Positions 1 to 64,000 of a stretch of DNA of 64,000 bases are shown one piece after another (the stretch's first letter is position 1; every line of letters starts with the position of its first letter). Source of the DNA: an uncultured Alphaproteobacteria bacterium (lineage in GTDB: Bacteria > Pseudomonadota > Alphaproteobacteria > GCA-2731375); assembly GCA_951812805.1 (NCBI GenBank), contig CATOSZ010000003.1, positions 1,814,557 through 1,878,556 of the forward strand, written 5' to 3'. The notes under the pieces are model-generated. The model did no database searches. It was not told the origin of the DNA and worked only from the letters and a program-made list of their open reading frames with translations. The position numbers and the translations under genes are program-made.

Positions 1-102
1 TCAACCTGTCGAAAGTTGCTCATCACAAAATCACCGCGCAGGAGAGAATCAGACCGTGACAGTGAATCTCATCTCGAAACTCGGCTCAAGTCCGACAGGC
101 TG
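1..102 (-). mobile_element. End of an IS1182-family insertion sequence (copy A, partial)
   Basis: The first 102 bases are the exact reverse complement of the left end of the complete element at 23602-25145. They include the outer inverted repeat (CAGCCTGTCGGAC type) and the first codons of the transposase on the minus strand (positions 1-23). The element is followed by CTAG (103-106), the same tetranucleotide that flanks both sides of the complete copy, so CTAG looks like the duplicated target. The remainder of this copy lies outside the window. Confidence 0.9.
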
Positions 103-133
103 CTAGACCGGACCGTCGCCGAAGGGGGGCCCG

Positions 134-754
134 TTGCGCGACAACGCCGAACTGTTGAGGTTGCTCGACGCCTATGATGCGGCGGGCGACGAAGCGCGTC
201 CTGCCATCGAGGCGCGCATCCGGGATACCTATGCGACCGACCAGGCCGTGCTGATCCTGGATATGAGCGGCTTTTCCGTCACCACCCACCGGCACGGGAT
301 CGTCTTCTACCTCTCCCTCATCCGTCAGATGAACCGCATTACCCACCCGATCGTCGTCGCCCATGGCGGCACGGTGGTGAAGTTCGAGGCGGACAACGTC
401 TTCGCCGTCTTCCCCGACGTCGCGGAGGCGATCGAGGCGGCGATCGAGATCAACGACCAATTGGATGCGCGCAACGTCGTCACCGAGGACATTCGCGACA
501 TCTTCGTCAAGATCGGCATCGACTACGGCGAGGTCTTGCTGATCGAGGCACCGGATCCGATGCGGAGCGCCGACCTCTTCGGCGATGCGGTCAATCAGGC
601 CTGCAAGCTCGGCGAGGATCTGGCGGCGCGCAAGGAAATCCTGGTGAGCGAGCGGGCCTTCGCGCGCCTGCCGGCGGACCGGCACGCGGACGCGGAGGCG
701 GTCTCATACGACATCTCCGACCTGCATCTGGCGGCCCGGCGCATCCGCCACTGA
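134..754 (+). CDS. Class III adenylate/guanylate cyclase-like protein
   Basis: Predicted to be a soluble class III nucleotide cyclase domain of 206 residues. The segment ILDMSGFSVTTHRHG carries the first metal-binding Asp. A second acidic site follows in KFEADNVFAVF, and a glycine strand in IGIDYGEVLL. There is no transmembrane or receiver domain, so the protein is little more than one catalytic domain. The best start is TTG at 134, preceded by a strong AAGGGGGG ribosome site at 122-129. The frame reaches a stop in the CTAG next to the insertion sequence, so the gene begins only about 30 bases after the element. The element may have separated it from its own promoter. Substrate specificity and activity cannot be judged. 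Confidence 0.75.
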   Translation: MRDNAELLRLLDAYDAAGDEARPAIEARIRDTYATDQAVLILDMSGFSVTTHRHGIVFYLSLIRQMNRITHPIVVAHGGTVVKFEADNVFAVFPDVAEAIEAAIEINDQLDARNVVTEDIRDIFVKIGIDYGEVLLIEAPDPMRSADLFGDAVNQACKLGEDLAARKEILVSERAFARLPADRHADAEAVSYDISDLHLAARRIRH

Positions 755-773
755 GATTGCCCATGAGCGGCGA

Positions 774-802
774 TTGACAGAAGCGGCGGAGCGACTTATA
801 CC
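774..802 (+). promoter_or_regulatory. Sigma70-type promoter for rplU-rpmA
   Basis: A perfect -35 box TTGACA (774-779) is separated by 17 bases from TATACC (797-802). It lies about 90 bases upstream of the rplU start and just after the cyclase gene, as expected for a strong ribosomal-protein promoter. Confidence 0.75.
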
Positions 803-894
803 GCGCGTCCTGGACGCGTGCCGTAGCGCGCGCCCCTGGTTTCGTGTGGAAACGCCAAAAAGCCCTGAAAACGGGCCTGAAAGACGGTAGGGAC

Positions 895-1212
895 ATGTAC
901 GCGGTCATCAAGACGGGTGGTAAACAGTACCGGGTCGAGAAGAATGCGGTGCTGCGGATCGAGAAGCTCGAGTCGGAGGCCGGCGACGACGTCAGCTTCG
1001 ACGAAGTGCTGATGGTCGGTGAGGGCGCGGACGTACAGGTCGGCACCCCGCTCATCGAAGGCGCGAGCGTCAAGGCCCAGGTGCTGGAACAGGCGCGCGG
1101 GCCGAAGATCATCATGATCAAGAAGAAGCGCCGCAAGCATCATCGCCGCCGGCGCGGTCACCGCCAGGACCTGACCGTGGTCCGGGTGACGGACATCCAG
1201 GCGGCCGGCTGA
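895..1212 (+). CDS. rplU: 50S ribosomal protein L21
   Basis: L21 of the large ribosomal subunit, which binds 23S rRNA. The protein is 105 residues, the usual length. It opens with [14 protein letters not shown] and contains the basic stretch [16 protein letters not shown] typical of L21 C-terminal halves. The ATG at 895 is preceded by GGTAGGGA. An upstream in-frame ATG at 844 would add residues foreign to the family and was not used. It forms an operon with rpmA, 16 bases downstream, behind the promoter at 774-802. Confidence 0.97.
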
Positions 1213-1228
1213 ACGGGAGACGGACGAG

Positions 1229-1486
1229 ATGGCTCATAAAAAGGCGGGCGGCAGCTCACGCAACGGCCGGGATACGGCGGGACGTCGCCTCGGCATCAAG
1301 AAGTTTGGCGGCGAGAGCGTCATCCCCGGCAATATCATCGTGCGCCAGCGCGGCACCAAGTGGCGCCCGGGCGAGCACGTCGGCATCGGTAAGGATCACA
1401 CCATCTTCGCCCTCGTCGAAGGCAAAGTGCAGTTCTCCAAGCGGGCGGGCGATCGGACCTATGTTTCGGTGGAGCCGATGGGCTGA
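1229..1486 (+). CDS. rpmA: 50S ribosomal protein L27
   Basis: L27 sits near the peptidyl-transferase centre through its flexible N-terminus. The 85-residue protein starts [15 protein letters not shown] and contains the family motifs [12 protein letters not shown] and [12 protein letters not shown]. There is no Firmicutes-type cleavable N-terminal extension. The ATG at 1229 has a GGAGACGGACGAG ribosome site. It is co-transcribed with rplU and followed by a clear intrinsic terminator. Confidence 0.97.
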
Positions 1487-1514
1487 CAGGCCCCTGCGCG
1501 CCACGAACCGACGA

Positions 1515-1539
1515 GGGGATGGCGCGCCATCCCCTTTTT
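1515..1539 (+). terminator. Rho-independent terminator after rpmA
   Basis: A perfect palindrome GGGGATGGCGCGCCATCCCC (1515-1534) is followed by a run of T. It separates the rplU-rpmA unit from obgE. Confidence 0.9.
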
Positions 1540-1579
1540 CGTTGCGGCGCCCTCCGCCGGCTGGAAACGAGCATGAACG

Positions 1580-2623
1580 ATGAAGTTCCTCGACCTCGCC
1601 AAGATCTATGCCCGCAGTGGGCGCGGCGGCCACGGCTGCCTCAGCTTTCGGCGCGAGAAGTACATAGAGTTCGGCGGCCCCGATGGCGGTAACGGCGGGC
1701 GCGGCGGCGATGTGATCGTCGAGGCGGTACCCGGCCTCAATACCCTGGTCGACTTTCGGTTCATGCAACACGCCAAAGCCGCCAACGGCCGCCCGGGCGA
1801 GGGTCGCGGCCGTACCGGCGCCAACGGCAAGCATGCCGTTATCCGCGTCCCCGTCGGCACGGAAGTCCTCGACGAGGCGCGCGAGTATGTCCTCGCCGAC
1901 CTCACCGAAGTCGGCCAACGGGTCGTGCTCGCGGAGGGCGGCGACGGCGGGCACGGCAACGCCCATTTCAAATCCTCGACCAACCGGGCACCGAGGCGCG
2001 CCGACGAAGGCCAGCCGGGGCTGGAACTGACCCTGTGGCTGCGCTTGAAGCTGATCGCCGATGTCGGGTTGGTCGGCCTGCCAAACGCCGGCAAGTCCAC
2101 ATTCCTCGCCGCCGTCAGCCGGGCCCATCCGAAGATCGCCGACTATCCCTTCACCACGCTGCATCCCAATCTGGGCGTGGTCTATCTCGACGGCGAAGAA
2201 ATGGTGGTGGCCGACATCCCCGGCCTGATCGAGGGCGCACACGAAGGCGCCGGCCTCGGCGATCGCTTCCTCGGCCATGTCGAGCGTTGTCCGGTGCTGC
2301 TGCACCTGATCGACGGCACCGCCGAAGACCCCGTCGTCGCCTACGAGACGGTACGCGCCGAGCTGGAGGCCTATGACGGCGCGCTCGCCGACAAGCCGGA
2401 GATCGTCGCCCTCAACAAGGTCGACGCGCTCGACCCCGAGACCCGGGAGGCGCGCCGCCGGGCGCTCGCCCGCGCCGTCGGCGGCGAGGTGCAGGCGATT
2501 TCGGGCATCGCCCGCACCGGGGTCGACGACATGCTGCGCCGTCTCGGCGAGGTCGTGCGCGCGGACCGCGCCCTTGTCGACGCGCCGCTCGAGGGGGAGG
2601 ACAGCGCATGGCAGCCGCGTTGA
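1580..2623 (+). CDS. obgE: Obg family GTPase
   Basis: Ribosome-associated GTPase needed for 50S assembly and growth control. The protein is 347 residues. The glycine-rich Obg fold comes first (about 1-160: [25 protein letters not shown]). The G domain follows with the P-loop [11 protein letters not shown], switch/G3 DIPGLIEGA and G4 NKVD. The C-terminus is short and lacks the OCT extension of some Gram-positive proteins. ATG at 1580 begins [10 protein letters not shown], the family consensus. The last 16 bases overlap the start of proB, so the two are probably co-translated. Confidence 0.96.
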
Positions 2624-3744
2624 GCCGCCTCGCCGATGCCCGCCGCCTCGTCATCAAGATCGGCTCGGCCATTCTGGTCGACGCCGAGAGCGGCCGCCTG
2701 CGGGCCGGCTGGCTGACCGCCTTCGCGGAGGAAGTCTACCGTCGTCGCCGGAACGGGCAGGAAATCCTGATCGTCTCCTCCGGCGCGATTGCGCTGGGCC
2801 GTCGCCAACTGGGCCTGGCCAAGGGGCCCTTGCGGCTGGAGGACGGCCAGGCCGCCGCCGCCACCGGACAGTTGAGCCTGGCGCACGCCTTCCAGGAAGC
2901 CTTGGCGGCGCACGACATCACCGTGGCGCTGGTGCTGCTGACCGCCCAGGACACGGAAATGCGGCGGCGCTATCTCAATGCCCGCAATACCTTGTCGGCC
3001 CTGCTCGCCCGAGGGGCCGTGGCGATCATCAACGAGAACGACACGGTGGTGACGGAGGAGATCCGCGTCGGCGACAACGACCGGCTGGCCGCCCGGGTCG
3101 CGGTGATGATGGGAGCGGACGGGTTGGTACTGCTCTCGGACGTCGCCGGCCTACACACCGCCGATCCCCGCCTCGATCCCGAAGCGCGATTGATCGGCGA
3201 AGTGGACGAGATCACCGCCGAGGTCGAAGCGATGGCGAGCCCGGCGGAGCGCCAGCCGGGCGAAGCCGTGATGGGCAAGGGTGGCATGGCGACGAAACTG
3301 CAGGCCGCCCGCATCGCCATGCAGGGCGGCTGCCACATGCTGATCACCGACGGCCGCGCCCCGGACGCGCTGGCCCGGGCGGATGCGGGCGGCGGCACCT
3401 GGTTCCTCGCCGAGGCGACGCCGATGACCGCGCGCAAACGCTGGATCGCCGGCAGCCTGCGCCCGACGGGCAGCATCGCCATCGACGCCGGCGCCGCGCG
3501 CGCGCTCGGTGACGGCAAGAGCCTGCTGCCCGCCGGCGTCAGCGCGGTCGAGGGCGCCTTCGAAAAGGGTGATGCCGTCGTCGTACGCAATGGCGAGGGG
3601 CGCGAGCTCGCCCGCGGTTTGATCAAATATTCCGCCGCCGAGGCGGCCCGGATCGCCGGCCACCGCAGTGCCGAGATCATCGACCTGTTGGGCTACCGGG
3701 GCCCGGAGGAGTTGATCCACCGCGACGACCTGGTGTTGACCTGA
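2608..3744 (+). CDS. proB: Glutamate 5-kinase
   Basis: Phosphorylates L-glutamate with ATP in the first committed step of proline synthesis. The 378-residue protein has an amino-acid-kinase domain ([12 protein letters not shown] near residue 15, [31 protein letters not shown]) and a C-terminal PUA domain from about residue 285 ([13 protein letters not shown] onward). Full length matches two-domain ProB enzymes, which are feedback-inhibited by proline. The ATG lies inside the end of obgE. proA follows 47 bases later, completing the kinase-reductase pair. Confidence 0.96.
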
Positions 3745-3791
3745 AGGCCTTCCGGGCTACGCTCGGCGGGTGGAAAGTTGGAGAAAGCGAG

Positions 3792-5075
3792 ATGAGCGTC
3801 GCCGAAACCCTGAACGACGAGGCCCTGGCCGAAACCATGACTGCGATCGGACAGGCCGCGCGCCGCGCGATGGCGGACCTCGGCCAGGCGCCGCGCGCGG
3901 TCAAGGACCGGGCGCTGCTGGCCCAGGCCGCGGCGATCCGCGCACGGGCGTCGGAAATCCTTGAAGCCAATGCCCAAGACATGGCGGACGCGCGCGCCGC
4001 CGGCCTCTCCGCCGCCATGCTCGACCGGTTGCTGCTGACCGCGGGGCGGATCGAGGGTATGGCCGGCGGCATCGAAGCCATCGCGGAGCTTCCCGACCCG
4101 GTCGGTGAGGAGTTCGCGAGCTGGACCCAGCCGAACGGGCTGCGCATCGCCCGCGTCCGGGTTCCTTTGGGCGTCATCGCCGTCATCTACGAATCCCGCC
4201 CCAATGTCACCGCGGACGCCGGCGCGCTCTGCCTCAAGTCCGGCAACGCGGCGATTTTGCGCGGTGGCTCGGAGAGTTTCCGCTCCAGCGGCGCGATCCA
4301 TGCCTGCCTGACCGCGGGGCTAGCGGAGGCCGGGCTGCCGGAGGCGGCGATCCAGCGGGTGCCGACCCGCGACCGGGCCGCCGTCGGCCACATGTTCCAG
4401 ATGCCGGAACATATCGACATCATCGTGCCCCGCGGCGGCAAGGGCCTGATCGAGCGCGTTCAGCGCGAAAGCCGGGTGCCGGTGATCGCCCATCTCGACG
4501 GCAACTGCCATGTCTACGTCGATGGCGCCGCGTCGTTGGAGACGGCGCGCGCGATTTCCCTCAACGCCAAGATGCGGCGGACCGGGATCTGCGGGGCTTC
4601 GGAGACGCTGCTGGTCGACCGGGCCGTGGCGGACAGCCATTTGCCGCCCCTGGTCCGCGACCTGTTGGAGGCCGGCTGCGAAGTCCGCGGCGATGCGGCC
4701 GCCCGCGCCGTCGACGATCGCGTCGTGCCGGTCGAGGCCGGGGACTGGGATACCGAATACCTCGACAAGATCATCGCCGTCGGCCTGGTCGACGGTGTCG
4801 AGGGCGCCCTGGCGCATATCGATTCTCACGGCTCCCACCACACCGACTGCATCGTTACCGAGGATGGCGCGGCGGCCGAGCGCTTTCTCGGCGCGGTCGA
4901 CAGCGCCATCGTCCTGCTCAACGCCTCGACCCAGTTCGCCGACGGCGGCGAGTTCGGCATGGGCGCGGAAATCGGGATCTCCACCAACCGGCTGCATGCG
5001 CGTGGCCCCGTCGGCGTCGAACAGTTGACCAGCTACAAATACGTCGTCAGGGGCGACGGCCAGACCCGTCCCTGA
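3792..5075 (+). CDS. proA: Gamma-glutamyl phosphate reductase
   Basis: NADPH-dependent reduction of glutamyl 5-phosphate to the semialdehyde, the second step of proline synthesis. The protein is 427 residues in the aldehyde-dehydrogenase fold. Visible family motifs are [40 protein letters not shown] and the catalytic-Cys region [13 protein letters not shown]. The ATG at 3792 has a GGAGAAAGCGAG ribosome site. An unusually hydrophilic N-terminal segment of about 20 residues precedes the core. It is linked to proB upstream and nadD 7 bases downstream. Confidence 0.96.
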
Positions 5076-5082
5076 GGCGGCG

Positions 5083-5658
5083 ATGGCGGGCCTCAAGATC
5101 GGGCTGCTCGGCGGCTCCTTCAATCCGGCGCACGCCGGCCACCGGCATATCAGCCTGATCGCGCTGCGTCGCCTCGGCCTCGACCAGGTTTGGTGGCTGG
5201 TCTCACCGCAGAACCCGTTGAAGCCGGCGGCCGGCATGGCGAGCCTGACGCGTCGGCTGGCCGCCGCCCGCGCGATCGCCCGCCATCCGCGAATCAAGGT
5301 CGGCGATCTGGAAACGCGCCTTGGCACCCGCTATACCGTCGACACCTTGCGCGCCCTCAAGCGTCGGCACGCCGATATGCGCTTCGTCTGGTTGATGGGG
5401 GCGGATAATCTGGTGCAGCTGCCGCGTTGGCGGGAGTGGACCGGGCTCATGAATTTAGTTCCCGTTGCGATTTTCGACCGGGCGCCCTATTCTTATGACG
5501 CGCTCGCGGGATTGGCGGCGCGCCGTTTCGGAGGATGCCGTGTTCGGATACCGGGAATGCTGATCCGGACAGGACCGCCGGCGTGGTGCTTTCTCCGCGA
5601 GAGATTGGAGGCGAGTTCCGCCACTCAGCTACGGAAATCCAGGGCATGGATCGCGTGA
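5083..5658 (+). CDS. nadD: Nicotinate-nucleotide adenylyltransferase
   Basis: Transfers AMP to nicotinate mononucleotide in NAD synthesis. The 191-residue protein carries the nucleotidyl-transferase signature LLGGSFNPAHAGHRHIS (GSFxPxHxGH), the MGADNLVQLPRWREW segment and a C-terminal SSATQLR that corresponds to the ISSTxIR motif. The ATG at 5083 has GAGGCGG just upstream, overlapping the end of proA. It sits in the conserved alphaproteobacterial proA-nadD-rsfS-rlmH order. Confidence 0.95.
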   Translation: MAGLKIGLLGGSFNPAHAGHRHISLIALRRLGLDQVWWLVSPQNPLKPAAGMASLTRRLAAARAIARHPRIKVGDLETRLGTRYTVDTLRALKRRHADMRFVWLMGADNLVQLPRWREWTGLMNLVPVAIFDRAPYSYDALAGLAARRFGGCRVRIPGMLIRTGPPAWCFLRERLEASSATQLRKSRAWIA

Positions 5659-5668
5659 AGCAATCCCG

Positions 5669-6085
5669 ATGTCGGGGACGCGGCACGCCATCGCGAACAC
5701 GGAGCCACAGGCCATAAATACCTCTTCCGAACGTCCAGCCGAGGTTGGAAATCTGCTGGACCTGATCGCCGACTCCCTTGACGGGGACAAGGCGGAAGAC
5801 ATCGTTACCGTCGATCTCCACGGCAAGACGCAGATCGCCGACTACATGGTCGTCGCGAACGGACGCTCGACGCGCCAGGTCGCGGCGATCGCGGAGCATC
5901 TGCTCGAGCGGCTGAAAAACGCCGGCCACGGCCGTTGTCATGTCGAGGGATTGCAACGTTGCGACTGGGTCCTGATCGACGCGGGCGACGCGATCGTGCA
6001 CGTCTTCCGGCCCGAGGTCCGCGAGTTCTACAACCTCGAAAAGATGTGGTCCGTGGCCTTGCCCGAGGAACAGGCCGCGATCTAA
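5669..6085 (+). CDS. rsfS: Ribosome silencing factor RsfS
   Basis: RsfS binds L14 and blocks subunit joining when cells starve. The 138-residue frame has a poorly conserved N-terminal extension of about 25 residues, then the core: LLDLIADSLDGDKAEDI, DYMVVANGRSTRQV, and DWVLIDAGDAIVHVF ending in REFYNLEKMW. The start at 5669 is the first ATG after nadD but has a weak ribosome site. A later start would still leave the whole domain. Neighbours nadD and rlmH support the call. Confidence 0.93.
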   Translation: MSGTRHAIANTEPQAINTSSERPAEVGNLLDLIADSLDGDKAEDIVTVDLHGKTQIADYMVVANGRSTRQVAAIAEHLLERLKNAGHGRCHVEGLQRCDWVLIDAGDAIVHVFRPEVREFYNLEKMWSVALPEEQAAI

Positions 6086-6104
6086 CGCCCGGTCCGGTCC
6101 GACG

Positions 6105-6572
6105 ATGCGTATCGTCATTCTCGCGGTCGGCCGTCTGCGCCGGGGCCCGGAACGCGACCTCGTCGACGCCTATGCCAAGCGGCTGTCCTGGAGTCTCCGC
6201 GAACACGAGATCGCTCCGGCGCGGGAGCGAAGCGCCGCCACCCGCCTGAAACGGGAAGGCGAATTGCTGGAACAGGCCGTGCCGTCCGGCGCATTGCAGG
6301 TCGTGTTGGACGCGCGTGGCAAACCGCTGCGTAGCGAGGACTTCGCCGCCAGGCTCGGCGCCTGGCGTGACGACGGCCGACGTGACATCGCCTTCTTCCT
6401 CGGCGGTGCCGACGGCCTCGACGCGGGCCTCAAGGCCCGTGCGGATCTCCTGCTCTCGTTCGGGCAGGCGACGTGGCCGCATTTGCTGGCGCGCGCGATG
6501 CTGGTCGAACAGCTCTACCGTGCCGAGTCGATTCTGGCGGGCCACCCCTATCACCATGGTGGCGAAGTTTGA
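6105..6572 (+). CDS. rlmH: 23S rRNA pseudouridine-1915 N3-methyltransferase
   Basis: SPOUT methyltransferase that acts on pseudouridine 1915 of 23S rRNA in the assembled 70S ribosome. At 155 residues it is the normal length. Motifs seen are MRIVILAVGRLRRGPER, VVLDARGKPLRSEDFA, the knot region FFLGGADGLD and the C-terminal EQLYRAESILAGHPYHH. The ATG at 6105 lies 19 bases after rsfS. It is the last gene of the housekeeping block and is followed by a GC-rich hairpin. Confidence 0.95.
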   Translation: MRIVILAVGRLRRGPERDLVDAYAKRLSWSLREHEIAPARERSAATRLKREGELLEQAVPSGALQVVLDARGKPLRSEDFAARLGAWRDDGRRDIAFFLGGADGLDAGLKARADLLLSFGQATWPHLLARAMLVEQLYRAESILAGHPYHHGGEV

Positions 6573-6585
6573 GCCCTGGAAACGC

Positions 6586-6612
6586 AAGCGCCCCGCCGGG
6601 GGCGGGGCGCTT
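6586..6612. terminator. Hairpin between convergent rlmH and DUF465 gene
   Basis: AAGCGCCCCGCC pairs with GGCGGGGCGCTT around a GGG loop, immediately between the two convergent genes. The 3' T run is short in both directions, so it may act as a bidirectional terminator of moderate strength. Confidence 0.65.
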
Positions 6613-6620
6613 TCGGTGGA

Positions 6621-6791
6621 TCAGCCAGCCGCCTCCGCAACGGCGATCTGGTCCTTGATCTGTAATTTCTGGCGTTTCAGTTCCTTGATTCGAGCTTCGT
6701 CCGGGCTTGGGTGATCATTTTCTTCTTCGATCCGGCGTTCCAGTTCTTGATGCTCGGCACGCAGTGCCTCGACATTCGTATCAGGCGACAT
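6621..6791 (-). CDS. DUF465 (YdcH-like) small coiled-coil protein
   Basis: A 56-residue helical protein beginning MSPDTNVEALRAEHQELE, with alternating charged and leucine residues and the KELKRQKLQIKDQIA C-terminal helix typical of DUF465. The start at 6791 is chosen because a GGGAGG ribosome site lies just before it. A longer frame to 6860 adds unlikely residues. Function is unknown. Family members are small, probably dimeric helical hairpins. A second DUF465 gene lies divergently at 6924. Confidence 0.8.
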   Translation of the reverse strand: MSPDTNVEALRAEHQELERRIEEENDHPSPDEARIKELKRQKLQIKDQIAVAEAAG

Positions 6792-6923
6792 TCGAACCCT
6801 CCCGTTGCTTGGATCCAGGCTTACGATTTCACCCGAAATCGAGCCGTTTGACCAGTCCACAATGCCAATTCGTGACCGATTTGTGCTAACTTCGCGTTAC
6901 GCAGAGACGCGAGGGAAGGACGG

Positions 6924-7124
6924 ATGAGCGACGAGGGAGCGATGCGCGAGCGATTGGTGGCTCTGCGCCAGGAACATCGCGATCTCGACGACGCCATCGC
7001 CGCGATGACGGAGAATCCACCCTACGACCAAATCAGCGCCCAGCGGCTGAAAAAACGCAAGTTGATCCTGAAAGACTACATCCTCCGGATCGAGGGCTTG
7101 CTGACCCCTGACATCATCGCCTGA
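6924..7124 (+). CDS. DUF465 (YdcH-like) small protein, divergent paralogue
   Basis: A 66-residue protein with the DUF465 pattern: RLVALRQEHRDLDDAIAAM, then a PPYDQISAQRLKKRKL link into the second helix KDYILRIEGLL. The ATG at 6924 is preceded by GGGAAGGACGG. It is divergent from the DUF465 gene ending at 6791, and the 132-base gap is the likely site of both promoters. The two proteins are similar in layout but not near-identical. Function is unknown. Confidence 0.8.
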   Translation: MSDEGAMRERLVALRQEHRDLDDAIAAMTENPPYDQISAQRLKKRKLILKDYILRIEGLLTPDIIA

Positions 7125-7137
7125 CTGGCCGCCGCGG

Positions 7138-7632
7138 CTATTCGGCGGATCGGGCGAGGTCGGAGACGACCTCCGTGGCCGGTGTCGACTGGAAAATGGC
7201 CGGGTCGACGATCACCTTGCTGGATCGGTTGGCGCCGCCGAGGATGACCCGCGGCAGCGCCATAATCCGCGAATCGATCCAGAGCGGCAGCCCCGACGGC
7301 AGGCAGAGCGGCGTAACGCCGCCGATCTCCATGCCCGTGATCTCGGCCGTTTCCGCCGCCGAGGCGAAGGAGACCTTGCGGGCGCCCAGCCGCTTGCGAA
7401 CCACCTTGTTGACGTCGAGCCGCGTCGTCGCCAACACCAGGCAGGCGGCGAACTTGGCCTCGCCCGTCTTCGAGCGGACGACGATGGTATTGGCGCTCTC
7501 CTCCAGGGCATGACCGTAGTGGGCACAGAAGACGGCCGTGTCGGCGAGTTCGGGATCGCAATCGATAATCTCGAACGCGAGGCCCGAGGCCTCCAGCACC
7601 GCGCGCACGCGGTCGGCGACATCGTCGGTCAT
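7138..7632 (-). CDS. YbaK/ProX-type aminoacyl-tRNA deacylase
   Basis: A 164-residue YbaK/EbsC-family protein predicted to hydrolyse mischarged tRNA, such as Cys-tRNA(Pro). Family features are FCAHYGHALEESANTIVV, the Lys-containing strand KFAACLVLATTRLDVNKVV, RLGARKVSFASAAE and GGVTPLCLPSGLPLWID. The ATG at 7632 overlaps the stop of the upstream ThDP enzyme gene by 4 bases (ATGA), so the two are translationally coupled. The exact substrate is uncertain. Confidence 0.85.
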   Translation of the reverse strand: MTDDVADRVRAVLEASGLAFEIIDCDPELADTAVFCAHYGHALEESANTIVVRSKTGEAKFAACLVLATTRLDVNKVVRKRLGARKVSFASAAETAEITGMEIGGVTPLCLPSGLPLWIDSRIMALPRVILGGANRSSKVIVDPAIFQSTPATEVVSDLARSAE

Positions 7633-9254
7633 CGCACGCGGCCGGGCGCTATCAGGGGCCAGGGGCTCACCATCGGGCCTACCGGGACATCGATCAGGGC
7701 GGGGCCGCCCTGGGCGAAGGCATCGGTGATCGCAGCTTCCAAAGCTTCCGGCGTCTCAGCCCGGTAGCCCGCAGCCCCGAAGCTTTCCGCCAAGGCCACG
7801 AAATCCGGGTTCCTGAGATCGCTGGCGATGACCCGGCCGTCGTGCAACTCACGCTGCATGCGCAGCACGTTGCCATAGGCCGAATCGTTGAAGACGACCG
7901 CGACGACGCCGATGCCCGCCTTCACCGCCGTCGACAGCTCCTGCACGTTGTACATGAAGCCGCCGTCGCCGTTGATCGAGAGGACGGGAACGTCGGGCCG
8001 CGCCACCTTGACGCCGAGCGCCGTGGCATAGCCATAGCCGAGCGTTCCCTGATAGCCCGACGAGATAAAGCCACGCGGCCGGTGGACGGGAAACGCCGCC
8101 TGGCAGACGTAGCCGACCTGGGTGAGGTCGGCGACCAACACGCCCGCGGGATCGAGGGCACGGGACAGCGCGTCGACATAGGCCATCTGCGGCGCGAGCT
8201 CGGCCTCGAACGTCGCCCGCATCTCGGATTTGAGGGTGCCGATCTCGTCGGATCGCGAGGGGCGGGCACGGTTGCGGGCCGGCACCTCCGCGACCAGGGC
8301 GCGGAGCGTCGCGTCCGCGTCGCTGGCCATTGCGACCGCGGGCGTCGAAATGCGCTTCAGCTCGACCGGGTTGGTGTTGATGTGGATCAGCGCCAGCTCG
8401 TCGTCGAGGCCCCAGTTCATGCGCTGGGGCTGCAGCCGCGTGCCGACGGCGAGCACCACGTCCGCCTCGGCCCAGAGCCGGTGGCCGACCGGCGCGGTGA
8501 CGGAAAGCGGATGCGTGTCCGGCAAGGCGCCGCGTCCCATCCGGTTGGCCACCACGGGGGCTTGCAGCATTTCCGCCAGCTCGCGAAGTGGCGCTTCCGC
8601 GCCGAAGACACCGCCGCCGACGACGATCAACGGACGATGTGCGGCGCCCAGCAACTCGGCGGCCCGGCGAACGCCGTTCATGTCGACGGGCGCCGTCGGT
8701 ACCGGCGCCAGGGGTGCGGGACCATCGACCTCCGCGCTGTCGGCCAGCAGGTCGAGCGCCATTTCCAGTGCCACAGGTCCGGGCGCGCCGCCCTCCAGCT
8801 GGCGAAACGCCTCGGCAACGATGCTGGGCGCGGCGGCCGGATGATCGATGCGGGCCGCCCATTTGGTCAGGCTGCGCAAGGTCGCCAGCTGGTCCGGCAC
8901 TTCGTGCAGCATGCCGAGGCCGCGGCCGATATGGGCCGAGGGAATCTGTCCGGTGAGGCAGAGCACCCGGGCGCCTGCACTCTGTGCCGTCGCCAACGCC
9001 GAGAGGGTGTTCAGCACACCCGGGCCCGGCACCACCGCATAGGCGCCGATACCGCCCGTCGCCATCGCCTGGCCGAGCGCCATGTACCCCGCGCCCTGCT
9101 CATGTCGCGAGTTGATCACACGAATCGCGTTGCCTTCGTCATGCAAGGCATTGAACAGGTGATCGAGCTGCACGCCGGGCAGGGCGAACAGCGTCTCGAC
9201 GCCGCCGGCGGCGACCGATTTCACCAGGGCCTGACCGCCGGTCAATCGCGTCAT
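7629..9254 (-). CDS. Thiamine diphosphate-dependent enzyme, acetolactate-synthase-like
   Basis: A 541-residue enzyme with three ThDP-fold domains. The N-terminal pyrimidine-binding domain has the activating Glu in SRHEQGAGYMA. The central domain spans about residues 190-320. The C-terminal ThDP domain has GDGGFMYNVQELSTAV and the metal ligand Asn in VVFNDSAYGN. No acetolactate synthase regulatory subunit lies nearby. With a YbaK-like gene as partner, the role is more likely a catabolic 2-oxoacid decarboxylase or carboligase than branched-chain amino acid synthesis. Substrate unknown. Confidence 0.82.
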   Translation of the reverse strand: MTRLTGGQALVKSVAAGGVETLFALPGVQLDHLFNALHDEGNAIRVINSRHEQGAGYMALGQAMATGGIGAYAVVPGPGVLNTLSALATAQSAGARVLCLTGQIPSAHIGRGLGMLHEVPDQLATLRSLTKWAARIDHPAAAPSIVAEAFRQLEGGAPGPVALEMALDLLADSAEVDGPAPLAPVPTAPVDMNGVRRAAELLGAAHRPLIVVGGGVFGAEAPLRELAEMLQAPVVANRMGRGALPDTHPLSVTAPVGHRLWAEADVVLAVGTRLQPQRMNWGLDDELALIHINTNPVELKRISTPAVAMASDADATLRALVAEVPARNRARPSRSDEIGTLKSEMRATFEAELAPQMAYVDALSRALDPAGVLVADLTQVGYVCQAAFPVHRPRGFISSGYQGTLGYGYATALGVKVARPDVPVLSINGDGGFMYNVQELSTAVKAGIGVVAVVFNDSAYGNVLRMQRELHDGRVIASDLRNPDFVALAESFGAAGYRAETPEALEAAITDAFAQGGPALIDVPVGPMVSPWPLIAPGRVR

Positions 9255-9396
9255 AGATCAATTTTCCACGAAGACATCACGTCGAACCGCACGGCGATTC
9301 GCCAATACACGTCTATCGCGCCACTCCGGTTCCGCGCCGCTTCCGAGCTGACGGAAGCGCTCAAGCGACGGTCCCGAAGCGAAGCCAGGGAGCGCT

Positions 9397-9441
9397 AAGC
9401 CAAACGATCGCGGGATCCGAAGCCGATCCCGCCGATGGCTT
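9397..9441 (-). terminator. Long hairpin at the end of the small membrane-protein gene
   Basis: CGGGATC pairs with GATCCCG around GGCTTCG, with outer AAGCCA/TGGCTT arms. It overlaps the stop codon of the gene ending at 9440. No T run follows, so termination is possible but not certain. Confidence 0.4.
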
Positions 9442-9637
9442 AATCGTCGCCCGACCGGGTCTCCCGGATAGCATGATCGAGCTTATCGAGCTGCCAGAGG
9501 ATCGCCACCACCGCCGTCACCGACAGGTACACCAGGAAGGCCGGTCCCCAACCCATGTCGATATAAGGAAGCTTGACCACGATAGCTGGAAGTATCCCAA
9601 CCAGAATTCCCCAAAGGGGCATGTCGCCGACACGCAT
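9440..9637 (-). CDS. Small inner-membrane protein of unknown function
   Basis: A 65-residue frame with two hydrophobic segments, LWGILVGILPAIVVKL (about 8-23) and PAFLVYLSVTAVVAILW (about 32-48), joined by a short loop. The charged tail KLDHAIRETRSGDD is probably cytoplasmic. The start is the first ATG. No clear homologue is recognised. The composition and clean two-helix pattern support a real gene. It is isolated, with about 265 bases of featureless DNA between it and the next gene. Confidence 0.55.
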   Translation of the reverse strand: MRVGDMPLWGILVGILPAIVVKLPYIDMGWGPAFLVYLSVTAVVAILWQLDKLDHAIRETRSGDD

Positions 9638-9903
9638 CTTCGTCCATCCCTCTCAAACCCACACAAAAGCGCCAGTCTCAGCACCAGCCATGCCATCTGC
9701 GTCCGGGGAAAGCGAAGCGACGCCCCCCGGATGGCCGACTCGCACGCCAAGTGTGGCCTACTCGCCTGAAAATGTGAAGCTTTCAGTTTTACCCGGAAGA
9801 TTTTCCGTCGCGTCGTGCCATTTGTGAAAGACGGATACCATCGATCCCCGCGCCGTCGGGAACGGTGTAGGCTGTCGACCCCGGCCTCGGATCGGAGACA
9901 GAG

Positions 9904-10896
9904 ATGCTTGCAATCGCCCTGTTCGGTGCCGGCCGCATCGGCCGCATCCATGCCGGCAACATTGCCGCTTCACCGCGCGCACGGCTGGCTCATGTGGTCG
10001 ATGTCGACGCCGGCGCCGCGTCCGATCTGGCGGCCCGCCACGGCGCGGCGGCGAGTGACGTGGCGACGGCGCTCGCCGACCGGGACGTGGGTGCCGTGTT
10101 GATCGCCAGCAGTACAGATACACATGCCGACCTCATCGAGGCCGCGGCCCGCGCCGGCAAGGCGGTCTTTTGCGAAAAGCCCATCGACCTCGACATCGCG
10201 CGTGTCGAGGCCTGTCTGTCCGTGGTCACGGATACGGGCGCCACCCTCATGGTCGGCTTCAATCGCCGCTTCGATCCGCATATGGCGGCCCTGAAGGCGG
10301 CGATCGAGGCCGGTCGGATCGGTCGCGTCGAGATGGTGATCGTGACTAGCCGCGATCCGGGCCCGCCGCCGCGCGACTATCTCGAACGCTCGGGCGGCCT
10401 GTTCCGCGACATGACGATCCACGACTTCGACATGGCGCGCTGGCTGCTCGGCGCCGAGCCGGTCCGCATCCAGGCCAGCGCCAGCCGTCTCTTCGATCCC
10501 GGTGCCGAGGCCGCGGGCGATCACGACACCGCGGTGGCGACCCTGGAAACCGCGGCCGGCCAGCTCGCCGTCATCACCAACAGCCGGCGTGCGGCCTACG
10601 GCTACGACCAGCGCCTGGAGGTACTCGGCGCGGCGGGCATGCTGCGCGTGGCGAACCCGACGGCGACCACCCTCGAGACGACGGACCCCGCCGGCACGCT
10701 GGTCGAGCGACCGCTCGACTTCTTCCTCGAACGCTATCGCGAGGCCTACCGCCTGGAACTGGAGCACTTTGTCGACTGCGTCCTCGACCGCGTTCCCCCA
10801 CGGGTCACCGGCGAAGACGGCCGGCGGGCATTGCTACTCGCCGACGCCGCATACCTTGCCCTCGACGAGGGACGAGCGGTCGAGATCCCGGACTGA
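9904..10896 (+). CDS. iolG: Gfo/Idh/MocA oxidoreductase, probable inositol 2-dehydrogenase
   Basis: An NAD(P)-dependent sugar or cyclitol dehydrogenase of 330 residues. The Rossmann motif is FGAGRIGRIHAGNI, the catalytic-Lys strand is FCEKPIDLD near residue 90, and the C-terminal domain has DMTIHDFDMARWLLG with the His/Asp pair. The pattern GFNRRFDPHM is characteristic of myo-inositol dehydrogenases. No other iol genes are present, so the substrate is inferred from sequence pattern only. The ATG follows CGGAGACAGAG. Confidence 0.82.
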   Translation: MLAIALFGAGRIGRIHAGNIAASPRARLAHVVDVDAGAASDLAARHGAAASDVATALADRDVGAVLIASSTDTHADLIEAAARAGKAVFCEKPIDLDIARVEACLSVVTDTGATLMVGFNRRFDPHMAALKAAIEAGRIGRVEMVIVTSRDPGPPPRDYLERSGGLFRDMTIHDFDMARWLLGAEPVRIQASASRLFDPGAEAAGDHDTAVATLETAAGQLAVITNSRRAAYGYDQRLEVLGAAGMLRVANPTATTLETTDPAGTLVERPLDFFLERYREAYRLELEHFVDCVLDRVPPRVTGEDGRRALLLADAAYLALDEGRAVEIPD

Positions 10897-10907
10897 TCGC
10901 CGACCCC

Positions 10908-12152
10908 CTAACGGATATCCAACCCGCTCATATCGATCGCCGGCGAGCGGCCGGCGATGACGTCGGCGGCAATCCGCGCCGAGCCGTTCGACATGGTCCA
11001 GCCGATATGACCGTGACCGGTGTTGTAGACGAGGTTCCGGTGTCGGCCACGCCCGATATAGGGACAGTTGTCCGGCGTCATCGGGCGCAGGCCGGCCCAG
11101 TAGTCGGGCGCGTCGTAGTCGGCGGCTTCCGGCAGCAAGTCGCGGACCGCCGCCAGCATATGGCTGTAGTCGGCCGGACGGTGGCTCTTGTCGAAGCCGG
11201 CGAATTCGGCCGTGGCGGTAACCCGCAGCCGGTCACCCATGCGGGTGAAGGCGCAGAGATTGTCCTCGTCGATGCCGTTGATCGCCGGCGGGTTGTTGCG
11301 CCCGGCGATCGGCAGGGTCACGGAATAGCCTTTGACCGGATAGATCGGCAGGTCGAGGCCGAGCGGCCGGGTGAATTGCGGGCTGGCGCACCCCATCGCG
11401 AGAACATAGGCGTCGGCCACCTCCTCGCCCCGGTCGGTCATTACCTTATCGATTTCATCGCCCGAGGCATGAATGGCGGTAACGCTGGTGTCGTACTTGA
11501 TGACGGCGCCCTTCTCGGCACACAAGGCCGCCAGCGCCTGCGTGAACTTGCGGCAGTCCCCGGTTTCGTCGCCGACCGCATGAATAGCCCCGGCGAGTTT
11601 GTCGCGCGCGGCGGCCAGCGCCGGCTCCGTCGCGATCGCCTGATCGGCGTCGAGGGCCCGCAAGTCTTCGCCGAGGTCCGTCAGGATTGCCATCTCGCGG
11701 CGCCGGTTCTCGAAGGCGGCGGGGTCGCGGTAGCAATAGAGGATGCCGCCCGCCTGCCGGTCATAGTCGATCCCGGTCTCGGCCACGACCTCGTGCAGCA
11801 CCGCCTTCGAATAGGCGCACAGGCGATGCTTGGTCTGGGTGTTGCGCCGGTAGCGTTCCGCCGTGCATTGCCGGAGGAACTTCCAAGACCAGGACCAGAG
11901 CGCCGGATCGAGGCTGAAGCGAAACCTCAATGCTTGGTCGTTTCGCCAGAGCGAGCGCAGCAAAGTCATCGGTGCCCGCGGCGAGGACCAGGCATAGGCA
12001 TGCCCAGGTGCGATCGCACCCGCGTTACCAAAACTGGTCTCGTCCGCCGCCGCCGACAGTCGCTCGACCAGCACGACCTCGTGCCCGTCCTTCAAGAGCT
12101 GCCAGGCTGTCGTCACCCCGACGACACCGGCCCCCATCACCAGAACCTTCAT
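10908..12152 (-). CDS. dadA: FAD-dependent D-amino acid dehydrogenase (DadA-like)
   Basis: Oxidative deamination of D-amino acids, passing electrons to the respiratory chain at the inner membrane. The 414-residue protein begins MKVLVMGAGVVGVTTAWQL, the FAD dinucleotide fold, with an acidic residue in LVER. The DAO-fold C-terminal segment is YWAGLRPMTPDNCPYIG and NTGHGHIGWTMSNGSARI. It ends 11 bases from the convergent iolG-like gene. The cyclase-TPR gene lies 38 bases upstream on the same strand. Confidence 0.88.
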   Translation of the reverse strand: MKVLVMGAGVVGVTTAWQLLKDGHEVVLVERLSAAADETSFGNAGAIAPGHAYAWSSPRAPMTLLRSLWRNDQALRFRFSLDPALWSWSWKFLRQCTAERYRRNTQTKHRLCAYSKAVLHEVVAETGIDYDRQAGGILYCYRDPAAFENRRREMAILTDLGEDLRALDADQAIATEPALAAARDKLAGAIHAVGDETGDCRKFTQALAALCAEKGAVIKYDTSVTAIHASGDEIDKVMTDRGEEVADAYVLAMGCASPQFTRPLGLDLPIYPVKGYSVTLPIAGRNNPPAINGIDEDNLCAFTRMGDRLRVTATAEFAGFDKSHRPADYSHMLAAVRDLLPEAADYDAPDYWAGLRPMTPDNCPYIGRGRHRNLVYNTGHGHIGWTMSNGSARIAADVIAGRSPAIDMSGLDIR

Positions 12153-12190
12153 GGCTCACTCCCCTTCCGAGGCGACAAGCCTAACACGCC

Positions 12191-14068
12191 CTATCCTTCG
12201 GGATAGCCGGCGCGTCGGAGCGCGTCGAGCAGCCGTTCGAGATGCGCGGGGTTCCGGAAGGGATGCGCCTTTGCGTAGGTCTTCAGGTTCAAGTGAGGAC
12301 GGGCCGCCAGGACCTCGGAAACCAGTCGACGCGCCTCCGCGTCCCGGCCGGCGAGGCTATGGGCCGCGGCGAGGGAGACTTTGCGTTCGGGCTGATCCGG
12401 CTTGTGCCGGGCCCAGGCGCCGAGCGCGGCAATCGCCGCCTCGTGCTTGTCCAGCATCATGAGGATGGAGCCGAGCCGGTAATTGTACCAGCTCGGGTGA
12501 TGGGGATGCAGGCGCTTGGCCTCGCGGATTAAAGCCAGGGCCTCGGAGAAGTCGCCGGCGAAGTGAGCCGAGACGGCGAGCAGGGCATGGGAATCGGCGA
12601 CGCTCGGCGCCAGCTCGATGGCGCGCCTGCCGGAGTCGAGCGCACCGTCATAGTCGCCCTCGAGCAGATGGATGAGACCGAGCAGGGAATGCAGGCGCGG
12701 GTTGTCGCCATGCAGGGCGATGGCCTGCGCCGCCGCCGCCTTGGCGGCGTTAAGGGAGACGTCGCGCGAGGCGGTCCAGCCGAAACGGGCGTCGATCCAA
12801 TGGGCCGAGCCGAGCCCGACCCAGGCATTGGCGAAGTCCGGATCGCGGGCGACCGCCTCCTGCCAAAGCTTGCGCGCCGCCGCGTTGTCCGTCGGATTGG
12901 TCCGCCGAAAGAGCGCCTCGGCCTCGACATCGAGCCGCCAGGCCTCCAGATCCTGGGTTCGGCCTCGGCTCAACGCGGCCATCTCGCCTTCCGTCAGCTC
13001 GACCTGCAGGGCGGTGGCTATATTCAGGGAAATCTCGTCCTGAACCTCGAACAGATCCGCGAGGGTCCGATCGTAGCTGGCGACCCAGACGTGATGACCG
13101 GCAATGGCGTCGATCAGCTGCGCCGTCACGCGCAAACGGTCGCCGGCGTGGCGGACACTGCCTTCGAGCACGTAACGGACGCCCAGGTCCTCGGCCACCC
13201 GGCGGACCTTCACGGCCTTGCCCTTGTAGGTGAAGCTCGAGTTGCGGGCGATGACGAACATCTGCGGCACGCTCGCCAGCGCCGAAATGATACTTTCCGT
13301 CAGACCGTCTGCGATGTGGGCCCGGTCCCCGGCGCCTGAGAGGTCGTCGAAGGGCAATACGGCGATCGACGGCCTGACCGGCAGGGCATAGGCCATGGCG
13401 GCGGGGTCGGCGGCCTCGACCCGCTCCAGCCAGGGGCGCCACCAGAGGACCGCGGCGGCTATGGCCAGCGCCACGACCGCGGCCGCGGCAATCCGACGCG
13501 AGAGGACCCGCGCCCGCCGGGTCGCGACAACGCCCGTGCCGTCGAGGGCGATCCGGTAGATCCGCACCGGCTCGGGGATGTTCTTCAGGCGCTGAGCGCC
13601 CTGGTCCTCGAAGCCGACGTCGAGCTTGCCGCGCAGATCCGCATACACCCGATCGGAGATCGTAATACCGCCCGGCTCGGCCAGGGCTTCGAGGCGCGCC
13701 GCGATGTTGACGCCATCGCCGTGGATATCGTCGCCATCGACCATGATGTCGCCGAGGTTGATGCCGACGCGAAAACGGATCCGTTCCACTTCCGGCCGCG
13801 CCGCCTCGTGCGCGACCATCTCGCGTTGCACGGCGACGCAACAGCGCACCGCGTCGACGGAACTCGCGAACTCGATCAGCAAGCCGTCACCCGTCGTCTT
13901 GACGATCCGCCCACCCGCGCGGGCAAGCGCCGGGTCGATGAGGTCGGCCCTGAGAGCGCGGAGGCGGCTCAGGGTCCCCTCCTCGTCGGCGGCCATCAGC
14001 CGGCTGTAGCCGACGATATCGGCGGCGACGATCGCGGCAAGCCTGCGGGTCGTGTTCTCGTGCGCCAC
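12191..14068 (-). CDS. Class III cyclase with TolB-like domain and TPR repeats
   Basis: A 625-residue signalling protein. Residues about 8-175 form a cyclase homology domain with AAIVAADIVGYSRLM (first metal Asp) and KTTGDGLLIEF (second Asp). A single membrane helix lies near 190-210. A TolB N-terminal-like segment (PSIAVLPFDDLSGAGD to VLEGSVRHAGDRLRVTAQL) spans about 230-380, and TPR helices cover about 400-620. This architecture is common in alphaproteobacteria. The cyclase domain is probably cytoplasmic. The input signal is not known. Confidence 0.85.
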   Translation of the reverse strand: MAHENTTRRLAAIVAADIVGYSRLMAADEEGTLSRLRALRADLIDPALARAGGRIVKTTGDGLLIEFASSVDAVRCCVAVQREMVAHEAARPEVERIRFRVGINLGDIMVDGDDIHGDGVNIAARLEALAEPGGITISDRVYADLRGKLDVGFEDQGAQRLKNIPEPVRIYRIALDGTGVVATRRARVLSRRIAAAAVVALAIAAAVLWWRPWLERVEAADPAAMAYALPVRPSIAVLPFDDLSGAGDRAHIADGLTESIISALASVPQMFVIARNSSFTYKGKAVKVRRVAEDLGVRYVLEGSVRHAGDRLRVTAQLIDAIAGHHVWVASYDRTLADLFEVQDEISLNIATALQVELTEGEMAALSRGRTQDLEAWRLDVEAEALFRRTNPTDNAAARKLWQEAVARDPDFANAWVGLGSAHWIDARFGWTASRDVSLNAAKAAAAQAIALHGDNPRLHSLLGLIHLLEGDYDGALDSGRRAIELAPSVADSHALLAVSAHFAGDFSEALALIREAKRLHPHHPSWYNYRLGSILMMLDKHEAAIAALGAWARHKPDQPERKVSLAAAHSLAGRDAEARRLVSEVLAARPHLNLKTYAKAHPFRNPAHLERLLDALRRAGYPEG

Positions 14069-14177
14069 GAAATCTCCAGGGCAAGCGAGTATCGGACGAG
14101 TCTATCCGCTAGCCCGAACCGCGACAAACCCGTTGACAGCACCGCATCGGCGGACGATGGTGAGGGTCAGCGCCGCT

Positions 14178-14206
14178 TTGAGGCTCAGCTTGCGGGGCGC
14201 TATATA
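14178..14206 (+). promoter_or_regulatory. Possible sigma70 promoter in the 14.07-14.37 kb gap
   Basis: TTGAGG (14178-14183), a 17-base spacer and TATATA (14201-14206) stand out in a 300-base gap without a confident gene. It could drive the small proline-rich frame at 14371. I see nothing else in 14069-14370. Confidence 0.35.
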
Positions 14207-14370
14207 AATTCTTGCTAAAGCGAGCGGGGCGAGACCCCGCGATCGGAACGCGGGCTCTGGATAGGATTTCCAGCACCGCCCGCGGGCCCGGCCGCCCCTC
14301 CCCCGATCTCTGACATGAGCCTCGTCACTTGCTCCCACTTTTGGGGAGCCGAGCGCACGAGGACCGAACG

Positions 14371-14520
14371 ATGACAACCGAAGCCAGCGAGAATACCCCT
14401 CGCCCGTCGCCGGAATCCACGCCGGCCCCACCTTCGAACGAGGCGTCCCGCACACCACCGCCGCCGCCGGAACCCGAGCGTCGCCTGAATGGTCGGGCGA
14501 TCTGGTGGCCGAGCCGCTGA
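14371..14520 (+). CDS. Small proline-rich hypothetical protein
   Basis: A 49-residue frame starting ATG with a GAGGA ribosome site 8 bases upstream. It is rich in Pro, Ser, Thr and Glu, with a run of five prolines, and ends GRAIWWPSR. It is convergent with the LLM oxidoreductase gene, ending 8 bases from it. No homologue is recognised. A possible promoter at 14178-14206 and the ribosome site favour it, but disorder-prone GC-rich frames also arise by chance. Confidence 0.35.
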   Translation: MTTEASENTPRPSPESTPAPPSNEASRTPPPPPEPERRLNGRAIWWPSR

Positions 14521-14528
14521 ACCGAAAC

Positions 14529-15554
14529 TCAGTTGCGGCAGAGCGGAAAGACCGCGGTACCGAGGGTTTCGAGCAGTTCGGCCCGGGCCTCAACGAAGCC
14601 GCTGAACAGGAACTGGTGGATGCCCGCCGCACGGATCGCCTGGATGCGCGCCGCGCATTCCTCCGCCGTGCCGACGACGGCGAAGCGGTCCGCCATGTAG
14701 GCCAGCAACGCCGGATCGCGCATCAGCCGGGCGTTGGGCGACTCACCCAGGTCCTCATGGTGCGAGGGGCGGTAGCCCGCCTGCACCTCGCGGATCGCCT
14801 CGGCGAACTCCGGCGGGACCAGCTTGCCCTCCTGGGTGAAGCGGAAGGCATGGTGCGCGGTGGAGGCGAGTTCCATGCGGATCTCGTCGATCAGAGCCGC
14901 CCGGTCGGTGCCGACGTTGACCCGGGTCAGCGCCCAGATGTCGATATCCTCCAGCCTCCGCCCGGCCCGCTCGGCACCGATCGCCAGATGCTTCAAGGTC
15001 AGGGCGGCGACATCCGGCGAAATACCGAGGCCGCAGATCACCCCGTCGGCGATCTCGCCCGCGAGCTCCAGGGTCTTCGGGCCCTCGGCCGACATGTAGA
15101 TCGGCACCGGATCGTCGGCCTGTTCGGCGATCCAGCGGGTGTGGATCTCCCGCCCGCCATAGTCATATGTCTTGCCGCGCAGCAGAGCCTTCAGCGCCAT
15201 GATGTAGTCGCGCAGGCCGGCCAGACCGCGCGGCCGTTCGCCGAGGTTGTAAATGGCGCTATCGCCGGTACCGATGCCGAGCATGACCCGGGGGCCGGCG
15301 ACCTCGCGCACGCTGGCGATCGCGCTCGCCATCACGGCGGGGTGGCGGGTCAGCGGGTTGGTGACCGAGGGGCCGAGCATGACCCGGTCCGTCGCCTGGG
15401 CCATGGCGCCGAGGGTGACGAACAGCTCGCGGAACAGCGACTGCGAATCCGCGACGCCGACCCAGTCGAAGCCGACCCGTTCGGCAAGACGCACATTGTC
15501 GATCGCAGAAGAGATCGAACGTGGAATCTCGATGGTGGCGAAGCGGGCCTGCAT
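14529..15554 (-). CDS. LLM-class flavin- or F420-dependent oxidoreductase
   Basis: A luciferase-like TIM-barrel oxidoreductase of 341 residues. Visible features are FDWVGVADSQSLFRELFVTL, VMLGPSVTNPLTRHP and the glycine turn VMLGIGTGDSAIYNLG. The C-terminal half resembles methylene-tetrahydromethanopterin-reductase-like members, which bind F420 or FMN. The start at 15554 follows GAGGGA. It is the last gene of a five-gene minus-strand operon and lies 12 bases after the tandem alpha-beta barrel gene. Substrate unknown; a monooxygenase role is possible. Confidence 0.8.
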   Translation of the reverse strand: MQARFATIEIPRSISSAIDNVRLAERVGFDWVGVADSQSLFRELFVTLGAMAQATDRVMLGPSVTNPLTRHPAVMASAIASVREVAGPRVMLGIGTGDSAIYNLGERPRGLAGLRDYIMALKALLRGKTYDYGGREIHTRWIAEQADDPVPIYMSAEGPKTLELAGEIADGVICGLGISPDVAALTLKHLAIGAERAGRRLEDIDIWALTRVNVGTDRAALIDEIRMELASTAHHAFRFTQEGKLVPPEFAEAIREVQAGYRPSHHEDLGESPNARLMRDPALLAYMADRFAVVGTAEECAARIQAIRAAGIHQFLFSGFVEARAELLETLGTAVFPLCRN

Positions 15555-15566
15555 GACTCGGATCCC

Positions 15567-16307
15567 TCAGTCGTCGTCGAGCCGCCCATGCCGGGCGATC
15601 GGGCGGTAGACGTTCCAGGACATGTTGTCGACCAGCGGCGCGCCATAGGCCATCCAGCGGGCGAGTTCCGCCTTGGCCTCGGCGCACATCGTTTCGGGAT
15701 CGGCCAAGGCCGGCAGCACGTCGAGGCTGTCGAATTCATAAAGCGCCAGATACTTCGGGCCCATGCCCAGCCATTCGAGCGCGGGATCCTCGACCAACTC
15801 GAACCGGGCGCCGGAGGCATAGCCCGGGATCTGCACCAGGTTCGGCACATGCGAGGCGTCGTACCAGGCGTTGAACTCGGCTTCCTTCTCGGCCACCACG
15901 CAGTCGGCCATGACGAGACTGACCGGCAGGTCGCCGGTCAGCAGCGGCGCGCCGAGATGGCTGCCCGAAAGTTGCCGGTAGACGTTGATCCTGACGTCCG
16001 AGAGGCCCTGGAGGGTTTCGAACTTGGCGAACTCGGCGTTGGCGGTCGGATGGCGCCCGGCCGCCTCGGCACCGAGCAGGGTTTCGAGATCGGTCCCGGC
16101 GTCGATCTGATAGAGTGCGAGATACTTGGTCTCGCCGACGACGCCCTGGTAACGCCGCCCCCAACGATAGCCGGGGATCTCCAGCAGCGCCGGGACGTGA
16201 TGATAGTACCAGGCGTTGAAGGCGTGTTCGTGCGCCGCCTCGACATTGGCCTGGACCAACAGCAGCAGGGGCGCGTGCAGCACGGTATTCTCGGGCAGGG
16301 CCGTCAT
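15567..16307 (-). CDS. Tandem dimeric alpha-beta barrel (EthD/DUF4286-like) protein
   Basis: A 246-residue protein made of two similar halves. Each contains a FNAWYxxxHVPxL motif (FNAWYYHHVPALLEIPGY and FNAWYDASHVPNLVQIPGY) followed by a YLALYxxD strand. Such ferredoxin-like barrels usually dimerise; here the two repeats probably form one barrel in a single chain. Relatives include heme- or aromatic-degrading and EthD-like proteins. The start at 16307 has GGGAGGAAT. It lies between the TPR gene and the LLM gene in the operon. Catalytic role not established. Confidence 0.75.
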   Translation of the reverse strand: MTALPENTVLHAPLLLLVQANVEAAHEHAFNAWYYHHVPALLEIPGYRWGRRYQGVVGETKYLALYQIDAGTDLETLLGAEAAGRHPTANAEFAKFETLQGLSDVRINVYRQLSGSHLGAPLLTGDLPVSLVMADCVVAEKEAEFNAWYDASHVPNLVQIPGYASGARFELVEDPALEWLGMGPKYLALYEFDSLDVLPALADPETMCAEAKAELARWMAYGAPLVDNMSWNVYRPIARHGRLDDD

Positions 16308-16321
16308 CGCCGATTCCTCCC

Positions 16322-17710
16322 TCAGGCCGCCAGCAGGTTGGCCGCGCGGGCATGGGCGGTGGCCGCGTCGTCGGCCGCGCCCTGGCGGGCCAGCACGTCG
16401 CCGTAAGCTCGCCAGGAGGGCGCGCTGGTCGGCTGCACCGCCACCCGTTCGGCCAGCAGGGCGCGGGCGAGCGCGTCCTGGCCGTCGCGCAAAGCGGAAT
16501 CGATCAGCATCCGGACCCAGCAGTCGCGCTGCGCCCAGCTGCCGCCGATCGGCCGCATCTCGTAGCGCGCCGGTTCCATGATCTCGACGACGCGGGCATG
16601 CTCGCCCTTGGCGTAGGCCAGGATCGCTTCCGCGATCGGCACGCCGGCGCGGGCATAGACCTCGGCCATGGTCTGTCCCGGACGGGCGGCAGCCGCCGCC
16701 TCGCGCATGGAGGCGAGCATCATCTCCGCTTCGGCAGTTTTACCGCCCATCGCCAGCGCCATCATGAAATGCACGTCGTTGAAGGCGCGCAGGCGGCCTT
16801 CGAGGCGGCCGGCCGACACCTCAGCGATGCTCTCCCAGCGATCGCCGACGTCGATCCCCAGCATGGCCAGGCGCATCAGCATGCTGGAGGCGTTGCCGAT
16901 GTCGGTGTTGTCTTCCGAGGCTTCGGTCCAGAACTGGCGGTCGAAGGCGTCCAGCACCCGCTCGTACTGCTCCAATTCCAGGTAGTGCAACGTGCGGTGC
17001 CACCAGATGTGATGGGCGAAGATGCCGCGTGCCCGCCAGGCCTCCTCGTGCTCGTCGACCCATTGGATGCCGTCCTGCCGGCGCCCGGTCATCTCCAGCA
17101 CATGGGCGATCGCATGGCCGGCCCAGATGTCGTTCTCGTTCATCGCAACGGCGCGGCGGCCGAGCGGCTCGGCCTCGGCGTAATGGCCGTTCTCCTCGAG
17201 CGCGAAGGCGTGGCACCCGAGCATGAAGCTATAGCCCGGCACCTCTTGCGACCAGCGCGGCATGGTGCGCACGGCGGAATTCCGCATCCTCTCCAGGTCG
17301 CCGATGTAGAAGTGCAGGAAATGCGCCAGGCGAAAGGCCAGGATGTCGTGCGGATAGTCGATGACGATGCGGTCCCAGGTGGCATTGCATTTGCGCAGGT
17401 CGCCGGCCGCCCAGGCTTCGAGCGCCGCGATATGCAGCTTCTCCCGCGCGTTGGCGCGGGGCGCGGCGGCCCGGGCCGCCTCCAGGCTCTTCTCGGCGCG
17501 GGGCAGCAGGTGGACCTGGGCCGGCAGCCGGAAGAAGTAACCGCGCAATACATGGCCCATCACCATGTCCGGGTCCGTATCGCCCAGGCGCTTCAGCAAT
17601 TCGCCCGTATCGCGGCCCTGCGCGAGGTAGGCGTCGATGGTCGCATCATAGGCGTCGACCGCGGCCTGGTCGGCGGCGGTCATCTCCAGGCCCCGTTTGT
17701 CGCGCAGCAT
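16322..17710 (-). CDS. TTC38-like tetratricopeptide protein
   Basis: A 462-residue alpha-helical protein resembling the TTC38 family found in bacteria and animals. Recognisable segments include GYFFRLPAQVHLLPRAEKSL, HFLHFYIGDLERMRNS, EVPGYSFMLGCHAFALEE and HHIWWHRTLHYLELEQYE. There is no signal peptide or membrane helix. The start at 17710 follows GGGAGGGAAGC. It lies within the five-gene operon, 30 bases after the SMP-30 gene. The family has no firmly known biochemical function; the conserved His/Trp patches suggest more than scaffolding. Confidence 0.75.
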   Translation of the reverse strand: MLRDKRGLEMTAADQAAVDAYDATIDAYLAQGRDTGELLKRLGDTDPDMVMGHVLRGYFFRLPAQVHLLPRAEKSLEAARAAAPRANAREKLHIAALEAWAAGDLRKCNATWDRIVIDYPHDILAFRLAHFLHFYIGDLERMRNSAVRTMPRWSQEVPGYSFMLGCHAFALEENGHYAEAEPLGRRAVAMNENDIWAGHAIAHVLEMTGRRQDGIQWVDEHEEAWRARGIFAHHIWWHRTLHYLELEQYERVLDAFDRQFWTEASEDNTDIGNASSMLMRLAMLGIDVGDRWESIAEVSAGRLEGRLRAFNDVHFMMALAMGGKTAEAEMMLASMREAAAAARPGQTMAEVYARAGVPIAEAILAYAKGEHARVVEIMEPARYEMRPIGGSWAQRDCWVRMLIDSALRDGQDALARALLAERVAVQPTSAPSWRAYGDVLARQGAADDAATAHARAANLLAA

Positions 17711-17740
17711 GCTTCCCTCCCGGCTTGAAAATTTCTCGAG

Positions 17741-18607
17741 TCAGCCGGCCTCCGGCACCGGCACGCGGGCCGGCGGCACCGGCAGGCCCGGCACGTCCGT
17801 GGCCATGCGGAACACCGCGCCGGCCTTGTCGTGGTCGAGGCCGCGCCAGCCGCTGACGACATAGAGATCGCGCAGCTCCGCGCCGCCGAAGCACACGCTG
17901 GTCACCATCGGCACCGGCACCGGGATGCGGGTGCGCAATGTGCCGTCCGGCTCGAACACGTCGACGCGGGCGCCATGCGCCACCGCGACCCAGAGAGAGC
18001 CGTCCTCGCCCAGCGCAATGCCGTCGGGAATGCCGTCCTCGACCTTGGCGAAAACCTGCCGCGGGCCGAGCATGCCGTCGCGTTCCCGGGCATAGACCCA
18101 GACCGCGTGGGTCAGCGAGTCCGCGTGATAGAGCCGCGTGCCGTCCGCCGAGACGGCGATCCCGTTAGTGAGCTGGATGCCGTCCTGCAGGGTATGGACC
18201 GAGCCGTCGAGGTCGATCATGTGCAGATGCGCCGTCGGCAGGTTGTCGTCGCTTGTCCGCTCCGCCGCCGCAAAGCCGAGGGAGCCGACATAGACCCGGC
18301 CGTCCGCGTCGGTGCCGAGGTCGTTGAAACCGACGGCGCCCTCGGTGACGTCACTGTCGAGCAGGACGCGGGTGCCCTCGCCCGCGAACAGCTTGACCGC
18401 GATGTTGCGGCCCGACATGACGACACCGCCGTCGGCGTGCAGCGCCATGCCACCGATGCCGCGGCGATGGGGGAACAGCGTCGAGACCTCGCCAACGGGG
18501 GAGAGCGTATAAACCCCGCCGTGGATGACGTCGGAATAGATCAGGCCGCGGGCATTGTCCCAGACCGGCCCCTCGATCAGCCCGTAGCCTTCCGCCAGTT
18601 TCTCCAT
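17741..18607 (-). CDS. SMP-30/gluconolactonase-family protein
   Basis: A six-bladed beta-propeller lactonase-like protein of 288 residues. The metal-ligand Glu is in YGLIEGPVWDN, a second ligand set is in QLTNGIAVSADGTRLYHAD, and the final site is DGIPDGIALGEDGSLWVA. These are the usual SMP-30 divalent-metal positions. The start at 18607 (MEKLAEGY) was chosen because the longer frame overlaps the end of the upstream aminotransferase gene; the gap to its stop codon is 4 bases. Substrate unknown; sugar acid lactones are typical. Confidence 0.83.
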   Translation of the reverse strand: MEKLAEGYGLIEGPVWDNARGLIYSDVIHGGVYTLSPVGEVSTLFPHRRGIGGMALHADGGVVMSGRNIAVKLFAGEGTRVLLDSDVTEGAVGFNDLGTDADGRVYVGSLGFAAAERTSDDNLPTAHLHMIDLDGSVHTLQDGIQLTNGIAVSADGTRLYHADSLTHAVWVYARERDGMLGPRQVFAKVEDGIPDGIALGEDGSLWVAVAHGARVDVFEPDGTLRTRIPVPVPMVTSVCFGGAELRDLYVVSGWRGLDHDKAGAVFRMATDVPGLPVPPARVPVPEAG

Positions 18608-18611
18608 GGCC

Positions 18612-19820
18612 TCACTCCGCGGCGTTGGCGAGCTGCGCGCGGTGAGTTTCGGCAAAGTGGCGGATCGCCGCGTTGACGCCGCCGGCCTCATAGGGAATGC
18701 CGGTCACGGTCAGCGCCGTCTCCACCGTGGCGAGCGCGCCCAGCACCATCGCCTCGTTCAGATAGCCGAGGTGGCCGATGCGGAAGGCCCGGCCGCCCAG
18801 ATCACCGAGCCCGGCGCCCAAGGAAAGGTCGAGTTCGCCGCGGCAGGCCAGGCGCAGCACATCAACGTCGTAGCCCTCGGCGATGCGGATCGTGGTGACG
18901 CTGTCGCAACGGTCGGCGGGTTCTATCGCATTGAATTCCAGCACGTTGCCGCGCGACCAGACCTCGACCGCCTTGCGCACGCCTTCCGCCAGGCGGCCGT
19001 GGCGGGCGACGACGTTGTCGAGCCCTTCCTCCAGCAGCATGTCGAGCGCTTCGCGCAGACCGTAGAGCAGATGGATCGGCGAGGTGCCGCAGAAACGGCG
19101 GTAGTATTCGTCGCCGGCGCGCCGGGTCCAATCCCAGTAGAGCCGGGGCAAGGTGGCCTTGCCGTGCGCCTCCCAGGCTTTGTCGTTGGCCGCGACGATG
19201 CCGAGGCCCGGCGGCTGCATCAGCCCCTTCTGCGAGGCGGCGACGGCGACGTCGACGCCCATCGCGTCCATGTCGAAGGGTGCGGCCGCGAGCGAGGCGA
19301 CGACATCGACCATCAGCAGGGCCGGATGGCCGGCGGCGTCGATCGCCTGGCGGACGGCGGTGATGTCCGAGGTGATGGCGGTCGCCGTATCGGTCTGCAC
19401 CATCAGCACGGCCTTGATCTCGCCGCTCGTGTCCGCGCGCAGCCGCGCCTCGATCACCTCGGGGTCGAGGGCGTAGCGCCAGTCGCTCGATACCACGTCG
19501 ACCTCGACACCGAAGACCGAGGCCATCTCGGCCCAGTTGCGCGAGAAGTGTCCGACCTCGGGCGCCAGCACCTTGTCGCCGGGCGAGAGGGTGTTGACCA
19601 GGGCGGCTTCCCAGGCACCGTGTCCGTTCGACATGTAGATGAAGATCCGCCCGTCGGTGCGGAAGACGCGGCCCAGATCCTCGAAACAGGTCTGGATCAT
19701 CGCCAGATAGGCCGGATCGGAGAGATCGACGGCGGGGCGCATCATGGCCGCGAGCACACGCTCGGGCACGTTGGTGGGGCCGGGGGTGTGCAAAAAATTA
19801 CGGCCGGTGTTGATCGGCAT
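18612..19820 (-). CDS. Class V aminotransferase, serine/alanine-glyoxylate type
   Basis: A PLP-dependent aminotransferase of 402 residues. It opens NFLHTPGPTNVPERVLAAM, the family N-terminal hallmark. The cofactor region contains LMVDVVASLAAAPFDMD, and the Lys lies in VAASQKGLMQPPGL. Homologues use serine, alanine or aspartate with glyoxylate. The ATG at 19820 follows AGGAT. It is the first gene of the five-gene minus-strand operon, so the operon promoter should lie in 19821-20020. No glycerate or C1-pathway genes are adjacent. Confidence 0.85.
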   Translation of the reverse strand: MPINTGRNFLHTPGPTNVPERVLAAMMRPAVDLSDPAYLAMIQTCFEDLGRVFRTDGRIFIYMSNGHGAWEAALVNTLSPGDKVLAPEVGHFSRNWAEMASVFGVEVDVVSSDWRYALDPEVIEARLRADTSGEIKAVLMVQTDTATAITSDITAVRQAIDAAGHPALLMVDVVASLAAAPFDMDAMGVDVAVAASQKGLMQPPGLGIVAANDKAWEAHGKATLPRLYWDWTRRAGDEYYRRFCGTSPIHLLYGLREALDMLLEEGLDNVVARHGRLAEGVRKAVEVWSRGNVLEFNAIEPADRCDSVTTIRIAEGYDVDVLRLACRGELDLSLGAGLGDLGGRAFRIGHLGYLNEAMVLGALATVETALTVTGIPYEAGGVNAAIRHFAETHRAQLANAAE

Positions 19821-20020
19821 CGGGGCTATCCTGATTGTTGCGTGGCGTCGCGGCAAGGAACCATGTTTCGCGTCTGAACTCAATGCAATAGCGGCGAAAA
19901 ACGGCCTTGTTTCGACCGGAATCCGTTCATTTCGCGGCGCTCGGGCCGGGCTCGGCGATTGCGGCGGCGGCCGGGGGCCGTCACTATGGCGCTCCGCCAC
20001 GGAAATAGAGGGTACGACGC

Positions 20021-20659
20021 GTGACGACAGCGACCTATCACTATCACGACGACCTCCGGGCCCGCATCGCCGCCAACCTCGCCGGCTTCACCCCCAAGCG
20101 CCGCGAGGCCGACGGGCTGCGCCGTGCCGCCGTGGCGGTGACCGTGGTCGAGGGCGAGGCGGGCGACGGCCAGGCCGCCTTCGTGCTGACCCGCCGGGTC
20201 GCGCGGCTCTCCAGCCATGCCGGACAGTGGGCACTGCCGGGCGGACGGCTCGACGGCGGCGAGACCATCGAGGGTGCGGCGCTGCGCGAGCTGGACGAGG
20301 AGGTCGGCCTGCGCCTCGAGCCGGACGCGGTGCTCGGCGTGCTGGACGACTACCCGACCCGGTCCGGCTATCTGATCACGCCGGTCGTCGTCTGGGGCGG
20401 GCTCGACGCCCGCCTCGCCGCCAACCCGAGTGAGGTCGCCAGCATCCACATCATCCCGCTCGCCGAACTCGACCGACCCGACTCGCCCGATTTCTATCGC
20501 ATCGAGGAAAGCGAGCGTTGGGTCATCCGCCTGTTCATCGGCGACGACGACGTGCACGCGCCGACCGCGGCGCTGGTGCACCAGTTCCACGAGGTCGCGG
20601 TGCACGGCCGCCACACCCGGGTGCACGAGCTGGACCAGCCGGTCTGGGCCTGGCGCTGA
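20021..20659 (+). CDS. NUDIX hydrolase, CoA-pyrophosphatase-like
   Basis: A 212-residue NUDIX protein. The NUDIX box is GGRLDGGETIEGAALRELDEE, written here without its final VGL. The preceding LTRRVARLSSHAGQWALPGG matches the UPF0035 signature of CoA pyrophosphatases (LLTxRSxxLxxHxGQ). The likely reaction is cleavage of CoA or related dinucleotides to 4'-phosphopantetheine and 3',5'-ADP. The start is GTG at 20021 behind AGAGGG. The downstream iron-sulfur protein gene begins 8 bases after the stop. Confidence 0.85.
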   Translation: MTTATYHYHDDLRARIAANLAGFTPKRREADGLRRAAVAVTVVEGEAGDGQAAFVLTRRVARLSSHAGQWALPGGRLDGGETIEGAALRELDEEVGLRLEPDAVLGVLDDYPTRSGYLITPVVVWGGLDARLAANPSEVASIHIIPLAELDRPDSPDFYRIEESERWVIRLFIGDDDVHAPTAALVHQFHEVAVHGRHTRVHELDQPVWAWR

Positions 20660-20667
20660 GGCGGGCG

Positions 20668-22779
20668 GTGCTGCTCCGCTCCCCCGCCGTGGACCGGCCC
20701 TTTCACCTGGGCCCCCACCCCTTGGAGGCCCTGCCACGCGATGCGGGCATCCAGGCGCGCGAAGCCGCCGGAGCGCGCCGCCCGGCGCCACCCGCACCGC
20801 CCGAGCCCCCGACGCCGTTCGCCCGCGCGACTCGGCGTTACCTGGAATTGTTCGGCGAATTCCGCACCGGCGACGCGGCTCCGGCCCGCGCGCCGGTGCC
20901 GGACGACCCCGCGCGCCGCGCCGTCGACATCAAGGGCGGCGGCTATTTCCTCGACGCCGCCGGGATCGGCATCGCGACGATGACCGACAGCGCCTGGCAC
21001 GCCGGCGTGACGCCGCCGGCGCACGACCATGTGGTCGTCGTCCAGGTGCCGCTCGGCCGGATACCGGAGGTGGAGAATCCGGCGCATGCCTGGATCGCGC
21101 CGACACCGGACGCCCAGGCCGCCTTGCACGCGGGCGAGATCGCGATATGCCTCGCCGGGCATATCCGCTGCCTGGGTTTCGCAGCGACGGCGCATACCGC
21201 CGCCGGTGGCGAGGTCGACCTGGAACGCGCCGCGGTCCTGGCCGGCCTGGCGATCCGGCACGCCGACGGCATCGACAATCCCTTCCTCGGGCGCGACTTC
21301 GCCCTTGCCGCCGTCACCACCGACTATGCGCTCGCTCCCGACACGCCACTCAGCGCCGATGCCGGCGACTTCTCCCCCATTGCGCACTGGCTCGGCATCA
21401 ACGGCGCGCGGCCCGGACGGGAAGCCGCGCGCCGGGCGCGGCGGCCGAGCCACGCGTCGGCCTATCCGATGGAACAGGTACGCCGCGTTGCCCGGCCGAC
21501 GACGCTGATCCTCGACGACGAGGTACCCCGCGTACCCAAGCGTGCCGCCTTCTTCGAGCGCGCCCTGCGCGGCGATCTCGGCGAGAAGAGCCGGCGCGAA
21601 CGCGGCCGCTTCGCCACCAAGCACCCCTTCACGCAAGGCCTGGTACCGTTGATCCGCGCGATGGCGCCGCTGCAGGACGGCCCGGTCGCCGACATGCGGG
21701 CGGACGGCCTCGACGACCCGGTGGCCAACGCGCGGGCGGTCAAGTCACTCTCCTATCACCTGGGCGCCGACCTCACCGGGATCTGCGAGATCCCGGACTA
21801 TGCCTGGTTCTCCCACCACGCGGACGGCCGGCCGGTCACGCCCTACCATCGCTACGCCGTGGTCATGCTGATCGACCAGGGCTACGACACCATGGAGGGG
21901 GCGAGCGGCGACGACTGGATTTCCGGCGCCCAGTCGATGCGCGGCTACATGCGCGGCGCCGCGATCGCCGGCGTCATGGCCGACCTGCTGCGCGAGGCCG
22001 GCGTCCCGGCCCGTCCGCAGACCAACACCGACAGCGACGTGCTGCACATCCCCCTGGTGCTCTGGGCCGGCCTCGGCGAGCTCAGCCGGATCGGCGAGCT
22101 GGTCCTCAACCCCTTCGTCGGCCCGCGCTTCAAGTCCGTCGTGCTGACCACCGACCTGCCGCTGGCGGTCGACCGGCCGATCGACTTCGGGTTGCAGTAT
22201 TTCTGCGACAACTGCCTGAAGTGCGCGCGCGAATGTCCCTGCGACGCAATTTCCGCCGGCGACAAGGTCATGTTCAACGGCTACGAGATGTGGAAGCCCG
22301 ACGTCGAACGCTGCACCCGCTACCGGCTTACCAACCCCAAGGGCTCGGCCTGCGGGCGCTGCATGAAGACCTGCCCGCTGAACAAGGTGGTAACGGCCGA
22401 GGGCCCGGCCCTGGTTCGCGCCGCCAGCTGGCTCGGCGTCAACGCCATGTGGGCCAAACCGGCCTTGGTCCCGCTGGCGACCCGGCTCGACGACGCGCTC
22501 GGCCAGGGCCGGCGCAATCCGGTGAAGAAGTGGTGGTTCGACCTCGAAGTGGTCGACGGCGTCTGCGTCGCCCCCGCCGGCAGCAACGAACGCGACATCG
22601 ACCCCACCCGCGAGATCAGCGCGGACAAGCAGCGCATGGCCTATTACCCGGCCGACGCCATGCCGCCCGGCGACCACCTCGACCCCTGGCCCCTCGACCG
22701 CAAGGCGGCCCTCGCCGTGGCCGGGGAACTGGAGACGGCGAGCAGGGCAAAGGCCCGGGCCAAGACTTGGGACAGGTAA
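20668..22779 (+). CDS. Soluble reductive dehalogenase-like iron-sulfur protein
   Basis: A protein of about 703 residues that resembles the corrinoid and iron-sulfur reductive dehalogenase family, distantly related to the queuosine enzyme QueG. The C-terminal third holds two 4Fe-4S motifs: CDNCLKCARECP (CX2CX2CX3CP) and, after a lone Cys, CGRCMKTCP. Upstream is the corrinoid-domain pattern GLGELSRIGELVLNPFVGPR and VVLTTDLPL. There is no Tat signal and no membrane-anchor RdhB gene, so it should be cytoplasmic and non-respiratory. GTG at 20668 with GAGGCGG fits; the open frame upstream overlaps the NUDIX gene and was rejected. Substrate unknown. Confidence 0.78.
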   Translation: MLLRSPAVDRPFHLGPHPLEALPRDAGIQAREAAGARRPAPPAPPEPPTPFARATRRYLELFGEFRTGDAAPARAPVPDDPARRAVDIKGGGYFLDAAGIGIATMTDSAWHAGVTPPAHDHVVVVQVPLGRIPEVENPAHAWIAPTPDAQAALHAGEIAICLAGHIRCLGFAATAHTAAGGEVDLERAAVLAGLAIRHADGIDNPFLGRDFALAAVTTDYALAPDTPLSADAGDFSPIAHWLGINGARPGREAARRARRPSHASAYPMEQVRRVARPTTLILDDEVPRVPKRAAFFERALRGDLGEKSRRERGRFATKHPFTQGLVPLIRAMAPLQDGPVADMRADGLDDPVANARAVKSLSYHLGADLTGICEIPDYAWFSHHADGRPVTPYHRYAVVMLIDQGYDTMEGASGDDWISGAQSMRGYMRGAAIAGVMADLLREAGVPARPQTNTDSDVLHIPLVLWAGLGELSRIGELVLNPFVGPRFKSVVLTTDLPLAVDRPIDFGLQYFCDNCLKCARECPCDAISAGDKVMFNGYEMWKPDVERCTRYRLTNPKGSACGRCMKTCPLNKVVTAEGPALVRAASWLGVNAMWAKPALVPLATRLDDALGQGRRNPVKKWWFDLEVVDGVCVAPAGSNERDIDPTREISADKQRMAYYPADAMPPGDHLDPWPLDRKAALAVAGELETASRAKARAKTWDR

Positions 22780-22851
22780 CCCGTCGCCACAAACCCCGCC
22801 ATCATGCCAAGCGCCACTGAATCCAGTCGTGAACACAGAGGGAAACAGCAG

Positions 22852-23601
22852 ATGCGTTTGAAAGACAAGGTTGCGATTCTAACCGGCGCCGCATCCGGCA
22901 TGGGAGCGGCGACCGCGAAGATGTTCGCCGCCGAGGGTGCCACGGTGATCGTCACGGACCTGGCCGTGGACGACGGCGCCGCGGTCGCCGACGACATCGC
23001 CGCGGCGGGCGGCGAGGCCCGGTTCCTGAAACTGGATGTCGCGAGCGAAACCGATTGGGCGCGCGTGGTTTCCGAGACGGTATCGGCGTACGGCCGGATC
23101 GACATCCTGATCAACAACGCCGGCATCAGCGGCAGCCACCCGGACCAGCTGAACACCACCACCTGGGACGAGCAGATGAACATCTATGCCAAGGGTGTGT
23201 TCCTCGGCATGCAAGCGGTCATCCCCGTCATGCAGCAGGCCGGGCGGGGCTCGATCGTGAACATCTCGTCGATTTCGGCCTTCGTCGGCCAGGCCTATGT
23301 GCATATGGGCTACAACGCCGCCAAGGGTGCCGTCCGCGTGGCGACGAAATCCGCCGCCGTGCAGTTCGCGGCCGACGGCATCCGCGTGAATTCGGTCCAT
23401 CCCGGCATCATGCCGCCCATGCGGAACGCGATGATGAGCGCCGATCCGGAAGGCCGCCGCACCAGGATCGCCGCCGTTCCCGCCCGCCGCGCGGGCCGGG
23501 TCGAGGAAGTCGCCTATGCCAACCTGTTCCTGGCCAGCGACGAGGCGTCCTACATCACGGGCATCGAGCTGCCCGTGGACGGCGGCTATCTCGCCGTCTA
23601 G
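22852..23601 (+). CDS. Short-chain dehydrogenase/reductase
   Basis: A 249-residue classical SDR. The nucleotide motif is LTGAASGMGAATAKMF. The downstream NNAG is in ILINNAGISG, the catalytic Ser in NISSISAF and YxxxK in YNAAKGAV. The C-terminus SDEASYITGIELPVDGGY is canonical. The Asp after strand 2 (VTDLAVDD) suggests NAD preference. ATG at 22852 follows AGAGGGAAACAG. The stop codon TAG lies inside the CTAG target of the insertion sequence, so the gene is intact but now ends directly at it. Confidence 0.88.
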   Translation: MRLKDKVAILTGAASGMGAATAKMFAAEGATVIVTDLAVDDGAAVADDIAAAGGEARFLKLDVASETDWARVVSETVSAYGRIDILINNAGISGSHPDQLNTTTWDEQMNIYAKGVFLGMQAVIPVMQQAGRGSIVNISSISAFVGQAYVHMGYNAAKGAVRVATKSAAVQFAADGIRVNSVHPGIMPPMRNAMMSADPEGRRTRIAAVPARRAGRVEEVAYANLFLASDEASYITGIELPVDGGYLAV

Positions 23602-25145
23602 CAGCCTGTCGGACTTGAGCCGAGTTTCGAGATGAGATTCACTGTCACGGTCTGATTCTCTCCTGCGCGGTGATTTTGTGATGAGCAACTTTCGACAGGT
23701 TGACCGGGAGACCAGCTATCTTCTGCCGCCTTCGGTGGACGAATGGCTGCCTGATCGTCATCTGGCGCGCTTCGTGGTCGATGTGCTGGAGCAGCTGGAT
23801 CTCTCTGCGTTCGTGAAGGCCTATCGTGGTTCGGGCTCGGCGGCGCATCACCCGAGCGTCCTGCTGGGCCTGCTGATCTACGGCTACGCGACGGGGGTGC
23901 ATTCCAGCCGGAAGCTGGAGCGGGCGAGCTATGATTCGGTGGCCTTCCGCTTCATCGCGGCAAACGACCACCCCGACCACGACACGATCGCCACGTTCCG
24001 CCGTCGCTTCCTGCCGCTGATCGAGGGGCTGTTCGTGCAGGTTCTGCTGCTGGCGCGGCAGGCCGGCATGCTGCAACTGGGCACGGTGGCGCTGGACGGG
24101 ACGAAGATCCATGCCGACGCGAGCCGGCACAGCGCCCTGTCGTGGCAGCGTGCGGGCGAGATCGAAGCCCGGCTGCGGGCCGAGGTGGCGGAGTTGATGG
24201 CGTTGGCGGAAGCGGCGGACCGGTCCGAGGTTCCCGACGGCATGAGCGTGCCGGAGGAGCTGGCACGGCGCGAGGACCGGCTGGCGGCGATCGCCGCGGC
24301 GAAGGCGGAGATCGAGGCGCGGGCGGCCGAGCGTCATGCGCGGGAGCAGGCGGAGTACGAAGAGAAGCTGGCAGCCCGCGAGGCGAAGGAAACGCGGACC
24401 GGCCGCAAGCCGGGCGGGCGGCCACCGAAGCCGCCGGAGCCGGGGCCACGGGCGAAGGACCAGGTCAACCTGACGGACCCGGACTCGCGCATCATGCCGG
24501 TGGCCGGCGGCGGCTTCGAGCAGTGCTACAACGCCCAGGCTGCGGTGGCCGCCGGCAGCCTGCTGGTGGTCAGCGCCGACGTGGTGCAGGCGGCGAACGA
24601 CAAGCAGCAGATCGAACCGACGCTCGAAGCACTCGCCGGCCTGCCGGACGGGCTTGGCGAGGTCGAGACCCTGTTGGCGGACAGCGGCTACTTCAGCCAG
24701 GCCAACGTCGAGGCCTGCGGGGAAGCGGAGATCGCGCCGCTGATCGCGCTCGGCCGGGAGCACCACCATCTTTCCTGGCGGGACCGCTTCGCCGAGGCGC
24801 CGCCAGCGCCCGAGGATCCGACGCCGCTCGAGGCGATGTGCCATCGCCTGGCCACACCCGAGGGCCGGGCGCTCTACGCGCTTCGCAAGCAGACGCCGGA
24901 GCCGGTGTTCGGCATCATCAAATCGGTGATGGGCTTGCGTCAGTTCAGCCTGCGCGGCCTCGACAAGGCGAAGGGGGAATGGACCTTGGCCACGCTCTCC
25001 TGGAACATCAAGCGGATGTTCGTCCTCAGCCACGCCTGAACGGGCGGGCCAACCCGCGTTCGCAACTTCATGGGGGTAAATCCATGACATCGACGCCCGC
25101 CAAGCCAATCTTACCAATCCTTGCATGCCCGAGTCCGACAGGCTG
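23602..25145 (+). mobile_element. Complete IS1182-family insertion sequence (copy B)
   Basis: A 1544-base element with matching ends: CAGCCTGTCGGAC at the left and GTCCGACAGGCTG at the right. It is flanked by CTAG on both sides (23598-23601 and 25146-25149), a 4-base duplication or target. It carries one transposase gene. Its first 102 bases are identical to the inverted partial copy at 1-102, implying recent transposition. The left CTAG forms the stop of the SDR gene. Confidence 0.92.
23678..25039 (+). CDS. IS1182-family DDE transposase
   Basis: A 453-residue transposase. The N-terminal domain is typical of the family: LLPPSVDEWLPDRHLARFV, the YGYATGVHSSRKLE segment, and ANDHPDHDTIATFRR. 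The catalytic DDE residues are likely in TVALDGTKIHA, LADSGYFSQ and PEPVFGIIKS. A charged, coiled insertion lies between (about residues 155-245). The start ATG at 23678 is within the left end shared with copy A. The frame is intact, so the element may be active. Confidence 0.92.
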   Translation: MMSNFRQVDRETSYLLPPSVDEWLPDRHLARFVVDVLEQLDLSAFVKAYRGSGSAAHHPSVLLGLLIYGYATGVHSSRKLERASYDSVAFRFIAANDHPDHDTIATFRRRFLPLIEGLFVQVLLLARQAGMLQLGTVALDGTKIHADASRHSALSWQRAGEIEARLRAEVAELMALAEAADRSEVPDGMSVPEELARREDRLAAIAAAKAEIEARAAERHAREQAEYEEKLAAREAKETRTGRKPGGRPPKPPEPGPRAKDQVNLTDPDSRIMPVAGGGFEQCYNAQAAVAAGSLLVVSADVVQAANDKQQIEPTLEALAGLPDGLGEVETLLADSGYFSQANVEACGEAEIAPLIALGREHHHLSWRDRFAEAPPAPEDPTPLEAMCHRLATPEGRALYALRKQTPEPVFGIIKSVMGLRQFSLRGLDKAKGEWTLATLSWNIKRMFVLSHA

Positions 25146-25242
25146 CTAGAACTTGATCGACTTCTGGCTTGGCCTCTAGCGGAATGCCAGCGATCATATC
25201 GAAGGCTGCGTCACGCGATCCATCTAAGTTAGACTTTGTCAT
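25146..25242 (-). pseudogene. Orphan 5' fragment of a gene cut by the insertion sequence
   Basis: On the minus strand an ATG at 25242 with a good AGGAGCAAAC ribosome site opens a frame beginning MTKSNLDGSRDAAFDMI. It runs 32 codons into the insertion sequence at 25146. The left flank of the element is the SDR gene, not a continuation of this frame, so the 3' part has been lost or moved elsewhere. No family recognised from such a short piece. An upstream minus-strand frame ending at 25239 overlaps its start but has no support. Confidence 0.45.
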
Positions 25243-25526
25243 TGTTTGCTCCTATTGTTGGCTTTGCTGGCCATCGCCAACACAGGGTGTTGGCGCCCGG
25301 AGCTGCAAACACGCAATAGGACGTGCCCGACTACCTTTAGGCTTGCGCCCTGGACATGCGTAGCCGGACCCCGGGCATAGAAATCCCGCCGATGTCGACG
25401 GCGGGTTGCCGCCCATTGTAGCGTTTGCAGCGCCATAATTAGGGTGAACGATCCGTTTGGATTGGTCAAGACATTTATTGTAGACACTTATTGCGTCAGT
25501 TTAGTATAAATGAATTTGTCCCATGC

Positions 25527-25553
25527 AAAAAAGAGCCTGAAGTTCCGCTTCAG
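25527..25553 (-). terminator. Rho-independent terminator of the glmS remnant
   Basis: On the minus strand CTGAAG-CGGAA-CTTCAG is followed by GCTC and a T run. It lies about 45 bases past the glmS stop and is probably the original terminator of glmS. Confidence 0.75.
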
Positions 25554-25596
25554 TACTCGAAGAATAGATCGTTTCACATTTGAAAATACTTCTCAA

Positions 25597-26646
25597 TCAC
25601 TCTACGGTAACAGACTTGGCTAAGTTTCTGGGCTGGTCGACGTCGATGCCCTTGATCAGGGCGACGTGATAGGCGAGCACCTGCACCGGTATGGCATAGA
25701 GGATCGGGGCGATAGCGGGGTCAACCGTCGGCATGGGAATTGTGGCCCAAGCAACTTCGCCCATGCGGGCGATACCTTCGTCATCGCTCAGCACCACCAC
25801 GCGGCCACTGCGGGCCGCGGATTCCTGCGCATTGCCAAAAATCTTTCCGAAGAGATTGTCCGGCGGTGCCACAATCACGACCCGCACTTCCTCGTCGATC
25901 AGCGCGATCGGACCGTGTTTCATTTCTCCGGCTGCATAACCTTCGGCATGGATGTAGGAGATCTCTTTCAGCTTCAGCGCGCCTTCCATCGCGATGGGGA
26001 AACTGGCGCCGCGGCCGAGAAAGAGCACGTCGCGGGCATGGCTTATATCTCTTGCCAACTTGCGTATCGTTGCGTCGTCAGTAAGAAACTCCGCCACCTG
26101 GGCTGGCACCTCACTCACCGACTGCACCAGTTCTGCCTCTCGATTTTCGGCTAGCACGCCGCGCGCCCTGCCCATAGCAATCGCCAGACAAAGCAGCGTC
26201 GTCAACTGCGTGGTGAAAGCTTTGGTCGAGGCGACGCCGATCTCCGGCCCCGCATGGGTCACCAGGACATCGTCGCTCTCCCGCACCATGGTGCTGTGCG
26301 GCACATTGACGATGCTCAAGATTTTCTGGCCGGCGCGGCGCGGCATCCTGAGCGCTTCCATCGTGTCCATCGTCTCACCAAGTCCGACTACAAGCGGGCT
26401 GCCGCGCCGAGCCCCGATCATCAGGTCGTGTTCGCCACTGAATATGACGGCAAGCGCGAAGGCTTCTGTCAGCTGTGTGAACGCCTCGGCTGCTGCGCGG
26501 ACGGGGTCCATACCATCGTTCAGGTTGCTGGTGATCAGATGCGCCACGACTTCCGTATCGGTATCGGAGGTGAAGCTACAGCCGCGGGCTACCAGTTCCT
26601 CTCGGATCTCGCGGAAGTTCTCGATGATGACGTTGTGCACCGACGT
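25597..26646 (-). pseudogene. glmS: Doubly deleted glmS remnant
   Basis: Fragment of glucosamine-6-phosphate synthase (normally about 608 residues). The open frame of about 350 codons starts abruptly at VHNVIIENFREIREEL, so roughly the first 95 residues, with the catalytic Cys1 and the HTRWATHG motif, are absent. A second, in-frame gap joins IGARRGSPLVVGLG directly to ETMDTMEALR. This removes about 160 residues: the end of the glutaminase domain and the start of the first SIS domain with its CGTS motif. The rest is well conserved to the terminal DQPRNLAKSVTVE. The product is almost certainly inactive in glucosamine synthesis. A functional glmS must exist elsewhere. Confidence 0.88.
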
Positions 26647-26655
26647 CGTCTGTTT

Positions 26656-28881
26656 TTATCTGGGAAAAACCGTGGCGCGAAGTGTCGAAGGCAATAGACA
26701 TACACCAGAGGCGCCGCAGGCTTGGGTTTCAACGGTGACGGTCAGGGATTTACTGCCAGCAGCAACGCCCTTGAGTGGGAAGCGCACCGTCGCTGTGCCC
26801 TTGTAGACGGTGAACGGGCCTGCCGGTGTCTCCAGGACGCGTGCTTCGGGATAGGTCTCCGGCGGCCTGCCGCCATTGGCGCTGAACGTCGTCGGGATGA
26901 GGAAATCGAAGGCGGCCGGATTGGCGTTGACATGCCATTCGGGCGCAATGTCGAGGCGGGCGACGAGCATCGGTGAGCCGTCGGACGATCCTGGTTCGAT
27001 GCGGGCGGAAAGACGAACGACCTCCGAGGTGGCGCCGCTCGGGCCGTCCCGCTCCGCCTGCAGCAAGCGCTGCCGGCGTACCTCCAGGGCCCAGAGCATG
27101 TAGGGAAGCGAGTCGGGTCGTGCCGCCAGCGTCGGGCGATAGGCCGCGAACAATTTTAGGGCCGGCTCTTCGAACCGTTTCAAGCCCAGGGCGGTGAGGG
27201 AATCGAGCGCGCGGGCCGCGAGGCTGTTGCCCGTCGGCAAATCACCGTCGTGGGTATTGCGCGGCCTGACGATCAGGCCCCCGGCGTCCCGCGCCGTCAC
27301 GTCGAAGAAGGCGCCGCTTTCGGAATCGACGAAGTCACGTACCAGAACATCGCCGAGACGCCCCGCCGCGGCCAGCCAGCGCGCATTGCCGGTCGACCGC
27401 GTGAGTTCGCCGAGCGCGAGGCTCATCGCCGCGTAGTCCTCCAGATGCCCGCCACCGCCGGCGCCGGCCACCCGGGCAAGATTTCCATCACCATCGATGC
27501 CGAAGGCGGTGAGGGCCGCCGTCGCCGCCCGCACCGCGAGGCGCAGGTCGTCGTCGCGGTGCAAGAGGCGCGCGGAGACGGCCAGCGCCTCGATCATCAA
27601 GCCGTTCCATCCGGCGATCGCCTTGTCGTCGCGGAACGGCGCGGGGCGGCGGTTCCGCGCGGCCAGGAGCTTGGCCCTCGCCGCGGCGAGCGGCGGCGAA
27701 ACGTCGCCCGCCAGCGCCAGCGCATGCGCCCCCTCGAAGGCGCCCGGACCGGCAAGGGCGAAGCGTTGTCCAAGGGCGGCTCGTTCCGCCGCGCTCAGCA
27801 GCGACTCGAGTTCCGCCGTCCGCCAGAGATAGTAGGCGCCCTCGACGCCGTCGGTCTGCGCGTCCTGCGCCGAGGCGAAGAGACCGCCATCGGTCGTCAT
27901 CTCACGTCGGACATAGTCCGAGATCCGCCCGGCAATTCGGTCATAGTCCCGCGCCGGGAACAGCGTATGCGCCCGGGCATAGACCCGAAGCAGCATGGCG
28001 TTGTCGTAGAGCATCTTCTCGAAGTGCGGGACCCGCCAGGCCCGGTCCTCAGCATAGCGGTGAAAGCCGCCGCCGAGCTGATCGTGTATCGCGCCCCGCG
28101 CCAGGGCATCCAGGGTGGTGGTCGCCATCGACCCGGCCCCGGCGCCGCCGCGCTCGTGCAAGGCCAGCAGCATCTCCAGCACGGCGGGACGGGGAAAGCG
28201 CGGTGCCTTTTCGAAGCCGCCGTACTCGGGGTCGAAATCGCGGGCGAGACGCTCGGCGGCGACTTCGATCGCCGGGCGTCCGCCCGCCACCGGACCGCTT
28301 GTGCGGGAGACCACCAGCTCGTGCTCGCGGGCGAGCAGGCCGGCGATGCGGGCCGCATGGGCACGGTAGCGCGCCTCGTCGTCGCGCCAGCCCCGGCCGA
28401 GACCGTCGAGCACCTCGCGGAACTGTTCGTTGGGAATGTAGCCCGCGGCGAGGAACGGCTTGCGGTCCGGCGTCAGGAACACCGACAGCGGCCAGCCGGT
28501 ATCCCCGCCGGTCAACAGCCGGACCGGCATGTAGATCCGGTCGAGGTCGGGCCGTTCCTCCCGGTCGACCAGGATCGGTACGAAATTCTCGTTCAAGATC
28601 CGCGCCGTCTCGGGGTCGAGGAAGACGTTCTCCTCCATCACATGGCACCAATAGCAGGTGGCATAACCGACCGAGAGGAAGATCGGCTTGTTCTCCGCCG
28701 CGGCCCGGGCAAGCGCGGCCTCACCCCAGGGGTGCCAATCGACCGGATTGTCGGCATGCTCGCGAAGATAGGGACTGACCGCATCGGCCAAGCGCTCGGC
28801 CCCGGCCGACGCCGGCGGCGCCCAGGCCGTCGTAACCGCCAACCACAAGAGCGACAGCGCGCCGAGCGTCGCGGCCTTCAC
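26656..28881 (-). CDS. Thioredoxin-fold YyaL/DUF255 protein with a DsbD-alpha-like tail
   Basis: A 741-residue secreted protein. A signal peptide ([20 protein letters not shown], cleaved near PASAGA) precedes the DUF255 thioredoxin domain with [11 protein letters not shown]. An alpha/alpha barrel like that of N-acylglucosamine epimerases covers about residues 180-590. The C-terminal 110 residues resemble the DsbD N-terminal domain, with paired cysteines in [12 protein letters not shown]. This suggests periplasmic disulfide chemistry, although many relatives lack a leader. The start overlaps the upstream FG-GAP gene stop by 4 bases, giving a two-gene operon. Confidence 0.82.
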
Positions 28882-31800
28882 CGGGCGACGACCCCCAGGC
28901 CCTGGACCACGACATAGCGGTTGTTCGCCTCCAAGGGTCCGAGCTCCTCCCTCTCGCCGTTGGGCCAGATCACGCTCAACCGGCCCTCGGCCACCTCGCC
29001 CAGGCCGAAGTGTTGCTCACGCGGATGGACGGAAAGATAGCCGATGGTCCCGTGCACCTCCCGCCAGACCTTCAGCCCGTCGGCCCGCAGGATGAGGCGC
29101 GCGCCGATCGCATCCCGGTTGCTGCCCTTCTCCGGATTGCCGACCAACTTCACTTTCAGCCAATTGCGTTTCCCGTCGCCCATCTCGTTGCGATAGAGCA
29201 GCGCGGGGCCGTGGTAGTTGTTGACCACGATGTCGAGATCGCCGTCGCCTTCGAGATCGAAATAGGCGGCACTGCGTGAGTTGCCGAGGTGGGCCGCACC
29301 GCTTTCCGCAGAACGGTTCTGCAGCTTACCGCTCTCGTTGACGAAGAAGACGTTGCTCTCGCGCGCGGCGACGGGGAGCGTCACTTCCGCCTTCGTGTCG
29401 TGCACGGAGGTGTAGTAGGGCGTGTCGGAATAGACGGCATACTCGTTCATGCCGTTCAGCACATAGAGGTCGTCGTCGCCATCGAGGTCGAAATCGAAGA
29501 AGTCGGCGTCCCAGGCCCAGCCGGTCGAATTCTGGCCGCGTCCCACGGCGTCGGAGAGCTGGTAGGAGTCGAGCGCACCGCCCTTGGCGACGGAGGTAAA
29601 GAGATCGTTCGCCTCCACCACCCGCATGCGCGCCATGGTCTCGGGCGTCAAATGCATGGGCGTGTCCTTGGAGGGCAGCGTGTATTTGTCGTCCTTCACC
29701 ATGGTGACGATGTTGGAGATGTAGATATCGGGATAATCGTCGCGGTTCAGGTCGGCGATGCCGACGTTCATGGTGAAGGAAGGCTTGTCGGTGCCGAGGC
29801 GGGGCGCGAGATCCTCGAACGTGCCGTCGCCGAGATTGCGATAGTAGGAATTGATGCCGAAGTCGTTGCCGACGATCAGGTCCTGCAGGCCGTCGCCGTC
29901 GAGATCGGTATGGGCCGCCGCCTGCGCCCAGCCGGTGTTCTCGACCCCGCTGTCGGCGCTGACGTCCAGGAAACGCAGGCCGCCCAGGTTGCGGAACAGT
30001 TTGTTCGCCGTGCCGTTCACGTTGCGCCGGCTGAGCGTCGGCAGCGCGCCTTCGAGATAGTTGCCGAAATAGCCGATATAGAGATCGAGCAAGCCGTCGC
30101 GGTCGTAGTCGAAGGCGACCGCCGGACCGCCGACGAGACCCTGGCCGCCGAGGCCGGCCTGCGACGTCACGTCCTCGAAACGCGCCTTGCCGAGCCCCTT
30201 GTAGAAGCGGTGGCCGTCGCCGACGTAGGTGATCAGAATGTCCTGCCGGCCATCGTTGTCGAAATCCGCAATAATCGGCTGGCGCGGCTCGCCGTGGCTG
30301 CCGTCGGGGCGGAGCAGGGCGAGGCCGGCGGCCCGCGTCACGTCCTCGAACCGTCCGTCGCCCTGGTTGAGATAGAGGGCATTGCCGAGCCCGCCGACCA
30401 GCAGCAGGTCCGCGTCGCCGTCGCCGTCGATATCTTCCGCCGCGACGCCGCCGCCGCCGAAGGCGGGCGGGATCGACAGCGTCGCCGTATCCTTGCCGGT
30501 CTTGAGGTAGCTGCGCAGCAGGCGGCTCAGCCAATCGGCGGTGCGGTGCTCGAAGGCGATGCCGGAGCCGGCGGTGACCTCGGTGAAGAAGGCCTCCCCC
30601 GGTGCCGCGACGGTCGCCTGCGCCGACGAACCGAGTGTGTCCGTGCCTTTGGCCGGGGCCGGCGTCCGGCTGTTCTCCCCGATGCGGGCCTGGATGTCTT
30701 TGAAGGCGCTGGCGATATGATCGACATGGAGATGATCGGCGCCCGCCTGCTTGGCGATCTGCCCGGCCATGCGGAGTACGAGGACGCCGAACTGGGCGAC
30801 GCCCTCGACGATCATTTCCGCGGCGAAGGGATCCGGCTCCAAGCCGACTTCGGCGCCCAACCGGTCGAGCGCGGCGCGCAGGTAGCGCCAGTGAATGCCG
30901 CTGTCGCGGAAGGCATCCACGTCATAGGATTCGAGCACGACCTTCCGCGCGCCGAGACGGGGGAAGAAGATCACGTCCTCGTATTCGTTCACCTGGAAGG
31001 GGACGAAGCTCTCGACCACGGGTTCGACATCGTCGACGCGCAGGAAGACATGCCCGGCGGCCCGGGCCCGCGCCTCCGACTGGCGCAGGACGTCGACGAC
31101 GAAGGCGACCATGGAGCTGTTGAAGGTGTCGCGGAAGTCCGTCGCCTGCGCCGGGTCCGAGGGCCAGCGGTAACGGGCGAAATAGACCTGCAGGTTCCGC
31201 AGGAACACGGGCTGTGAGATATTGTTGTAGGCGGCGTAGGACGCGATCTTCTGCTCGATGATCGAGCGGATCACCGTGAAATCAGTTTTGGCCGGCGCCT
31301 GGCCGTCGGCAGGGGTCGAAGAGGCCGCCAGCTTGGGTGGCGACGGTTCGGCGGCGGGCGCCAGATCGGCCCAGGCGGCCTTCAGGCGGGCGGCACCCAG
31401 TTCCGGCTCGTCGGCAAGCCGGGCTGCGCGATCCGCCTGCTGCAGGCTGGCGAGCGTGACGACGTTCAGGAAATATTCGAGATCGCCGATCGCCGCCGGC
31501 GCCAAGGGCAGCAGCCGCGCCCCGGCGCTCAGCAGCTGTTCCTGCTCCACCGCCAGGACCGCGCGCATGGCATAAGCGACCGAGGCGTAGTGCTCGAAGT
31601 CGCGGGCCGAGATCTCGACCGCCGTTCCACCCGGCGTGCGGTAGACGATAGCGCCGCCCGCACCGGACTGCAGCGTCGCCACCTTGCGCATCGCCGGCGC
31701 CAGGTCGTCGGTCGTGACGTTCTCCCGCTTCGCCGCGACGGCCCGCGCCGAAGCATCGCGCCAAATTCCTTCGATCAGCAGCTTCTGCAACTCGATCTTG

Positions 31801-32030
31801 GCATAGCGCGCTTCATTCGCCAGCGGGGTGCCGTAGATGAAATCTTCCAGGCGATTCGCCGTCGCCGCGCATTTCGGGTCGCGGTTGCTTTCCAGGTTCT
31901 GGATCTTGCCGATGATCGCGCCCAAGGAGGCCGGTGCGCTTCCTTGTTGGGCAGCCACCGGTCCTGCCAGGCAGGCGGCGGCAAATACACCGATGAAGCC
32001 GGCTCTGAACCGCATCGCGGAATTTTTCAT
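28878..32030 (-). CDS. Exported FG-GAP/VCBS protein with ASPIC/UnbV domain
   Basis: About 1050 residues. The start at 32030 gives a signal peptide ([20 protein letters not shown], cleaved near VAAQQG); in-frame ATGs at 32075 and 32054 would add 15 or 8 residues. An uncharacterised helical region covers about 30-470. A seven-bladed propeller built of FG-GAP repeats follows, with many D-x-D-x-D-G calcium loops ([33 protein letters not shown]). The C-terminal ASPIC/UnbV domain includes [10 protein letters not shown] and [12 protein letters not shown]. Similar bacterial proteins relate to animal CRTAC1. Probably periplasmic or surface and calcium-binding; function unknown. Confidence 0.8.
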
Positions 32031-32191
32031 CTCTCGTCTACGCCTCGCATTCATTCGCGGGCCCCCGAACCCCATGGCTGATCGTGCCGTTGATCGCGTC
32101 GCAGCGATCCTCGTTCGTCAACAGCTAATCGGTCACCGTATTCCGCGCAAGCTCGAATCCGCCCGGTGCACCGCAACATCGACCACAACTG

Positions 32192-32232
32192 AAAAAAACC
32201 GGGCGCCGACGGCAGTGCCGCGCGGCGCCCGG
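32192..32232 (-). terminator. Terminator of the cadherin-like gene
   Basis: On the minus strand, CCGGGCGCCGCGC pairs with CGGCGCCCGG across a loop, followed by seven T. It lies 36 bases past the cadherin-like gene stop and before the FG-GAP gene. Confidence 0.85.
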
Positions 32233-32268
32233 AACAAGGTGGGCGATGGTCAATCCATCGCCGTTCGA

Positions 32269-35200
32269 CTACGAGCGGCCGTTGCCGCCGTTGGTGCCAC
32301 AGAGACAGTTCTCGGTAGGCTCGCAGATGCCGTTTTCGTTGCCATCACCGTCACCCAGAACTTCCAGGTTGCCGGCCGTCTCGCAATTGAGAGGCCGGAC
32401 CGTGATGTCGACCGTGATCCCCGTCGTCGTGACATTGCAAGTCGGCGACGCGCCGGTGCCATGGCTGTAGACGATGGAATCGGCGATATCCGAAGCCGGG
32501 TTGGCGTTCGCCGTATATTCGACAGTCTGGATTTCATTGAAACCCGGGAAGAAGGGCCCCGGATCATCCAGGGTTCCCGCCGTTGGCCCAGTGGTGATGA
32601 CATAGCAGTCGAAGCCGGTGAACTGTGGTTGCAACGCGAAGGTCACCGGGGTTTCCCCCAACGTCGAGACGGTCTGGTCGAAGTTCGGCGTGGGCGGGTC
32701 CTCGATCGTGATGTTCACCGTGCCCGTCGTGCAGTTCGTCGGCTCGTCGATCCGGCAGATTTCGTAAACGAAGCTGTCGGTACCACTGGCCAGTGCGTCC
32801 GCGGTATAGAGCGTGCGCGGGGGCGTGGCGTCGGACGGTGGTGCCGGATTGATCAGCGGCTGCAAGTCGCCGAGCGTACCCTGGGTGGGCGCCACGCACG
32901 TCACCGCAAGACTGCAGTCGCCCGGCAGTGCGATCGCTTCGGTGTCCAAGAGAATCTGAACCTCGGCGCCCGCCGCCACCGAAACGGAGATGTCGGCGAC
33001 TTCCGGCGCATTGATCGGATCCTCGGGGACATCGCTGCCACCGAGACCGGCAACGTTACCCTCGTTGATGATGACCGTGGCGGTATCGGTGCGCCCCGTT
33101 CCATCGGCCACTTCGAAGACGAAACTGTCTTCGAGATGGGCGTTGAGATCGTCCGGGACATAGGTCGCCGTGGCCTGCGTATCGTTACGAGGGTTCTCGA
33201 TACACGTGTCGCCATCGCATCCCGCGGGGTTTCCAGGGAAGGCGTCAGGTGCCTGGTCGATCGTCACCATACCGTGGCTCGGCGGCGTCACCAGGGTGAA
33301 GGTGAGGTCGTCGCCATTCGGATCGGTACCTTCGAGTGCGATGACGAAATTGCCCTGCGCCGCCAAGACGTCCGTTACGGAAACGATAACCAGGCTCGTC
33401 CTATCGGAAATGCCCGAGGCGCCGCAGTCGAACTGGCACTCGACCTCGAAGGTGTCCGAACCGGAAAAATCGAGACCCGGCGTGTAGGTCACCGATGGCA
33501 CCTGCGCAATACAATCCTCACCGGTTTCGCAAATACCGTCGTCGTCGCCACCCGGGGCCGCGTTGTCCTCGATGATCGGGGGCTGGAAGTTGCTGAGCGT
33601 CCCATTGGTCGGGTTCGCGCAGATTTCTGTCGGACAACCACCCGGCGACAGGGTTCCGGCGCCGATGGCGCTGACGCCGGGTACGACCACACCGTCTGCG
33701 CGGGTAGTCAGGGTTTGGAGGGTAATCACGATCGGTGCATTCACCGGCGTATTCACACTGACGAAGGGGATGCATGCAGGATCGTTGGGCGTTGCCGAAC
33801 AGTCGACGCCGACGGAGTCGGCCGAAAAGTCGCCCGCAATGGCCGGGGTCGTCGCAAGGGTTGCGGCGAAGGCCGTCGGTGTGCTGTTCACGGCGTTGAT
33901 CGTGACCACCGCCGTGTCCGTGCCACCGTTGCCGTCGTCCACCTGGAAGGTGAACATGTCGGTGAACACGGTGCTGCGATCGGTCGGTGACGTCGGCGTA
34001 TAACTGACGATGCCATTGTCGATGTCGTCGATATTGAGCATGCCGCCGGTCGGGGTGCCGGTGATGGTGAACATCAGCGCGTCACCATCGATATCGCTGG
34101 CCTCGAGCGTGATGCTCACCGAAGGGTTGGGCACCGGTGGGTCCTCGACGATGAATTCCGCCACGGCGGTACTCTCCTGCGCCACCGGGTCGTCATTGAC
34201 CGCCGCGATGGCCGTGATGTCGACCGTGGCCGGCGCACTGGTCGCCTGCCCGTCGTTTGCCGTAACGGTGAAGCTGTCGGTGACGCCATTGACGTTCGGC
34301 AGCGGCGTGTAGGTCGCCGTCGAGCCGTTGATCACCACGGTGCCGGCGCTCGGTGCGTCGGCAACGGCGAAGGTCAGCGCATCGCCGTCGATATCGTTGC
34401 CCGAAAGGGCAATGTCCACCGCGACGTCTTCGTCGGTCGCGGCACTGGCGGCATTCGCCGTCGGCGCGTCGTTGACCGCATCGACCGTGATGGAGACGGT
34501 CGCCTCGGCACTGTCGAGGGAGCCGTCGTTAGCCGTGAACGTAAAGCTGTCCGAGCCGTTGAAGTCGGCGTTCGGCGCATACGTCAGGTTCGGCGCCGTG
34601 CCCGAGAGCGTACCGTTTGACGGGCCCGTGCCGACGGCGAAGGTGAGAGCACTGCCCTCGACATCGCTGCCGGTGAGCGTGATGGCGAGCGAATCGTCCT
34701 CGTTGACCGAAACGTTCTGGTCGTCGGCGACCGGGGCGTCGTTCACCGGGTTCACCGTGATGGAGACCGTGGCCGCGGCGCTGGAGACGGTACCGTCGTT
34801 CGCTGTGAAGGTGAAGCTGTCGGCGCCGTTGAAATCGGCGTTCGGCGTGTAGGTCAGGTTCGGTGCGGTCCCGGAGAGCGTGCCGTTCGACGGGTTCGAA
34901 GCGACGTCGAAGGTGATCGGATCACCGTTCGCATCGCTGCCGGTGAGCGTGATGCCCACCGCCGTGTCTTCGTTCGTCGAAACGCTCTGTGCGTCCGCGA
35001 CCGGGGCGATGTTCTGCAGCGCGTCGGAGATGTCGAGCGTCAGGGTGACGATCTCGTCGGCGACGACCGACTGGCCGAGCACGGCGCCCGTCAGGTCGCC
35101 GTCCTTGTTGATGCGCACCGTGCCGTTGGGTGCATAGATGTTGGCGCGAATGTCGGCGTTGCCGGCCCCGTCGTTGACCGTGCCGATTTCCGCCGCGACG

Positions 35201-35377
35201 CCCGTGCCCGCGACATAGAAGAGAATGTCGGCGGCCGTGATACCCGAACCGGAGTTCGGCTTCAGGGTCGAATCCTTGCCGATCTCCAGGGTTTCCTGCA
35301 CCCGGAATTCGACCGCGCCGTTGGCCTTCAGGCGGGTGTTCTCCAGCGCCTCGAACTTGCGGATGTTGTAGACGCCC
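32269..35377 (-). pseudogene. Cadherin-like repeat surface protein, 3' part (split by an insertion sequence)
   Basis: The long C-terminal part of an exported protein that originally had about 1207 codons. After a polymer-binding-like segment (VYNIRKFEALENTRLKANGA), it holds several cadherin-like tandem repeats of about 95 residues, each with VNDAPVADDQ, SVNEDDSLAITLTGSD, NGTLSGTAPNLTY and DSFTFTANDG. More diverged repeats with paired cysteines follow. The tail DGDGNENGICEPTENCLC is calcium- and Cys-rich. The reading frame has no stops, but its start codon and signal peptide are on the other side of the ISAs1 element (36587-37111). It could be restored by precise excision. Confidence 0.85.
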
Positions 35378-36586
35378 CAGGGCAATCGCATTTCAGAATT
35401 TGCCGAGGAGTGACAGGAGATAGTCGTTGTTCCAAGCGGCGATTTTGAACTTGGCGCGCAGCGAGTCTTTTCGTGGATCCTTTCGCATGACATTGAGCGC
35501 CATGTGGCGCAGGACGGCGAGATTGTGCGGTCCATTGTCCTTGCGGGTTCTGTCTTGGTCTTCGTTCATTTGGACATCGAGGCACCAGTGCAGGCGGTTT
35601 TCGACCCCCCAGTGCGCCCGGGCAACGGGATTGAAGCGCTCGGCGTCGAGCGGCTGGCTGAGCAGGTAGTAGGCGGTTTCGCTCGACGTCTTCTCCGCGC
35701 ACTCGCGGGTCCGGGTGACTTTGGCGACCGCCTTCAGGCCCGGCCAATGATGGCGCTCTTGCAGCCACTCGACGTGGCTGGAGACGAGAGCGGCACGGGT
35801 CTCGATGCGGCCATGATCGCCATCGACCGTGGTGTCGGTGGTGGTCGCTTCGGCTTTCGGATCGTCGAGGAAGGTTCTCACGTCGTCATGCAGCGTGCCT
35901 TGATTGCCCTTCAACGCCAGGGCGTAGTCACCCCCCTGCTCGATAATCTGGCTGGCGATGGCGCGCTGGCAATTGAGGGCGTCCACGGTCACGATCGTCC
36001 CCTCGAGGCTCAATAGTTTCAACAGCTTCGGCACGGCGGTGATCTCGTTGGACTTGGCGTCGGTGGCGACTTGCCCCAACACCAGCCGCTGATCACAGCC
36101 CCAGGCCGAGACCATATGCAGCGCCGACGTGCCGCTCGCCTTGTCGTAGGATCGCCGCACCACCTTGCCGTCGATCGCAATGACCCCTTGGCAGGTCTCG
36201 GAAAAGCGCGCCATGAAGCGCTGGAAGCAGGCGCCGAACGCCTCCGGATCCAGCAACCGGAACACCCGGCTGAAGGTGTCGTGGCTCGGCACGCCATGTT
36301 CGAGTACGAGAAATTCCCGCAGGAACGCCTCCTTTTCACGCGCGAAGATCGCCATGTCGACCGCCGTCTGACCGCCCGAGAGGACCGTGCACAGGGCGAT
36401 CGTCAAGATCTCCAGCAGATCGTGACGCCCGGCATTGCCAGTCCGCGGATCCTCGAGACCCTCAAAGCACTCCAGAAAGCCTTCCATCGCAACCTCCACC
36501 CGTGAAAAGACCGGGTAGAATCGATTCGCGCCAATACCTCAAGATCAAACACGCACGTCAAGGCAATTCCAAATGCGATTCCCCTG
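35378..36586 (-). mobile_element. ISAs1-family insertion sequence
   Basis: A 1209-base element with terminal inverted repeats CAGGGCAATCGCATTT (35378 on) and CAGGGGAATCGCATTT (reverse complement of the right end at 36586). The 10-base direct repeat GTAGACGCCC flanks it at 35368-35377 and 36587-36596, matching the 8-10 base duplication of this family. It interrupts the cadherin-like gene. One transposase gene fills most of it. The near-perfect repeats indicate a fairly recent insertion. Confidence 0.95.
35393..36499 (-). CDS. ISAs1-family transposase
   Basis: A 368-residue DDE transposase, related to the H-repeat proteins of enterobacteria. Diagnostic motifs are FEGLEDPRTGNAGRHDLLEI, AREKEAFLREFL, PSHDTFSRVFRLLDP, IAIDGKVVRRSYD (first Asp), TIVTVDALNCQ (second Asp) and HWGVENRLHWCLDVQMNED (catalytic Glu). 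The length is normal and the frame intact, so it could be active. Its direction is the same as that of the interrupted gene. Confidence 0.94.
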   Translation of the reverse strand: MEVAMEGFLECFEGLEDPRTGNAGRHDLLEILTIALCTVLSGGQTAVDMAIFAREKEAFLREFLVLEHGVPSHDTFSRVFRLLDPEAFGACFQRFMARFSETCQGVIAIDGKVVRRSYDKASGTSALHMVSAWGCDQRLVLGQVATDAKSNEITAVPKLLKLLSLEGTIVTVDALNCQRAIASQIIEQGGDYALALKGNQGTLHDDVRTFLDDPKAEATTTDTTVDGDHGRIETRAALVSSHVEWLQERHHWPGLKAVAKVTRTRECAEKTSSETAYYLLSQPLDAERFNPVARAHWGVENRLHWCLDVQMNEDQDRTRKDNGPHNLAVLRHMALNVMRKDPRKDSLRAKFKIAAWNNDYLLSLLGKF

Positions 36587-37111
36587 GTAGACGCCCGGGT
36601 TCATCTTGAGCGTGCCGTCCTTCCGTACCTTGACGACGTCGTAGTCGCCCGGCGAAATCGTCTTGCTCTTGCCTTCGCCGACGGTGAAGTTCGACGAGCC
36701 GGCGGCCGGTGCCTGCGAGACGAACTGCGGCAGCACGGCGATGGCCGGGAGACTCAACGCGGAGCAGCTGGTGCCGCTGTTCACGTCGCTCAAGGTGTTA
36801 CAGAAGGCCGCGCTGTTGATCGTCGCGTCCTTCTCGATATCGATTGAATCGGCTTTCATTGCATAGCCGGACGGGGTCGAGGCCTTCTCATCGAGGTCCA
36901 GCGTACCGCCGGCGTCGTTGACGATGATGTTGCCGCTGTTCACCGAGGAATCGATGCCCAGGCTCGCGCTGCCCGTGGCGAACAGGACGGTATCGCCGAC
37001 TTGCGCCTCGGCCGCCCCCGTCGTGAACAGTCCCAGCGTCGCCGCAAGGGCGATCGCGCCGAAGGCTTTCGGCGATATCCAGTCGTTTGGCTTCATCCGA
37101 TTGATGGGCAT
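36587..37111 (-). pseudogene. Cadherin-like repeat surface protein, 5' part
   Basis: Start and first 175 codons of the split gene. ATG at 37111 follows AAGGAGG. A hydrophobic signal segment (KAFGAIALAATLGLFTTGAA) is followed by a likely cleavage site at AEAQ. Then comes a beta-rich region (GSASLGIDSSVNSGNIIVND, TISPGDYDVVKVRKDGTL) that reads into KMNPGVY and then the ISAs1 element. Removing the element and one GTAGACGCCC copy restores KMNPGVYNIRKFEALEN in frame with the part at 32269-35367. Read into the element, this part adds a short tail ending NCLDVRV. Confidence 0.88.
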
Positions 37112-37415
37112 CCTATGACCCCTCCTTAAACACCTTGGAACTGATCCGATTCGTCGCGTCTCATCCGACCTGGTCGCGGTAAGCTCATTGCGTACACGAC
37201 CCAAACTCAGCGCGTCGCCCCTCCCGGTAGGTCGCCACGTGTGCCCTATAAAAAGGCACCTTGCGGCAATCACCCTCCAAATCAGAAACAAACTGGCAAT
37301 CAGTCATTGCTTTTCCGTTTCGAATCTGGCCCAATAGGGCATTGCGGATCTGGATAGTACAGGCATCTGTTCCGCACATCTACCAAAAAATCGTAATACC
37401 CAACAAAATTTTCTC

Positions 37416-37443
37416 TTGGTCAGCGATCAATCTGTGCTATTCT
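37416..37443 (+). promoter_or_regulatory. Possible promoter in the divergent 37.1-37.5 kb gap
   Basis: TTGGTC (37416-37421), a 16-base spacer and TATTCT (37438-37443) lie about 100 bases upstream of the plus-strand gene at 37540. The 428-base region 37112-37539 is AT-richer than its flanks and separates two divergent exported-protein genes. I see no gene in it. Confidence 0.35.
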
Positions 37444-37539
37444 GTCAGCCATAGGTCCCGTCAGTGCGGTGGGGGCTGATGCCACATTCCGGTTCCGCAA
37501 TACTTGTGGAACGTCCAGGTGTTCGGAGGAATCAAGGAC

Positions 37540-38991
37540 ATGAACCAGGCAGTAACCAAATTGGGATTGAGTGACGGGACCAAGCGGGCCTTACGTCGCG
37601 GTGGGTTGGCGGGTGTCATTCTCGCCGGCATGTTCGGTGCGACACAGGCGTCTGCCGACAATGTGATCCTCGACGACCTGATCGTCGACGGCAGCGCCTG
37701 TATCGGCCAGGATTGCGTGAACGGGGAAAGCTTCGGCTTCGACACGCTCCGCCTGAAGGAGAACAATCTCCGGATTAAGTTCGACGATACCAGCGTGTCG
37801 GCGAGCTTCCCGAACAACGATTGGCAGCTCACCGCCAACGATAGCTCCAACGGCGGTCAGAACAAGTTTTCGATCGACGACATCACCGGCGGCAGAACGC
37901 CCTTCACCGTCGAGGCCGGCGCGCCGAGTCATTCGTTGTATGTCGATTCGTCAGGTAGAGTCGGCTTGGGAACAAGCAATCCGGTGGTCGAATTGGTTGT
38001 TGTCGACGGCGATTCTCCGACCATTCGGCTGGAGCAGAACGGCTCCTCCGGCTTCACGCCGCAGACCTTCGACATCGCCGCCAACGAGACCAACTTCTTC
38101 ATCCGCGACGTGACCAACGGCTCGAAGCTGCCCTTCCGCATCGAGCCGGGCGAGCCGGGCGCGCCGGACAACGTCGTCTATCTCGATTCGACGGGTAAGG
38201 TTGGTTTTGGTGACACCGGACCGAATGCGCGGCTTACCGGGAACCAAGGCGCTGCCGACGACCTCGGTCTCAGCTTGAAGAGTTCCGACGTCGGTCACGG
38301 CTTCACGACCGCCAATTCGGCGGATACCCAGACCGACGACTATTACACGGTTTCGAAACGCGACGGCGAATTTGGCGGCGCCCGGATCCAGGGGGTCGCG
38401 GAGAATGCCGCGACGAGCGTCGTCCTGCAGCACATTTCCGTTGGCGGTCAGGCCGACACGGCCAAGACGTCGTCGGCCCGCGGTTTGGTCGAGTATCTCG
38501 TCCAGCAGCATAACGGATCGAATGCACTCGCCGATGTGGCCGCTACCGGGAACGCGATGGTGGTTCGCGTCCGCTCCGGCGGTTCCAACATGGCGAAGTT
38601 CATCGTCTCCGAGGACGGCTCCATCTGGAGTGACATGGCCGCCACCGTCTTCGATACCCATGACGACGCTGCACTTGCTCGGGCCTTTGATCAGGTCTTC
38701 GGCGAACCGGCCAATATCATTCGCTCGCAGTTCGACGACTGGATCAACTATGATCGCAAGGCCTTGGAAGCGGCCCAGATAATCGGCAAGTCCAAGGACG
38801 GGTCACAGCCCATGTGGAACGTCACCCAGCACGTCAAACTCTTGAATGGCGCCGTCTGGCAGCAGCGGATGCAGCTCCAAGTGCTGGCTGAGGCGTTGGA
38901 GGCCATCCAACCGGGGGCCATGCAGAATGTCAACGCCCGGCTGCGTGACCTTGCCGTCCCGCAGTTGCACGATACGACGCGCGAGCAGTAG
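37540..38991 (+). CDS. Exported repeat protein resembling phage tail/endosialidase-chaperone proteins
   Basis: A 483-residue protein. A long, arginine-rich signal region (KRALRRGGLAGVILAGMFGA, cleaved near ASAD) leads into two copies of a module of about 75 residues that ends in VYLDSTGKVGFGDTGP or LYVDSSGRVGLGTSNP. Such SGRVGxGTSNP motifs are common before tail-fibre S74 domains. The C-terminus (MWNVTQHVKLLNGAVWQQ) recalls the end of endosialidase chaperones, but no clear Ser/Lys protease motif is seen. The ATG at 37540 has GGAGGAATCAAGGAC. Probably a trimeric surface fibre; role unknown. Confidence 0.65.
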   Translation: MNQAVTKLGLSDGTKRALRRGGLAGVILAGMFGATQASADNVILDDLIVDGSACIGQDCVNGESFGFDTLRLKENNLRIKFDDTSVSASFPNNDWQLTANDSSNGGQNKFSIDDITGGRTPFTVEAGAPSHSLYVDSSGRVGLGTSNPVVELVVVDGDSPTIRLEQNGSSGFTPQTFDIAANETNFFIRDVTNGSKLPFRIEPGEPGAPDNVVYLDSTGKVGFGDTGPNARLTGNQGAADDLGLSLKSSDVGHGFTTANSADTQTDDYYTVSKRDGEFGGARIQGVAENAATSVVLQHISVGGQADTAKTSSARGLVEYLVQQHNGSNALADVAATGNAMVVRVRSGGSNMAKFIVSEDGSIWSDMAATVFDTHDDAALARAFDQVFGEPANIIRSQFDDWINYDRKALEAAQIIGKSKDGSQPMWNVTQHVKLLNGAVWQQRMQLQVLAEALEAIQPGAMQNVNARLRDLAVPQLHDTTREQ

Positions 38992-39048
38992 TCCACGACC
39001 GCCACCGGTCGGCCCGACCCCGTCGGGCCGGTCACCGAAACGACATTG

Positions 39049-39089
39049 CGCCCCGCCGAACCGCTCCGGTTCGACGGGGCGTTTTCTTT
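39049..39089 (+). terminator. Rho-independent terminator
   Basis: CGCCCCGCCGAACCG pairs with CGGTTCGACGGGGCG across a CTC loop, then TTTTCTTT. It lies about 60 bases past the stop of the exported fibre-like protein. Confidence 0.88.
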
Positions 39090-39228
39090 GTGTCGCGGGT
39101 GGCGACGTCATGTGAGCCGTTACGAGGTTTCAGCGGTGATGACAAGCCGTCATGCATCGGAGAAGATATGCCCGCGCCTCGGGCGCCGGAAGACGAAGAA
39201 AGAGTGTACCAAGCGCAAGGGAAAGATC

Positions 39229-40899
39229 ATGAATATCAATAGACGCGGCTTCCTAGGCATTTTCAGTGGCGCAGGTTTCGCCGACACCGAGAGCGGGACG
39301 ATCCTTCCGGCACTCGGCGACGCCAACGGCCCGGAAGCGGGTAGCCGCCTGTTCTTCTACTGCGCCAAAACCGGGGCCCCGCGCGCCAGTTACGCGCGTT
39401 CCGATCTGACCGTCGCGAACCCAAACCCTATGATCGCCGACAGATACGGCCAATTCGGCCCTATACATCTTGAGGATGGAGAGTATCGAATCATTCTCGT
39501 CAACCGCAGCGGAGAACGGCTCTGGGCGAGTAAGGTAAAGGGAGGTGTTTCAAATTACGCTGTCATAGCCGAGAATGGCACGAACTCACGCAGTCTGGCG
39601 GCTCGAGCCGGGGACCGACTGACGCCGATGGACTTCGGCGCTCGGGGCGACGGTCGTAGTGACGATACGCAAGCGTTTCAGGCCTTTCTCGATGCACTAC
39701 CCGGCCATCACGGCTTCGTGCCCGCCGGTGTTTACCTGTGCGGTACGTTGCATCTGCCGTCGGGGGCCAACAGTCCGTTTATCCTGGAGGGCGTACCGTC
39801 CCAGGGCGGTGGCGGCGCTGGCAAGGGATCCATAATCAAGGCGGCTCGAAAGACGGAAGCACTGCTGAGCGGGACCGCGGTGCGTTCCTCGACCATCTCG
39901 GGTCTCGTCGTCGACGCCGACTCGAAAGCCCGAACGGCCCTCCGTCTCGACAGCCTTTTTCGCTGCCGCCTGGATCAATTGGTGGTGCGTGGGGCGCGAG
40001 ACATGGGTATTCATCTTATCGGCAAACCGTCCGCGAAAAAGGGGCACGGAGGAACCTATTACACGTCATTTTCGAATATAACGGCGCGAAACAACGGTGG
40101 GGCAGGATGGTATATCGAAGCATACCCAATAAGCAGTTACATCAACTCTTGTAGTTGGGAGCGTTGTTCGGCCATCTTCAACGGCCGATCGAACCGGCTA
40201 CCGGTTAGCCGAAACGGCTGGCATCTCACCGCAGGCGTGAATAACTGTAACTTCATTTCCTGCACTTCAGAAAAGAACCGTCACGGCCATGGTTTCTATT
40301 CCGACGCCGGAAACAACAATACGTTCTTGAACGGTTTGTACGAGCACAATGGCGACCTGAATAAAAGTGACGAACAAATCTATCAGATATTTCTGGCTAA
40401 GGGCGCTGGTTGGACGTTCATGAATCTGACGACCAATGCGAAGGGTAAGTCCAAGCATATCTTCACGCCGAACAATCGAGGGCATGTATTCTTCGGTCGG
40501 CAATCAATGGACCGGCATGACTTCGTCGCACCCGGCCGGGACGCATTCTATTGCGGCGGCGTAAATGGCGGTTGGGTCTTCGGTAGTACGGTCGGGCGCA
40601 ACGAAGTTCTCGGCACTTGCCAGTGGACCCGTGGTCGCCCGGCCTGGGCCGCGCGGGCCGACGGCCGCATCCAGTGGCGCGATCCGCGCCATGACATCGC
40701 CGACGCGCACATCGAGCGTGCCGGACCCTCCCTGTTGGCGACAGGTGACGACGACAGCTTCCAGATTGGTGACGGCACCTGGAACGGCGGCCACATCAGA
40801 ATGGGGCGCCATCATCTCTGGATCGATGCGGAGGGGCGGCTTCGCATCAAGAGGGACGCGCCGAAACACGATGCAGATGGCCAACGTCTCGGGGACTGA
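39229..40899 (+). CDS. Predicted secreted right-handed beta-helix (pectate-lyase-3-like) protein
   Basis: A 556-residue protein starting MNINRRGFLGIFSGAGFADT, where twin arginines before a hydrophobic stretch suggest Tat export, though the hydrophobic region is short. The segment MDFGARGDGRSDDTQAFQAF is the hallmark of pectate-lyase-3 or GH28-type N-termini. Irregular helical coils with Asn ladders follow (NCNFISCTSEKNRHGHGFY). A smaller domain near residues 30-110 resembles phage tailspike head-binding parts. The start at 39229 follows AAGGGAAAG. It may cleave or modify the neighbouring polysaccharide. Confidence 0.7.
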   Translation: MNINRRGFLGIFSGAGFADTESGTILPALGDANGPEAGSRLFFYCAKTGAPRASYARSDLTVANPNPMIADRYGQFGPIHLEDGEYRIILVNRSGERLWASKVKGGVSNYAVIAENGTNSRSLAARAGDRLTPMDFGARGDGRSDDTQAFQAFLDALPGHHGFVPAGVYLCGTLHLPSGANSPFILEGVPSQGGGGAGKGSIIKAARKTEALLSGTAVRSSTISGLVVDADSKARTALRLDSLFRCRLDQLVVRGARDMGIHLIGKPSAKKGHGGTYYTSFSNITARNNGGAGWYIEAYPISSYINSCSWERCSAIFNGRSNRLPVSRNGWHLTAGVNNCNFISCTSEKNRHGHGFYSDAGNNNTFLNGLYEHNGDLNKSDEQIYQIFLAKGAGWTFMNLTTNAKGKSKHIFTPNNRGHVFFGRQSMDRHDFVAPGRDAFYCGGVNGGWVFGSTVGRNEVLGTCQWTRGRPAWAARADGRIQWRDPRHDIADAHIERAGPSLLATGDDDSFQIGDGTWNGGHIRMGRHHLWIDAEGRLRIKRDAPKHDADGQRLGD

Positions 40900-41387
40900 A
40901 CCCGGGCCGGTCGCCGTGCAAGGCTGCCGTGCAATCAGGATCCGACATCCGCCGATCGTGAGGCCAATTCGGGCGGGAATCGGCAGAACCGCCATTCTCC
41001 ACACGGGAGAGCCTGGTGTCGGGAGGATCGACCGGCGAACGCGATGCTCCACCCGAGCCTGCCTAAACATATAATTTGAACTGAATAATAAATAGAAGTC
41101 CGGTTGTATCAGCCGTATCTTGCCCCCGACCGGATTGCGGCGCGGCGGCCCCGGTGGCCAAGGCCCGTACCCAACACGCTCGCGAGACCGGAAACTGCAG
41201 TGGGGCGGCCCCCGGACCGGCGCGGCGCCACGACGTGCCCAAAAATCCATTGCCGGAATTGCCGGGGCGAACACAATGGTGCCAACAAAAAGCAGTCGAT
41301 CGTTACCTGGAGGGTGGACTTATGGGGCAGATCGCGCTATTCAACTGAACGAGAAATTCCTAGTCTACGACAACCTACGGGGTCTTT
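40900..41387 (+). other. Intergenic leader of the polysaccharide locus
   Basis: 488 bases between the beta-helix gene and the first locus gene. The left part is GC-rich. The short stretch near 41065-41100 is strongly AT-rich (TATAATTTGAACTGAATAATAAATAG) and is the best place for a promoter. I find no convincing gene, RNA structure or repeat. Several short frames here overlap each other and have no ribosome sites. Confidence 0.5.
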
Positions 41388-42536
41388 ATGAATATCCTCA
41401 TCCTCGGTGGCGATGGTTACCTGGGTTGGCCCACGGCCATGCACTTCGCGGCACGGGGTCATAATGTCGTTGCGATTGACAACTACTTGAGGCGAACAAT
41501 TGCCAAAGAAACAGATTCCGAGCCCCTAATTTCAACGCCAGGCCTACCCGAACGTGCGGGCCTCTTTGAGGAGAAGTCAGGCCACAAGATCGAAACAAAG
41601 ATCGGAGACCTCTCCGATCCCGACGTTATGTTTGACATTGTTAAGCAATCTATGCCCGATGCGATTGTCCATTATGCGGAACAGCCTTCGGGGCCATATT
41701 CAATGAAAGCGTTCGATGAGGCCCGTCGAACGCTTCAAAATAACCTAGACGTTACTTTTAACTGTATATGGGCAATTAAGGAGAGTAACCCGGACTGCCA
41801 TCTGATTAAACTTGGCACCATGGGTGAATATGGCACGCCAAACATCGATATTGAAGAAGGTTATATAACTATAACCCACAACGGCCGAAAGCATCGATTT
41901 CTATTCCCGCGGGCGGCAAGCACGTTATATCATACCACCAAAGTTCTCGACACGGACCTTCTCTCGTTCTACGTACGTACATATGATCTGCGTGTGACGG
42001 ACTTGATGCAAGGCCCGGTTTACGGCCTTTCTACACCGGAAGCCGATCTCGACCCGCGACTTTGCCCCAATTTTCACTACGACGACATATTCGGGACTGT
42101 CGTAAATCGGTTTGTCGTACAAGCGATTGCCGGTGTTCCGTTGTCGGTCTATGGCAAGGGTGGACAGACAAGGGGGTACCTAAACCTGTTGGACACGCTG
42201 CAATGCATCGAGTTGGCGGTAAACGAACCCGCCAATCGTCAGCAACTGAGAATCCTCAATCAATTCACGGAAACATTCAGCGTTGTTGATCTTGCGCAGC
42301 AGGTGAAGTCCGCTGCAAAACAAATGGATATTGACGTCACTATCGAACATCAGGAAAATCCGAGAAAAGAAATGGAAGACCACTATTACAACCCCGTACA
42401 TACCGGCCTTACGAAACTTGGACTCAAACCAAATTATCTAAGCGACGATGTGCTGCTGGGTATGATGAAACGTGTCAAGGCTCACAAGGACAATATTGAT
42501 ACTCGCATTATCAATCCTCGTATCCGGTGGAGTTGA
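41388..42536 (+). CDS. sqdB: UDP-sulfoquinovose synthase homologue (SqdB/SQD1)
   Basis: An SDR-family enzyme predicted to make UDP-sulfoquinovose from UDP-glucose and sulfite. The 382-residue protein is strikingly like plant SQD1: GGDGYLGWPTAMHF (NAD fold), YAEQPSGPYSM, KLGTMGEYGTPNIDIEEGYI and YGKGGQTRGYL. Catalytic Thr144, Tyr181 and Lys185 align with SQD1 Thr145, Tyr182 and Lys186. The ATG at 41388 follows ACGGGGTC. No SqdX/SqdD sulfolipid glycosyltransferase is adjacent. Its place at the head of a capsule locus suggests sulfoquinovose, or a related sugar, in a glycan. Confidence 0.85.
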   Translation: MNILILGGDGYLGWPTAMHFAARGHNVVAIDNYLRRTIAKETDSEPLISTPGLPERAGLFEEKSGHKIETKIGDLSDPDVMFDIVKQSMPDAIVHYAEQPSGPYSMKAFDEARRTLQNNLDVTFNCIWAIKESNPDCHLIKLGTMGEYGTPNIDIEEGYITITHNGRKHRFLFPRAASTLYHTTKVLDTDLLSFYVRTYDLRVTDLMQGPVYGLSTPEADLDPRLCPNFHYDDIFGTVVNRFVVQAIAGVPLSVYGKGGQTRGYLNLLDTLQCIELAVNEPANRQQLRILNQFTETFSVVDLAQQVKSAAKQMDIDVTIEHQENPRKEMEDHYYNPVHTGLTKLGLKPNYLSDDVLLGMMKRVKAHKDNIDTRIINPRIRWS

Positions 42537-42539
42537 ACT

Positions 42540-43553
42540 TTGCGCGTCCATGATGTCTTCGAAGGATCTACTGTTGTTTTGACCGGATGCTGCGGAACGA
42601 TAGGTTCCGAGCTTGTTCGTCAACTTGCGACACTAGGATCGACGCGGGTTATTTGCCTCGACAACAACGAAACCGGCGTCTTCGAACTAAAAGAAACTTA
42701 TAAAGAAAACAATAATCTGGAGTTCTTTCTTGCCGACGTTCGGGACTACGACTCGCTTCGCATAAGAATGCAGGGAGCGGATTTTTGTATTCATACGGCC
42801 GCGCTAAAGCACGTAGGCCTTTGCGAAGATTCGCCTGAACAGGCCATTCAAACCAACATTCTGGGTACTCAGAACATTATCCGGTGTGCGACCGAAAGTG
42901 CGTTGCAGAAGGTCATTTTCACCTCCTCGGATAAGGCTGTGAACCCGACCAATGTCATGGGTGCATCGAAGCTAATGGCGGAAAAACTCATCACCGCCGC
43001 CAATTCCAGAAGCAACTCTCATGGCACGGTGTTTGCCACCACTCGATTTGGAAATGTTCTAAACTCCAGCGGCTCGGTGTTGCCGGTATTTAGAAAGCAA
43101 ATCAGCAACGGCTACCCCATAACCTTGACCGACGAACGGATGACCCGCTTCATAATGACGTTGAGTGAAGCAGCCGATCTCGTCATTAGGTCGGTTGAAT
43201 TGGCTCGGGGCGGCGAGATCTTTGTGATGAAGATGCCCGTTGCGCGCATTTCTGATATCGCCCATGTCATGCGTGATAAACTGGCGCCACCAGATGGGGT
43301 CGAAATCATCGAAGTCGGCAGTCGGCCGGGTGAAAAGCTTTTTGAAGGATTGCTGAGCGAAGAAGAAGTTCGACGGTCGTTCGAGATTGACCTGTTTTAT
43401 GTGATTATGCCGCCATTCATCTCGACCTTGAGTGGCTTGCATGATTACATCGATACTTCGCAGCAGATCACAAGAGCCTACACGTCTCGTGAGTCGACAG
43501 CACTGTCACGACAGGAATTACTGGCCTTCTTCGACAAGAATGGCCTATTTTGA
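42540..43553 (+). CDS. UDP-sugar 4,6-dehydratase of the PseB/FlaA1 type
   Basis: An extended SDR of 337 residues. The NAD motif is TGCCGTIGSELVRQL, and TAALKHVGLCE and FTSSDKAVNPTNVMGASK follow. As in PseB, CapE and WbpM-type enzymes, the Ser-Asp-Lys site and Met140-xxx-Lys144 replace the usual Tyr-xxx-Lys. A TTG start at 42540 behind GGTGGAG is just 3 bases after sqdB. Expected product: a 4-keto-6-deoxy UDP-GlcNAc derivative that feeds the aminotransferases of the locus. It lacks the membrane half of the large WbpM-like enzymes. Confidence 0.87.
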   Translation: MRVHDVFEGSTVVLTGCCGTIGSELVRQLATLGSTRVICLDNNETGVFELKETYKENNNLEFFLADVRDYDSLRIRMQGADFCIHTAALKHVGLCEDSPEQAIQTNILGTQNIIRCATESALQKVIFTSSDKAVNPTNVMGASKLMAEKLITAANSRSNSHGTVFATTRFGNVLNSSGSVLPVFRKQISNGYPITLTDERMTRFIMTLSEAADLVIRSVELARGGEIFVMKMPVARISDIAHVMRDKLAPPDGVEIIEVGSRPGEKLFEGLLSEEEVRRSFEIDLFYVIMPPFISTLSGLHDYIDTSQQITRAYTSRESTALSRQELLAFFDKNGLF

Positions 43554-43847
43554 CGCATCAGCGCCAGGTTTCCCCAACGCTCATGCGCTTCTGCGGCTAT
43601 AAGCAAAGGGCGGCCCAGGGCCGCTTCGGGAGCGATGGTCCCCACCCCGGTCCGATGGGCGCAGAGCATAGCAAACAGCGGGAGGCATGTCGAGAGGGGA
43701 GCGTCGGCGCCCCGAACCTTCGTTCGATACATTCTGAACGTCCCGGGCCTCGCAGGTCGGCGGTCAGGCTAGGCGACCCTGGGTATCCAACTTTGCCCCG
43801 GTCCAAGGGGCGTCGAAGAGACAGCTGGCAACCAGGGACGAGGAACC

Positions 43848-45137
43848 ATGTCTCTCCTGCGTGACATCAGTGCTCTGATTTTTGGGGCCGGCATTGGACA
43901 GATATTGACCTTGGCGACGCTTCCGGTCATTACCCGCCTGTATTCGCCAGAAATGTTCGGCATTTTCGCTCTCGTATTTGCGGCATCGAGCACAGTCTCC
44001 GTTGCGACGACAGGTAGGTTCGAGCTCTCTCTCGGTCTGCCGGAAACGGAGGACGAAGCACGCACCGGCCTGTTTCTCTGTACTGTCTTGGCGGCGACTG
44101 GTGCCGTAGTCTTTGGGACTTGCATTGCCTTCGCCATTCAACCTCAAGTCGAGGCGGTGGCGGAAACGGCAACATCCTGGTTGGTTATGCTTGTGTGTGC
44201 ATTGATCTTTGCAACGTCGATGTCGCGAACACTGCAATTTTGGGCGCTGCGCGAGACACAGGCATCACTGATCGCGCGATCCAGGGTGGTCCAGGCCTTG
44301 GCGGCGGTTGCAGTGCAAATTGGCATAGGATATTTCTGGCCCGAGTATCTTGGACTCTTGATCGGCGTGCTTTTTGGTCAAATGGCTGCACTTGTATATC
44401 TTCTTCCAAGACGAAGTTTAAGGGAAATGACGGTAAAGGAGATCCGATCGCGGGCCCTCTATAGATACTGTCGCACACATAGGAAGTTCATATTCTTCAG
44501 CATGCCAGCGGCATTGGTAAATACAATAGCAACAGAAGGACGTATTTTTCTCGTATCTTTCTATTTTCCAGCTCATGTAGTTGGCTGGTTCGGTCTTGCG
44601 GTACGCGCTGTCGGCGCACCTGCGCAACTGATCGGCCAAGCGATAAATCAGGGGTTCCATGGGCATCTTTCGGAGGCAATTCGGGAGGCCAGGAAGGACC
44701 TGTTGAGAGTCGCTGTCGTCTCTCTTGCAATAACAACGGCATTTGCGACGCCGGTCGCCATTTTAGTCTACCTGTACGCTGAGCCATTGTTCATATTGAT
44801 CTTTGGTGAGCAATGGAAAGTTGCTGGTCAATATGCTTCTTTATTCGCTCTGGCGCTTGTATTTAGAACGGCAGCCATTTCTATCGGGAGTGGTTTGAGT
44901 ATAATCGATAAGCAGCAATATACACTGCTTTGGCAAACAGCATACTGCATAGCCTCCCTAACGCCGTTTGCGCTGGCCGAGTACATCGGCGGAATGCAAC
45001 AAGTCATATTCCTTTATGTTATTATCAGTATTTTCATGCATTGCCTGATTATATCTATAGTGATAATTATGGTCCGCGTGGCCCAGGGAAATAGTGAGTC
45101 GTCGTTATCTCGAAACAGTCCAACACCGCCTAGATAG
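43848..45137 (+). CDS. wzx: Wzx-type polysaccharide flippase
   Basis: A 429-residue integral membrane protein with about 12 hydrophobic helices. It begins MSLLRDISALIFGAGIGQIL, followed by the MOP/RfbX signature ITRLYSPEMFGIFALVFA. Expected function: to move lipid-linked repeat units across the inner membrane. ATG at 43848 follows ACGAGGAACC. A gap of about 295 bases before it holds no clear gene. The A/T-rich codon choice differs from the housekeeping genes. Confidence 0.88.
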   Translation: MSLLRDISALIFGAGIGQILTLATLPVITRLYSPEMFGIFALVFAASSTVSVATTGRFELSLGLPETEDEARTGLFLCTVLAATGAVVFGTCIAFAIQPQVEAVAETATSWLVMLVCALIFATSMSRTLQFWALRETQASLIARSRVVQALAAVAVQIGIGYFWPEYLGLLIGVLFGQMAALVYLLPRRSLREMTVKEIRSRALYRYCRTHRKFIFFSMPAALVNTIATEGRIFLVSFYFPAHVVGWFGLAVRAVGAPAQLIGQAINQGFHGHLSEAIREARKDLLRVAVVSLAITTAFATPVAILVYLYAEPLFILIFGEQWKVAGQYASLFALALVFRTAAISIGSGLSIIDKQQYTLLWQTAYCIASLTPFALAEYIGGMQQVIFLYVIISIFMHCLIISIVIIMVRVAQGNSESSLSRNSPTPPR

Positions 45138-45336
45138 GTGTTGGAAGATGTTAAGGGTAACCGACATGGTAAAAGTAAGCGCAAAGGACATTTCGTTATT
45201 GTCAATCAAGAAGGGAAGAGTTGTCCCCGCAAATGCCGTCAATGTCATGGCTTCGAAGTGTTGACGACAAAGCGGTGCCGGACATCTGACAAGTACAAAC
45301 TTGGCCATGAACGGGTTGTCGAACGGGTAGGGTAGG

Positions 45337-46317
45337 ATGATGGGTAGCGACAAATTGCGAGTGATTTATGTTACCGGCTGTGGTGCCAGTGGATCCACGT
45401 TACTTGGCATGATGCTTGGCGCGCACTCTGAAATCCTGTCAATCGGAGAAGTCTTTCGATTGGCCAGGTACTACCGAGACGGACTGACCTGTACCTGTTC
45501 GGAGAAGGTTTCCGACTGTGAGCTCTGGGCGCCCGTATGGAGTAGGTTGGAATGGGATAAGCTCATCGATGTTGATAAAGACAGTGAAAGATTATTCCAG
45601 AGGTCTGCGGAGTCGAAGTACGAAGCCGAGGTTGTTCACCCACTAGCAGTCAGAAGATGGCGCGATGCGTTTTACAAGGCGTTTGTCTCGGAGAATCTGC
45701 CGACATTGCAGACCGAGCACTTGTTTTCTGCCTTGAATTTGGAAACAGGGAAGTCCATTTTTGTCGACACTTCGAAGGTTCTGCCGCGTCTTTGGTATTT
45801 GAACCGCAATCCAAATATCGAACTGACGGTCGTCTATCTCGTCCGAGACGGAAGGGCGTATATCAACAGTTTACGAAGGCCGCGCGACTTCGGCCGGTTT
45901 CCCGGGTTTTTGCGCTCTATCGTAGCCTGTGTTGCAAGTGCAGTTTGGGCGAATGAGTGGCGGCAGTCGCATGCGAATGTTTCCGCCATTGTTGACGCCG
46001 GCGAGTTGGAGCGCGTAGTCCGCATCCGATACGAAGAACTCGTTGCTGACCCTCGCAGCGCGTTGACCCCGCTATTCGACAGTCTGGGCTTGACTTATGA
46101 TGATGGGATCGTTGAATACTTCAAGGGCCGGTTTCATAATATCGCCGGCAGTCCCAGCCGTATATCCCTACGCCCCCTCTCGTTGGAAACGTCGTGGGTG
46201 AAGAGCCTCACGTGGTGGGATTATTTTGTTTTCAGATTGATTGCCGGACGGCGGAACGTTAGGTTTGGCTACGGATCTTTTTGCCCGGCCGATCCATTAC
46301 AGGAACAGCAATATTAG
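45337..46317 (+). CDS. Sulfotransferase
   Basis: Predicted PAPS-dependent sulfotransferase of 326 residues. The 5'-phosphosulfate loop is VTGCGASGSTLLGMMLGAH (about 12-30) and the 3'-phosphate site is VVYLVRDGRAYINSLRRP (about 165-182, VRDGR at 169-173). FVDTSKVLPRLWYL lies between. Overall it resembles the Sulfotransfer_3-type bacterial enzymes. ATG at 45337 follows GGGTAGG. It lies between the flippase and polymerase genes, so the likely acceptor is the repeat unit or polymer of this locus. The PAPS-making genes are not in the window. Confidence 0.82.
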   Translation: MMGSDKLRVIYVTGCGASGSTLLGMMLGAHSEILSIGEVFRLARYYRDGLTCTCSEKVSDCELWAPVWSRLEWDKLIDVDKDSERLFQRSAESKYEAEVVHPLAVRRWRDAFYKAFVSENLPTLQTEHLFSALNLETGKSIFVDTSKVLPRLWYLNRNPNIELTVVYLVRDGRAYINSLRRPRDFGRFPGFLRSIVACVASAVWANEWRQSHANVSAIVDAGELERVVRIRYEELVADPRSALTPLFDSLGLTYDDGIVEYFKGRFHNIAGSPSRISLRPLSLETSWVKSLTWWDYFVFRLIAGRRNVRFGYGSFCPADPLQEQQY

Positions 46318-46365
46318 CTCTTATAGATTGGACGGGCGCATCATCGTGAGAGGTTTGTTCTATCC

Positions 46366-47640
46366 ATGAACTTGGCTGTACGATCAGATCGAACGTTTCT
46401 GCAATGGTCGATTGTAGCCTTGTTGCTGTTTACCGGTTCAATTGTGAGGGAGGGTTCTATTTGGGGGCATCTAATAGTCATTTTTGCGGTTTTCGTTTTG
46501 TGCCTATGTTTAATGTGTGTTTCGACCAAGAGGCTTCCCAGGGAATGCTGGCGTAACGTTTTTATATTCTGGTCGGTTTTGTTCGCTATCCATCTTTATG
46601 GACTGTTGCTGACCGTCGCCGTTTCGGGCGCGACCCGAGAGGCACTTGTTTACATGGGGCGTTGGATCCCCCTGTATTTAATACCCATCATACCCCTGAT
46701 ATTTACGCAACGAAATGATTGGGTCTTTATCCTGAAAGCACTGGTGCTGGTGGGGCTTTTCCAAGCTGTATATACTGAATATTTTGTCCTTTCGGGTGGT
46801 TTGGCCTCCTATCGGGCCGTGGTCGAGGAATTCATCGACGTCGTTTATTTTTACGCATCGGTCGCAGTTGTGGCGACAGTTTTCATTGTGCCTATGAGAA
46901 AGCTATTTCGGTTGGCCCTCATAGTGATCTTAGTGATATTTTTGTTCCGAATGGGTTTGGAAGTTAGTCGGACGCAGTTCGGTGGATTCTTGCTTGCCGT
47001 GGGCTGGGCCCTATTGTTCAAAGTGTGCCACGACTGGGGTTGGCGGAAGAGAATTGCCTGGTTTGCCACGCTGATGGTAGTGGGAGTCGTGGGAATTCTA
47101 ATGTTTCAAGCGTTCCTCATTGGTACAGGCGAAGAGCCATATATAGAGCGACTATTTCGACGATTTGATGCGACAGGCGGTTCAATTACCTACCGTTGGA
47201 CAGAACTTTCTTACGGCTGGGCATATGGCGGAGTCTTCGGAGACGGCTGGGGTACAAGTCGAGATTTCGGTGCAGCGGTCGTTTATACGAAAGCATCAAA
47301 AGCTTTGTATGTCAAACCGTATATCCACAATATATTAGCCTATTTTGGCTGGAAGCTCGGTGTTGTCGGCGTCATTCTGGCAATTGCGGTTTTCGTTTTT
47401 GTCATGATATGTATCGCAGTCAGTTTTAGGGCCGCCGATCGTTTGGGTACTGTCGTCTCATGCTGCCTCATTGTATGGTTGTTCCACAGTAGTTGGGGAC
47501 TGGTTTATTTGAGGTTTGACATGTCGATTTGGTTCGCGGTCCTGATATGTTACTTTTTGGTTGTTTACGGAAACAAGGGGCGCTTGATGATTTGGCGGGG
47601 ACAGTATCGAGAGAATGTTCGTCGGGAGATAATAGCTTGA
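46366..47640 (+). CDS. wzy: Wzy-like polysaccharide polymerase (O-antigen ligase fold)
   Basis: A 424-residue membrane protein with about 10-12 hydrophobic helices and a large loop near residues 245-310 (GEEPYIERLFRRFDATGGSI, YRWTELSYGWAYGGVFGDGW). This loop pattern occurs in the Wzy_C/O-antigen ligase superfamily. Expected role: periplasmic polymerisation of repeat units delivered by the flippase. ATG at 46366. The stop codon overlaps the TTG of the next glycosyltransferase gene by 4 bases. Sequence divergence in this family makes the distinction between ligase and polymerase tentative. Confidence 0.78.
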   Translation: MNLAVRSDRTFLQWSIVALLLFTGSIVREGSIWGHLIVIFAVFVLCLCLMCVSTKRLPRECWRNVFIFWSVLFAIHLYGLLLTVAVSGATREALVYMGRWIPLYLIPIIPLIFTQRNDWVFILKALVLVGLFQAVYTEYFVLSGGLASYRAVVEEFIDVVYFYASVAVVATVFIVPMRKLFRLALIVILVIFLFRMGLEVSRTQFGGFLLAVGWALLFKVCHDWGWRKRIAWFATLMVVGVVGILMFQAFLIGTGEEPYIERLFRRFDATGGSITYRWTELSYGWAYGGVFGDGWGTSRDFGAAVVYTKASKALYVKPYIHNILAYFGWKLGVVGVILAIAVFVFVMICIAVSFRAADRLGTVVSCCLIVWLFHSSWGLVYLRFDMSIWFAVLICYFLVVYGNKGRLMIWRGQYRENVRREIIA

Positions 47641-48890
47641 AACCGACGAGTGGTACTTTCGAGGGGCCGTCGGCGGACCTGAACGTGAATAGGCCGAGTA
47701 TCGCATTTTTATTCTGGGGTGAAACCCTGATGCCGCGACACGAGGTCATGATAGAAACGCTTAGCCGTAAGGGACATCGCGTCGATGTGTTGGCGTGGCG
47801 ACGCAGCACTGAGGGTTCCTTTCCAACCCGTAAGGATTGGATATACATCACGGCGCGCGCGTCTGTGGGCCGAAAATCTACCGTTTTTGGTTTGCCTTTA
47901 ATGCTTCTTCGGTTTTGTCGGGCGTTGCGGTTGCTGCGTCAGGACGGCGGGGGGGATGTTCTGGTAATTACACATCTTTTGCAAATGCCAGTCTCGTTCC
48001 GACAGAACCGTGCTCTCCTGTACGATAGTATTGATCTGTTTTCGGTTGAGATGTCGTTGCACTTTCGTTCTCTCGGGCCGTACGTTTGTCGGGCCCTAGA
48101 AGTTGTCGAGGGTGTTCTATTAAGGCGGTTCGATGGTATTTGGGCCGTCGATTCCCGCAACGACACGGTATTGAAACGGCTACAAAAGTCCTGCCCCAAT
48201 ACCCAGGCCATATGGAACGTACCGTCGCTCTGTCAGGGGCCGAGTCCAGAGTCACGAGCCGCGGCTCGACGGTTCGTGGGCGACAAGTTCACAATTGTAT
48301 ATACGGGGACAATTATGTACGATAAGGGCGTCGACATTGTCGCCCGAGCGATCGCCCGTTTGCGGGATCGCGTCGATGATTTGCAGTTGGTCCTCATCGG
48401 TAATATGTGGGAGGATAGATCGGTGTTTGAAGGACGTTTGGCAGTACTCGGTATTCTGGATCGGGTTCGCGTCGTGGACAGAATCGACTACAATGCCATG
48501 TTGTCCTACCTTGAGTGCTGTCACGTGGCAGTTGCATTGTATAAGGAAACGCGACAGTACGTGGGGCTATCAGCAGGGAATAGCCGTAAAATTTTCACCT
48601 ATATGCAGGCTGGTTTGCCGATTATAGGACCGAGTTTCGGGGAAATCGGTGATATGGTGCGCCGCGTCGGGTGCGGCGTGTTGGTGGATCCGCAAGATGT
48701 GGATGGTGTCGCCGACGCCATTGAGACGATGTGGCGTAATGAAGAGGATCGTGTCGCCATGGCACAAACTGGCCGGGAGGCGTTTCAGACCCGCTATAAT
48801 TGGGAGACGGAAGAGGTGAAGTTTCTTCAGGTCTTCGAGCGAGCGCTGTCGTCGCGGCGCCGGGAAACGAGCCCGGAAGGGGGGAGATAG
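47637..48890 (+). CDS. Family 4-type glycosyltransferase
   Basis: A GT-B glycosyltransferase of 417 residues. The N-terminal half has [19 protein letters not shown]. The C-terminal half has the donor-site pattern [37 protein letters not shown] and [22 protein letters not shown] at 47637 (behind GGGAG) overlaps the polymerase stop; the first ATG is about 31 codons later and would truncate the fold. It lies at the start of a run of overlapping genes. Donor and acceptor unknown. Confidence 0.83.
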
Positions 48891-49543
48891 TGTTGGAAGA
48901 CCATTTGCAGATGGTGCGGGAGCTCGATAGCAGTTGTATTATTCAACCTGGTGCAGTGGTCGGATTGCGTTACCGAGTTGATGCGCATCCGGCGATTATC
49001 GGTCCGAGATCGACGGTTCGAAGCGGTGCTATAATCTACGCCGATGTACAGATCGGCACCGATTTTGTTTCTGGACATAACGTGCTGATCCGAGAGAAAA
49101 CGATCATCGGAGACAGGGTGGTGGTGGGAACCAACGGTGTCATCGAAGGGCAATGCCGGATTGGCAGCTTCGTCAAGATCGAGTCGAACTGTTTTGTTCC
49201 GACCCACACCAAGATCGGTGATGGTGTCTTCCTGGGTCCCAATGTCGTACTCACCAACGACAGGTATCCCTTGAGGCGGCGTAGTGAATATAAGCCCGCC
49301 GGCCCGATCGTCGAGGACGACGTCACAATCGGCGCCGGGGCGGTTATTTGTCCGGGGGTCACGATTGGTTGCAGGTCCTTCATAGCCGCAGGTGCCGTCG
49401 TGACGAGTGATGTTCCCGCCGGCTCTCTCGTCGTCGGCGTGCCGGCTCGATCGCGGCCTTTGCCGGAGTATCTCGACGAGCCCAACATGGCCCTTTCGTG
49501 GATCGACAAGGATGGTCGGAATTTGAGGACTGGCAGGACATGA
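48890..49543 (+). CDS. Left-handed beta-helix N-acetyltransferase
   Basis: A hexapeptide-repeat acyltransferase of about 217 residues (LbH fold). Successive hexapeptides are seen in [31 protein letters not shown] and [20 protein letters not shown]. The His/Asn-type active site is likely near [12 protein letters not shown]. The layout resembles WbpD/WlbB enzymes that N-acetylate 3-amino sugars. GTG at 48890 or TTG at 48893 behind AAGGGGGGAG. It overlaps both neighbours and sits next to a Gfo/Idh oxidoreductase and a DegT aminotransferase, the same trio as in that pathway. Confidence 0.82.
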
Positions 49544-50547
49544 AGATAGCCATATTGGGCTGCGGAAAACAGGGCGCCAAGCACGTTGAAGGATTGCGTG
49601 CCGTCGGGGATACCGAACTTGTCCTGTATGATAGAGACGTTGCGTTCTCGCGTGCACTTGGTGAACAGACGGGTTTGCCCTGGGTGGCGGAACTCGATGA
49701 GGTGCTATCGGATCCGACGGTGATTGCGGTCGACGTCGCGACACCGACGCCGTCACACGCGGAGCTCCTTACCCTGGCGATCGCGGCGGGGAAGCACTTT
49801 TTTTGTGAGAAGCCGCTCTGTCTGTCCAGTGCGGAGGCGGGGGAAATTCAGCGTTTTTCGCGAGAACGCGGCTGTGTTGGTATGGTGGGGTACATCTACC
49901 GGTTTTCTCCCGTCTTCGCCGAGATCGATCGATTGCTGCAAAGAAGCGTGCCCGAAGTACGTAGTCCCGCAATCGGACGCGTCAATTCGGCCATTTTGCG
50001 CCTTGGTGGCCGTGGATCTCACCAAGCCTGGAAACACAACCTGTCGACCGGCGGGGGGGCACTCAATGAGATGATGGTTCACATGGTCGATCTGGCGCTC
50101 TGGTATTTTGGTGCAGCAGCGGAAGCCTCCCTTGTCCGCAACGAATTGTTGCGTCCCGTGCGAACTATCGCCGGCGAGGCCGTGGAAGCGGATGCCCCCG
50201 ATTACTGTGTCGCTTTACTGCGCAGCGTCACGGGTGTCGAGATTTTGATCCAGTCCGATCTACTGACGCCTTCTTTTTCGCAGTTCGTCGAGATTCAGGG
50301 TGATAATGGTAGTATATTGGCGTCGATTCAGGATACCGTTACTTCTTATGTCTTCTGCATCGAAGAGGCTGGAGGGTTCCAGCAGGGACGGACCGAAATG
50401 CAGTTCGGAAAACGGAATCTCTTCCATACGCAAATGATGGAATTTGTGACTGCGATACGTGAAAAGCGTGAGCCCCACGGAAACAGTATCGCGGATTCGT
50501 TGACGTTGTTACGTACCTTGGAGAAGCTTGAGGAAAAAATACCATGA
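49540..50547 (+). CDS. Gfo/Idh/MocA-type nucleotide-sugar oxidoreductase
   Basis: A 335-residue NAD(P)-dependent enzyme. The Rossmann start is [19 protein letters not shown], the catalytic-Lys motif is [11 protein letters not shown], and the second domain has [20 protein letters not shown]. The ATG overlaps the acetyltransferase stop (ATGA). By position it may do the 3-oxidation that prepares a sugar for the downstream aminotransferase, as WbpB/WlbA does, but the sequence alone does not define the substrate. Confidence 0.8.
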
Positions 50548-51659
50548 CCAAAACGATCCCCATTAGCGATGTCACGTTGACCGAAAGTGAAATCTCTGCG
50601 GCGGTCGAGGTTCTTCGTTCGGGCAACCTACGGCAGGGCAAGAAATGTCAGGCCTTTGAAGCTGAGTTTGCCGAGGCGGTTGGCGCTGCTCATGCAGTTA
50701 GTTGTGCCAACGGCAGTGCTGCGCTTCATCTGGCATATGCCGCCGTTTTGGAGCCGGGCGATGAGATACTGGTACCGGATTTTACTTTCATAGCAACAGC
50801 CAGCATGGCTTCTCTTACCGGTGTGACCCCCGTCTTCTGTGATGTCGATCTCGACAGTTTTCACATAGACCTTACAGACGCCGAGAGTAAGGTTAGTGAT
50901 CGAACCAAGGCCATCGCTCCGGTGCATCTTTTCGGGAATGTCGTCGATTTGGAGGCAGTACACGCCTTCGCTGATCGTCACGACCTTTTCGTGATTTGGG
51001 ATGGGGCTCAATCTCACGGAGCGCTCTACAAGGGTCGGCCGATTGGCGGCGAAAAGGACTTTGTCACTTATTCTTTCTATCCGTCGAAGAACATGTATGT
51101 CGGCGAAGGTGGCATGGTGTGTACCGAGAGCAAAGACATGGCGGAGCGGTTACGGTTACTCAGAAGCCACGGAGCGTCGGGAAAGTATGTGCATACTGTG
51201 ATCGGCTTCAATTACCGCATGACGGACATCGAAGCATCCATTGGCCGAGAACAATTGAAGCGCCTCGATTCTATGATCGAAGTGCGTCGGCGCAACGCAC
51301 AGATCTATGATGAAACGCTTTCCGGTATCGCGGGCCTGCGGTTACCGAAGGTCGACCCAAATGTTTCGCATAGTTATCATCAATATTGCATTTGTATTGA
51401 GTCCGATAATGCGCACGTCTCCCGAGATATGATGGAGGATGCCTTGCGGCAGAATCAAATCCAGTGCGGCATCCATTATCCACGTGGTTTGCATCAACAG
51501 CCGGTCTATCAAGGCCTGAATCGCTATAATGGTTATCCGAATTCCGAACGTTTGGCGCGGGAGATTCTGGCAATTCCCGTGCACCATGGACTTGAAGAAC
51601 AGGATGTTCATACGGTCTCGTCGGTTATCCGAAGCCTTTTCGAAAAGGCTGGAGCGTAG
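50544..51659 (+). CDS. DegT/DnrJ/EryC1 sugar aminotransferase (first copy)
   Basis: A PLP enzyme of 371 residues. Motifs are SGNLRQGKKCQAFE, VSCANGSAALHLAYAA, VIWDGAQSHGA and the PLP-Lys segment FYPSKNMYVGEGGM. ATGA overlap with the upstream oxidoreductase. Likely adds an amino group to a keto-sugar nucleotide made by the oxidoreductase or the 4,6-dehydratase. The neighbouring acetyltransferase would then N-acetylate the product. Confidence 0.87.
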   Translation: MTKTIPISDVTLTESEISAAVEVLRSGNLRQGKKCQAFEAEFAEAVGAAHAVSCANGSAALHLAYAAVLEPGDEILVPDFTFIATASMASLTGVTPVFCDVDLDSFHIDLTDAESKVSDRTKAIAPVHLFGNVVDLEAVHAFADRHDLFVIWDGAQSHGALYKGRPIGGEKDFVTYSFYPSKNMYVGEGGMVCTESKDMAERLRLLRSHGASGKYVHTVIGFNYRMTDIEASIGREQLKRLDSMIEVRRRNAQIYDETLSGIAGLRLPKVDPNVSHSYHQYCICIESDNAHVSRDMMEDALRQNQIQCGIHYPRGLHQQPVYQGLNRYNGYPNSERLAREILAIPVHHGLEEQDVHTVSSVIRSLFEKAGA

Positions 51660-51685
51660 CTTAGGAAACCGGGAGTTTTTTGGCA

Positions 51686-53815
51686 ATGGGAAATTTGCGA
51701 GGTGCTCCGCGAGACAATGTCGGAGTGGGAATCGTCGGTTGTGGGAATATCGCGGTAAAGCATCTCGAGGCATTCGCAAATATTTACAGAGACTGCCGCA
51801 TCGTTTGCTGCGACTTGTCAGCGACCAAAGCCCGGTTTTTGGCGGAGAGGAATAATCTCGACGGCTGGTATACCTCGGTGGACGAAATGCTCGAGGACTT
51901 CCATCCGGGCCGCGTCCATCTCACAATGCCCCCTGTGCGGCGGGTGGAGATGGTGGAGAAGTTGCTGCGGGCAGGAGTCGATATTTATGTCGAGAAACCG
52001 TTTGCCGCTTCGGGTGATGAGGCCGGACGCATTCTAGAACTCGCTGCTGAAACTGGGCGCGTTGTTGTGCCCGGGCATTGTTTCAACAGCGATGACAGGG
52101 TGGTGGCGCTCCGGCGGGATCTAGCGGCAGGACGGATTGGCGACGTAATCGGGATGGAGATACGTGAGTCCTTTATATATGATCCCGCGGCAGGGAGTAA
52201 CAAGGATTGGATGAATGCCCTGCCAGGGCAGATGATTTCTGATCTGTTGCCCCATTATTTGACATTAGCAACGGCGGCCGTAGGGAAGGTGCACCTATCA
52301 CATGTAGAAGTCTCACGGGATGATTCCGGTCGGGCCGTGGGCGTTCTCCTTGTTCTTTGGGCAATTGAACCAGGTTCGGAGAAAGCCGTCGTCACGGTTA
52401 ATCTTGATTTCCGCGATAAACTCGGGGAGCGAAGCGTCGATGTCAGGGGTACGGACGGAAGGATCTGGATCAATTTTCTGGCCAACACCATGACCTGCCG
52501 AAGGACCAGGGCTTTGCCGGGTCCAGTCGAGGCTATTCTTTTGGAAGCCCAGCAGGGCCTCATTTCTATATTCTCCCTTACCGGAAGCGTTTTGAGTAAG
52601 ATGTTTCGTACAGGTAACAGTTACCAGCTTCTGCACAATGCCGTCAGAGACTTCCATTACGGTCTCGACGATGGGGAAAGAAAGTTTTCCGATCCGGAGA
52701 TCACGCATAATATCTACAAAGTGCTGGATAGATTCGCTGCTAAGTTTGAGTCGACGACGGCTTCCGTCAATTTGATAAAGGCGTGTCCGGCCATACCGGG
52801 AACCGTGGCGCAAAGCAGCGAAGGGCGGGGGGTCGTTGCGGTCACAGGCGCGTCGGGCTTCCTTGGCCGCGCTGTTATCGATGTCCTCTCGGACCTGGGT
52901 TTGGACGTGAGGATCCTGACGACCCGCGCCGACTATCGGTTGCCGGCAGATATTTCTACGCCTGAACGGTTCCAGATTCTTCCCACCGACTATGCGCAGC
53001 CGGAACAGCTGCAGCAACAGTTGCACGGTGTCGACACGGTAGTACACATGGCTGCGGCGACTGCCGGGAACCTCATGGATCATATTCAAGGGACGGTAGG
53101 TTCAACCGAAGCTATTCTCGCTGCGCTCGACAACAATCCTAACATCAAGGCACTGGTGTACGTCAGCTCGTTGAGCGTGCTCGACGCCAGCCAGGTTGGC
53201 GAACGGACGTTCGTTGACGAAACATTTCCATTGGAGTCCCACCCTTCGCGCCGTGGGGCCTACGCCCAAGCTAAGCAACTTGCGGAGGAACGGGTCCAGG
53301 AATGGCTGAGTGGCTCATGCCGAGATATCCGCGTTTCCATCGTTCGACCGGGCGTGATCTATAGCGAGGGACGGAATCCACTTCAGTTGATTAAGTTGTT
53401 TTCACGCAGGAAATGCGCATACGTCGTGGGTCCCTCAGGGCGGCGGTATCCGTTCGTGCACCGCGACAATGTTGCCAGCCTGATTGGCCATCTCATCGAA
53501 CAAGGCGGCGCAGGAATATTTAACGTCGTTGATGAAGTTCGTCCATCTCTGAGCGACATCAAACGTTTTTTGGACGCTCAGACCAGTGCGCCGGTGGGAA
53601 TTGCCGTTCTTCCTCCCGTGTTGCTCCGCAGTTTGTTCCCACTGTTGAATCTCGCCGGAAGGATGTTCATCGGTCGCGAGCATCATGTCAGTTATAAGCT
53701 CAGGACGCAGTTGGCGAGTGGCCAGTTTGGGGCCGGCGCCTTGGCGAGTCTCTCCTGGACGCCACCTCGGCGTGACAGTCAGATCTTTTACACGAGTCTG
53801 TTGAGCAACACCTGA
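51686..53815 (+). CDS. Fusion of a Gfo/Idh oxidoreductase and an extended SDR
   Basis: A two-enzyme protein of about 709 residues. Residues about 1-370 form a Gfo/Idh/MocA unit with GIVGCGNIAVKHLEAF, YVEKPFAASGDE and GHCFNSDDR. A linker ends near SSEGRG. Residues about 388-700 are an extended SDR with VAVTGASGFLGRAVIDVL, YVSSLSVLDA, YAQAKQLAEE (YxxxK) and a SIVRPGVIYSEG motif. The ATG at 51686 is 10 bases after GGGAG; TTG at 51680 is an alternative. The whole frame is continuous with no sign of a sequencing join. Two successive redox or epimerase steps on one nucleotide sugar are likely. Confidence 0.83.
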   Translation: MGNLRGAPRDNVGVGIVGCGNIAVKHLEAFANIYRDCRIVCCDLSATKARFLAERNNLDGWYTSVDEMLEDFHPGRVHLTMPPVRRVEMVEKLLRAGVDIYVEKPFAASGDEAGRILELAAETGRVVVPGHCFNSDDRVVALRRDLAAGRIGDVIGMEIRESFIYDPAAGSNKDWMNALPGQMISDLLPHYLTLATAAVGKVHLSHVEVSRDDSGRAVGVLLVLWAIEPGSEKAVVTVNLDFRDKLGERSVDVRGTDGRIWINFLANTMTCRRTRALPGPVEAILLEAQQGLISIFSLTGSVLSKMFRTGNSYQLLHNAVRDFHYGLDDGERKFSDPEITHNIYKVLDRFAAKFESTTASVNLIKACPAIPGTVAQSSEGRGVVAVTGASGFLGRAVIDVLSDLGLDVRILTTRADYRLPADISTPERFQILPTDYAQPEQLQQQLHGVDTVVHMAAATAGNLMDHIQGTVGSTEAILAALDNNPNIKALVYVSSLSVLDASQVGERTFVDETFPLESHPSRRGAYAQAKQLAEERVQEWLSGSCRDIRVSIVRPGVIYSEGRNPLQLIKLFSRRKCAYVVGPSGRRYPFVHRDNVASLIGHLIEQGGAGIFNVVDEVRPSLSDIKRFLDAQTSAPVGIAVLPPVLLRSLFPLLNLAGRMFIGREHHVSYKLRTQLASGQFGAGALASLSWTPPRRDSQIFYTSLLSNT

Positions 53816-53859
53816 ATTGTCTATAGTCACGCAAGAAAGTATCTCGGTGGAGGCCGACA

Positions 53860-55047
53860 ATGGGCTTTTGGGATAGTGCTCTCATCGGCGCACTGGCGGC
53901 CTCGGTCCTGCTGGTGTGTTACGTTTACGGCGGCTATCTCGTGATGCTATGGATCCTCCACCGGTGCTTCGGCAAGGGTGGCCGTGACGTTTCGACGCGG
54001 CCCGACGATACGGTTGCGCCGCCGAGGATCACGGTCATCGTTGCCGCGTACAACGAAGAAGCTCGCATTGCCCGTCGCTTGCAGAACTTTTTGGACTGCA
54101 ATTATCCCGCCGAACGGCTCGAGATAATCATCGCACTCGATGGCGGCGACGACCGCACGCAAGAGATCGTCGAGGGTTTCAACGACACGCGAATATCCTG
54201 TTTGTCGTCGACCGAGAGGACTGGGAAAAGCGGCGCCCAGAATGCGGCGGCGGCGGCGGCTGGCGGCGAGATCCTCCTTTTTACGGACGCTGACACGGAG
54301 TTCGCGGTCGATTTTCTCGACCGCATCGTCGAACCCTTCGAGGATTCGCGTGTCGGTCTGGTCGATGGTCGGCTCTTCTTCGGCTATCCGGGTGGGAGCG
54401 ACGTGGCGGTATCGCAAGGTTTTTATTGGCGAATGGAACTGGCCCAGCGGGACCTCGAAAGCCGCCTCGGGATCTTGGCGGTTGCCTCGGGCGCGTGCCT
54501 GGCCCTTCGCGCAAGTCTCTACGAGGGGTTGCCTTTACAATATGGTGATGATTGCATATTACCACTCCAAGTGACCCGGCATGGGCACGAAGTTCGCCAC
54601 CATCCTCTCGCACAGGCGCACGACATCGGTGCTCCGGATTTCGAGGCCGAGTTTGCAAGCCGGGTCCGCATGACGCTTCGCAACTGGGGGGGGACGTGGA
54701 GCATGGCAGAAATGCTGAATCCTCTGCGTCACCCGGGTGTTTCCTTCGGGTTGTGGTCTCACAAGATACTCCGCTGGCTCTCCCCGGTTTTCCTCGCCGG
54801 TATATTCGTGTTTGCGCATTTTTTGTTTTTCCAGGGACATACTCTGGGCTACATAGTAGCGATCGTGGCGGATGGGCTGCTTGCCTGGACAGTGATTTGC
54901 GTCTTGGCGTTTCGTTTGTCCGTCAGACTTCCGATGCAAAATATTCTAATTGGCTTTGCCGTGGCCAACTCAGCATTTATGATTGGTGTCGCGAAGGGCG
55001 TCTTAGGACAAAAGATGAAACAGTATAGCAAAGGGGCGTCCAGGTGA
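53860..55047 (+). CDS. Membrane family 2 glycosyltransferase
   Basis: A 395-residue processive-looking GT2. An N-terminal helix (LIGALAASVLLVCYVYGGYL) precedes the GT-A domain: ITVIVAAYNEEARIARRL, IIALDGGDDRTQ and the DxD in LLFTDADTEF. A QYGDDCILPLQ acceptor motif is present, and about three C-terminal helices end the protein. ATG at 53860 follows GTGGAGG. It may add one sugar to the lipid-linked unit on the cytoplasmic face. A cellulose-type synthase is less likely, as there is no c-di-GMP-binding PilZ domain. Confidence 0.84.
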   Translation: MGFWDSALIGALAASVLLVCYVYGGYLVMLWILHRCFGKGGRDVSTRPDDTVAPPRITVIVAAYNEEARIARRLQNFLDCNYPAERLEIIIALDGGDDRTQEIVEGFNDTRISCLSSTERTGKSGAQNAAAAAAGGEILLFTDADTEFAVDFLDRIVEPFEDSRVGLVDGRLFFGYPGGSDVAVSQGFYWRMELAQRDLESRLGILAVASGACLALRASLYEGLPLQYGDDCILPLQVTRHGHEVRHHPLAQAHDIGAPDFEAEFASRVRMTLRNWGGTWSMAEMLNPLRHPGVSFGLWSHKILRWLSPVFLAGIFVFAHFLFFQGHTLGYIVAIVADGLLAWTVICVLAFRLSVRLPMQNILIGFAVANSAFMIGVAKGVLGQKMKQYSKGASR

Positions 55048-55742
55048 TGGCAGACGAAGAAGAAAGAATACGCCGTGTCTACCAGAAACGGGACGCCGAA
55101 GGCAAGAACAACCTATACGCGTGGAACCAACCCGATGTACTGTATTCCCAGTTTTCTTTCCAGCGTGGGATGGTCAGGGCCCTGACGGGGTCCGGGATCA
55201 CGAACCTGGCCGAGCTCGAAATCCTCGATGTGGGTTGTGGCTCGGGCGCCTGGCTGCGCACCCTCGCCGACTGGCGTGGCAGTATCAACGGCTTACATGG
55301 CATCGATTTGCTCGAGGACCGGATTAATCTTGCACGAGAACTCAATCCTGCGCTCGACGTTACGCTCGGAAATGGAGAGCGGCTTCCTTTCGACGACGCG
55401 CAATTCGACTTGGTGACCGCCAAAGTCGTTTTTGCAACAATTCTGGACGATGAGATCAGACGTTCCGTCGCCGATGATATCGGACGGGTGGCCAAGCCGG
55501 ACGGTCGAGTGGTGATATTTGATTTTGTGGTATCGAACCCGAGGAATCCGGACGTACGAAAATTCGGCCTCGGCGATGTCCGAAAGGCGTTCCCCGAATG
55601 GCATTGCGATGTCTATAGGCTCCACCTGGCCCCGCCCATTGCCCGTATCATTTGTCGCATCTCTCCATCCATCGCGCACGCAATGGAAGTTGTCCTGCCC
55701 TTCCTGCGATCTCACGCCATCTATGTTTTGCGTCGGCAGTAG
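55047..55742 (+). CDS. SAM-dependent methyltransferase
   Basis: A class I methyltransferase of 231 residues. Motif I is LEILDVGCGSGAWLRTLADW, the acidic end of strand 2 is GIDLLEDRI, and strand 4 is FDLVTAKVVFATI. ATG at 55047 (or GTG at 55044) overlaps the glycosyltransferase stop. It probably methylates a sugar or the non-reducing end of the glycan; end methylation can limit chain length. The C-terminus has a hydrophobic patch (ICRISPSIAHAMEVVLPF) that may sit at the membrane. Confidence 0.8.
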   Translation: MADEEERIRRVYQKRDAEGKNNLYAWNQPDVLYSQFSFQRGMVRALTGSGITNLAELEILDVGCGSGAWLRTLADWRGSINGLHGIDLLEDRINLARELNPALDVTLGNGERLPFDDAQFDLVTAKVVFATILDDEIRRSVADDIGRVAKPDGRVVIFDFVVSNPRNPDVRKFGLGDVRKAFPEWHCDVYRLHLAPPIARIICRISPSIAHAMEVVLPFLRSHAIYVLRRQ

Positions 55743-55752
55743 GAGTTGGAGC

Positions 55753-56925
55753 ATGACCAACAGGCAACCGATCCCCTTCGCCCGCCCGGAAATCGGAGAA
55801 GCTGAAATTGCGGAGGTCGTCGACACGTTGCGCAGTGGCTGGTTGACATCCGGGCCAAAGGTAAAGCTATTCGAGGAGAAGTTTTCCGGCCTCTATCACT
55901 CGAAAGTCGGTGCTGTTGCCGTGTCATCCGCAACGGCCGGGTTGCATTTGGCTCTCGAGGCCTGCGGTATCGGTCCAGGAGATGAGGTTATCGTACCGAC
56001 CTTTACGTTCACCGCGACCGCGGAAGTCGTTGCCTATCTACATGCCGACCCTGTCTTCGTCGATGTCGATCCGTCGAGTCTAAATATCCGTTCTGAAGAT
56101 ATGGAGCCGGTCATAAGCGAGCGAACCAAGGCCGTCATTGTCGTTCATTACGGCGGCTTGTCTTGTGATATGGCGCCAATTATCAAACTGGCCAGAAAGC
56201 ATGGGCTGTCGGTCATAGAGGATGCCGCGCATGCTCTGCCTGCCCGATATGGTGAAAGTTTGATCGGTGAGTTGGCCAGTGATGTGACGGTCTTCAGCTT
56301 CTATGCCAACAAGACAATGACCACAGGCGAAGGAGGAATGATCGTCAGTCGAGATGACGAACTTCTGGCCCGCTGCCGCGTCATGCGCCTCCATGGCATC
56401 AGCAAAGATGTGTTTGATCGCTACAATCGACCCGATAAGACCAATTGGTACTACGAGGTGGTCGCGCCGGGCTACAAGTACAATATGATGGATATGGCGG
56501 CGGCCGTTGGTATCCATCAACTCGATAGGATTTACGACTTTCGGGCCCGCCGGGATGCCGTTGCGGAGGTTTACAATAAGGCGTTCGCTTCACTGGACCT
56601 ACAACTGCCCGCGCTGCCGGAGATCCGTGAATCCCATGCGTGGCATCTTTATCCTGTACGCCTTGGTGACGACTTCGGTATGACGCGCGATGAATTCATT
56701 ACGGAAATGACAAATCAACGCATCGGAACCAGCGTTCATTTCATCCCTCTTCACTTTCAGCCCGTGTGGAAGGAACGATACGATCTCGACGCCACAAACT
56801 TTCCCGTCGCAACCGACGCCTATGAGCGGATCGTCAGTCTTCCCATCTTTTCGGCGATGTCCCACACGGAAGCGGAAGTTGTTGTAGACGTGGTGACGCG
56901 CCTGTCTACCGGGAGGCGCTCTTGA
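55753..56925 (+). CDS. DegT/DnrJ/EryC1 sugar aminotransferase (second copy)
   Basis: A 390-residue PLP aminotransferase. It begins RQPIPFARPEIGEAEIAEV and contains TLRSGWLTSGPKVKLFEEKF, VIEDAAHALPARY, the Lys segment FYANKTMTTGEGGM and GYKYNMMDMAAAVG. These resemble PglE/PseC-type 4-aminotransferases that act on 4-keto-6-deoxy sugars. ATG at 55753 follows AGGAGTTGGAG. The stop overlaps the TTG of the phosphoglycosyl transferase gene, a common pairing in loci that start with a bacillosamine-type sugar. Confidence 0.87.
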   Translation: MTNRQPIPFARPEIGEAEIAEVVDTLRSGWLTSGPKVKLFEEKFSGLYHSKVGAVAVSSATAGLHLALEACGIGPGDEVIVPTFTFTATAEVVAYLHADPVFVDVDPSSLNIRSEDMEPVISERTKAVIVVHYGGLSCDMAPIIKLARKHGLSVIEDAAHALPARYGESLIGELASDVTVFSFYANKTMTTGEGGMIVSRDDELLARCRVMRLHGISKDVFDRYNRPDKTNWYYEVVAPGYKYNMMDMAAAVGIHQLDRIYDFRARRDAVAEVYNKAFASLDLQLPALPEIRESHAWHLYPVRLGDDFGMTRDEFITEMTNQRIGTSVHFIPLHFQPVWKERYDLDATNFPVATDAYERIVSLPIFSAMSHTEAEVVVDVVTRLSTGRRS

Positions 56926-57536
56926 CCGCAAAGCGTTTTCTGGATCTCGTCGGCGCGATCTGTGGTCTGTCGATCCTTGCGATACCATTTTTAGTTATTG
57001 CGTTGGCGATCCGTTTGGATACCAAAGGGCCTGTGTTTTTTCGCCAAGTACGTATTGGTAAAAACGGTAAACCCTTTCGCATCATGAAGTTCCGAACCAT
57101 GATCGTCGACGCGGAGCGTATAGGTGGCAGCCTGACCAAGGGGCGCGATGCCCGCATTACGGCGATAGGACACATTCTTCGGAAATTGAAGTTAGACGAG
57201 TTTCCTCAACTTTGGAACGTTTTGCTTGGTGAGATGAGTTTGGTGGGGCCACGGCCGGAAGTCCCGGAATTTGTGGCGGAGTATTCTGCGGAGCAGATGG
57301 AGGTTCTCGAGTTCAAACCAGGAATCACGGATCCATCTTCCATAGAATACGTAGACGAGGAAAGATATCTCGGCAGCTTAGAAGATCCTCGGCAGTATTA
57401 CATCGATGTCTTGCTCCCGAGAAAATTGAAGATCAATCTGGCGTATTCCCGGGAGGCAAATATCTGCAAAGACGTTTGTGTAATATTGATGACGTTGCTG
57501 CGCATCGTTAATTTTGCAAAACGTCGACAATGTTGA
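56922..57536 (+). CDS. Small monotopic phosphoglycosyl transferase (PglC/PssY-like)
   Basis: Begins repeat-unit synthesis by moving a sugar-1-phosphate to undecaprenyl phosphate. It has 204 residues, the compact form: one re-entrant N-terminal helix (FLDLVGAICGLSILAIPFLV), then FFRQVRIGKNGKPFRIMKFR, RKLKLDEFPQLWNVLLGEMS and LVGPRPEVPEF. The start is TTG at 56922 within TTGA, overlapping the aminotransferase stop. The preferred sugar may be the amino sugar made by its operon partner. Confidence 0.9.
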   Translation: MTAKRFLDLVGAICGLSILAIPFLVIALAIRLDTKGPVFFRQVRIGKNGKPFRIMKFRTMIVDAERIGGSLTKGRDARITAIGHILRKLKLDEFPQLWNVLLGEMSLVGPRPEVPEFVAEYSAEQMEVLEFKPGITDPSSIEYVDEERYLGSLEDPRQYYIDVLLPRKLKINLAYSREANICKDVCVILMTLLRIVNFAKRRQC

Positions 57537-57668
57537 ATCGGGTGATGGCGTATTTGACGCTAGGCGTCATTGCATGCCCATGGTAAGAGGGCTCAGCGGG
57601 GGTTTCCGATTGCTTCAGGCGGTCATCAATGATTATCGTTGAACTGCCTGCCGGAGGAGGTCTAAGTC

Positions 57669-58616
57669 ATGGCGGATGAATTGAAAATGAAAGACTCACC
57701 TCGTCCAACTGGGGATGAACTCCTGAGCGTTACTGATGTCTTGAACCGATTGCTTGAAAAGAAGATTTGGGTCGCAACCTCGATTATTGTTTGTGCAGTT
57801 CTTGCTTTGGCGTACTTGAATGTGGCTACATATAAGCATACCATATCCCTAAAGGTCGTCGCGGTGAAGGCGAATCTGGAGAGCAAAGTATCTGGCCTAA
57901 ATGCTCTAAAGAATTTCACTGGACTTGGTTTGTCGATTTCCGATTCGGACCACCGATTGGAGTTGTTTCTAGACCAAATCAAGGAGCGCCAGACAACGAC
58001 GATGCTTTCTTCCGACAAAGAGATTATGACCCGTATTTTTTCGAAGGAGTGGAACCCCGAGACCAAGGAATGGCAAGATCCCGGGGGCCTCGGGTCTCTG
58101 ATTCGTTTTATAAATAGTGTGGTGTTCGCGAAGCCGAATGCAGGATGGACGCCGCCTGACGCAGCGAGGCTTCAGGACTTCATTTTGGGCCGAATTAAGG
58201 TGATCAGGGATACTCATACGCCAATTGTCAACATACAGATGCTGTTCAGTGACCCAGGCTTCGGAAAGTATTTTCTTTCGAAACTTTATAGAGCTGCCGA
58301 TAGTGCAATACGGGAGCGTGCGCTGCTCCGTAGTAAACAAAATGTGTCACACCTGACAAAGCGCCTTTTGGACATCTCGATGGTCGAATATCGAGAGTCA
58401 ATATTCGGAATGCTCGCGCTCGAGGAGAATGCAGTCATGCTGGCAAGTTCCGACTTGCCGTTCGCGGCGGAACCGTTGGGGCAGCCCGTCGCTTCCGCAG
58501 ACTACGACGCGCCAAAGCCGATTTTGGTTATGATTGTGGCCATCATTCTGGGCGCGACGATCGGTGCATTCGCCGTATTGCTCAGATTCGGCCTGCGCAA
58601 CTCACGTGTTCAATGA
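57669..58616 (+). CDS. Wzz-like chain-length determinant protein
   Basis: A 315-residue inner-membrane protein with a helix near residues 36-54 (VATSIIVCAVLALAYL) and another near 285-307 (ILVMIVAIILGATIGAFAVL). Between them lies a periplasmic, mostly helical domain. This is the Wzz/PCP layout, and LSVTDVLNRLLEKKIWV before the first helix is typical. There is no tyrosine-kinase domain, so it differs from Wzc. ATG at 57669 follows GGAGGAGG. A 132-base non-coding gap lies upstream. Confidence 0.78.
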   Translation: MADELKMKDSPRPTGDELLSVTDVLNRLLEKKIWVATSIIVCAVLALAYLNVATYKHTISLKVVAVKANLESKVSGLNALKNFTGLGLSISDSDHRLELFLDQIKERQTTTMLSSDKEIMTRIFSKEWNPETKEWQDPGGLGSLIRFINSVVFAKPNAGWTPPDAARLQDFILGRIKVIRDTHTPIVNIQMLFSDPGFGKYFLSKLYRAADSAIRERALLRSKQNVSHLTKRLLDISMVEYRESIFGMLALEENAVMLASSDLPFAAEPLGQPVASADYDAPKPILVMIVAIILGATIGAFAVLLRFGLRNSRVQ

Positions 58617-59794
58617 GCGGGGCGCCCAATATGTCCGATGAGATGGCGAGGATGCCTTGTGGTCCGGGACGGAAGTTCACCGATGCGCAACGCGCGAGCA
58701 TACTGAAGGGCTGGAACGAGGCGCAATGCCTGGGGGATGATCACCTCCAACGGTTTCCGATGCCGGAGTATTTCGAAAGCCCATTACTGGGTGAAGGGGA
58801 CGTTCGCCGCCCGGTTCTCGATGTAGAAGGTACCCGGGCACCGATGGTTTGGCCCGGAGGCCGGAGCTTCGCGGTATGTCTGACGCACGATGTCGATGTA
58901 GTGAATAGGTTTTCAGTCCGCGAACAGCTGCGAAGATGGCGAAGAACGCTTGATCCACAGGCACAGTTTAATGGCGAGCATAGATTTGGGTGTTGGCCCC
59001 GAATTACGGCCCGAATATTACAGAGTATGGTTCATTCGGGTGCCGACCCTTACAATAACTTCGAACTGTGGCGAAATCTGGAACAAGCGGTCGGAGCTCC
59101 GTCCACATTCTTCTTTTTTCCAGAGCACGTCGGGTTGGAGCACAATACCGATTGTCTCTATAAATATTCCGATCGTCTGAAGTATCGTGGAAAGATGATA
59201 ACCGTAGCAGAACTGGTTCAGACGCTCGATGCCGAAGGTTGCGAAATTGGACTCCATCCCTCCTGGAGGTCGAGCAACAGTCATGACGAGATGAAACGGC
59301 AAAAAGAAGTCCTAGAGCGGATTCTCGATAAAGATGTCGTAAGTGTAAGGCAGCATTTTCTTCATTACGACATCCGGGAAACTCCGCGTGTACACGCCGA
59401 TGTAGGTTTCCGATTTGATAGTTCCATTGGCTTTAATCGGCGTGTGGGGTTTCGTTTTGGTACTAGTCACCCTTGGGAAATGTGGGATCTCAATGGAGAT
59501 TGCTCGCTTGGTGTAGTCGAGATCCCATTGATTATACAGGATGTTGCGCTCTTTGGCACCGGGGCAATGGGACTCGACATGGCGCAGGCGATTGCACAAA
59601 TTCAGCAGATCGTTGAAGAGGTTAAGAATGTGGGTGGTGTTCTCACGGTTCTTTGGCACACCAACGCTCCTTCAGTGGGCGGCCACCGCCTCGAATGCTT
59701 TGAGGCGTTGCTCGATATGTGTCAAGCGCGGAATGCCTGGTTTGCTACGATGAGGGATGTCGGCGATTACTGGCTCGCTTGGCGAGAAATATAA
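58613..59794 (+). CDS. Polysaccharide-deacetylase-like protein
   Basis: A 393-residue protein with NodB-fold hints: a metal-site-like FAVCLTHDVDVVNRF (HDxD) near residue 85, FFFFPEHVG in the middle, CEIGLHPSWRSSNSHDEM near 220, and a late TVLWHTNAPS. Such variants often lie in capsule loci. There is no signal peptide, so it may act on a cytoplasmic lipid-linked or nucleotide sugar, or be a non-catalytic relative. ATGA overlap with wzz. Last intact gene before the transposon remnants. Confidence 0.7.
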   Translation: MSGAPNMSDEMARMPCGPGRKFTDAQRASILKGWNEAQCLGDDHLQRFPMPEYFESPLLGEGDVRRPVLDVEGTRAPMVWPGGRSFAVCLTHDVDVVNRFSVREQLRRWRRTLDPQAQFNGEHRFGCWPRITARILQSMVHSGADPYNNFELWRNLEQAVGAPSTFFFFPEHVGLEHNTDCLYKYSDRLKYRGKMITVAELVQTLDAEGCEIGLHPSWRSSNSHDEMKRQKEVLERILDKDVVSVRQHFLHYDIRETPRVHADVGFRFDSSIGFNRRVGFRFGTSHPWEMWDLNGDCSLGVVEIPLIIQDVALFGTGAMGLDMAQAIAQIQQIVEEVKNVGGVLTVLWHTNAPSVGGHRLECFEALLDMCQARNAWFATMRDVGDYWLAWREI

Positions 59795-59852
59795 ATTACT
59801 AGTGTCGAATATACCGCTGACAGTTCTCTGAATAGACACCTGCGGCGAAGGG

Positions 59853-60038
59853 TTATGTCCAATTGTTGCTGGATAATTTTGCTTGAGGTTTCTCCTCCGA
59901 GGATCCTGTTTTGAGGCTGATTTCGGCCACGTATTCTTCGTCGAGCTCTTTTCTGAGTGCGGCCATCTGACGTTGCTCGAACTTCGTCGCCCTGATTGCC
60001 CGCCATCGTTCGGCGGCCCGAGTCGTGGCGGCGAACAT
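59853..60038 (-). pseudogene. Possible transposase C-terminal fragment (mutator-like)
   Basis: A minus-strand piece of about 61 codons reading MFAATTRAAERWRAIRATKF, then a basic/acidic helix ending SSNNWT. It resembles, with low certainty, the last segment of mutator-type (IS256) transposases. It has no start region and lies just before other transposon pieces. Confidence 0.35.
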
Positions 60039-60210
60039 GAGCTTGGGCAGCGCCTTTTCGCCGGATAACGCACAGAATCTTCCGCACGATTTATGGGTGG
60101 TTGGTGGACGTCTGATCGGCCAGGCTTTGAATGCCGATTCGAAGCTCAACCAATGGAGACGAGCCACCACGACGGACGATGTCACGAAGAGCGATGGCAC
60201 GGGATTGTCG

Positions 60211-60395
60211 AACGTCATCCGGATCGACGACGAACGCATTCAGGATCATTTTGAGGAAGATCGTGCGGGGCAGTGTGGAGGACACGTTGAATGTTCTGAT
60301 GGACGCCGAAGCGGACCGGATATGCGGCGTGGAGCGCTACGAGCGGGCGGAACCGCGTCGCGACACGCGAGCGGGCACGTATGAGCGCAAGCTGC
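60211..60395 (+). pseudogene. IS256-family transposase N-terminal fragment with frameshift
   Basis: DDERIQDHFEE is followed, after a +1 or -1 shift, by IVRGSVEDTLNVLMDAEADR and then ICGVERYERAEPRRDTRAGT and YERKLH. This is the well-known N-terminal region of IS256-like transposases. The sequence then jumps to a different element at about 60395, so only about 60 codons survive. Confidence 0.78.
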
Positions 60396-60490
60396 ATAGG
60401 CGCCCGCGTAGATCGGATTGGTCAGCATGTGGTGGACCGTGTTGTAGACCGGCGGCTTCCAGACGATCCGGGCCTCCGTCGCCGCCGGGT
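60396..60490 (-). pseudogene. Serine recombinase fragment
   Basis: On the minus strand the translation contains IVWKPPVYNTVHHMLTNPIY followed by AGAYA. This is a typical piece of the recombinase domain of large serine recombinases. About 30 codons only, joined to IS66 and IS256 debris on either side. Confidence 0.6.
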
Positions 60491-60855
60491 CAAGCGCGGG
60501 TGACGCCAGTCGATCCCGTCCAGCATGTAGGCCAGCTGCGCCGAGCTGATCCCCACCAACCCGCCCCCCGCCGCCGCCGGCCAGACGAAGCCGCCGTGCT
60601 CCAAGCGCTTTGCATAGAGCGACATGCCGACGCCGTCGTGCCACAGGATCTTCAAGTCCTGATCTCCCGGTCGAACCTCTCGGTTCTCCTCGCCTCTTGA
60701 TCGCCCCGACGGCCCCGGAAGACGAAGAGATCACCCGCGTGCGGGTCCCGGCCCAAACCCTCCTGCACCTGCAAGGCCAGCGTGTTCACGCCGCGACGCA
60801 TGTCCGTCACGCCTGAGGCCAGGCACACCCGCACATCGCCGCGAACCGGGATCAT
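60490..60855 (-). pseudogene. tnpB: IS66 TnpB (Orf2) remnant with frameshift
   Basis: The N-terminal part starts at 60855: MIPVRGDVRVCLASGVTDMR, then LALQVQEGLGRDPHAGDLFV and FRGRRGD. The frame shifts near 60660. The second part reads MKILWHDGVGMSLYAKRLEH, then GFVWP and AYMLDGIDWRHP. Both are hallmarks of IS66 accessory protein TnpB. The split makes it a pseudogene. Confidence 0.85.
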
Positions 60856-61010
60856 CGCCGCGCCAGGGCCGAGAACACCCGGGAACGCGCCGAGGCGTCC
60901 ACGCCCGCGTCCACCATCACCCGCGCGCCGCAGCCGAGTTCGATCGTCATCCGCCCCGAGCCGGCCGACAGCGACGGCGAGGCCGGGGCGCCGTCCTCGT
61001 GTCAGCGGCC
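60852..61010 (-). pseudogene. tnpA: IS66 TnpA remnant
   Basis: The C-terminal part of TnpA: MTIELGCGARVMVDAGVDAS, then ARSRVFSALARR and a stop. The TGA overlaps the ATG of the tnpB remnant, the usual IS66 arrangement. The matching TnpC gene is not found next to it. Confidence 0.7.
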
Positions 61011-61249
61011 GGGAGATCCTCGTCATCCACCATCGCAGTCGTGCTTATCGTTAAACCCATGGACACGAGCGAAGTGTCCACTTCAGAGGTGGGGAGACTC
61101 CGAAATCACACGATCATGGACAAGGCGGTGCTCGCCGGGTGCGTACTTTACGTGGACAAATTTGAACAAAAGAAAACCCCGCCGGCCAAACAGAAGAAGT
61201 GCGAAAGATTCTTGATATTACCGCCTGGTTAAAATTCGGTGTCTCGAAG

Positions 61250-61310
61250 GATGCATGTCCTCCCGAAGCTTACCGATGATCTGCTCAGCCGACTGGCGCC
61301 TCTTGGCCAT
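61250..61310 (-). pseudogene. IS3-family OrfA N-terminal fragment
   Basis: From ATG at 61310 (behind GAGGGCAAC) the minus strand reads MAKRRQSAEQIIGKLRE, typical of IS3-family OrfA. The similarity stops after about 17 codons. Confidence 0.6.
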
Positions 61311-61364
61311 GTTGCCCTCCGTCAAAGCGACGCAAATCCAACATTAGGTCGGGGTCAGTCAACG

Positions 61365-63135
61365 GTAACAGGGGCAAAACCCCGGGCGGTCAAGCCATTT
61401 CGATGCAGCGTTGTCTGACGAGGATCGGCAGTGGGGGCACGGGTGGGGCGCCGGGGACCTTGAGGCGGTCGCCGAGATAATCCCAGAAGGAGAGGCCAAG
61501 TTTCTGGCAGGTCTTGTAGAGGCCGAGGAATGTGTCTCGGGCCTGCTTGCCGTCCTCGGAGCGTGTGCCGCCGGAGAATTTTCGCCTTGTGACCATGGCG
61601 CGGATGTCGCGTTCCGCGCCGTTGGTGTTGAGCGGGACCTCCGGGCGGTCGAGGACGACGAGCAGTTCGTCGCGGTTGGCATGCAGGCGAGCCAGGAGCC
61701 GGTCGAGGCGGAGGAATCCGGTCTTGGTCGCGAAGAGCGCATCGAAGCGGCATGCCAGGTGGGCCCGCCGTCCTGGCGCCGGCCTTTCGCGATAGGCTTT
61801 GAGATCGGCGTAGAGTTGCCAGAGCCGTGCCTGGATGTGTTCCTTCTCGCGCCGCTGGCTCCGGGAGAAGGTCATCAGCTTGTGGATCAAGCGCTCCGCA
61901 TGGACCCAGCAGAGCGCGTGGCGGCCGACGTTGAACTGGCCAGCATCGTCACTCAGGACGACGCAGGCGCCCGCGGCCGTGCCCCTGAGCAGGCCGTGCG
62001 CGGCGATGGCGCCCCACAGCGCCCCCTCGGTGGCGGTCCGCGCGGCCCCGCGCCCGTCCCCGTGCCCGGTGATGGCGAGCCGCCCCAGGTGGGCCAGCCA
62101 GGCATCTTCGTTGGTGAAGCGCCGCGGGCAGCCCTCGGCCAGACGGGCGATCACCGATGCGGCCAGGTCGCACTCGGCCATGTAGGCGAAGGCGGCGGCA
62201 TTGAGCACATAGTCCGCGTGGCCGGCCCGCAGCCGTTCCAGGAAGTTCAAGCGGCTCTTGGAAAACGTCGTGGCGAACCAAGCGAAGGCGTCGTTGCCGA
62301 TCCCGCTCGTCACCCCGTTGCGGTTGGCGTGGCGGGCGCCGGTATCGTCGACGCTGATCCAGGGCGCCGTCTCCAGGCCGGCGCGCAGCACCGCCTCGCC
62401 CTCGGCGACGAAGCCGTCATGGCCCTCGTTCAACAACCGCACCACCTGGCGCTTGGAGATCTTGATGCCGAGGTCGTCCAAGAGCCGCGCCAAGCGCTCC
62501 GCGCTGGTCTGGCCGCCATGATAGAGCGCCAGCACGAAACGCCTGAGCGCCGGGCCGAAGTGGCCGCGCGTCCCCGCCGGCAGCGGCGCCACGATCGTGG
62601 CCCCCTCGGGCGTCAGCCAGCGCTCGCGGCGTAACAGGACAGTGTTCGGCCGGCAGAGCAGGTCCTGAACCAGATAGTCTTCATAGCCCTTGAAGCGCGA
62701 GCCCGCCGGCACGGCGGCCCGGACGATCCGCCTCTCGTCGATGGGAACCCGGCCCTTCTTGGCCCGCCGTCCCGCCTTCCGCCCCGTCCGGCCCCGGGAT
62801 ACGGCCTGCTTGTCCATGCCGCTCGGCTTGATATCCGGTGGCCCGGAAAGGCCTTTGAGACGGCGGATCTCTTCGCGCAATGTCGCGTTCTCGGCACGCA
62901 GGGCCGCCTGCTCCTCAAGCAGCGTCAGAACCAGCGCCTTCAGGGCGGCGACATCAAGATCGTCGAGATCCGGAAGCGATTCGGCCATGACGGGATCGAA
63001 TCACAGACCTCCCGCCGCGAACATCGATATCTGGTCACTTGACGCGGAAGCCTCACAAGATGTGGCCGTTGAGACTCACCCCTATACCCAGGCCAGATCC
63101 CCCCGTCCCCAGGCCCGGCCTTTTGCCCCGGTTAC
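61365..63135 (-). mobile_element. IS66-family element of the ISBst12 type
   Basis: A 1771-base element with inverted ends GTAACAGGGGCAAAA (61365 on) and GTAACCGGGGCAAAA (reverse complement at 63135). The 8-base direct repeat AGTCAACG lies at 61357-61364 and 63136-63143, matching the 8-base duplication of IS66 elements. It carries only the large transposase, without tnpA or tnpB, as in the ISBst12 group. It inserted between transposon debris and the yjbH-like gene. Confidence 0.92.
61390..62988 (-). CDS. IS66-family (ISBst12 group) transposase
   Basis: A 532-residue transposase. The N-terminus has a leucine-zipper-like helix (ALKALVLTLLEEQAALRAEN). The DDE domain contains APWISVDDTGARHANRNGVT with the first Asp, SDDAGQFNVGRHALCWVHAE with the second, and LNTNGAERDIRAMVTRRKFS with the Glu. 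The C-terminal tail is short. The frame is intact and the element's ends and duplication are clean, so it may be active. Confidence 0.93.
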   Translation of the reverse strand: MAESLPDLDDLDVAALKALVLTLLEEQAALRAENATLREEIRRLKGLSGPPDIKPSGMDKQAVSRGRTGRKAGRRAKKGRVPIDERRIVRAAVPAGSRFKGYEDYLVQDLLCRPNTVLLRRERWLTPEGATIVAPLPAGTRGHFGPALRRFVLALYHGGQTSAERLARLLDDLGIKISKRQVVRLLNEGHDGFVAEGEAVLRAGLETAPWISVDDTGARHANRNGVTSGIGNDAFAWFATTFSKSRLNFLERLRAGHADYVLNAAAFAYMAECDLAASVIARLAEGCPRRFTNEDAWLAHLGRLAITGHGDGRGAARTATEGALWGAIAAHGLLRGTAAGACVVLSDDAGQFNVGRHALCWVHAERLIHKLMTFSRSQRREKEHIQARLWQLYADLKAYRERPAPGRRAHLACRFDALFATKTGFLRLDRLLARLHANRDELLVVLDRPEVPLNTNGAERDIRAMVTRRKFSGGTRSEDGKQARDTFLGLYKTCQKLGLSFWDYLGDRLKVPGAPPVPPLPILVRQRCIEMA

Positions 63136-63196
63136 AGTCAACGGGGGCACCTCACGACTATCTTGGACCCTACCTCAGACTAATTCCCCTTTCATC

Positions 63197-64000
63197 TCAA
63201 TCAAGAAATCTTGGCCAGCTCCTCGCGATCGAATTGAATTGGCCATCGGCAGTTACGTCGTAAAGTCTCGGGCCAACTTCCACCATTTGCCCGCCGTCAA
63301 CAGTCAATGGGCGGAAACCAACATTCCAACGCTGTCGTGAGGGACGGGGTAGGATGAGATCCAAGGGGATCGACATGAAGAATCCTTTGTCGAAGCTCCC
63401 TTCTCCGAAGTCCTCGGCTGAGACATTCGTGCGGGTGAAGAAGCCACCGACTATAATTCCGCTCTTGAATCGTCGGGCCAACCGCATGGTCGCGCCTCGA
63501 TCGCCGGCCAGGTAGCGACCGACATGGATCGAGCCTTCGAGATCTAAAAACGGGAATTGATAATAAAGGCCGAGATGTCCTGTGGTTACCTCGTAATCTT
63601 GGAAGCCGAACTGCTGTTCGAACTCCCGTTGGCGGACATGATTCACGTCCAGACCGATCGCCCAACGAGCATTCTGGCGCCGGTAAAGAACTTCGCCGCC
63701 GACACCACCGAACATTCGTTCGAAATATCCGGCCGAAAGGCGAGCGTAGATATTCTTCGCCGGCGAGAAAATATAGTCACCTTGCAGGCGGACCAAGGGG
63801 AGCTCGCTGTTCCGAAGGTACCGTGCGATGTTAGAGCGAACCGGTTCCAGATTGGGCCTGGGGCCACGTTGCAGCTGATCGAAGGTATCGACGATTCTTC
63901 GTTCGAGTTGGCCGCGGAGTTTGAGGCCGGGTAGGAACTCGACACTTCCCGACAACCGCGCCGACAATTGGAACGTATAAGGGGCATCGGGGTCGCCAAC
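63197..64000 (-). CDS. yjbH: YjbH-like exopolysaccharide outer-membrane protein (partial)
   Basis: The C-terminal 267 residues of a protein whose start lies beyond the right edge; the frame is open to 64000. It is made of alternating beta strands typical of the YjbH/GfcD barrel: YIFSPAKNIYARLSAGYFER, the MFGGVGGEVLYR turn, RWAIGLDVNHVRQREFEQQF, and MSIPLDLILPRPSR. It ends NVGFRPLTVDGGQMVEVGPR, LYDV. YjbH proteins belong to exopolysaccharide export systems, so it probably belongs to the locus at 41-60 kb, from which mobile DNA now separates it. Confidence 0.82.
   Translation of the reverse strand, partial: VGDPDAPYTFQLSARLSGSVEFLPGLKLRGQLERRIVDTFDQLQRGPRPNLEPVRSNIARYLRNSELPLVRLQGDYIFSPAKNIYARLSAGYFERMFGGVGGEVLYRRQNARWAIGLDVNHVRQREFEQQFGFQDYEVTTGHLGLYYQFPFLDLEGSIHVGRYLAGDRGATMRLARRFKSGIIVGGFFTRTNVSAEDFGEGSFDKGFFMSIPLDLILPRPSRQRWNVGFRPLTVDGGQMVEVGPRLYDVTADGQFNSIARSWPRFLD

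Follow-up and report, generated by a model that had tools for sequence, protein, structure and literature searches.

An Arg101-lacking SQD1 subfamily and its dehydratase partner in bacterial polysaccharide loci: a putative route to a sulfonated surface sugar

What does a homologue of plant UDP-sulfoquinovose synthase (SQD1) do at the head of a bacterial polysaccharide locus, and which sugar does it make? The question is raised by an intact open reading frame at 41388-42536 (plus strand, ATG start, 382 aa) in the window, the 64,000-nucleotide stretch of an alphaproteobacterial contig analysed here. A genome search identified this gene as the sole SQD1 homologue of the 7.4 Mb genome, and a promoter scan at its head revealed nothing above chance.

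Identity and relationships of the SQD1-like product

A phmmer comparison matched residues 3-381 of the product to plant SQD1 (1QRR, 1I24) with E ~1e-113 and 46% identity (174/379). The close match to plant SQD1 described in a first-pass annotation of this DNA is therefore full-length, although "closely" is relative, as plant SQD1 shares 66% identity with an Alicyclobacillus homologue (L115). The three catalytic residues that were also claimed are indeed kept, T145, Y182 and K186 of SQD1 corresponding to T144, Y181 and K185, together with the NAD motif and the equivalents of SQD1 H95, M145, E147 and Y148. This claim requires one qualification: the site of SQD1/Agl3 Arg101 is occupied by Pro100, and in Agl3 this arginine is essential, the R101A mutant being inactive (PMC4388408). 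The product furthermore scored 429.7 bits against the NCBIfam model for UDP-sulfoquinovose synthase (NF041015), under its curated cut-off of 575. Judged from its sequence, it is SQD1-like in fold, homology and catalytic triad, but falls outside ordinary UDP-sulfoquinovose synthases on two counts, the model cut-off and Arg101.

To place this change, 102 different SQD1-family proteins were gathered from one plant, whole genomes, plasmids and the best-matching 80 loci of GTDB genomes, and a tree was reconstructed from 100 of them with the Arg/Pro trait column taken out. The 75 proteins without Arg101 (74 Pro, 1 Ala) formed a single "P-type" clade (ultrafast bootstrap 99, SH-aLRT 96), such that loss of Arg101 corresponds to one state change on the 100-protein tree. 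All rows outside this clade keep the arginine (R-type), including plant SQD1 and alphaproteobacterial SqdB encoded beside SqdD and SqdC. Within the P-type clade, the window product belongs to a subclade of 45 members from several phyla (support 100/100), hereafter the pair subclade, which carries further changes at SQD1 N208 (to Met), V211 (to Pro) and in the helix region after the catalytic Tyr. These positions are presumed, from the general fold, to line the sugar pocket. On these sequence grounds the product is assigned to a distinct bacterial subfamily and not to ordinary SqdB.

By tree path, the window product is closest to homologues from Woeseiaceae and from Nitrococcus (67% identity to that of Nitrococcus), and homologues from its own family reach ~51%; with its nearest relatives outside its own family, the gene looks horizontally transferred. 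SQD1 relatives are also carried by viral contigs of IMG/VR (L126-L205), where 152 were identified, 79 of them typed at the Arg101 site (40 Pro, 39 Arg), whereas the phage records searched held none.

The polysaccharide island and the destination of the sugar

The gene stands at the head of a low-GC polysaccharide island of the Wzx/Wzy type (GC 0.53 over ~41-60 kb of the window versus 0.67 in its first 37 kb). The following features were assigned in the island and beyond its right edge.

41388..42536, plus: P-type SQD1-like NAD-dependent UDP-sugar synthase (phmmer to 1QRR/1I24; triad; Pro100; tree)
42540..43553, plus: PseB/PglF-like short UDP-HexNAc 4,6-dehydratase, S-D-K ... M-x3-K (PF02719, 310 bits; pairing; motif)
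43848..45137, plus: Wzx-type flippase (PF13440; 9 hydrophobic segments)
45337..46317, plus: PAPS-dependent sulfotransferase (Sulfotransfer_3, PF13469, 53 bits), which probably O-sulfates the glycan
46366..47640, plus: candidate Wzy polymerase, 424 aa (~10 hydrophobic segments and position; no Pfam match)
47529..48890, plus: GT4 glycosyltransferase (PF13692/PF00534), true start probably further in
48800..49543, plus: hexapeptide-repeat (PglD/NeuD-like) acetyltransferase
49498..50547, plus: GFO/IDH/MocA oxidoreductase
50544..51659, plus: DegT/PseC-like sugar aminotransferase (PF01041, 381 bits)
51680..53815, plus: GFO/IDH/MocA oxidoreductase fused to an SDR epimerase
53860..55047, plus: GT2 glycosyltransferase (PF00535)
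55044..55742, plus: SAM methyltransferase
55723..56925, plus: second DegT aminotransferase, start uncertain (PF01041, 406 bits)
56922..57536, plus: PglC/WcaJ-type initiating phosphoglycosyltransferase (Bac_transf, PF02397, 190 bits)
57669..58616, plus: Wzz-like protein (two terminal hydrophobic segments; no family match)
63197..63967, minus: YjbH-type exopolysaccharide protein, truncated where the window ends (PF06082, 315 bits; 912 aa in L123)

The Wzx/Wzy system reported beside the gene was thus borne out, with flippase, candidate polymerase, initiating transferase and glycosyltransferases (GT2, GT4) found together and Wzy recognised by topology only. An IS66 copy follows the island at its right edge. 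Beyond the YjbH gene, outside the window, an EpsE-like export protein of 1205 aa is encoded together with CysNC and CysD (L123, 4520-11147), and IS66 copies flank both sides of this region. Upstream of the island, a transposase-like ORF (35393-36499, minus strand) lies between a large ORF with cadherin-like repeats (32269-35391) and an ORF that resembles secreted proteins (36545-37111). Elsewhere, the locus of an R-type SqdB relative (L033) has GT2, methyltransferase, DegT and PglC-type genes in common with the window.

As the first-pass annotation had proposed, use of the sugar product in a surface glycan is favoured over use in a sulfolipid. The search for sulfolipid glycosyltransferase genes elsewhere, which that annotation had called for, returned no match to SqdD and no close SqdX-like gene in the genome (best match 27% identity), both searches being run without a positive control genome. 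Most neighbour proteins are sugar enzymes or glycosyltransferases, Wzx being found as well, and close relatives in other phyla are likewise placed among glycosyltransferases. Membership of the SQD1 family, and the capacity of polysaccharide islands to contain stray genes, might still be read as signs of a sulfolipid (SQDG) enzyme whose lipid glycosyltransferase is encoded elsewhere in the genome. Given the SqdD and SqdX results, and the different part of the tree occupied by R-type relatives with SqdD/SqdC or GT4 partners, this reading is very improbable and was set aside. The analogy drawn with Agl3 of Sulfolobus acidocaldarius, which makes sulfoquinovose for N-glycans (PMC4388408), holds for the destination of the sugar, presumably a glycan and not a lipid, better than for the active site, where Agl3 has Arg101 in place of proline; the window gene further differs in serving a bacterial Wzx/Wzy polymer and in having a dehydratase partner.

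A dehydratase partner and the proposed pathway

No lipid glycosyltransferase gene adjoins the window gene, which has a PseB/PglF-like partner located 4 bp downstream. The partner contains PF02719 with both the [ST]-D-K and [YM]-x3-K motifs (compared with the table in PMC8987622), and its nearest solved structures are Pen (6BWC), FlaA1 (2GN4) and an FnlA-type enzyme, followed by CapE, with PglF also among the best solved relatives. It shares PF02719 and the [ST]-D-K couple with the PseB/FlaA1, PglF/WbpM, CapE/FnlA and Pen enzymes, and M-x3-K with PglF/WbpM, but, unlike these, it is a short soluble protein whose gene is linked to one for an SQD1-like enzyme.

This association is a property of the pair subclade. 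A PseB-like gene (>230 bits to that of the window) was found within 1.3 kb of SQD1 at 38 of 45 pair-subclade loci compared with 0 of 56 others, in loci read with a codon-usage gene caller that still missed some genes (L105, L118). The called pairs on the same strand number 36, with the partner upstream in 32 and downstream in 4, mostly overlapping or separated by less than 70 bp. Cultured species that carry the pair include Desulfatibacillum alkenivorans (L062) and Histidinibacterium aquaticum (L060). The seven exceptions include partners at 2.2, 2.9 and ~8 kb, one contig end, and two loci with none within ~10 kb. No other neighbour is frequent in these loci, the next family occurring in seven, and a third SDR, GalE/RmlB-like, is present in ~18 loci. 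The Asp-Lys dehydratase couple is kept in 42/42 partners and, as in PglF/WbpM, Met replaces the catalytic Tyr in all but one (L050). Outside the subclade, more distant long forms of PF02719 (38-41% identity) occur ~2 kb from SQD1 in L027, L029 and L032, and the R-type locus L033 has a PF02719 gene at 0.9 kb (37% identity, 191 bits).

Two further arrangements were observed among P-type genes. Six loci (L026, L030, L031, L072, L093, L096) lack a PseB-like partner, several of them near NeuB/NeuC/PseF-like nonulosonate genes; in L025 and L042, SQD1 adjoins KpsF-like, CoA-ligase-like and TauE-like transporter genes (names from reading the sequences).

We propose, with a probability of about 0.58, that the P-type SQD1 and its PseB/PglF-like partner make a nucleotide-activated 6-deoxy-6-sulfo sugar for the repeat unit of the Wzx/Wzy polymer. 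As in SQD1/Agl3, NAD+ would oxidise C4 of a UDP-hexose, water would be lost across C5-C6, sulfite would be added at C6 and C4 would be reduced back, after which the sulfonated sugar would enter the repeat unit of the surface polysaccharide. Beyond the gene content described above, we infer sulfite use by the P-type enzyme, a joint pathway with the partner, the identity of the product and its incorporation into the polymer. Given its conserved substitutions and the UDP-HexNAc-dehydratase character of its partner, the enzyme probably acts on something other than plain UDP-glucose, such as UDP-GlcNAc or an intermediate that the partner supplies. The product may accordingly differ from sulfoquinovose, a sulfonated HexNAc being plausible; with Arg101, N208 and V211 replaced by Pro, Met and Pro and a PseB/PglF-like enzyme alongside, the earlier naming of the sugar as sulfoquinovose is not established.

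In an alternative reading, the enzyme is a plain UDP-sulfoquinovose synthase acting on UDP-glucose and the partner makes another sugar (such as a precursor of QuiNAc, FucNAc or bacillosamine) that enters the same polymer. In favour of this, the enzyme retains every other catalytic residue, E147 and Y148 among them, the aminotransferases and PglD-like acetyltransferase of the window could take the 4-keto product of the partner, and R-type SqdB is likewise encountered in polysaccharide loci (L033, L019). Conversely, the two genes stay together in several phyla amid otherwise variable loci, which would be unusual for two unrelated donors, and the changes at SQD1 positions 101, 208 and 211 are conserved. 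We therefore consider a plain synthase unlikely, though it deserves more weight than any other alternative to the proposed two-enzyme pathway.

Sulfur supply and broader meaning

Agl3 requires Arg101, so the enzyme described here, which lacks it, could have lost the reaction with sulfite. It would then be a dehydratase yielding a 5,6-ene or 4-keto sugar for an amino/deoxy sugar pathway with the partner (compare Pen/Pal), and sulfur would enter the polymer only as a sulfate ester through the sulfotransferase. Agl3 forms UDP-Glc-5,6-ene when sulfite is withheld (PMC4388408), a precedent for such a product. Canonical PAPS reductase was not found in this genome (a PF01507 search gave CysD and two weak matches) and a PF01077 search for sulfite reductase was empty, at an estimated completeness of 98.5%; CysD/CysNC and a sulfotransferase would be enough for O-sulfation. 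The CysD and CysNC genes (L123, 8308-11147, outside the window) adjoin polysaccharide export genes between IS66 copies. With no CysH or sulfite reductase found in the genome, they are apparently a dedicated PAPS supply; they may serve the sulfotransferase, and since the window also holds that enzyme they cannot be credited to sulfite alone.

Set against this loss of sulfite addition are the PAPS-reductase genes that adjoin P-type SQD1 in other genomes (L045, L047, L051, L060, L087, L151). In the first four, all pair-subclade loci, SQD1 and a PAPS-reductase-family gene are one to three genes apart, and in L051 the latter is preceded by a bifunctional Sat/APS kinase gene; the L047 and L051 proteins score above the Pfam PAPS_reduct cut-off and below that of NCBIfam. 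The gene also flanks P-type SQD1 in L087 and in viral L151, where it (2426-2980) stands immediately before SQD1; on an exopolysaccharide plasmid from Pelagovum, such a gene flanks R-type SqdB. Four such neighbours in 45 loci compares with ~0.1 expected by random placement (P ~1e-5), under a rough null that assumes two such genes per 4000 and ignores both relatedness and any overall tendency of sulfur genes to cluster with glycan loci. A sulfite gene nearby is absent from most pair-subclade loci. In L031, L044 and L064, P-type SQD1 has genes for APS kinase or CysD/CysN in its vicinity, which could equally serve sulfotransferases. Taken together, the PAPS-reductase genes beside the pair in four relatives suggest sulfite chemistry, and a dehydratase that has abandoned sulfite addition appears improbable, more so than a plain synthase.

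The more specific form of the sulfonated-sugar proposal, that a two-enzyme pathway widespread in bacterial phyla makes a hitherto unrecognised amino sugar bearing a sulfonate (for instance UDP-6-sulfo-QuiNAc or one of its epimers) for surface polysaccharides, fed in some loci by dedicated PAPS-reductase genes, is offered tentatively, with the odds against it. We found no direct precedent in the openly available literature for a bacterial polysaccharide with sulfoquinovose, nor for sulfoquinovosamine, and a 2026 sulfoquinovose review names phototroph lipids and archaeal N-glycans as settings of the sugar (PMC12890257).

These results suggest that many bacteria may place an unrecognised sulfonated sugar in their surface polysaccharides, and that automatic annotation of P-type genes as UDP-sulfoquinovose synthase may mistake the substrate. 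If the subfamily does make sulfonated sugars, paired SQD1/PseB-like loci would predict strains in which to test for them, and organosulfonates would have a source in many non-photosynthetic bacteria, with relevance to the sulfur cycle.
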